Origin: a virus
DNA length: 21,898 nucleotides
Strand: one strand, 5' to 3'
IMG/VR virus record: IMGVR_UViG_3300018053_000047
Span: 1-21,898 of that record
The notes under the pieces are model-generated. The model made no database searches and was not told the origin of the DNA. It worked only from the letters and a program-made list of their open reading frames with translations. Of this stretch, positions 1 to 21,898 are shown piece by piece. How positions within the stretch are numbered: position 1 is the stretch's first letter; each line of letters begins with the position of its first letter. A program made the position numbers and the translations under genes.

Positions 1-3000
1 ACCCAAAACAATGGGTCAGAATCATTCTGACCAACCATGAACAGAACACATCCGTATGTCTCAATCGGTATTGCAATGATTGAATTTAAAGATATTCCGC
101 TAGTTACCTGTGAAGGCTGGCTTGACGCTACTGACCAGGTATCTGTCGATGCATTTAGCTGTCTGAGATTACCGTCACCACATACCACAAGGAAGTTTCC
201 GCCAACAGGATCATAAGTGACACGATTAGAGTTCTGTCCTAAGCTAACAGGAGAATTGCTAAGCTGAGTAACAGTCCCAGTGGAGCTCATCCTCCAAACT
301 TTATTAAAGTCATTTTCTCCACCGCCAAACAATAGGATATTGGCTATAGGAGACACTACACAGAAGCAATGGAAATCCCCCATTGCTCTGGTGGTCTCCA
401 GATTCCATACGCTTCCTCCATCCTGGAGATACCAGACCTCAGTGCTACCGGCTACGTATCTGCGAGAGCGTGCTGCAAAATAGTCAGTTCCGTTGAATCC
501 GTGTTGTATTGCTCCAGGGAATGACGGTTGACTAGACCAAACTCCTGTTGGGATATCATAGATATGTGGATTGGAACCTCCGTGCTCGAAGAATTTTCCA
601 GGCCTGCCTCTGGAATGACCGTAGCCATGATTTGTCCCAGGAACGTCTACGAATGACGGGCTAGACTCAACTCGGCACGAATTGGTAGCGTCATCAAATG
701 TGACGAACCGCCGCATGTGGTCAGAGTCTACCGGTGTATGGTCCGACCCGATAAAATAAACTTTGCGGCTACCAGCATCCCAATACCCGCAGCTTGCGAA
801 TATCAAAATTGAACCATCTACACCGTTAGTGCCTGGAGGCCCAGTGAATGCTTGGCCTCCAGTTACTCCTAGAAGTTGCCCCCATGTACCGTTTTGCATG
901 GAAGCAGTAAGGGCAGAAAGAGAGGACCCGGTAGGAGGCGGTGGTCCTCCTCCGCCTCCAGTTACACTATCGACAACTATATTGTCTAAATAATTAGTAT
1001 CCCCATGTCCATTCGCATAGGCCCCCCATGTTCCCGATTGTTTCCTGTCAGGATCGCTATCCAAGAATACGAGGGTAGCAGAGGCATCTATTTGAAGCTC
1101 TAAACGAACCGGGTTTATGCCAGAAGCACTAAATCTCCATGTCCTCGTAGCGTCAGTATTTGATATTCCGCGATCAGCCGATGCAATTACTGTTCTTACA
1201 CCATTAGTCCATCGAGCTATTTCCACCTCACTAGCTATACTAGGCGTTACCCGTGCCTCGTAAAAATTGGCGCTGTTGTCTGTGGCACAACGTACGAGTA
1301 AACCAGCAGTGCTCTGAACAGATATTGTGGTAGTAAATACACTAGCGCTAACTTGCTGATCACCAGTTGGGCTAGACGGATTAACACATCTAACATAATG
1401 GGTGCTGCCAAAATCACTTAGTATGCAAACATTCGGTGGAAAACCAGATCCGTCATTGACAAATAACCTCCCAGGTCCTGTAGCTAGAATATTTACGAAG
1501 TCAGGACTGCCTGGAGGGTATTGAAGTAAGAATGTCCCGCCTGACGGAACGCTGCTGAAATCCTGTGTATATACTATAGTCCCACTGCCACCAGTTGTTC
1601 CAACAAGAAGCAGGACACTGTCATTGCTTCCGAATGGTGATGCAATTGTCCTAGACGCTCCTCCTAGGACAGGAGATCCGGAACTCTCTGTTCCGTCTGC
1701 CGGATTGAACCAGCTTACTGTGAAATTTGTAGAAGCCGGTGCTTCGGATAGGTTGATGGTAATTGAACCACCACCTTGGTCGTAAACCAAATATTCCGTT
1801 CCTGTTATCCCAGAACATACCTGCCCAGATCCGCTATCAACTAAACTGTTCTTCTGAACCCATTGTCTGTATCGTGTCCGTGTATATACGAAGTCAAACA
1901 TCCTACGGACGCTTGACTCCCCCAGGTTTGTATTAGAGTAGACCCACCTAGAATAGACTGGTATGACGCCAGCGAGAACCTCACCCCAAGCACCGCGCCT
2001 TACCTCTGACGCGTTCGTAGGCAGCCCTGTCGTACCTGCAGTTGACTCCCAGATGTCCTCTGACCCAAGTATTGGTTTATTTATAAACGGATCGCCAATT
2101 CCCCCAGATCCGTTGGGGTCAGATATCTGCTGAACCCCTGCCCTGCGTGAATTGCCAGTGAAAACGGAAGTTGTCTGCCCTTGCCGCATTGAAAATGTAA
2201 GCCACCCTGTAAAGGTGGAATACGATGCGTCGTGCATTGATAGCATCGTCGGCCATGGATTGTTATTTTTAAGGTATTGGCCTATGGCGCTAGCATCTGT
2301 CGGGCTAAGTATGTCCTCCCACTCGTAGAGATAGCCAAAGCCGAAGAAATTGAAGTACGGAGCGAAACGCGCTAACCAGTATTTCAAAAAAACCTGGGCA
2401 TCGGCAAGATTGGCTGGCTGAGATCCTTGCCCAAAAATGGAGAACGGAAACGCGTAGACGTTAGCATTAGCACAAAGAGTAAGTGCCGACTCGTGTGTTT
2501 TAAAGACACTACAATTAAACCTCTTTTTGTTAGTCCCGCTACCTTCATACCATGTAGTAGTCATGGCTGTCGGCTCTCCGACATAGCCTTGGTTCTGCCA
2601 CATGACCATGTTGTATGAACGATTGATCACATCGTTTTGCAACACTGCCTGATAATTGGCAGACTCAGCAACGATATCTTTAGACGCTGTAGCAAAATAC
2701 AGCCAACTCTGAACGTCATATGGCCTGGCGTGAACTACAGCATTCCTGGCATCCATGAAGTACCATGGATTATCCATCGCTACTTTTAGATGCCCTCGGT
2801 ACAGCCCTGTATCGACGCAAGAGAAGCTGCCAGGTGAAGGATTGGTAGTAGCGTCTGACCAATCCATTGTGTAGTTCCATGTCCCTACTTCGTTAGGACG
2901 AAAGCGGACTCTCCAAACATTTCCTGTCTGGCCACCAGCACCGTCCCCATCATGGAAACCGTACCAGTTGTAAACAATGCCAGTAGGCGACGTGAATTGA

Positions 3001-3092
3001 GCTGTTAACTCGATTACCGTGTAATCGTACTTGTTGCTGTATCCGGTAGCGTTTGTTACAGATAACTCAAATAATCCGTGTAGCTCAGCCAT
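1..3092 (-). CDS. Large multidomain glycoside-hydrolase-like virion protein (3' end beyond window)
   Basis: The frame is open from ATG at 3092 (AGGA box 5 bases upstream) to the left edge: 1030 full codons and no stop. About 1-75 resemble the DUF5060 beta-sandwich that precedes some glycosidases ('YNWYGFHDGDG', 'RFRPNEVGTWNYTMDWSD'). About 80-410 look like a DUF4038/GH140-type TIM barrel ('GHLKVAMDNPWYFMDARN', 'KPILGSEDIWE', 'RRGAWGEVLAGV'). About 415-505 resemble the collagen-binding-like domain that usually follows it ('GTEYLVYDQGGGSITINL'). About 510-705 are a beta-rich sandwich, 711-720 a Gly/Pro linker, and 722-1030 a kelch or galactose-oxidase-like propeller ('ILLFGGGENDFNKVW'). It probably binds and hydrolyses host surface polysaccharide as a tail spike or fibre; the substrate is unknown and catalytic acids were not assigned. 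It follows the head-tail joining gene, where tail genes would be expected. Domain calls are from memory of the families, without a search. Confidence 0.85.
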   Translation of the reverse strand, partial: MAELHGLFELSVTNATGYSNKYDYTVIELTAQFTSPTGIVYNWYGFHDGDGAGGQTGNVWRVRFRPNEVGTWNYTMDWSDATTNPSPGSFSCVDTGLYRGHLKVAMDNPWYFMDARNAVVHARPYDVQSWLYFATASKDIVAESANYQAVLQNDVINRSYNMVMWQNQGYVGEPTAMTTTWYEGSGTNKKRFNCSVFKTHESALTLCANANVYAFPFSIFGQGSQPANLADAQVFLKYWLARFAPYFNFFGFGYLYEWEDILSPTDASAIGQYLKNNNPWPTMLSMHDASYSTFTGWLTFSMRQGQTTSVFTGNSRRAGVQQISDPNGSGGIGDPFINKPILGSEDIWESTAGTTGLPTNASEVRRGAWGEVLAGVIPVYSRWVYSNTNLGESSVRRMFDFVYTRTRYRQWVQKNSLVDSGSGQVCSGITGTEYLVYDQGGGSITINLSEAPASTNFTVSWFNPADGTESSGSPVLGGASRTIASPFGSNDSVLLLVGTTGGSGTIVYTQDFSSVPSGGTFLLQYPPGSPDFVNILATGPGRLFVNDGSGFPPNVCILSDFGSTHYVRCVNPSSPTGDQQVSASVFTTTISVQSTAGLLVRCATDNSANFYEARVTPSIASEVEIARWTNGVRTVIASADRGISNTDATRTWRFSASGINPVRLELQIDASATLVFLDSDPDRKQSGTWGAYANGHGDTNYLDNIVVDSVTGGGGGPPPPTGSSLSALTASMQNGTWGQLLGVTGGQAFTGPPGTNGVDGSILIFASCGYWDAGSRKVYFIGSDHTPVDSDHMRRFVTFDDATNSCRVESSPSFVDVPGTNHGYGHSRGRPGKFFEHGGSNPHIYDIPTGVWSSQPSFPGAIQHGFNGTDYFAARSRRYVAGSTEVWYLQDGGSVWNLETTRAMGDFHCFCVVSPIANILLFGGGENDFNKVWRMSSTGTVTQLSNSPVSLGQNSNRVTYDPVGGNFLVVCGDGNLRQLNASTDTWSVASSQPSQVTSGISLNSIIAIPIETYGCVLFMVGQNDSDPLFW

Positions 3093-3105
3093 TTGTCCTA
3101 GCGCC

Positions 3106-3132
3106 AATAAAAATGGCCACCGAAGTGGCCAT
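3106..3132 (-). terminator. Rho-independent terminator, TTCG tetraloop
   Basis: On the minus strand an 8-bp perfect stem ATGGCCAC/GTGGCCAT closes a TTCG tetraloop and is followed by TTTTTATTGG. It ends the head operon after the 55-aa gene. The T-tract ends about 13 bases before the ATG of the glycosidase-like gene, leaving no room for a promoter between them. Confidence 0.88.
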
Positions 3133-3156
3133 GCATCCAGATTGCATAGTCATAAT

Positions 3157-3324
3157 TTACGGCCAGCGTTTAAGCTCCTGAGTAATGTATTCAACGGAAG
3201 TTACTTGTAGACCTCTATCTGTCCACAGCGCAATTTGACCATTCTTGACATTCAGTTCCATAGCCTGATGCCCCTCTGGGAGGCACCACCATGGGAACTC
3301 TTCATATGACTCATTCATAAACAT
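3157..3324 (-). CDS. Small hypothetical protein (55 aa)
   Basis: The start codon overlaps the stop of the head-tail joining gene by one base (TGATG), so translational coupling is likely. The product begins MFMNESYEEFPWW and ends TQELKRWP; an in-frame ATG two codons in (3318) is an alternative start. It is acidic near the N-terminus and Trp-rich (WW, one internal W, W near the end), with a likely beta-strand pair in the middle. There is no membrane segment or signal peptide. I do not recognise a family. The tight overlap and the terminator that follows argue for a real gene that is the last of the head operon. Confidence 0.7.
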   Translation of the reverse strand: MFMNESYEEFPWWCLPEGHQAMELNVKNGQIALWTDRGLQVTSVEYITQELKRWP

Positions 3325-3620
3325 CAATATCTCGCTAGTAAAGCCTTCATTACCTTCCCGTCCTGAATATGAAACACATCACGCACCCTAAATGACACAC
3401 CATCAACTGTGATGCTTTCACCAGGCGCAAGCCCGGATAGATTGACGTAGTCATAAGTAATTGCATACTCAGTCGAGCGTCCGCTATTGTCGAATAATGC
3501 CTGGTCAGGCGCGTCCAAAATGACATTTGCAGTCTGCTCTACAGATCCGTTTGCTGGAGTCCAAACAGCAACCACTGCAAAATCTGAAAAGAATACGGAA
3601 CGGTCTTCCTCGAATGTCAT
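3324..3620 (-). CDS. Head-tail joining protein, gpFII-like (98 aa)
   Basis: Begins MTFEEDRSVFFSDFAVVAVW. This start is preferred over an upstream in-frame start at 3707 because it lies 5 bases after the stop of the preceding gene and matches the usual start of the family. The fold pattern is an N-terminal helix, then beta strands with 'VILDAPDQALF', 'STEYAITYDYVNLSGL', 'GESITVDGVSFRVRDV' and a closing 'GKVMKALLARY'. This pattern is typical of small head-tail connector proteins of the lambda gpFII type, which sit under the portal ring and receive the tail. Position after capsid genes fits that role. The nearby ribosome-binding site is weak, so coupling to the upstream gene is likely. Family assignment is from recognition and was not searched. 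Confidence 0.7.
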   Translation of the reverse strand: MTFEEDRSVFFSDFAVVAVWTPANGSVEQTANVILDAPDQALFDNSGRSTEYAITYDYVNLSGLAPGESITVDGVSFRVRDVFHIQDGKVMKALLARY

Positions 3621-3625
3621 TCGAG

Positions 3626-4003
3626 TTACGTGTACTTGGGATGCGATATAATAGATGCCGCAACCAAGGCCGGTCCGGTCACTATTGTCCCAACACAGCG
3701 AACCCATCCGGCAACTGCTCCCGCCGGGATTGTGCGTTTCTGGATCTGATTAGTGGCACCAGCAACATAAGCGCCTTCGTTAGGCGTAATAGCCGCAGCA
3801 CCAGTCCCTGAACCGTCGCTCGCATGTTCAATAGTCCATGTAATGGAGCCAGCGGTAAGGACGCCCACATGGTTCACAAACACAATGTCGCCCTCTACTG
3901 GGCGAACATCAACCCATGCGCTCGTAGCCGCAGCTGTGTTGGCTGCAGATACAGGGTTTAACAATGCTACCGAGTTAGAAGCCTGACCTTGATGGGATAA
4001 CAT
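3626..4003 (-). CDS. Virion structural protein, head region (125 aa)
   Basis: Starts MLSHQGQASNSVALL three bases after the preceding stop, with AGAGGT about 9 bases upstream. After a short variable N-terminus the sequence is beta-rich and small-residue-rich, with 'GSITWTIEHASDGSGTGAA', a pattern I associate with small structural proteins encoded just after phage capsid genes. There are no charged coiled coils or membrane segments. It is probably a capsid-associated or head-completion protein, but the exact role is unknown. It sits between the 107-aa gene and the gpFII-like gene in a tightly packed operon. Confidence 0.6.
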   Translation of the reverse strand: MLSHQGQASNSVALLNPVSAANTAAATSAWVDVRPVEGDIVFVNHVGVLTAGSITWTIEHASDGSGTGAAAITPNEGAYVAGATNQIQKRTIPAGAVAGWVRCVGTIVTGPALVAASIISHPKYT

Positions 4004-4006
4004 TTT

Positions 4007-4330
4007 TTATTTACCTCTATGCTGCATTGAATAATCAACTGTCTTTTGCAGGGCTGCTACAGCAGCGGTCAATGCCTCTAATTGCACGCTGGCAGCATCC
4101 CGTACCGGACCACCCTTCTTGCGCTCTGGCATGTAGCTATTGGCAATCCTAACCGCTTCCTCTGTGGCGATTACTTTGTTAGCCGCTTTCAGCTCACAAG
4201 CTAGTTCATAGGGAATCTCCACAACATCATTGGGGTTTACAACTTTATGAACCCCATCAACACGTGCGTAAAACCCCTTGAGCGATCTAACCCGGACTGA
4301 TTCCGGGCGTCCTGTAAATACTTTATTCAT
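4007..4330 (-). CDS. Small head-region protein with C-terminal helix (107 aa)
   Basis: The start at 4330 (MNKVFTGRPESVRVRSLKG) is supported by GGAGG five bases upstream; a longer frame to 4387 would translate through a strong hairpin and is rejected. The N-terminal part is beta-like, with 'VVNPNDVVEIPYELACEL' resembling small head proteins found after capsid genes. The C-terminal 35 residues ('ASVQLEALTAAVAALQKTV') form a probable amphipathic helix or short coiled coil. It occupies the place of lambda gpFI, but I see no sequence that proves that relation. It is likely expressed with the capsid gene and regulated by the hairpin between them. Confidence 0.6.
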   Translation of the reverse strand: MNKVFTGRPESVRVRSLKGFYARVDGVHKVVNPNDVVEIPYELACELKAANKVIATEEAVRIANSYMPERKKGGPVRDAASVQLEALTAAVAALQKTVDYSMQHRGK

Positions 4331-4349
4331 ACCAACCTCCAGATTTGTT

Positions 4350-4384
4350 TTAGCGGCGACAAGAGCCAATCCGGTCGCCGCTAA
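4350..4384 (-). promoter_or_regulatory. 11-bp perfect hairpin between capsid gene and next gene
   Basis: TTAGCGGCGAC and GTCGCCGCTAA form an uninterrupted 11-bp stem around a 13-base loop. On the minus strand it is followed by AACAAATC, not a T-tract, so it is not a normal terminator. It lies 12 bases after the capsid stop codon and ends just upstream of the next GGAGG. It could stabilise the 3' end of capsid mRNA, be a processing site, or lower translation of the next gene. Confidence 0.6.
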
Positions 4385-4396
4385 CATGATGAATGG

Positions 4397-6328
4397 CTAT
4401 GTGATGCTCGCCGCCACTGAAAAGGCTGTGGGATATCTCACAGCAATATCTATAGATGCAATTGCACGCACCCCGACAATTCCAGCCTGGAAATTCGCAA
4501 ACGGGTTGACCTCAACCTCGAGCACACCCCACTCGCCAACAATCACTTGGCCAAAATCACCAAAGATCATAGTGGCTGCCGGCATTTGGTTAGATGCCAT
4601 TCCACGATAGCCGTCCACGTTTGCGCTTTCCAGACGCCCTTCCCAGATCGGTGAAGCAGTGCTGGCAAACTTAACGCGAGTTTTCAGCAAGCCAGCTACA
4701 GCACCTGTAGTGACATACCCAGAAGCTTCAGTAAGCGCATTTCCGGCAAATACATCTGTCTGGAATTCCACTATATCGTCATAAGCGAGAGAAGTACCTG
4801 TCACCGCTCCAACCCCAGAAGTACCGATAATGCCCAAAGGTTGACCGGACGCACCTGAGCCGTTTAGTCCAGCTAGGTCGATAGCCAGAGCAACCACAGT
4901 GGCGAGATCAGACATCACCAAACCCTCTACAGCAGGATTGGCTTGTAACAGCAATTGCCTGCTGATCTCCGTGTAACCCCCAACGTTCTTGGGTGACATG
5001 GCAATCTGCACAAAGGTTTGCGTGATCTCGGTTATTCCCGTGGCTTCTGTTGCTAACCAAGTCGCTGACCCGGTTGCGGACTGCTTCGGAATAGCTACAT
5101 TTCCTTGCAATCCTGGAAGGCGGCGCGCACCCATGTTGAACAAAACCGAACGATTGCGAAGCAATTCAATAAACCCAACATTCGCGGTCTCGACCAAAAA
5201 TCCACCTGCGCCAGCAGTGGCTACGGTTAAATCACGTTTCAGGATGGCGTAAGCAAGGTCTTCAACCGGAGACCTTGCTGCTCTCTCTTGCACCTCGTAA
5301 GGAACATAGAACTTTTGTGGATCAGGATTCCTGCCAAGCTTCTGTGCAATAGCGCGCGAGCACTCTGCCTCGAATCCGGCATTGGTCCAATTCCCACCGT
5401 CGCTAACTGCCAGGATGGCCTTCGCAATGGAAAATCTCCTGGTTTCTGCACTGGTCAATCCAATTTTTGAGATGACCTTTGACCCATCTTTACCGCGCGA
5501 TTCTAGAATACCCATGAGTTCCTGAGACACCTGCCTCATTGATGCGCCAGAAGTAATCCACTCATTCTTGATTCTTTGGTCGATATTGTTAGCCTTGCAG
5601 AGATTCTCAATACCCTCCCTACGGTCCTTCTCCATATCCATGGCCTGGGTACGGCGTTCTGTGGGTCTGGTATCTCGACCTTCGTTCCCAGACTTTGCTG
5701 CTACTTCATTGTCTTGCACCCAAGACTGGGATTCGTGCTGTTCGGCGACTTCGCCCGCCGTGGCGCTTGCTTCGGTAGACATATTTGTCTCCTGTGTTTC
5801 GGCGGCTGCCGCCGGTTCATTGATGGTCCGAAAGTGGACCTCTGTTTCGCTATCCGCGAAATTCCTTCCGACCCCTACGGTAATATCCGCAGGGACAGTA
5901 ACGATCGATATTTCCATTGGCTCCCACTCAGTGATCCGGAAAGTATTCGTCTTTTTATCTTCCTCGCCATCAATGATTCTGTATGCCATTGACACATTGG
6001 ACAGGATGTCATCTTCGACCATACCGAATACTTCATTACCTCTATCGTGCTTACCAAACCTGACTAGCGCATGACCCTTGCGATCAGCGCCGTTGCGCGC
6101 CCCCTCTATCACCCCAACAACATCATCAATATGATGATTAAATAATGCGTTCGCGCGTGAATTCAGGCGATCAAGACGCATGCCGTCGCCATGAACAAGA
6201 ATTTCTTTCCCCCATATACGATTAACAGGTTCTTCGGAAGAAAAAGAAAGCTCAACCGTCCGATTATCTTTATCAATCTTCCGGCTAATGCCTCTTGGAA
6301 ATAATCTGTATTGAGTTCCTAACTTCAT
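4397..6328 (-). CDS. Fused HK97-type prohead protease and major capsid protein (643 aa)
   Basis: Residues about 1-165 match the HK97 prohead protease family (peptidase U35): 'RTVELSFSSEEPVNRIWG', 'ANALFNHH' with the candidate catalytic His, 'DDILSNVSMAYRI' with the candidate catalytic Ser, and 'WEPMEISIVTVPAD'. A charged, Gln/Glu-rich linker and delta-like helical region follows (about 170-330). Residues about 340-643 match the HK97-fold major capsid protein: 'VATAGAGGFLVETANVGFIE', 'LLRNRSVLFNMGARRLPG', 'DLAGLNGSGASGQPLGI' and a C-terminal strand 'VGVRAIASIDIAVRYPTAF'. The family normally cleaves the delta domain during prohead maturation; here protease and shell protein come from one polypeptide. 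There is one continuous frame with no frameshift. It is preceded by a 79-aa gene one base away. Confidence 0.93.
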   Translation of the reverse strand: MKLGTQYRLFPRGISRKIDKDNRTVELSFSSEEPVNRIWGKEILVHGDGMRLDRLNSRANALFNHHIDDVVGVIEGARNGADRKGHALVRFGKHDRGNEVFGMVEDDILSNVSMAYRIIDGEEDKKTNTFRITEWEPMEISIVTVPADITVGVGRNFADSETEVHFRTINEPAAAAETQETNMSTEASATAGEVAEQHESQSWVQDNEVAAKSGNEGRDTRPTERRTQAMDMEKDRREGIENLCKANNIDQRIKNEWITSGASMRQVSQELMGILESRGKDGSKVISKIGLTSAETRRFSIAKAILAVSDGGNWTNAGFEAECSRAIAQKLGRNPDPQKFYVPYEVQERAARSPVEDLAYAILKRDLTVATAGAGGFLVETANVGFIELLRNRSVLFNMGARRLPGLQGNVAIPKQSATGSATWLATEATGITEITQTFVQIAMSPKNVGGYTEISRQLLLQANPAVEGLVMSDLATVVALAIDLAGLNGSGASGQPLGIIGTSGVGAVTGTSLAYDDIVEFQTDVFAGNALTEASGYVTTGAVAGLLKTRVKFASTASPIWEGRLESANVDGYRGMASNQMPAATMIFGDFGQVIVGEWGVLEVEVNPFANFQAGIVGVRAIASIDIAVRYPTAFSVAASIT

Positions 6329-6329
6329 G

Positions 6330-6569
6330 TCATAAATCCCATTTCACAAATACATTACCGTAGAAGGACGCACTAATTTTTCTTAAACATTCACCATGAC
6401 GTACAGCCGGTAAATCCGGGTGCTCGATGCGCATCAGCAAAACTCCTCCGTAATAGTTCGGATCTGTCTTCGCTTCCAACAATTTGGTATCAGAAGGTAA
6501 TTTGAGCGCTCGCAGTAGCATCTCCGGTGATACTTCTAACAGCGCCATACGTCGCGGCTCTAGCTCCAT
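6330..6569 (-). CDS. Hypothetical protein before the capsid gene (79 aa)
   Basis: Starts at ATG 6569 (MELEPRRMALLEVSPEMLLRAL) and stops one base before the protease-capsid ATG, so the two are probably co-translated. The N-terminal half is an amphipathic helix; the second half is beta-like ('GGVLLMRIEHPDLPAV', 'ISASFYGNVFVKWDL'). It resembles small unannotated proteins that precede capsid genes in other phages, but I cannot name a function. The ribosome-binding site is weak (AAAGATGAG). It starts only 24 bases after the T-tract of a terminator, so its transcription depends on read-through or on a promoter I could not identify. Confidence 0.65.
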   Translation of the reverse strand: MELEPRRMALLEVSPEMLLRALKLPSDTKLLEAKTDPNYYGGVLLMRIEHPDLPAVRHGECLRKISASFYGNVFVKWDL

Positions 6570-6593
6570 TCACTCATCTTTCTTTCAGGCAAT

Positions 6594-6615
6594 AAAAAGC
6601 CGCCACTTGGCGGCT
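6594..6615 (-). terminator. Rho-independent terminator closing the surface-protein cassette
   Basis: GCCGCC and GGCGGC, extended by an A-T pair, close a four-base loop and are followed on the minus strand by TTTTTATTGCC. It lies after the 518-aa beta-helix gene and just ahead of the capsid operon. The tail after the T-tract (ATTGCC) is shared with the terminators at 19.7 and 20.35 kb. Confidence 0.88.
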
Positions 6616-6639
6616 CTGTAACAACTCTTAAAATGCGCT

Positions 6640-6678
6640 CTAATCTTGTTCTAGCATCCAGCCATCATCCATGCCGAC
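6640..6678 (-). repeat. Decayed second copy of the 3' end of the 1463-aa gene
   Basis: The minus-strand sequence would read LVGMDDGWMLEQD-stop, close to the end of the 1463-aa protein (ALGMDEGWLLGQD-stop). Aligned base by base with 8569-8607, 31 of 39 positions agree, including the stop codon TAG. No ribosome-binding site or long frame accompanies it, so it is a remnant or recombination scar and not a gene. Together with its partner it flanks the 95-aa and 518-aa genes as a direct repeat. Confidence 0.7.
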
Positions 6679-6707
6679 TAGAGAGTTTAGAAAATTGTCT
6701 TAACCAT

Positions 6708-8264
6708 CTACCATCCAGACACCGAGAAGTCATCTATGTAAATAGTCCCATTGCCTAGGCTGGTTAGGTCAAACCTGAATTCCAGCGCGTTGGCCCAAAC
6801 AGGAGCCTCCCTAGAGCCAACCGGGCGCTCCCCGCGCATAGTCCACGTATTCGTAGGAGTTATGGCTCCTGGACTGCCTATGTTTTGGCTAGCTATTATA
6901 GATGGCAGGCCGTTTTGATTAGTACCTATACGAACCCACTGCATGTTATATGTATAAGTACCAGTTACAGCACCGCTGATGTTCCGGTCCCAGTACCGAA
7001 CAGACATAACCTGGCCAGAGTTAGATAGCGGGATATAGCAATTAGCTGTTGCATCAGCCCCAGTAGATCGCGTAATGGCTAGTGAACCGGTTCCAGTATT
7101 GGCAGTAGTAGTGCTGCGTGCAGTAGCTACTGAAGTCCCCGTCCCGCGAGCGTCGAAAGTTGCCGCCCCGGTGCAGTAGAATCCTACGCTCTCGGTAGTC
7201 TCAAAACCGCCATCCACTAGCGAATTCCTTAAATCACTCGCTAGTGCATATGGCATCTCGGATACGTCATAGAACTTTGTTCCATCTACAACAATAAGCC
7301 CAGTGCCTATGGCGAAATGCTCGGCCGTGTTGCGGAAGTTAACCATAAGCGAACCGCTTAAGCGAGCTGCCGCTGGCGAGGTGATATTAAAGTACTGCCC
7401 TACAGCATGCGGGGCACCCGCTGTATGTACAAATTCACCAGCAACGAACGAAGCTCTAGACCCGGACCCTGACAAAATAAACCACGTTGACGTATCATCA
7501 CTGCCCTCAAAATGACATCCGCTAAAGTGTGTGCGCCCGGCTGTCTGGGTTAACAAATATCCGGTGTTGTAGTCCATATGCATCCCATAGAAAAACATGT
7601 CCGTCTCGGGATCAGCTAGGTTTATTCCATTCACACCATTGGCTATGACACTGCCAAACCAACGCAGTCCCTCACCCTTATTGGCTCCGCTTGGTACTGA
7701 GATTGCAAGACCACAATCGTAATAATTGCAGTTGTAATGATTCGTCAGATAGGCATTGTCGCCAAATGCCTCGCCTATCCCAAAATCCTTAACCATGATA
7801 TCCCTGACTTCAACATTGGCTACTCCAGCCAATCCAGTTCCTGGCGTTAAATTAAGCGCAGTCACTGTGCCAGCCTGCCCATTGCCCAGCAAACGCAACC
7901 GCTCCAATGCAACAACATGCTGATCATAAAGCCCGTAACCTGAAGCGGAGCTTCCAGTCAGGGTTATTACGGAACCGGATGTAATAGAGCTAGCATCTAT
8001 GCTGATATTGTTGAAATCAACCCCGGTTTTTGAGACATCAATTGTGATTCCTGAATTAATTTTGCATCCAGCAACTTCATTAGAGTCAGGGAAAACAAGA
8101 GTGCCCTTTGTTGTGCCGCTTACAGCATTAATGGCGTTTTGTATTGCGGCTTTGTCGTCAGCAGTACCATTGAATACTGCTCCGTAACGCTCTAAGGCTT
8201 TTCCGAAACGCCTATCTTGTTCCGCTAGCCTTCTCCTAGAGGACAACTCCAGGGCATGCCTCAT
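6708..8264 (-). CDS. Beta-helix tailspike-like protein with C-terminal carbohydrate-binding-like domain (518 aa)
   Basis: After a basic N-terminal segment (MRHALELSSRRRLAEQDRR) the motif 'YGAVFNGTADDKAAIQNAIN' is the typical opening of the pectate-lyase-superfamily right-handed beta-helix seen in phage tailspikes. Repeated short strands rich in N, G and hydrophobics continue to about residue 350. The C-terminal part (about 355-518) begins 'NSLVDGGFET' and ends 'TIYIDDFSVSGW', like carbohydrate-binding sandwich domains (CBM4/9-like). It likely binds or cleaves host surface glycans as part of the virion; enzymatic activity cannot be assigned. Its start overlaps the stop of the 95-aa gene (ATGA), so the two are coupled. 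It could also be a capsid-attached fibre, given its place in the head gene region. Confidence 0.82.
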   Translation of the reverse strand: MRHALELSSRRRLAEQDRRFGKALERYGAVFNGTADDKAAIQNAINAVSGTTKGTLVFPDSNEVAGCKINSGITIDVSKTGVDFNNISIDASSITSGSVITLTGSSASGYGLYDQHVVALERLRLLGNGQAGTVTALNLTPGTGLAGVANVEVRDIMVKDFGIGEAFGDNAYLTNHYNCNYYDCGLAISVPSGANKGEGLRWFGSVIANGVNGINLADPETDMFFYGMHMDYNTGYLLTQTAGRTHFSGCHFEGSDDTSTWFILSGSGSRASFVAGEFVHTAGAPHAVGQYFNITSPAAARLSGSLMVNFRNTAEHFAIGTGLIVVDGTKFYDVSEMPYALASDLRNSLVDGGFETTESVGFYCTGAATFDARGTGTSVATARSTTTANTGTGSLAITRSTGADATANCYIPLSNSGQVMSVRYWDRNISGAVTGTYTYNMQWVRIGTNQNGLPSIIASQNIGSPGAITPTNTWTMRGERPVGSREAPVWANALEFRFDLTSLGNGTIYIDDFSVSGW

Positions 8265-8548
8265 TTAGTCTGCACTCCGTCATAACCAAGGAGCTTCGCG
8301 GCACTTGCGTGCGTATTCTTTATTCTTACTCTAAGCGCGTTCTTGCAGTGAAATTGCAGGTTTGTTTCTGCCCCGGCACCAGCCATTACAGAAAATGTAA
8401 GCGTATTGGTCCCGTCATACCATTGCAGGTCTACATTGTCCTCGTGATAAATGTTATGAATAACCACCTCAACCCCGGCTCCTGGTTGAATATCCAAGAC
8501 TGAGCCAGCAGCTACGCTGCTCAACACACTGAAAACATCACCAACCAC
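8261..8548 (-). CDS. Small virion-associated protein upstream of the tailspike (95 aa)
   Basis: The start is GTG at 8548, with GAGGG about 8 bases upstream; an earlier ATG stops after four codons. The product is a compact beta-rich protein: 'SVAAGSVLDIQPGAGVEVVI', 'WYDGTNTLTFSVMAGAG', 'NALRVRIKNTHASAAKLLG'. I recognise this pattern from small proteins commonly encoded beside phage fibre or spike genes, usually annotated hypothetical. ATGA overlap with the 518-aa gene indicates co-translation, so it may be an adaptor, decoration or assembly partner of that spike. The role is inferred from context only. Confidence 0.7.
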   Translation of the reverse strand: MVGDVFSVLSSVAAGSVLDIQPGAGVEVVIHNIYHEDNVDLQWYDGTNTLTFSVMAGAGAETNLQFHCKNALRVRIKNTHASAAKLLGYDGVQTK

Positions 8549-8568
8549 TATCTTGCCCTCATATAAAA

Positions 8569-8607
8569 CTAATCCTGTCCTAATAACCAGCCTTCATCCA
8601 TGCCAAG
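8569..8607 (-). repeat. Intact partner of the duplicated 3'-end segment
   Basis: This is the 3' end of the 1463-aa gene, including its TAG stop. It matches 6640-6678 at 31 of 39 bases in the same orientation. The pair flanks the 95-aa and 518-aa genes. Confidence 0.68.
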
Positions 8608-11600
8608 CGCAAAACATCTTTTCTGAGAAGCAAGCATAAATTGAAATATAAATCCATTATCAATGGTTATCTCTATAGGCTCAGCTATCAACACGCGCTC
8701 GACTCGCAATTCAGCAGGATGGCCTATTACTTCAAACGAACCGCCCTCTGCTTCTAATTCAAACTCGAATAGCTGCGGCGGCTGTTCTAACTCTTCCGGT
8801 TCTTGCCATTTGTGAATCTCGAAAGCAGGCGTCCATTGTTTAAATATCTGAGGTTCGCCAACCCAACTTCCTGTAGTTACACCACCGACAGAACCGGTAA
8901 CAAACCCGTTCGTGGAGGTGGTATCAGCGTCTTCTGTGGCGGCTATAGCGCCAGTAAGCGCCGGTAGGGTTATGAACCCTCCTAGCGTACCGACATCCTC
9001 GCCTTCTGTTACAGCAATGGACCCGGATGCTTTTACGACACCAGCTATTGCTGATGTATCAGCGCCTTCCGTAACACCTACAGTTCCGCCCTGGCCAACA
9101 ATGGCACTTATGCTGCTTGTATCTGCCGATTCGGCAATAGCTGATGTTCCAGCCACTACTACAATCCCGGCCCCTGCTGCGGTATCAACAGATTCAGTTA
9201 CGGCTGATGTACCCAGAGTACTAGCAAGACCTGCTGCCGCAGCAGTGTCTGCATCCTCATTAGCGGCTACCGTAGCCGCTAAGCCAAGCGCCCCGACAGC
9301 AGTCGATGTATCTGCTGACTCAATTAGCGCTGCGGTTCCTAATGCCGCCAGAGCACCAGACGCAGTTGATGTGTCGCTAGCCTCTGTGGTGGCTACCGAA
9401 CCACTAATCGCGGTGCCAACCGACCCAGATATGACAGAAGTATCATGTGCTTCGGCAGCCTCTATCGTGCCAATTGCGTTTACAATCCCTGATGCTGTAC
9501 TAGTGTCCGCCTGCTCGGTCGATGCAATAGATCCGATAACCGCGACCACAGCAGTCGCGTTTGACGTATCCACCGACTCGGTAACGGCAACTGTCCCAGT
9601 TACCCCAATTGCCGCATCGCCAGAGGCAGAACAAGTATCGGCAATTTCCGTTACATCTGCGGCACCTAGCGTGACCGCTAAAGCTGCAATAGATGATATG
9701 TCATCAGATTCGGTTATTGATACAGTTCCAGTTGCGGTTACGGTCCCATCTACTGAGACTGTATCAGTCGCCTCTGTTACCGCAACTATACCGGTCCACT
9801 GCACAGCACCAGATATACTCGGGCTGTCGGCCACCTCGATAATGCCAGATGAGCCAATAGCAGCAATTACGCCGGCCGCATTACCTGAATCTGTGGCTTC
9901 TGTTACCGCTATCGCGCCAGTGCGCGATACAGCGTCAGGCCTGACGACAATGGTGTTAGCTATCCATTGCTCGGAGCCTATCGTTGCTGTACCAGGATTT
10001 TCAGATCCCGAGTTCAGCGCCCGAGTGGCCATGGCCACTCCGGCACCGCCGGCATTGACCCAACGATTTGTTACTTGGTTATCAGCATAGTCGGCTGGAT
10101 ATGACGTATGCGATACATTACCGTCCCAACCATAAACAACGATCCAGCGCGAAAATTCTGATCCCCAATTAGCTGGATCGAGGCTTGGCGGGTTTGGGTT
10201 AGTGCTCGAACCAGTGGCGGCTGTGCCTACTGCCAGACCTTCAACTGCAGAACCGTACCAACCGGTAATCCTATAACTAGCGTGCGCAGAACCTTCGCTC
10301 GAACTAGTCGTTACGGTGATAGTAGTTCCTTCGCCACCATCAGCCGAGCGACTGAAAACTGTTAATCTATTTGCAGTGCCATTAACCTCGGTGAATAGTT
10401 CATTCCAGCCAGTCGCCGGTGTAGTGACGCTGGCAGTAGCAGCACCATCATTCGAAAATGCTACTAACAGTAAATCTCCTGCCGCTATGCTCGTCGGTAG
10501 ATTGACTGTATGCGCCGTGCCATTACCTGCCGAATTGCCGCTATTAGTAGCCACTACAGACGGGGCTGACATAACGGTACCAATCGACTCCACAGAGTCA
10601 GCACCATCGGTGATGGCAGTAGAGCCGATTACTGTGACGAGTCCCACAGCAGATGTAGTATCAACTGTTTCTGTGGTGGCTACAGTGCCGCTAACAGCAC
10701 TGCCGACTACCCCAGATACAGATACTGGGTCCTGGGCTTCCGAAACGTCTATGGTGCCAGTTGCTTCAACTATACCTGACACTGTGCTAGTGTCATCCTG
10801 CTCGGTTGTGGAGACTGAGCCAATGCCAGAGATCACAGCTGCTATGCTGGACGTATCCTCAGCTTCCGATACTTCGACCGTACCGCCTTGACCCACAATA
10901 CCCGAAATGACAGGAGCATCGACGGACTCTGTAACTGCTATGGTTCCGGTAACAACTACCAAGCCATCAACTACTGATGTGTCAGTAGACTCAGTTACAG
11001 CTATTGTTCCTATAGAACTGACTATGCCTTGAGACGATCCAGAGTCAGGATTCGATAGGCCATCGAACAGCTCCGTAATTGAAGCCATTCCGGTAGCAAC
11101 AATAGCTCCGGTAGCCGCGCTTACATCCTCAGCTTCGCTTACAGCGATTGTTCCTGCAACTACAGGTATTTCACCAAAAACAATTACCCCGTCAGCCAAT
11201 AAATTGCCAACACGAGTCCTACCTATTTCATCCAGCAATAACCATACAAATTCCCCAGTTTCTGTAATCTTCTGCGAAGCATCACTTACTGAACCGGATA
11301 TTGCCGAGACATCTGCTGACTCTGTTACAGCTATTGTGTCTACAACGCTTACGGTACCGTAAGCCGTGGTGAAATCTTTAAGGACTATCGATGTGTCGGC
11401 CTGCTCGATTATGGAAACAGATCCTTCAGCAGGCAAGAATCCGCCAATTGTTGCTCCGTCCGATAGTTCCTCTATTTCACTTGAGCCTATTATTCCGCTA
11501 ACCACAACCCCGTCTATAGAGGAAGTATCGTCGGATTCATTTAGTACAATTTCACCGCTGCTTATCGTCAGACCGGTAATATCCGATGTATCTTCTTGCT

Positions 11601-12960
11601 CAGTTGCCCCGGATGTGCCACTGATAGTTAAAATGCCATCGGCAGATGCCGAGTCGCTTTCCTCTGTTACGGCGACAGTCCCGAACCATTGCACAGACCC
11701 AGATGTAGAGTCTGTATCATCGGACTCTGTAATCTCTAAAGCACCAGTAGAAGTGAGCGTGCCTGAGGCACTCAATGTGCTATCCGCTTCGGTTATTGCT
11801 AGCGTGCCGCCTGTGGCTATTGCACCTACAATCTCCGATGTGTCATTCGCCTCGGTAACGTCCGCCGAGCCGGGAGATATGGCTGTGCCTGAGGCTGAAG
11901 CAGTATCAGCAGTCTCGGTTACATCCGCCGCGCCTTGCGCAATTATTAAACTGGTAATAAATGACGTATCATCATCTTCTGTTACGCCAGCCGTACCAGT
12001 GCCAACTATCAGTGCTGCTACAGATGATGTATCGGCGGCCTCTGTAACCCCAACTGTTCCAGTGGAAAGCAATACACCAGTAGCCGAAGCAGTATCGCTT
12101 GCCTCAGTAACATCTATAGTTCCCAGAGCGGTAACTGTCCCTGAGGCACTAGCTGTACTGGCGTCCTCCGTAATAGCCACCGTGCCTGACACAGTTACGG
12201 AAGCAGCAATAGCTGACGTGTCCGCAGCATCCGTAGTAGCACTGGTACCGGTAATACTTCCGCCAGCACTCTCTACATGGAAATCTGGTAGTGATATTGC
12301 CCGGAAAATAGGTGGATGCGCAGAATCAGCTAACGTACCAGTTACTGTTAGCTCAAGATTCGTTACAATATCTATTTCAGGGCCGGTTTTTCCTATAATT
12401 GGCCGGTAGGAAATAAGATTTTGAGGCCTAATGCAAAGTGGACTTATACCTTTCGCAAGAGCCTCAACTTCGGCCTGGCTTAAATCCGCGTCCCAAATTG
12501 CAAGCTCCGCCAAGCTACCTGCGAACGGGTCTCCTGTTGCAGCGAGCTGAAGGACTCCTACTCGCTCATTGACCAAACCTGTCGGTGTGCTACTACTAGT
12601 ATTCGTTCCACTAGATGCCCAGTTACCGGCACTTACAACTCGACGGCTAGTAGCAGAAGTTCCTATAGAGGCAGCATGTGTCCATGTATTTACGCTTGGT
12701 GTATTAGTCGCGCGCGCTGTACTAAACACTCCGGAAATCACTGAATCAAATGTCAGTTGTCCGGAGTTATCCCCGTCTAAGTATGCTTGCCACCAGGTAT
12801 TGGTGCTAGTTCCAACAGATTCACTCCATAAAGTATGGTAATTGCTTGCGGCTGGAAGGCCGGACGAGTTATACCAAATACTTACGGTGAACGGATATGC
12901 TGTAAAGGCCGCCGCCGATCTGCCTAAATAGTTCGCAGTAGAAAATCCTGAGCGAGCCAT
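8569..12960 (-). CDS. Giant LamG-domain protein with about 40 degenerate 21-residue repeats (1463 aa)
   Basis: Residues about 1-225 are a concanavalin-like LamG domain ('AYPFTVSIWYN', 'GSLAELAIWDADLSQAEVEA'). About 237-797 hold some 24 copies of a roughly 21-residue repeat, consensus G-T-h-x-h-T-E-x-x-D-T-S-x-h-x-G-h-h-x-x-x (h hydrophobic), for example 'GTVAVTEESDSASADGILTIS'. About 797-1010 form a separate beta-sandwich-like domain ('AHTVNLPTSIAAGDLLLVAF', 'ANTIVVRPDA'). About 1013-1360 hold some 16 more repeats. The last 100 residues are charged and end 'GMDEGWLLGQD'. Two irregular spots occur near residues 480 and 570. There is no signal peptide, so display on the virion is more likely than secretion. 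The repeats probably form an extended stalk or stacked beta structure carrying the glycan-binding LamG head. The whole frame is intact; function is inferred. Confidence 0.85.
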   Translation of the reverse strand: MARSGFSTANYLGRSAAAFTAYPFTVSIWYNSSGLPAASNYHTLWSESVGTSTNTWWQAYLDGDNSGQLTFDSVISGVFSTARATNTPSVNTWTHAASIGTSATSRRVVSAGNWASSGTNTSSSTPTGLVNERVGVLQLAATGDPFAGSLAELAIWDADLSQAEVEALAKGISPLCIRPQNLISYRPIIGKTGPEIDIVTNLELTVTGTLADSAHPPIFRAISLPDFHVESAGGSITGTSATTDAADTSAIAASVTVSGTVAITEDASTASASGTVTALGTIDVTEASDTASATGVLLSTGTVGVTEAADTSSVAALIVGTGTAGVTEDDDTSFITSLIIAQGAADVTETADTASASGTAISPGSADVTEANDTSEIVGAIATGGTLAITEADSTLSASGTLTSTGALEITESDDTDSTSGSVQWFGTVAVTEESDSASADGILTISGTSGATEQEDTSDITGLTISSGEIVLNESDDTSSIDGVVVSGIIGSSEIEELSDGATIGGFLPAEGSVSIIEQADTSIVLKDFTTAYGTVSVVDTIAVTESADVSAISGSVSDASQKITETGEFVWLLLDEIGRTRVGNLLADGVIVFGEIPVVAGTIAVSEAEDVSAATGAIVATGMASITELFDGLSNPDSGSSQGIVSSIGTIAVTESTDTSVVDGLVVVTGTIAVTESVDAPVISGIVGQGGTVEVSEAEDTSSIAAVISGIGSVSTTEQDDTSTVSGIVEATGTIDVSEAQDPVSVSGVVGSAVSGTVATTETVDTTSAVGLVTVIGSTAITDGADSVESIGTVMSAPSVVATNSGNSAGNGTAHTVNLPTSIAAGDLLLVAFSNDGAATASVTTPATGWNELFTEVNGTANRLTVFSRSADGGEGTTITVTTSSSEGSAHASYRITGWYGSAVEGLAVGTAATGSSTNPNPPSLDPANWGSEFSRWIVVYGWDGNVSHTSYPADYADNQVTNRWVNAGGAGVAMATRALNSGSENPGTATIGSEQWIANTIVVRPDAVSRTGAIAVTEATDSGNAAGVIAAIGSSGIIEVADSPSISGAVQWTGIVAVTEATDTVSVDGTVTATGTVSITESDDISSIAALAVTLGAADVTEIADTCSASGDAAIGVTGTVAVTESVDTSNATAVVAVIGSIASTEQADTSTASGIVNAIGTIEAAEAHDTSVISGSVGTAISGSVATTEASDTSTASGALAALGTAALIESADTSTAVGALGLAATVAANEDADTAAAAGLASTLGTSAVTESVDTAAGAGIVVVAGTSAIAESADTSSISAIVGQGGTVGVTEGADTSAIAGVVKASGSIAVTEGEDVGTLGGFITLPALTGAIAATEDADTTSTNGFVTGSVGGVTTGSWVGEPQIFKQWTPAFEIHKWQEPEELEQPPQLFEFELEAEGGSFEVIGHPAELRVERVLIAEPIEITIDNGFIFQFMLASQKRCFALGMDEGWLLGQD
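8880..9930 (-). repeat. Repeat array II: about 16 coding repeats, 63-bp period
   Basis: Tandem units of about 63 bases encode G-T-h-x-h-T-E-x-x-D-T-S type repeats, for example 'GSIASTEQADTSTASGIVNAI' minus its last residue. Neighbouring units differ strongly in DNA sequence while keeping the protein pattern. Some units carry two or three extra residues before the next G. Confidence 0.85.
10570..12250 (-). repeat. Repeat array I: about 24 coding repeats, 63-bp period
   Basis: The same 21-residue unit as array II, with interruptions near 11230 (an insert of about 40 residues without the motif) and 11050 (extended unit). A three-unit block with the marks STEQ/TTEQ, GTI..EA.D and SGVVGSAVSG matches a block in array II (SGSVGTAISG), which indicates block duplication between the arrays. 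Confidence 0.83.
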
Positions 12961-12965
12961 TGTCT

Positions 12966-13457
12966 TTATGTCTCTTTTATTTCTACGGCCACAAGCTCAG
13001 CATCACCAGCGGCATTATCGTTTGCGACATCTCTGCGCACTCTTAGCCTAAATGCTTCGCCAACTGCAATGCTATCAATGTTTGCGCCGTTAGTTACCGC
13101 TACATTGGTTATGTCTACTAATCCAGATGTGCCTGGTACAGTAGCAGCCGTAACTACTTGAGCAGTAGCGAAGCTATCAGCATCTAAATCTTGCTGCCCA
13201 TCGCCAATACGCTCAAAAGCCACATCCCAACCGATGGTCCCGGTAGTGGCCGTACTCGCTGCCCAGTGTACATAAACAGTAACTCCTCCACCCCCGTAGT
13301 GCCTAGGTAATACACTTGTCCAGATTGCGCTTTCCTGTGTAGTAGTATCGAAATCCAACACTGGATGCTGGTTTCTCGTGTCCAACGTTGCGTAATTCGT
13401 GGCCGTAGGTTCATATGCTAACGGGGTAAACACCAATAACGTATTACCTGTTGCCAT
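12966..13457 (-). CDS. Virion-type structural protein (163 aa)
   Basis: Starts MATGNTLLVFTPLAYEPTAT immediately after the stop of the 99-aa gene (adjacent bases). It is a compact beta-rich protein with 'RNQHPVLDFDTTTQESAIW', 'GGGVTVYVHWAASTATTG' and a closing 'LRVRRDVANDNAAGDAELV'. I recognise near-identical patterns in many environmental phage genomes, always next to structural or fibre genes and without a described function. The jelly-roll-like strand pattern and position suggest a small virion or receptor-associated component. Operon neighbours on both sides are repeat-bearing proteins. The ATG is preceded by only weak ribosome-binding sequence, so translational coupling to the 99-aa gene is likely. 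Confidence 0.7.
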   Translation of the reverse strand: MATGNTLLVFTPLAYEPTATNYATLDTRNQHPVLDFDTTTQESAIWTSVLPRHYGGGGVTVYVHWAASTATTGTIGWDVAFERIGDGQQDLDADSFATAQVVTAATVPGTSGLVDITNVAVTNGANIDSIAVGEAFRLRVRRDVANDNAAGDAELVAVEIKET

Positions 13458-13757
13458 TTAGGAATTCTCCGAAATATATGCGATGCCGGTAATCTGCGGT
13501 ATATACTCTAAAATAAACGCAGTCCCAATAATTTTTCCTGTCGCAGTAATCAAGACAGTGTCCGCTATTTCTGTTGCACCAAGGTTACCGCCTGCCCCTA
13601 CCATTCCAATAATAGCAGCGGTATCAACCGCCTCTATAAACAACACTGAGCCAGCAACAGGAGCACCACCGACTGTCCCGGACGCAGATAGCGTATCTTT
13701 CGTTCCTCCGGTGGACCACAAGATTGCCGTTATCTGTGACTGATCTTTTAGAGCCAT
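13458..13757 (-). CDS. Short protein made of the same repeat as the giant protein (99 aa)
   Basis: Begins MALKDQSQITAILW and then contains about two and a half copies of the 21-residue repeat: 'TKDTLSASGTV', 'GSVLFIEAVDTAAIIGMVGA', 'GNLGATEIADTVLITATG'. It ends 'GIAYISENS', echoing 'GYAYILE', the end of the protein encoded just upstream. It starts 4 bases after that gene's stop and runs straight into the next ATG. It may be a detached repeat module that associates with the repeats of its neighbours, or a remnant of a longer repeat protein. No catalytic feature is visible. Confidence 0.7.
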   Translation of the reverse strand: MALKDQSQITAILWSTGGTKDTLSASGTVGGAPVAGSVLFIEAVDTAAIIGMVGAGGNLGATEIADTVLITATGKIIGTAFILEYIPQITGIAYISENS

Positions 13758-13761
13758 GTAG

Positions 13762-15585
13762 TCACTCTAATATATATGCATAACCAGTAGTAGCCGTTAC
13801 GGTTATCGCGCCAGAGGCGGCAGCCAAATCAGGCGCATCTGTTATTAACACAGTTCCAGTAATATTTGCGTCTTGAAACTCCAAAGCCCCAATATTGGGG
13901 GCTGTCCCGCTTATAACTTGCCGCCCAGCCGAATCCTTCCACAGCCAAACATAATCTCCATCATTACGTGTGATAGAACTCGTCAGAGTGACAGTATTTG
14001 TGGAATAGTTGATCCCTGCTAGCTGAATCTTTGTTGCGCCAGTGACATTATTGCTGGTAGGTCCTACGGCGATCCAATCCCACTGCACCCCCATCCATGC
14101 AGGGAACCCTGACACGTCGTAGAAAAATCTTGCATCATCCAGGATTAGGCTTGTCCCTGTACCTGTATCTGCAATTGCAACTCTGGTGAGAGGCGCACCG
14201 CCGTCTATGTATGGACTTGAACTAGTTAGCGTGAAATCGTTGGCAGCATAATTAGTAAATCCTGGTGCAGCATCGTAAACATTTGCGAAGCCATTCCAGT
14301 CGCGGAGATCTGGGCCAGTAGGATTAGTAAAGTTAGCCTTGGCCTCAGCCAATGTCCATCCACTATCGTTCCAAAACAAAATATCTTCCGATGAAGAACC
14401 GCCTGGGTTGCCCACTACATTGCGGATAAATCTGTCGTTTACAGTCGGAGTCGGATCTCGGTAAACAATGCATATGTTGGACCAGAACTGAGCATTCCCA
14501 TCATAGAAGAAATTGTTGACTAAAATCCCATCACCTATAATGTGCGAAGTGCTTCCGATAAAATTGGCAATACCAAAAGGCACTCCAGCAGAATCCACGG
14601 CGGTATTGTTGTAAATGCGGTAACCAGTTACCGGCTGCACATTGTCACCACCATAGCCTCCAGCTATCCCACCCTGAGAATCGAATCCACACGGTGCTCG
14701 ACATCCTTCGAACAGAGTGTTGTATCGGATTAACATGTTGGTCGAACCGACCTGCAAAGAACTACCGAAATTACACTCAGGACCTATGCAAGTCGGAATT
14801 TGTGCTTGGCACTGTAGCCGCGAATTCTCGACTAGCATGTTCGGGCCGCAGTTGTAAATAGATTGCGCGGTATGCGCGTTATTCCAAACGAAGTTTCCTC
14901 TTGACGCAATGAATGAACCGTTAGAACCCTGGTTATTGAAAGTAATATGTCTGGAAGCACCATCGAAGATGTTATCTTCAACCAAACAATGATCAGACAT
15001 TCCACCCATGTTTATCAGATCTTCCACCCCCGTACTAACACTAGTTGTGGAATTCCCGGTGATGTGGCACTGTCGTAAAATATTAAACCTTGTTTGTTCC
15101 TGTTCCCCGAAGCTATGGACCCCGAATTGAATACCATAGTTAGTGGCATTCGTATCCGTGGATACAGATATGAGATTGGACATAATGCATCCAGTAGCAC
15201 CATTAAAGGAAGCCATGGCACTCACTTGCCCAGAAGGCAAAACTATAACTATTCGACGAACGTCAACAGCATCAGAATCCCCTCTGCCTATGACACTTAC
15301 ATAGCTCTTATTTGATAGGTTGATAGCTCCTCTCTTAGTAGATCCAGTGCTGGAGAACCCTGTTAAATTTACGGTGCCGTTGCCAAAGGCTTGATAGGTG
15401 ATCCGATTAGCATCCGAGGTTCCGTCGTTAGTAGATCGAATAGCATCGCTATACGTACCAGCCTTTATGTAGACCTTGTCTCCAGCGACTAATGTCGTGT
15501 TGGCCTTACCTATAGTTAGCCAAGGCGACGCCTCAGTTCCGGCATTACTATTATTGCCCCCCGGGGCAATATAGTACGTAGTCAT
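13762..15585 (-). CDS. Right-handed parallel beta-helix virion protein with C-terminal repeat unit (607 aa)
   Basis: The N-terminus 'TYYIAPGGNNSNAGTEASPW' followed by 'GDKVYIKAGTYSDAI' is the classic opening of extracellular polysaccharide-lyase-like beta-helix proteins. The middle (about 80-480) is full of short N/G-rich rungs such as 'NILRQCHITGNSTT', 'LVEDNIFDGASRHITF' and 'YRIYNNTAVDSAGV'. Cysteines cluster near residues 245-300 ('CIGPECNFG', 'EGCRAPCGFD'), unusual for a cytoplasmic protein and possibly metal-binding or disulphide-forming. The last 35 residues carry one copy of the repeat of the 1463-aa protein ('GTVLITDAPDLAAASGAI'). It is probably a glycan-binding or glycan-cleaving spike or fibre. 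The start abuts the stop of the 29-aa frame. Confidence 0.8.
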   Translation of the reverse strand: MTTYYIAPGGNNSNAGTEASPWLTIGKANTTLVAGDKVYIKAGTYSDAIRSTNDGTSDANRITYQAFGNGTVNLTGFSSTGSTKRGAINLSNKSYVSVIGRGDSDAVDVRRIVIVLPSGQVSAMASFNGATGCIMSNLISVSTDTNATNYGIQFGVHSFGEQEQTRFNILRQCHITGNSTTSVSTGVEDLINMGGMSDHCLVEDNIFDGASRHITFNNQGSNGSFIASRGNFVWNNAHTAQSIYNCGPNMLVENSRLQCQAQIPTCIGPECNFGSSLQVGSTNMLIRYNTLFEGCRAPCGFDSQGGIAGGYGGDNVQPVTGYRIYNNTAVDSAGVPFGIANFIGSTSHIIGDGILVNNFFYDGNAQFWSNICIVYRDPTPTVNDRFIRNVVGNPGGSSSEDILFWNDSGWTLAEAKANFTNPTGPDLRDWNGFANVYDAAPGFTNYAANDFTLTSSSPYIDGGAPLTRVAIADTGTGTSLILDDARFFYDVSGFPAWMGVQWDWIAVGPTSNNVTGATKIQLAGINYSTNTVTLTSSITRNDGDYVWLWKDSAGRQVISGTAPNIGALEFQDANITGTVLITDAPDLAAASGAITVTATTGYAYILE

Positions 15586-15675
15586 TTAGAGACGCGCTCC
15601 CTTGCGGCGATTTTCTTCGGCAAGAAGAACCTGAGCAAGTGCCGTGCCGGCGTAAGTCATTGATTTATCAGGCAT
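15586..15675 (-). CDS. Micro-protein bridging two virion genes (29 aa)
   Basis: The frame reads MPDKSMTYAGTALAQVLLAE and then nine more residues, ENRRKGARL. Its ATG overlaps the stop of the upstream 134-aa gene by 8 bases, and its TAA directly abuts the ATG of the beta-helix gene. It therefore fills the only gap between the two without waste. The product is one amphipathic helix with a basic end. It could be a real small protein, or a leader whose translation couples the flanking genes: AAGGGAG near its end serves the next start. No family is recognised. Confidence 0.5.
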   Translation of the reverse strand: MPDKSMTYAGTALAQVLLAEENRRKGARL

Positions 15676-16072
15676 TTCCAGCGGTCACGGTGAACGAAGT
15701 AACACTCACCTGTTGACCAGATGAAATCGCGGTGCTATTCAAATTAAGGTCCGATCCAGAAGTTCCTACATTCCCGTCGATGACGCAAGAGCCAGTTGAT
15801 GTCACACAACGGAACCAAGTAGCCGTCCCGGTAGCATTAGCGCTTGCGTCAGCAGTAATAGCCGACATAGTGAGAACACCGGAAGACGCCGCCGCTGCAC
15901 ACGGGTCAGTAAACGTCAACTCAGCCAGTAGAGTTGTCGCTGTACCGCAGGTCGCTGGGCGAGTACCGTCATAAATTCTAAGGAACCCGGCACCAGCGCC
16001 TCCATCAATTGCGTCCCTAACCACATTAAGACGCGGGTTTCTAACCAGAACAACATCATAAGAAATTGCCAT
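15668..16072 (-). CDS. Virion-type structural protein (134 aa)
   Basis: The start at 16072 (MAISYDVVLVRNPRLNVVRD) is preferred over the ATG two codons upstream because AGGAG lies 8 bases before it and only 2 before the other. The pattern 'DAIDGGAGAGFLRIYDGTRP' and 'TTLLAELTFTDPCAAAASSG' belongs to a very widespread small phage protein found beside fibre, head-tail or decoration genes, generally annotated hypothetical. The fold is likely a beta sandwich, with a Cys pair 'RCVTSTGSC' in the middle. It is the first gene after the double terminator and so opens the surface-protein cassette. Function is not established. Confidence 0.7.
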   Translation of the reverse strand: MAISYDVVLVRNPRLNVVRDAIDGGAGAGFLRIYDGTRPATCGTATTLLAELTFTDPCAAAASSGVLTMSAITADASANATGTATWFRCVTSTGSCVIDGNVGTSGSDLNLNSTAISSGQQVSVTSFTVTAGNA

Positions 16073-16090
16073 CGTCATATCTCCTGACGT

Positions 16091-16113
16091 TAAAAAGCCC
16101 GTAGAAAACGGGC
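16091..16113 (-). terminator. Second hairpin of the tandem terminator
   Basis: On the minus strand GCCCGT and ACGGGC close a five-base loop and are followed by TTTTTAA. It comes 3-10 bases after the palindromic terminator and about 19 bases before the ATG of the 134-aa gene. Confidence 0.85.
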
Positions 16114-16116
16114 AAT

Positions 16117-16142
16117 GAAAAATTCGCCTAGCTAGGCGAATT
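16117..16142 (-). terminator. First hairpin of the tandem terminator, 22-bp perfect palindrome
   Basis: Positions 16121-16142 are an exact palindrome centred on AGCT (9-bp stem AATTCGCCT/AGGCGAATT), followed on the minus strand by TTTC. It ends the transcript carrying portal and two small genes. Being a perfect DNA palindrome it could also bind a dimeric protein. Confidence 0.78.
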
Positions 16143-16204
16143 GGTAAACTCTAAAAAAATCTCTTAAGCTACGTTTAGCTACGCGGGTACTTCGTGACTG
16201 CTAA

Positions 16205-16537
16205 TCATCGGTGATATGTCTCAATATTGGCCAGCACCCACTTCTGGGCGTCAATAACTGCATCGCCTCGTTTATCAGTCACATCTACCGCGTCTTTTAC
16301 GACCTTACTTGTTGCGTAATCGTAGAAACGCACTCCCCACCGCCAGCCTTCATCGTCACTTCCACCGACCCTGATTTCCCAATACACAGAATATTTGGCG
16401 CGCGGATAATCATGGATACTAATCAGGTCACGTGGCTTAGTTTGTGCCAGTTTCAGATCCGTCTCTGCCCGCCCCTCTAAAACCTTCTCCAGGGAAGCCC
16501 TGTAGTCGCCATACGGTCGTTTTTTATACTTACTCAT
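16205..16537 (-). CDS. Hypothetical basic protein downstream of the portal (110 aa)
   Basis: The start at 16537 (MSKYKKRPYGDYRASLEKVL) is fixed by an ATGA overlap with the preceding gene and by AGAGGTGA about 9 bases upstream; a longer frame reaching 16630 would lie inside that gene. The N-terminus is strongly basic with a helix; the second half is beta-like with 'RAKYSVYWEIRVGG', 'EGWRWGVRFYDYATSK' and a final helix 'DAVIDAQKWVLANIETYHR' minus its ends. The aromatic-rich strands suggest a small compact domain. I do not recognise the family. It is the last gene before a tandem terminator. Confidence 0.65.
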   Translation of the reverse strand: MSKYKKRPYGDYRASLEKVLEGRAETDLKLAQTKPRDLISIHDYPRAKYSVYWEIRVGGSDDEGWRWGVRFYDYATSKVVKDAVDVTDKRGDAVIDAQKWVLANIETYHR

Positions 16538-16953
16538 ACTGGAATCACCTCTCCAATCACCTCTCCGAACCTCACCGTAAACGGCTCGGCCATTTGCAAC
16601 ACAATGCTTTCTCCGGGATAGTCCCACCAAGCAATAACAGGCTTTTGTGGTGCAGTGTCGTTGTAAAGCGCCGCGTGCTTAAACGGGCCAATGACTCCAC
16701 CGAAAGCTCTGAATTCCACATTAGTACCTCTGAACTTAGCCTTTCCGTCCTCCATCCACGTGGCCATCGTTGTGGCTTTGCCACCAGATGGGTAACCGTT
16801 ACCTGAGGTTATTTCTTTCAAATCAAACTTGACGCTATAGGTAGCCTGGGGTGCCTCGTTGGTCAGCATGATCTTATAAGTATGCTTATCGAAGTTATGA
16901 ACACCGGCAATCAGATCCTTAGTAAAGGCAAGGAATTTATTATAAGCAGCCAC
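16534..16953 (-). CDS. Widespread phage virion-type protein (139 aa)
   Basis: The start is GTG at 16953, with GGGAGG about 8 bases upstream, directly after the portal stop. The pattern 'HNFDKHTYKIMLTNEAPQAT', 'ITSGNGYPSGGKAT' and 'FGGVIGPFKHAALYNDT' followed by 'IAWWDY' and 'FTVRFG' is a very common small phage protein of unknown role, usually beside portal, tail or fibre genes. It is beta-rich, without membrane or coiled-coil segments. It is probably a structural or assembly component. It overlaps the next gene by four bases. Confidence 0.7.
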   Translation of the reverse strand: MAAYNKFLAFTKDLIAGVHNFDKHTYKIMLTNEAPQATYSVKFDLKEITSGNGYPSGGKATTMATWMEDGKAKFRGTNVEFRAFGGVIGPFKHAALYNDTAPQKPVIAWWDYPGESIVLQMAEPFTVRFGEVIGEVIPV

Positions 16954-18906
16954 CTAAACCGCCTCCCGCCTAGTAGATTTAATAAGCCCACGCTCATCTC
17001 TTTCTTCCACGATTGTTCGCATAGCCCTTTCTTCAGGAAAGTTAACAACTGTCTGCGGAATGTTAATTACCGGCGGCTCAATCTTGATTTGTGAAGCCGC
17101 TACGTTAACCACTGGCGCTTCCTGTCTAGGAATGTCAAACCTGATCTCAGGCGTGGTCACATTTACCACAGGGGCATCCTGTTTCATGTGTATCTGTGAC
17201 GGTGGTAGGTTAAACGTTGATCCCTCTATTGTTACATTGCGCTCAGGGATATGCGCATGGATTACCGGAGAAATATTGAATGCCATGCGCGGCTCTTCTT
17301 CAGTAACTGGATTGAGTTGTTCTTGGGCCGGAGCCTGAGTCTGTACCTGCGCTACTTTCGCCATATAGACTTCAGGATCAGTATCAAAAATCAAATCCTT
17401 TTCCTTCATCATGTCCAACTCGCGCCTACGCGTGTTCAACACGTCCTCGATATCCTGACCCCCACCAGTCTGAGCTATGACATCAGTAACAGTGGTAAAC
17501 CCGGCATTGACCGCCTCCTTGTAAGCCGCGACTTCCTTAGGCGGGTCCACCCATGACCATCCACGCGGCTTCCAAATTACCGCCTCGAACTTGCGCGGAT
17601 TGGCTGCATATTCATCAACAGAGATGGATCTAATCGCGCGAGACAAAACAGCCTGCTGTAACCATTCACTGTGTATTGGAATACAGAATGACCTGATAAA
17701 CCATTGCTGCAACATTCTCCAAAGGTCCCTGTCATCCAGTAGTGCTAGGCGGCTCGAGCTGTAATTGCTCTGTGAATAATCCCGAGACAGGCTCTCATAG
17801 GACACTCCAGAACCGGCAGCGACTTCTCTCAACATCAGCCGCATGAATGGGTCTACATTGGCGTTAGGACGACCTGGGTTAACAAAATCATATTTTTCTC
17901 CAGGCCGAAGGCGCATTTGCATCCCGGGGGTCATCTCTACCTCCGTAGACCCGTCCTCCTGAGCCTCTCCTCCCATAATATTTGGTGAGGTTTCTGGAGT
18001 CTCTATGATGCCCATGTAAGACGCAGCGCCACGGGCAGCGATAATCTCGGCCTCTGAATAACCATCCATGTCATTCAGCTTTCGCGCCGCAGTATGTAAC
18101 CACGGCTCGCCGCGAGTCTGCGGCCATCGATCAATCATCCGAAGATGCAATATTTGGTCAGCCGGAATACGCTCGACTTGCTCGCTTGACTGAGAACTTA
18201 ATCGAATATCTCCAGGATGCGCATTTCTGATCCAATAGGCTAGCGGCCTAAAGAACCTGTCTGCCTCGACTCCCATGCGTATAGTGGATTCGCTACCTAA
18301 CCCTACAGGTAGCGTGGGACTCATGAATTCGTCAGCTAGGCGCTCACCCTCTATCATCTCCAATGCAAACGGAACAGGAGAATTACCAAATGTCCTGTAA
18401 TACTTTCGGAATAATACTTCGCCAGCCTCAAATACCTGTCCTGCTCCAGCCCGCTCCATGTCGAAGCGATGCATTAACCCTCCGGTGTGCCAATTATTGG
18501 CAAGACAGCTCTCTCTCCAAACTTCTTCTATCTCGTCGTTTACCCGGTCATTCAGCCCACCTCGTGCTGTCATGACCTGGGCCTGCATGCCGATGCCAGA
18601 ACCGATTAGGTTGTTTTGAACTATTACTTTTGCCCTTTTCGCATATCCTGAATCACGCCCTAACGCACGTGACCTGCTACGCAGGGTAGTGAGGCTAGTT
18701 ACAAGCTCGTTATCAGCACTGCTATTGGAAATCTTCCAGCCAGCGGTAAGCCTAGAAGCCTGCGCAGCGTGATACATGCGCTGATGCGTGTTGGAGTGCT
18801 TGGATAACTCAGCCTTCAGGCGCTCGTTCTCAAGTTCCGCACGTTCTTTCTCTTGTACTAGGCTCGGAGCGATGAATGCCTGGATTTTGTCGAGAAAGTT
18901 AGCCAC
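16954..18906 (-). CDS. Portal protein, lambda GpB family (650 aa)
   Basis: The start is GTG at 18906, one base after the upstream stop, with only weak ribosome-binding sequence. The N-terminal region 'NTHQRMYHAAQASRLTAGWK', 'LRSRSRALGRDSGYAKRA' and 'NNLIGSGIGMQAQV' is characteristic of lambda-type portals (phage_portal_2). So are 'FEAGEVLFRKYY', 'ADQILHLRMIDRWPQTRG' and 'SGVSYESLSRDYSQSNYSS' further on. The protein forms the dodecameric ring at the capsid vertex through which DNA is packaged. The core ends near residue 530. Beyond it is an unusual tail of about 110 residues with repeated 'APVVNV' and alternating Ile/Val/Pro strands, then a basic end. In lambda the portal is followed by protease genes; here a large cassette intervenes. 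Confidence 0.93.
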   Translation of the reverse strand: MANFLDKIQAFIAPSLVQEKERAELENERLKAELSKHSNTHQRMYHAAQASRLTAGWKISNSSADNELVTSLTTLRSRSRALGRDSGYAKRAKVIVQNNLIGSGIGMQAQVMTARGGLNDRVNDEIEEVWRESCLANNWHTGGLMHRFDMERAGAGQVFEAGEVLFRKYYRTFGNSPVPFALEMIEGERLADEFMSPTLPVGLGSESTIRMGVEADRFFRPLAYWIRNAHPGDIRLSSQSSEQVERIPADQILHLRMIDRWPQTRGEPWLHTAARKLNDMDGYSEAEIIAARGAASYMGIIETPETSPNIMGGEAQEDGSTEVEMTPGMQMRLRPGEKYDFVNPGRPNANVDPFMRLMLREVAAGSGVSYESLSRDYSQSNYSSSRLALLDDRDLWRMLQQWFIRSFCIPIHSEWLQQAVLSRAIRSISVDEYAANPRKFEAVIWKPRGWSWVDPPKEVAAYKEAVNAGFTTVTDVIAQTGGGQDIEDVLNTRRRELDMMKEKDLIFDTDPEVYMAKVAQVQTQAPAQEQLNPVTEEEPRMAFNISPVIHAHIPERNVTIEGSTFNLPPSQIHMKQDAPVVNVTTPEIRFDIPRQEAPVVNVAASQIKIEPPVINIPQTVVNFPEERAMRTIVEERDERGLIKSTRREAV

Positions 18907-18907
18907 G

Positions 18908-19150
18908 TTACTTAGATTGTGGAAGCAGCAGTCGCGCTGCGGCTATGCCAACATTGAACATAACATGCACGCGTTCCGCGCTTATGTTGTGCTCCATCGC
19001 ATACTGTTTGATTTGCGATAGCACCTGGTTAAGCTGCTCTAATTCAGTAAGATCATCAGGCATAGCTACATTTGGCATGGCTACATTTCTCGGTGGCGGA
19101 GGCGGGCAACGATAAGGCGCTGGCGGCCAGCCTCTATCAGGCACTGCCAA
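18908..19150 (-). CDS. Small protein between gpW-like and portal genes (80 aa)
   Basis: It overlaps the end of the upstream 183-aa gene by 14 bases. The start is non-ATG: TTG at 19150 or GTG at 19144. The first 30 residues are Pro-rich with a run of five prolines and the short tandem 'NVAMPNVAMP'. The rest is a probable helix pair ('LTELEQLNQVLSQIKQYAME', 'AERVHVMFNVGIAAARLLL'). I do not recognise it. In lambda the small gpW gene sits here; this is not clearly gpW-like. Start choice is uncertain, and an internal ATG before PDDLTELEQL is possible. Confidence 0.55.
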   Translation of the reverse strand: MAVPDRGWPPAPYRCPPPPPRNVAMPNVAMPDDLTELEQLNQVLSQIKQYAMEHNISAERVHVMFNVGIAAARLLLPQSK

Positions 19151-19688
19151 ACCTTATAAATATATTACCGCTTGCCCCGAGACCGATGGCCGCATCCTGC
19201 GCAGCAACCTCAGCGCGATAGCTATCACGAAGCTTCAGCAATTCAGCTAGCGAGCGCCGCTCGAGCGAGCGCCCTTCAATCGAATAATTCAATTGTTCCA
19301 TGGTGGCCCGATTTTCTAGTACAGCCTCAATGTTTTCGAGAGTCTTGCGTGCATGAGACCTGTGATCGTATATAGCAGAGTCGTCAAAGTTGCGTAAGAC
19401 ATTGAGATTCCCCGTGCCAATCGTATAGCGAAGCGTTCCGTTATCGGTAAATGCTGACCATTGGTATAGTCCAGACGCATAAGTAGCAGTAATTCCCTTG
19501 GCCACCGTTACCGCATGATTGACACCATCGGCTGCTGCGATAATCGAGAAGAAAGCAGAAGCATTCTTAAACTGGTATTTTAATGTCCACGTAGGCGCAG
19601 GAAAATCCGCCAAGTCTTTTCTGGCCCATTCCCAAGTATCACCAGCCCGAAGCTCGGTCGGCTCGGTTGTTGGAATTGCAATCGTCAT
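19137..19688 (-). CDS. Head-region protein with C-terminal gpW-like segment (183 aa)
   Basis: Begins MTIAIPTTEPTELRAGDTWE. The first 105 residues look like a beta-sandwich domain ('APTWTLKYQFKNASAFFSI', 'SGLYQWSAFTDNGTLRYTIG'). The last 75 are helical, with 'NYSIEGRSLERRSLAELL' and 'LRDSYRAEVAAQ', which resembles the helix-strand-helix pattern of lambda gpW and related head-completion proteins. Proteins of this two-part layout occur near portal genes in other phages. A role in head completion or as an adaptor is inferred. The ATG lies 14 bases after a terminator T-tract, with GGA as the only ribosome-binding sequence. Confidence 0.6.
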   Translation of the reverse strand: MTIAIPTTEPTELRAGDTWEWARKDLADFPAPTWTLKYQFKNASAFFSIIAAADGVNHAVTVAKGITATYASGLYQWSAFTDNGTLRYTIGTGNLNVLRNFDDSAIYDHRSHARKTLENIEAVLENRATMEQLNYSIEGRSLERRSLAELLKLRDSYRAEVAAQDAAIGLGASGNIFIRFGSA

Positions 19689-19702
19689 TTATCCAAGGCA
19701 AT

Positions 19703-19727
19703 AAAAAAGCCGCCAACAAATGACGGC
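19703..19727 (-). terminator. Rho-independent terminator after the second HTH gene
   Basis: On the minus strand GCCGTCA and TGGCGGC form a 7-bp stem (one G-T pair) around a five-base loop, followed by TTTTTTATTGCC. It ends the HTH transcript and immediately precedes the 183-aa gene. Confidence 0.85.
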
Positions 19728-19750
19728 AACGGTTTTCGCAGAGCTTAACT

Positions 19751-20134
19751 TTAACAGCTGTTTTTCCTCAACTGTCTGGCCAACCGAGATAAAATCGCTC
19801 TGACGGTTGATGGGTGGCGTCCAATATGCCTACCTATAACTGCAAGTGTTGCTCCCTGCTCCCTCATCTTGCGCACAACCTCATACATTTCTATTTGAAG
19901 GCTGTTTTTCTTGATTGCGCTCTCCTCAATCTGGCGTTTCCGTTCTGTACTTTTCGCCTCCGTAAGAGCTGTAACTATTTTTTGAATACATTCAGCACAC
20001 CTCTCCCCATAATCTTCGCCCTCATCAGATGAATAATATGGTTCGTTAGGCATCATGCGCCGCCACTCATTGAATGCGGCTACTAGCTGTAAATGCGTAA
20101 CTGACCGCATTTTATTAACTATATGTTTGCCCAT
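19751..20134 (-). CDS. Small helix-turn-helix protein B (127 aa)
   Basis: Begins MGKHIVNKMRSVTHLQLVAA with GGAGA four bases upstream of the ATG. The N-terminal half has an acidic stretch ('YYSSDEGEDYGERCAECI') with two cysteines. The centre is charged and helical; the C-terminal 35 residues form an HTH ('MREQGATLAVIGRHIGRH' then 'PSTVRAIL') ending in a basic tail, a layout suiting DNA binding. The same HTH core occurs in the N-terminal part of the 118-aa protein at 20463-20819. It is probably a transcriptional regulator of phage genes; a packaging role is possible but less likely, since small terminases normally precede the large one. A hairpin overlaps its ribosome-binding site. Confidence 0.65.
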   Translation of the reverse strand: MGKHIVNKMRSVTHLQLVAAFNEWRRMMPNEPYYSSDEGEDYGERCAECIQKIVTALTEAKSTERKRQIEESAIKKNSLQIEMYEVVRKMREQGATLAVIGRHIGRHPSTVRAILSRLARQLRKNSC

Positions 20135-20141
20135 CTTATCT

Positions 20142-20160
20142 CCAAGCGTATGACACTTGG
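20142..20160 (-). promoter_or_regulatory. Hairpin at the ribosome-binding site of HTH gene B
   Basis: CCAAGTGT and ACGCTTGG form an 8-bp stem (one G-T pair) with a CAT loop. The 3' strand ends in the GG that starts the GGAGA ribosome-binding site of the 127-aa HTH gene, so folding could limit translation. The short palindrome CTGTTTT-T-AAAACAG lies just upstream (20166-20180). Confidence 0.55.
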
Positions 20161-20185
20161 GATTGCTGTTTTAAAAACAGGTGAA

Positions 20186-20317
20186 CGGCGACGGCAGGAT
20201 TCGAACCTGCGGAGCTTGTAGCTTGGATATTGGCCACGCTCAGCCTTTTGTTGGCCTATTATCTACCAGACTCGGCTTTGTCCTGAAGGCAAAACGCCCT
20301 ATCTCGCCCACGTCGCC
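20186..20317 (-). tRNA. tRNA-like element, 132 nt, unusual length
   Basis: The ends form a perfect 7-bp acceptor stem GGCGACG/CGTCGCC, with a single G after it and no encoded CCA. Next to the 3' strand is a perfect T-arm: GCAGG, loop TTCGAAT, CCTGC. The 100 bases between are about twice what a tRNA needs. The first part could form a weak D-arm (loop AGATAGGG) and an imperfect anticodon arm with loop CTTCAGG, which would give anticodon UCA. The rest would then be a 67-base variable region with its own hairpins. Another loop, AACAAAA between GCC and GGC, lacks the usual U33. A consensus -10 box lies 7 bases upstream. It may be a degenerate tRNA, a tRNA with an insertion or a tRNA-mimicking small RNA. 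Confidence 0.45.
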
Positions 20318-20324
20318 AGGTGGA

Positions 20325-20330
20325 ATTATA
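20325..20330 (-). promoter_or_regulatory. -10 box (TATAAT) of the tRNA-like element
   Basis: A perfect TATAAT on the minus strand lies 7 bases before the first G of the acceptor stem, the normal spacing to a transcription start. No good -35 is seen at 16-18 bases upstream, where the terminator T-tract lies; TG directly precedes the hexamer. It is the clearest sigma-70 element in the window. Confidence 0.5.
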
Positions 20331-20342
20331 CAGGATGGCAAT

Positions 20343-20367
20343 AAAAAAGCCGCCCCGAAAGGCGGCT
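20343..20367 (-). terminator. Rho-independent terminator after HTH gene A
   Basis: GCCGCC and GGCGGC, extended by an A-T pair, close a six-base loop and are followed on the minus strand by TTTTTTATTGCC. It ends the terminase-HTH transcript about 95 bases after the stop. The tail is identical to that of the terminator at 19.7 kb. Confidence 0.88.
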
Positions 20368-20462
20368 GCTCGCGCGAGACGCGTCGAGGGTGGTTACGTA
20401 ATCCCGTCGTACCTACACAGCAAGGCCGAGAGTCTGGCAACTGTAACAGGCGCCAGTTTGGT

Positions 20463-20819
20463 TTACTTGCGACCAACCAGCTTTTTCGCAAACTCGATGA
20501 CTTTCTCGCTTGCGCCCAGTTGTTCAAGCCGCCTAACCACGTCCATTGTCACTTCACGAGACCGTGTTTGTTTCGGTTCATTTCCTTTACTCATCGAGGC
20601 TTCAGAGGTGCTTTTCGAATCCGCTATACTTTTTGCGTATGAATATACTTTGTGAGCCATCACGCAATAGTAGCGGTATTCTTGTGTTTGTATTTTCAAG
20701 AGCATTTGCCTGGCTCTGATAGGTGTTACCCGTAAGGTTTCACCTATCACACGTAATGTTGCACCTTCGGCTCTCATTGATCGAGCAGTTTCATGCCTAG
20801 CAACCATCTCCGGAGTCAT
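20463..20819 (-). CDS. Small helix-turn-helix protein A (118 aa)
   Basis: The preferred start is ATG at 20819, which overlaps the terminase stop (ATGA); GTG at 20828 would add three residues. The N-terminal 45 residues form an HTH: 'ARSMRAEGATLRVIGETLRV' followed by 'TPIRARQMLLKI'. The core (M-R, G-A-T-L, V-I-G, R) is shared with the C-terminal HTH of the 127-aa protein. The centre ('YYCVMAHKVYSYAKSI') and the Ser/Lys-rich linker are unremarkable; a final helical part ('VVRRLEQLGASEKVIEFAKK') ends in a basic tail. It is likely a DNA-binding regulator or accessory packaging factor co-expressed with the terminase. Confidence 0.65.
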   Translation of the reverse strand: MTPEMVARHETARSMRAEGATLRVIGETLRVTPIRARQMLLKIQTQEYRYYCVMAHKVYSYAKSIADSKSTSEASMSKGNEPKQTRSREVTMDVVRRLEQLGASEKVIEFAKKLVGRK

Positions 20820-21898
20820 CTCTGCCACCCAGTCACGAATCCAGGCTGCCGATACTGAGGCCGTGGCGTCGCCCTTACTTCAACCTCTTTCTTCTCGATT
20901 GGTGCTGCCCTTAACTTCTGCTCAAACCCTAAAGTCTTCATTGCCATGTAGGCCAGTGCCTCAGCATCCAAGTAATGGTTTTCACCTTTAACAATCCAGA
21001 TGACCTTACCTGATGACTTGACGATCCGTTCTTCAGCAACCATCTGCTTAGAGTAATCATCGTCCACGCCTTGCGGAACCCACCAGCGACGCTCCGGATC
21101 AGATATGCGGGCATGTACCCAGCTCTTGGCAACATCTGAGTCAACATGCCATAGCTGAATGCTCAACTTCTTAGGCCGCCCCAGGTACGTTACCTCAATG
21201 GCGCTAGCCGAGAACGGCTTATCCATATGGTCATGGCCCTTAGTAGGGATAGCCAGCGCCTGGTGCTTCATACAAAAAGCGTATACCGGGTCCTTGCGGA
21301 ACCCAGAGTCTATAGCCATACGCCTAATTGACAATGAGCGCGGCTCGGTTGGGCCATAAGTACGCAGCAAAAGCTCGTCTAGGCTAACCCATACCCGTTC
21401 TTGATCAGTCTCACCCCACAGCTCCCCATAATCGAGAAGCCAAGAATGTCCACCGTAGCCCCATCCGCGAATGATGTAGACTAAGCGATTACGCTGTACG
21501 TCAACACCAGCGGTAATCAGCGCTACGCCATCCGGCACTTGCCCAGTTTTGTACTCGCCCTGACAAGCCGCAATCTCCGCCACCTTCGGCGCATCGCCAG
21601 ATATCGCGTAAAGCTCGCCCAGATCCGTATTTAGAACACCTTGGATTTTGTCCGGGTCGCCTGATTCATAAGCTCGTATGAGCTTACGCGCGATGAACTC
21701 GAAGCTCTTCTTGGGCGAGAACGATACCAGCCCGGACACCCATTCAGAATAAGTGTCGCTGTCCGCCGTGTCGGAAATCCCCATAACCTGGCCACGCTCT
21801 ACCCATTCGCCTGGGGCCAGAGCCTTACCAAGAGCATTTATCCGAGATCGGTCAATCTCTTCTATTCCGGTCCCGCAGGTCGGACAGTAAAGCCGTGC
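20816..21898 (-). CDS. Terminase large subunit, GpA family (5' part beyond window)
   Basis: The frame is open to the right edge; only the C-terminal 360 residues are present, so the ATPase domain is missing. The visible part starts with 'RLYCPTCGTGIEEIDRSRIN', the Cys-pair and 'EWVERGQ' region typical of GpA terminases. It continues into the nuclease domain: 'ALITAGVDVQRNRLVYIIRG', 'WGYGGHSWLLDYGELWGETD', 'RRMAIDSGFRKDPVYAFC' and 'ENHYLDAEALAYMAMKTLG'. The acidic residues in AGVDVQ, AIDSG and NHYLDAEA fit the metal-binding nuclease centre of the family. The enzyme cuts concatemeric phage DNA and pumps it into the prohead through the portal. The right neighbour should hold the ATPase half and probably the small subunit. 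Confidence 0.94.
   Translation of the reverse strand, partial: ARLYCPTCGTGIEEIDRSRINALGKALAPGEWVERGQVMGISDTADSDTYSEWVSGLVSFSPKKSFEFIARKLIRAYESGDPDKIQGVLNTDLGELYAISGDAPKVAEIAACQGEYKTGQVPDGVALITAGVDVQRNRLVYIIRGWGYGGHSWLLDYGELWGETDQERVWVSLDELLLRTYGPTEPRSLSIRRMAIDSGFRKDPVYAFCMKHQALAIPTKGHDHMDKPFSASAIEVTYLGRPKKLSIQLWHVDSDVAKSWVHARISDPERRWWVPQGVDDDYSKQMVAEERIVKSSGKVIWIVKGENHYLDAEALAYMAMKTLGFEQKLRAAPIEKKEVEVRATPRPQYRQPGFVTGWQR

Follow-up and report, generated by a model that had tools for sequence, protein, structure and literature searches.

A putative host-binding appendage cassette between the portal and capsid genes of an uncultured bacterial virus

What role do fibre- and spike-like proteins play when their genes lie in the middle of the head genes of a phage? 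The question is raised by a 21,898-nt stretch of uncultured DNA from a bacterial virus (IMG/VR record IMGVR_UViG_3300018053_000047; the window), whose main genes lie on the minus strand. A first-pass annotation described a 9.5-kb cassette at 6585-16080 that separates portal from protease, is bounded by terminators and might decorate the capsid. Our analysis favours another reading: the block is probably a host-binding appendage cassette, acquired and placed within the head operon, which combines adaptors with adhesins and would serve at the neck or the tail. What the analysis shows is gene content, place, the predicted fold of one small protein (p136) and the varying insert location in relatives; assembly, docking site, adhesion and regulation of the products are what we infer.

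Gene layout and borders of the block

The separation of portal and protease is real. The lambda-family portal gene lies upstream, and the downstream neighbour is a 643-aa fusion of an S78 protease domain (E 1.3e-8) with an HK97-type capsid domain (E 7.5e-40; phrog_617). However, the interval between them measures 10.6 kb instead of 9.5 kb, opens with p139 immediately where the portal gene stops (gap 0), and includes both p139 and p141, which had been omitted (Table 1). The likely start of p141 is the ATG at 16537 (hand count), giving a 4-base overlap with p139, and the listed ORF spans 16205-16630.

Table 1. Features of the block and its neighbours, in order of transcription
Feature	Position	Strand	Basis
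Portal protein (650 aa), flanking the cassette upstream	16954..18906	-	PF05136, E 7e-95; phrog_21
p139, putative fibre adaptor of 139 aa, opening the cassette	16534..16953	-	phrog_644, E 8.8e-8
p141, fused N-terminally to p136 in most comparable loci	16205..16537	-	ORF; fusion in 18/25 loci
Tandem terminator hairpins between p141 and p136	16097..16142	-	z -5.3
p136, 136 aa, predicted fibre-adaptor / neck-whisker / garland fold	15668..16078	-	phrog_3758, E 2.9e-35; predicted model
BH607, 607-aa beta-helix-like protein	13762..15585	-	PF22842, E 3.1e-7, residues 2-47 only
p99, small protein, two copies of the 21-residue repeat	13458..13757	-	ORF, motif count
p163, small protein	12966..13457	-	ORF
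Giant, 1463 aa, putative long adhesin, ~38 copies of a 21-residue repeat	8569..12960	-	Motif count
p95, small protein	8261..8548	-	ORF
BH518, 518-aa tail-spike-like beta-helix protein	6708..8264	-	phrog_7458, E 1.7e-5, residues 25-114
Possible remnant of a giant-type C-terminus	6640..6675	-	83% repeat D16
Terminator hairpin, downstream edge of the cassette	6596..6617	-	z -2.6
p79, small protein encoded just before the protease-capsid gene	6330..6569	-	ORF
Fusion of S78 prohead protease and major capsid protein, flanking the cassette downstream	4397..6328	-	Pfam, PHROGs

Hairpins followed by U runs are indeed present at both borders that had been named. As a class such sites are not rare, the window holding 25 terminator-like sites compared with 15.5 (sd 3.4) in shuffles. 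The terminator tail of the cassette is found at three more junctions in the window (19707, 20347 and 3113) and is therefore not a marker of the cassette alone. Moreover, p141 and p136 form a single fused ORF in 18 of the 25 loci that have both nearby and are separate in seven, which puts the left hairpin pair inside the unit; we therefore rejected the terminators as borders on that side. The tail was also considered as a host feature and as a promoter. GGCGGCTTTTTTATTGCC had no copy in 13 genomes with related portals (13 of 18 loci), which need not include that of the host, and a promoter was not supported, the motif sitting near the next start codon. One copy of a shorter version of the motif was seen in L179, on the opposite strand. 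Read by eye, the possible remnant at the downstream edge matches the end of the giant (8569-8604) in frame and stop.

Predicted adaptors and putative adhesins

p136 belongs by sequence to a family of virion structural proteins, phrog_3758, which PHROGs files under 'head and packaging'. It also matches 9rkv_A, annotated as phage 7-7-1 tail fibers (E 2.1e-7), and its sequence relatives include gp127 of phage Milano (39.7% over 79%). The predicted model (pLDDT 90.4) resembles 9rkv_A (VIA Z 13.9, rmsd 2.2 over 128 residues), 9c39_K, which is Sf14 gp31 (Z 9.8, rmsd 2.6 over 108 residues), 9mt4_K (Z 9.7), the GP4 fibre-tail adaptor (Z 6.3), A511 gp105 (Z 6.2) and the T4 star-baseplate chain 5hx2_C (Z 3.9). 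The structure matches listed place this fold on necks, tails and baseplates, and no capsid decoration protein is among them. The model thus assigns p136 to the phage fibre-adaptor fold group that comprises gp8, gp105, garland and whisker proteins.

p139 may belong to the same group, though less clearly so than p136. A profile match links it to 9d93_Ra, 'Tail wing arm, gp31' (E 8.6e-4), and both profile and model comparison indicate likeness to a Bxb1 tail-tip protein. Its model is of fair quality (pLDDT 75) and reaches VIA Z 9.4 with a T4 baseplate chain and 6.9 with the GP4 fibre-tail adaptor; most fold matches lie below Z 8, Foldseek returned nothing below E 0.001, and hhalign found no sequence link between the p136 and p139 families. 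p141 matched a family only at E 0.0053 (phrog_2261), and neither p139 nor p141 as a single sequence matched the PDB.

The long gene of the block had been described as a LamG-repeat giant, a description we rejected: the protein has no Pfam match and its repeat is a 21-residue unit. The 41 motif matches, with 22 spacings of exactly 21 residues, reduce to 38 after merging of overlaps, whereas 500 shuffles averaged 8.0 matches and never exceeded 18. The repeats form two blocks at about residues 237-800 and 1015-1360, and read by eye the N-terminus may hold a single LamG-like domain. Searches for the giant in Pfam, PHROGs and phage records gave no match and showed no recognised receptor-binding domain, its second repeat block matched nothing in the PDB, and a scan for relatives returned 0 loci. 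BH607 carries one copy of the repeat near its end. The two beta-helix proteins were matched over part of their length: BH607 was matched in five phage records over its first 45 residues only, and BH518 matched a tail-spike family over the stretch given in Table 1 only, with PF12708 below the cut-off. p163 matched neither the Pfam and PHROG families nor PDB sequences, the PDB sequence matches of p95 and p125 were weak, and the product of the incomplete gene at 3-3107 had no match in phage records.

Inserts in relatives

The genes on either side of the cassette are neighbours in relatives. A portal-MCP gap above 1.5 kb was seen in only seven of 74 loci, the window included, and the nearest rows on the portal tree (91 of 99 portal-bearing loci, short matches omitted) have no insert there; in L007, with 68% portal identity, portal and capsid genes even overlap. 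L064, which runs from TerL into the portal, comes from the same virus or a very close one. Where same-head relatives do carry inserts, these occupy either the TerL-htj or the portal-MCP slot, each with at least six state changes on the tree. These data support the separate acquisition suggested by the first-pass annotation. The refutation it had named, close relatives in which the genes keep this position as normal tail fibres, is not what we see: the place varies. For slot and p136 counts every locus was counted, near-identical ones being left unmerged; L110 and L012 were excluded from alignments A2 and A4, respectively, because of a stop in the translation.

The p139 family phrog_644 was searched in hand-picked records, 24 of the 80 same-head loci and 32 of the 80 p136 loci, with L134 chosen owing to a prior p139 match. 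It occurred in nine of the 24 same-head records, always inside an insert (six TerL-htj, three portal-MCP), and hence in 9/17 insert-bearing and 0/7 insert-free records (hypergeometric 0.019, a value that ignores kinship and counts the weak L021 match at E 3e-4; about 0.033 without that match). phrog_3758 was found in 1/24 of these records, seven of the 17 insert-bearing records have neither family, and phrog_644 appeared in 1/32 of the p136 records. Because the two families co-occur so rarely (1/32 and 1/24), that p136 and p139 are a working pair is something we infer.

Seven of ten insert proteins scanned had no PHROG match and none of the ten had a Pfam match; the large ones of L018 (948 aa), L072, L061 and L024 matched neither. 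One cluster, c16 (five loci), was found in both slots, with a match to phrog_13352, 'minor tail protein', in L018, L006 and L011. Three bacterial contigs, L192, L193 and L195, encode one or two large proteins in the portal-MCP slot, and PMC8008677 describes five Gratiaviridae with a kinase gene between those for portal and MCP. The MCP-attach slot carries inserts in 9/36 loci; by eye, the genes in L022 and L018 resemble those for sugar-, methyl- or radical-SAM-type enzymes and not adhesins. The capsid scan of viral_contigs returned one locus, and portals in plasmid records were all distant.

p136 itself was followed through the best 80 of 163 loci. Within these 80 its gene lies less than 1.5 kb after a portal gene in 26, with portals from five other PHROG families, and as close after a capsid gene in 14, that is after one or the other in 40; repeat proteins of the giant's kind were found in 53. 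Other positions occur: p136 is near baseplate genes in L150, L152 and L104, in the last about 4 kb downstream of Baseplate_J, and it lies far downstream of the portal gene in L138 (~15 kb) and L143 (~17 kb; these distances were mapped by hand). For 32 p136 loci no upstream gene was recognised; in 21 of these, a search for five Pfam families yielded SPP1_portal in three (two over the cut-off), Phage_capsid in two (one over the cut-off), Baseplate_J in one, and Phage_portal and P22_portal in 0/21. Among 53 phage records with a p136 match, gene context was examined for two, Milano and Vibrio phage CKB-S1, and in the latter the gene sits in the tail module.

Docking site and comparison with known systems

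In the proposed mechanism, p139 and p136 (with p141) would act as small fibre-adaptor proteins that form dimers or chains docked on the virion, by analogy with Sf14 gp30/gp31, Milano gp125/gp127 and A511 gp105. They would also hold the repeat-rich giant together with both beta-helix proteins, which would act as adhesins or spikes. The cassette would be transcribed with the late operon, its terminators either leaking or requiring an antiterminator. We would rank the neck, in a whisker position, first as docking site, with the tail tip close behind and the capsid lattice least likely.

The neck position is suggested by Sf14 (Ounavirinae), whose gp31 is a neck whisker (PMC11821841). As in the window, two small proteins, gp30 and gp31, are encoded between portal and head maturation protease, and gp31 shares the fold predicted for p136. 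Two features of this neck-whisker type, a gene between portal and head protease and, by prediction, the gp31 fold, are found in the window. However, the Sf14 slot consists of the two small genes only, without long adhesin, repeat giant or beta-helix protein, and its protease is of the S49 and not the S78 type.

The strongest alternative, which we consider a serious if lesser possibility, is that the block encodes ordinary tail-tip receptor-binding proteins and that its place in the head region is incidental. It overlaps with the cassette reading and differs in the docking site. Milano provides the precedent: gp124-gp127 are encoded between TerS and TerL, yet PMC10811340 assigns them to the baseplate, with gp127, placed by model fitting into cryo-EM density, in a garland that surrounds the tail spike and the short fibres, and states that garland, T4 gp8 and A511 gp105 have a common fold. 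The Milano cluster shows that genes of this sort can neighbour those for terminase even though the proteins belong to the tail. Like the window, Milano combines a p136 relative (gp127) with a beta-helix tail spike (gp124) at the packaging end of the genome; it differs in the position between TerS and TerL and in the baseplate assignment, and no 21-residue-repeat giant is mentioned in the passages on this cluster. Further points in favour of the tail tip are that the closest p136 relatives of known place, those of Milano and 7-7-1, belong to tails and not to necks, that its best relatives in fold and sequence are tail-fibre or garland proteins, that p136 lies near baseplate genes in CKB-S1 and the three loci named above, and that p139 resembles the Bxb1 protein. 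On the other hand, in half of the best 80 p136 loci the gene comes just after one for portal or capsid, and a neck protein is what Sf14 encodes in the like slot and with the like fold.

Among the remaining members of the fold group, A511 gp105, T4 gp8 and the GP4 adaptor, p136 is alike in predicted fold and p139 weakly so. The genes of these adaptors are presumably grouped with tail or baseplate functions in their own phages. The cyanosiphoviruses S-CBS1 and S-LBS1 are the closest cultured phages by portal among the matches listed (42-44% identity); by capsid they reach 34%, Serratia phage MQ-4 being slightly closer at 35.9%. Unlike in the window, their portal and capsid genes are adjacent without a cassette between them, and an annotated tail fibre or mtd gene lies between capsid and tail genes.

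Capsid decoration, as first proposed, appears improbable, and we rejected it as the main reading because of the fold and relatives of p136, which point to garland and whisker proteins with Milano as precedent for a tail location. The head-region location and the PHROGs category of phrog_3758 would agree with it, as would phage 7-7-1, whose capsid fibres are not assigned to proteins in PMC12796354; however, Milano decorates its capsid with different proteins, gp10, gp16 and gp128 (PMC10491603). Equally doubtful is a moron, which would have a promoter and a terminator of its own and serve the lysogen, not the virion: insertion between head genes, nearby terminators and the lipase/esterase-like slot proteins of L193 and L195, which match a PHROG family filed under 'moron', fit this idea, but the proteins of the block are of virion type and a search restricted to sigma-70-like sites listed none on the coding strand within 500 bases of either cassette edge.

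Returning to the appendage cassette, comparable blocks lie in different places in relatives, and the block may therefore be an exchangeable gripping kit for neck or tail and not part of the shell. Some of this is already known; the changing slot appears to be a new form. Among the titles and abstract beginnings listed from the open-access literature, none describes this cassette. More speculatively, many uncultured tailed phages might possess a neck-whisker cassette of adhesins that is exchangeable, begins with an adaptor of the p139 or p141-p136 type and moves between TerL-htj, portal-protease and post-capsid junctions and across unrelated head modules; the neck, and not the tail tip alone, would then regularly make the first contact with the host. 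The usual place to look for host-binding genes is the end of the tail module. Here gene order and predicted fold agree on an adaptor cassette beside the portal gene, and inserts of this kind shift between relatives while the head genes remain. The comparable slot in a cultured bacterium, Ideonella paludis KCTC 32238 (L195, presumably a prophage), may allow testing. If the products form a neck appendage, phrog_644 and phrog_3758 would be sequence markers for such appendages in metagenomes, and the question would arise whether the host is first touched by the neck.

Gene layout and borders of the cassette

The window, an IMG/VR virus record of 21,898 bases, has its main genes on the minus strand, and 10.6 kb separate the portal from the protease. 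The block in between starts directly at the portal stop, which p139 adjoins with a gap of 0.

Main genes of the window in their order along the minus strand
Feature	Position	Strand	Remarks
Terminase large subunit (TerL)	20816-21898	-	
p121	between TerL and HTH-like gene	-	
HTH-like protein	19751-20134	-	
Head-tail joining protein (htj)	19137-19688	-	
p80	between htj and portal	-	
Portal	16954-18906	-	
Cassette	after portal	-	order p139, p141, p136, BH607, p99, p163, 1463-aa giant, p95, BH518; BH607 and BH518 are beta-helix-like
p79	between cassette and MCP	-	
Protease-capsid fusion (MCP)	4397-6328	-	
p126, then p125	between MCP and Phage_attach gene	-	
Phage_attach protein	3324-3707	-	
DUF5060 protein	3-3107	-	DUF5060 and Collagen_bind_2 domains; truncated at window edge

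The first-pass annotation had described terminators on both sides of the cassette. The right one stands, as a hairpin (6617-6596) lies between BH518 and p79. The left one, tandem hairpins at 16142-16097, sits between p141 and p136. A p141-like stretch occurs close upstream of p136 in 25 of 80 p136 loci, and both form one uninterrupted ORF in 18 of these 25 and are separate in 7; the left terminator is therefore internal to the unit. Beside the right hairpin, positions 6640-6675 share 83% identity with the giant's final codons and stop, by eye in the same frame. This copy looks like a gene-replacement scar, with the proviso that short two-copy repeats can be chance.

Five hairpins on the coding strand have the common tail TTTTTATTGCC (at most 1 mismatch), at 20347, 19707, 16121, 6598 and 3113, with folding z of -1.6, -2.3, -5.3, -2.6 and -3.2, respectively. 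These 5 tail copies compare with 0.43 expected, and 0 of 100 shuffles reached 5; terminator-like patterns overall are mildly enriched (25 vs 15.5 expected). No exact copy was found in 815 kb of same-head relatives apart from L064, a record whose proteins in common with the window are identical. Since terminators with this tail also stand on both sides of the HTH gene and ahead of the DUF5060 gene, they signal several junctions and not the cassette alone. A duplicated terminator unit or recombination homology is possible. No sigma-70-like site is listed on the coding strand within 500 bases of either block edge, and late transcription would pass the cassette terminators via read-through or antitermination.

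Two further features were observed on the minus strand. The DUF5060 gene is a second large surface-type gene, past the Phage_attach gene, and its product found no match in phage records. At 20186-20317 lies a tRNA-like element whose acceptor stem and T arm fit, with a long insert between them; it scored 26.3 bits with the Rfam tRNA model, under the cut-off of 29, and ARAGORN reported none.

Inserts and the p139 family in related head modules

We compared 80 loci with a related portal/capsid module (79 by portal scan, 1 by capsid scan), counting gaps >1.5 kb as inserts and including the window and near-identical loci in the tallies. Inserts occurred at TerL-htj in 17 of 41 loci, at portal-MCP in 7 of 74 (10.6 kb in the window, 2.3-3.7 kb in the remaining ones) and between MCP and the Phage_attach gene in 9 of 36; htj-portal (0/67) and the junction from the Phage_attach gene to protein cluster c5 (0/28) had none. 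Scanning genomes yielded another 18 loci, all bacterial, of which we take 13 to be betaproteobacterial, with gaps of this size at portal-MCP in 4/17, htj-portal in 1/17 and TerL-htj in 0/15. The sole large htj-portal insert seen lies at 5375-9737 of L191, a cyanobacterial MAG. In a rapidly built portal tree (91 rows, SH-aLRT support only), the insert state changed at least 6 times both for portal-MCP (insert in 10/84 rows) and for TerL-htj (17/55 rows). The window's nearest neighbours on this tree (L007, L003, L051, L019 and L022; support 89-91, not starred) are without a portal-MCP insert.

The p139 family, phrog_644, was searched in the records of 24 of the 80 loci, 17 with an insert at TerL-htj or portal-MCP and 7 without. 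It matched in 9, every time within an insert: 6 at TerL-htj (L018, L013, L034, L009, L002, L021) and 3 at portal-MCP (L011, L063, L006). The distance from the preceding core gene to the start of the match is 6-7 bases for L018, L063 and L006, 150-266 bases for L034, L011 and L002, and roughly 0.8 kb for L013 and L009; the L021 match is weak (E 3e-4) and 2.4 kb into the insert. The difference between 9/17 insert-bearing and 0/7 insert-free records gives a hypergeometric value of 0.019 with relatedness ignored, or about 0.033 by hand without L021. Judged by these matches, the putative p139-family adaptor travels together with the insert. The p136 family, phrog_3758, was found in one of the 24 records (L061, TerL-htj), and neither family in the remaining 7 of the 17.

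The two slots have protein cluster c16 (5 loci) in common; its members in L018 (TerL-htj) and in L006 and L011 (portal-MCP) match phrog_13352 'minor tail protein'. Most of the remaining large insert proteins that we scanned matched neither PHROG nor Pfam families, so the inserts may not all be adhesin cassettes. In bacterial contigs, the portal-MCP slot of L192 (11551-13455, Pelomonas MAG), L193 (11827-13602, Zoogloea MAG) and L195 (11571-14432, Ideonella paludis) encodes one or two large proteins; those of L193 and L195 are GDSL/lipase-like. By eye, the gap from p125 to the Phage_attach gene in L022 (10022-12232) contains glycosyltransferase-, methyltransferase- and radical SAM-like genes.

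Fold and genomic surroundings of p136

The p136 model (44 sequences, pLDDT 90.4) is closest to 9rkv_A, 'Agrobacterium phage 7-7-1 tail fibers' (Z 13.9), also the single match under E 0.001 with Foldseek alone. It is followed by 9c39_K from the Sf14 neck (Z 9.8), 9mt4_K from the Bas63 connector (Z 9.7) and, at Z 6.0-6.5, the HFTV1 tail, phi812 arm, GP4 fibre-tail adaptor, A511 gp105 and phi812 baseplate. The weaker p139 model (pLDDT 75) points to membership in the same fold group; p139 also had one profile match to a Bxb1 tail-tip protein.

Chain 9c39_K is Sf14 gp31, encoded in the order portal gp29, gp30, gp31, head maturation protease, decoration protein, capsid; gp30/gp31 form the neck whiskers according to the portion of PMC11821841 consulted. 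Milano gp127, from a gene cluster flanked by TerS and TerL, shares 39.7% identity with p136 over 79% of p136. The consulted part of PMC10811340 assigns gp127 to the baseplate garland from fitted AlphaFold models, the cryo-EM density being too poor for building. As the Sf14 genes lie beside head genes yet act at the neck, and Milano gp127 lies by the terminase yet is assigned to the baseplate, gene place alone cannot separate neck from tail.

Among the best 80 of 163 p136 loci, the nearest recognised upstream gene was a portal within 1.5 kb in 26, a capsid gene within 1.5 kb in 14 and farther away in 4, and TerL, baseplate hub, scaffold and tape measure in 1 each; none was recognised in 32. By similarity to scanned representatives, the portals belong to phrog_146 (10), phrog_156 (6), phrog_1216 (5), phrog_12082 (4) and phrog_113 (1). 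Four loci (L103, L109, L115, L116) have the window's order of portal, p136 and head maturation protease with different families; L109 and L115 may be one virus, given their matching gene pattern. Single-linkage clustering, a method that may lump low-complexity proteins together too readily, places giant-type repeat proteins in 53 of these 80 loci. L113 and L119 show p136 in a further slot, with TerL following after about 2.5 kb. Matches to p136 were present in 53 phage records: 40 Mycobacterium, 7 Vibrio, 5 Rhizobium and 1 Agrobacterium. In the two viewed, the relative lies beside TerS (Milano) and in the tail module (CKB-S1).

A probable host-binding cassette on the head side

Because adaptor-like proteins accompany long repeat-rich and beta-helix proteins, a host-binding appendage is the best reading of the cassette and, in our judgement, a reasonably probable one. 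The Sf14 slot and the frequent portal-side placement of p136 favour an appendage that would dock at the neck, and the closest relatives of p136 favour one that would dock at the tail tip. The giant's 21-residue repeat recurs near the BH607 end and in p99, which may reflect common docking or repeat exchange. Capsid decoration, as initially proposed, has nothing behind it except the place in the head region and a PHROG label.

Milano and Sf14 already provide examples of host-binding or whisker genes close to the head genes, fibre genes are annotated near head genes in S-CBS1 and S-LBS1, and accessory genes of other kinds between portal and MCP are described in the part of PMC8008677 consulted. 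Our search of open-access papers found no cassette that holds its adaptor family yet switches head slots. Thus, head-side host-binding genes as such are known, and what looks new here is a cassette with a constant adaptor family but a changing head slot.

What the first reader, a model, noticed from the sequence alone, without database searches (positions are those of the whole stretch)
8569..12960. Giant phage protein with about 40 degenerate 21-residue repeats in two arrays around a beta-sandwich
The repeat G-T-h-x-h-T-E-x-x-D-T-S recurs about 24 and 16 times with strong DNA divergence but a kept protein pattern. That implies selection on structure and possibly against recombination between units. 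A conserved Glu and Asp per repeat at fixed spacing suggests ordered acidic ladders that could bind calcium or stack as a beta-solenoid stalk presenting the LamG domain.
Basis: partly seen in the sequence, partly recalled or inferred. Interest (0 to 1): 0.72.

Follow-up and report, generated by a model that had tools for sequence, protein, structure and literature searches.

The report
Acidic repeat rod of phage adhesin
A large phage protein carries about 40 worn copies of a 21-residue unit belonging to a widespread, uncharacterised repeat family whose genes sit beside a tail-tip "garland" gene in diverse phages; its two signature acidic residues are exchanged as a pair, which makes the idea that each unit holds a metal ion directly testable.

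Summary
The repeat is real. A column-wise score finds 37 units of 21 residues in the 1463-aa ORF (21 before and 16 after an all-beta domain), plus a few degenerate ones; shuffled copies of the protein average 0.15 windows over threshold. Units share 38% protein and 48% DNA identity, and synonymous sites are saturated. A LamG domain is confirmed at aa 10-165.

The repeat is not unique. It occurs in over 100 phage ORFs, some prophages and isolate phages, and matches an unknown-function PHROG (phrog_38872). Its gene is tightly linked to a homologue of the baseplate garland protein of phages 7-7-1 and Milano: 39 of 42 IMG/VR repeat loci with 4 kb upstream have it there, 0 of 36 downstream, and 1 of 79 loci with a related portal have it at all. 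This points to a tail-tip adhesion cassette. AlphaFold2 gives two strands per unit in a curli-like or beta-helix stack (pLDDT 75), but AF2 is known to overcall such folds.

New here: Glu7 and Asp10 are swapped together for Gln7/Gln10. Glu7 with Gln10 was never seen. That fits a shared ligand such as calcium, unproven.

The parts
8569..12960 (-). Repeat adhesin ORF, 1463 aa
   Evidence: Open frame with ATG; repeat units
12466..12933 (-). LamG (Laminin_G_3, concanavalin A-like) domain, aa 10-165
   Evidence: PF13385 E 1.3e-12, above curated cut-off
10627..12249 (-). Array 1: 21 clear units of 21 aa plus a few degenerate ones, aa 238-778; net charge of aa 238-797 is -81
   Evidence: PSSM, charge, AF2 model of aa 238-489
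9925..10569 (-). All-beta domain between the arrays, aa 798-1012; homologous domains in repeat loci L099 and L090 and in L186
   Evidence: Profile search, AF2 pLDDT 59; no Pfam match
8890..9918 (-). Array 2: 16 units, aa 1015-1357
   Evidence: PSSM
8569..8889 (-). C-terminal region aa 1358-1463, no relative found
13527..13652 (-). Two units of the same repeat in the 99-aa neighbour gene (13458-13757)
   Evidence: PSSM 12.2 and 9.5 bits; phmmer to repeat proteins down to E 7e-19
13795..13857 (-). One unit at the C-terminus (aa 577-597) of the 607-aa beta-helix, pectate-lyase-like gene (13762-15585)
   Evidence: PSSM 13.5 bits; PF22842 E 3e-7, PF07602 E 0.012
15668..16078 (-). Garland-protein homologue (phrog_3758), 136 aa; ends the upstream side of the adhesion cassette
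   Evidence: phmmer to PDB 9rkv_A E 2e-7; to 7-7-1 gp012 and gp014; linkage
12966..13457 (-). 163-aa gene between the 99-aa gene and the repeat adhesin, no family
6708..8264 (-). Tailspike-like gene, 518 aa, downstream member of the cassette
   Evidence: phrog_7458 tail spike protein E 1.7e-5; PF12708 E 0.008

Best explanation
The protein is a structural adhesin of the phage tail tip (tail-fibre or receptor-binding network). It belongs to a mobile adhesion cassette that begins with a garland protein. The 21-residue units form two rigid, highly acidic beta rods that space a LamG domain, an all-beta domain and a C-terminal region. Each unit most likely makes one coil of a two-sheet beta-solenoid: strand 1 about residues 2-7, strand 2 about 12-18, with Glu7 and Asp10 meeting at the arc between them, where together they bind a cation such as calcium. 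Shown: the repeats, the wide family, the gene linkage, the LamG domain, the coupling of positions 7 and 10. Inferred: location at the tail tip, rod shape, cation binding, sugar binding by LamG.
For: Linkage: a garland homologue lies within 4 kb upstream on the same strand in 39 of 42 IMG/VR repeat loci that hold that much sequence, 0 of 36 downstream, none on the other strand; 34 garland clusters at 70% identity, so not one clone. Among 79 loci with a related portal only 1 has it, and that one also has the repeats. Garland proteins (7-7-1 gp014, Milano gp125/gp127) wrap the distal ends of tail spikes and fibres (PMC12796354; PMC10811340). Non-repeat segments of the family match LamG, BNR/sialidase-type and minor tail or tail-fibre families. 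Curvibacter phage P26059A, an isolate, carries the gene between a structural gene and protease/capsid as here. AF2 on 24 diverged arrays: two strands per unit throughout, pLDDT 75, pTM 0.67; VIA-align: curli CsgA Z 25 (rmsd 8.0, 252 aligned), EtpA beta-helix Z 19.5 (rmsd 2.7, 239 aligned). Hydrophobic residues at 3, 5, 14 and 18 alternate, and the arrays are on the folded side of the charge-hydropathy line. Coupling at 7/10: E-D 561, E-Q/N/H 1, Q-Q/N/H 224, Q-D 18 among 845 distinct units found without using these columns.
Against: No virion proteomics or imaging was available for any carrier. AF2 makes confident but unrealistic beta-solenoids from repeats (PMC11795689). Foldseek found no PDB match at E below 0.001. 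Inter-unit covariation showed neither the stacked nor the antiparallel pattern. In the second AF2 model, with a shallow alignment, the few flanking repeats were not confidently folded. Gln-Gln units show that the acidic pair is dispensable for the fold. PHROGs files the garland family under head and packaging, and in the window the cassette lies between portal and capsid genes.
Confidence: 0.6

Rival explanations
1. The arrays are flexible or only partly ordered acidic linkers (polyanionic spacers); the solenoid is an AF2 artefact and the acidic pair only sets solubility or charge.
For: Composition is rich in Ala, Thr, Ser and Gly with almost no aromatic residues and -2.2 net charge per unit; AF2 solenoid bias is documented.
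Against: Strict 21-residue phase with insertions only between units (spacing 21 in 485 steps, 23 in 47, 24 in 37), alternating hydrophobic positions, invariant Gly1, Glu7, Asp10 and Gly16, and coupled replacement of positions 7 and 10 are not expected of a linker.
Confidence: 0.2
2. The protein is a head or neck appendage (capsid fibre) rather than a tail-tip adhesin.
For: In the window and in Curvibacter phage P26059A the gene lies in the head gene cluster; PHROGs labels the linked garland family 'head and packaging'; phage 7-7-1 has capsid fibres of unknown protein (PMC12796354).
Against: The only garland homologues placed in solved virions are at the baseplate; in Vibrio phage CKB-S1 the homologue directly follows a baseplate assembly gene; in Mycobacterium phage Charlie it follows minor tail genes.
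Confidence: 0.15
3. The repeats are consecutive small antiparallel beta-hairpins (a meander or bead string) or an intertwined multi-chain fibre, as in the adenovirus shaft, not a single-chain solenoid.
For: Two strands per unit and glycines at fixed places also suit such folds; AF2 was run on one chain only.
Against: AF2 and VIA-align favour a stacked beta-helix-like form; no antidiagonal covariation between neighbouring units, though that test has little power.
Confidence: 0.25
4. The array is a recombination-prone length-variation device.
For: Relatives differ widely in unit number, from 2 to 37.
Against: In this gene the units are too diverged for slippage: longest shared word 14 nt, saturated synonymous sites, no tandem repeat call.
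Confidence: 0.05

Closest known systems
phrog_38872 (PHROGs v4, unknown function)
   Same: Matched by 23 of 24 aligned repeat arrays, best E 1e-22; same repeat family.
   Different: The window array matches only at E 0.0096; the PHROG has no function, structure or unit definition attached.
Garland proteins of Agrobacterium phages 7-7-1 (gp014, gp012) and Milano (gp125, gp127)
   Same: The linked gene at 15668-16078 is a homologue; the cassette has a beta-helix gene next to it, as 7-7-1 has gp015.
   Different: 7-7-1 and Milano were not tested for the repeat; the repeat adhesin itself is not a garland protein.
Curli CsgA-type beta-solenoid (about 22-residue units, Gln/Asn ladders)
   Same: Similar unit length, two strands per unit in the AF2 model, and Gln pairs in some units.
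   Different: Sequence motif differs; acidic pair dominates; secretion and polymerisation genes were not examined; rmsd 8.0 A over the full alignment.
Calcium-bound RTX / antifreeze beta-solenoid (MpAFP, PDB 3p4g)
   Same: Acidic residues recur once per coil and could line up to bind calcium (named as the exception in PMC11795689).
   Different: 19-residue GGxGxD-type units there (own knowledge); no sequence relation found.

Membership tests
phrog_38872 repeat family | Profile match | tested here: inconclusive
   Window array E 0.0096 on its own; 23 of 24 aligned relatives match, best 1e-22
21-residue E-x-x-D repeat family as defined here | At least 3 in-phase units scoring 9 bits or more | tested here: met
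   37 units
Laminin_G_3 (PF13385) | Score above curated cut-off | tested here: met
   48.5 bits against 27.6
Garland-linked adhesion cassette | Garland homologue upstream on the same strand | tested here: met
   15668-16078, 2.7 kb upstream; 83 bases before the repeat-bearing 607-aa gene
Curli CsgA | Curlin repeat sequence (Pfam curlin) | tested here: not met
   No curlin model matched the window array or any of the 24 arrays
Beta-solenoid | Two or more strands per repeat stacked in register | tested here: inconclusive
   AF2 prediction only, pLDDT 75; known AF2 bias
Calcium-binding repeat | Measured calcium binding | not testable with these tools
   Only covariation of positions 7 and 10
Phage tail fibre or receptor-binding protein | Presence on the tail of virions | not testable with these tools
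   Gene linkage only

The most novel reading that the evidence does not exclude
The units come in two interchangeable chemical states, acidic (Glu7-Asp10, cation-dependent) and neutral (Gln7-Gln10, amide-paired), mixed within single arrays, so that phages tune the stiffness or ion dependence of their adhesin rods unit by unit; single units at the ends of neighbouring proteins (607-aa and 99-aa genes) cap or seed the rod by end-to-end stacking.
Probability: 0.25. Interest if true: 0.78.

Novelty: new variant of a known kind. Interest (0 to 1): 0.56.

Why it matters
A widespread repeat with no assigned function gets a genomic address (the garland-linked tail-tip cassette), a unit definition and a sharp, testable rule (Glu7 only with Asp10; Gln7 mostly with Gln10). 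If confirmed, it would add an ion-dependent beta rod to the small set of known phage fibre scaffolds and give natural acidic and neutral versions for comparison.

Tried and rejected
Pfam and NCBIfam gave no match for the repeat in this ORF; weak single-member Pfam matches among relatives (DUF5649, SPOCS and others) looked like chance. Solved-structure sequences: none. tblastn of the whole protein or of array 2 against isolate phages: none; a relative's array was needed. Megablast of the window against phages: none. The search for related loci with the whole protein, the middle domain and the C-terminus: none. Fold search of the middle domain: best Z 5.7, no clear fold. Block duplication between the arrays: suggestive by eye, not significant (P 0.19). 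Covariation between neighbouring units: no pattern. Selection against recombination: rejected. Long antisense ORFs over the arrays: explained by the sense codons. A strict two-state reading of positions 7 and 10: softened, because Gln7-Asp10 exists (18 units; L311, L312). Some Gln-pattern loci are chance, collagen-like or out-of-frame hits (L237, L244, L270, L272, L276, L278, L293, L303). A linkage recount in the Gln-pattern loci was weaker (16 of 24 upstream, some with the garland gene downstream). The window is the whole held record, so no further genome could be read.

Full report
Setting. The window is the whole of one 21,898-base IMG/VR record. On the minus strand it carries a terminase (GpA nuclease), a lambda-type portal, a protease-capsid fusion and, between portal and capsid, a block of surface-type genes: a phrog_3758 gene (15668-16078), a beta-helix gene of 607 aa, a 99-aa gene, a 163-aa gene, the 1463-aa repeat gene, a 95-aa gene and a tailspike-like gene.

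Observation. A matrix built from the E-x-x-D motif and refined on the protein finds 37 units, 21 in array 1 and 16 in array 2, against 0.15 expected windows in shuffled proteins; the same unit appears twice in the 99-aa gene and once at the end of the 607-aa gene. LamG is confirmed. The middle domain is all-beta with low to moderate confidence and has relatives in two other repeat loci (L099, L090) and in L186. Units share 38% aa and 48% nt identity; pS 0.76, pN 0.43. When residues match, codons match slightly more often than in synonymous shuffles, so DNA similarity is not being avoided.

Family. A degenerate DNA pattern for two successive units hit at least 119 stretches of viral contigs (scan stopped at its limit) and 28 of bacterial and archaeal genome contigs, of which about eight encode clear arrays of several units (for instance Sphingomonas, Methylobacterium, Sinorhizobium, Zavarzinella and Planctomycetota records). 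Isolate phages with weaker matches are Curvibacter P26059A, Vibrio 367.14, Synechococcus S-CAM7 and Salinibacter B2_17. The family is known to PHROGs as phrog_38872, without function, and is rare in cellular genomes: 4 of 298 genomes of one bacterial family, three of them borderline. Attached segments match LamG (7 of 64), BNR-type, DUF4082 and other families, so the arrays look like a common scaffold for exchangeable domains.

Gene linkage. The phrog_3758 gene is homologous to the garland protein gp014 of phage 7-7-1 (PDB 9rkv_A, E 2e-7) and to its neighbour gp012. In 7-7-1 and Milano, 36 garland chains envelop the distal ends of tail spikes and short fibres (PMC12796354; PMC10811340). Of 121 repeat loci, 75 have a garland homologue. 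Among IMG/VR loci with 4 kb of upstream sequence it is 39 of 42, with 0 of 36 downstream and none on the other strand, over 34 clusters at 70% identity. As a control, 79 loci with a portal related to the window's hold it once, in the one locus (L213) that has a multi-unit repeat gene. The cassette therefore travels apart from the head genes. Placement at the tail tip is an inference from this linkage. The recount in loci found through the Gln pattern was weaker: 16 of 24 upstream.

Structure. AF2 on 12 units with 24 diverged arrays gives 24 strands, two per unit, pLDDT 75, pTM 0.67. VIA-align relates the model to curli CsgA (Z 25.3, rmsd 8.0, 252 residues) and to beta-helices such as EtpA (Z 19.5, rmsd 2.7, 239 residues), while Foldseek has no PDB match below E 0.001. 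AF2 makes confident but unrealistic beta-solenoids for perfect repeats; the same paper found agreement among methods for families whose repeats have diverged, as these have (PMC11795689). The fold is thus likely but not shown. Alternating hydrophobic residues 3, 5, 14 and 18 would put Glu7 and Asp10, by parity, on the same inner face at the arc (inference).

Residues 7 and 10. Units were collected with a matrix that ignores both columns. Of 845 distinct units in 102 ORFs: Glu7-Asp10 561, Glu7-Ser10 2 (the window has two such units), Glu7-Asn10 1, Glu7-Gln10 0; Gln7 with Gln, Asn or His 224; Gln7-Asp10 18. Thirteen ORFs mix both states, and in L012 and L004 the Gln units resemble their own array's Glu units more than foreign Gln units (2 of 2 and 11 of 12), pointing to separate switches; in L089 they do not (3 of 14). 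Scans of all viral contigs with matched patterns gave 77 Gln-Gln stretches (some chance or collagen-like), 1 Glu-Gln (not a repeat) and 4 Gln-Asp (two genuine: L311, L312). Counts are not independent, since units share descent and loci were fetched by such patterns. Asp to Gln needs two base changes, and Glu-Gln, which would lower charge repulsion, is the absent combination. The simplest reading is that Glu7 is only useful when Asp10 completes a site, such as a cation site, while Gln pairs do without. This is inference.

Verdict. The family was already clustered but uncharacterised; the garland linkage and the coupled pair are, as far as the held library shows, not described, but subscription papers could not be searched.

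Noticed in passing
L004, L007, L012, L065, L089, L238, L246, L247, L275, L280, L296, L306, L307: Arrays that mix Glu7-Asp10 and Gln7-Gln10 units side by side, often sharing array-specific endings.
   Followed up: partly
13458-13757 and 13795-13857: Two neighbouring virion-type genes carry two and one units of the same repeat; both end with similar short tails (AYILE, AYISENS). They may cap or join the large array.
   Followed up: no
15668-16078: PHROGs files phrog_3758 under head and packaging, but its relatives in 7-7-1 and Milano are baseplate garland proteins, so the label looks misleading.
   Followed up: yes
8912-10090, 10316-10891, 11366-12409 (+): Long antisense ORFs over the arrays; synonymous shuffles give equally long ones (0.405 of shuffles), so no evidence of genes.
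   Followed up: yes
4397-6328: Prohead protease (PF04586) and major capsid (PF05065) are fused in one 643-aa ORF.
   Followed up: no
3-3107: Glycoside-hydrolase-like protein (DUF5060 and Collagen_bind_2) at the record's end; a homologue lies directly upstream of the repeat gene in L099 (8779-11667).
   Followed up: partly
L311, L312: Arrays made largely of Gln7-Asp10 units, the rarer third state.
   Followed up: partly
L238, L269, L298, L301: In some Gln-type loci the garland gene seems to lie directly after the repeat gene rather than before it (inferred from distances).
   Followed up: no
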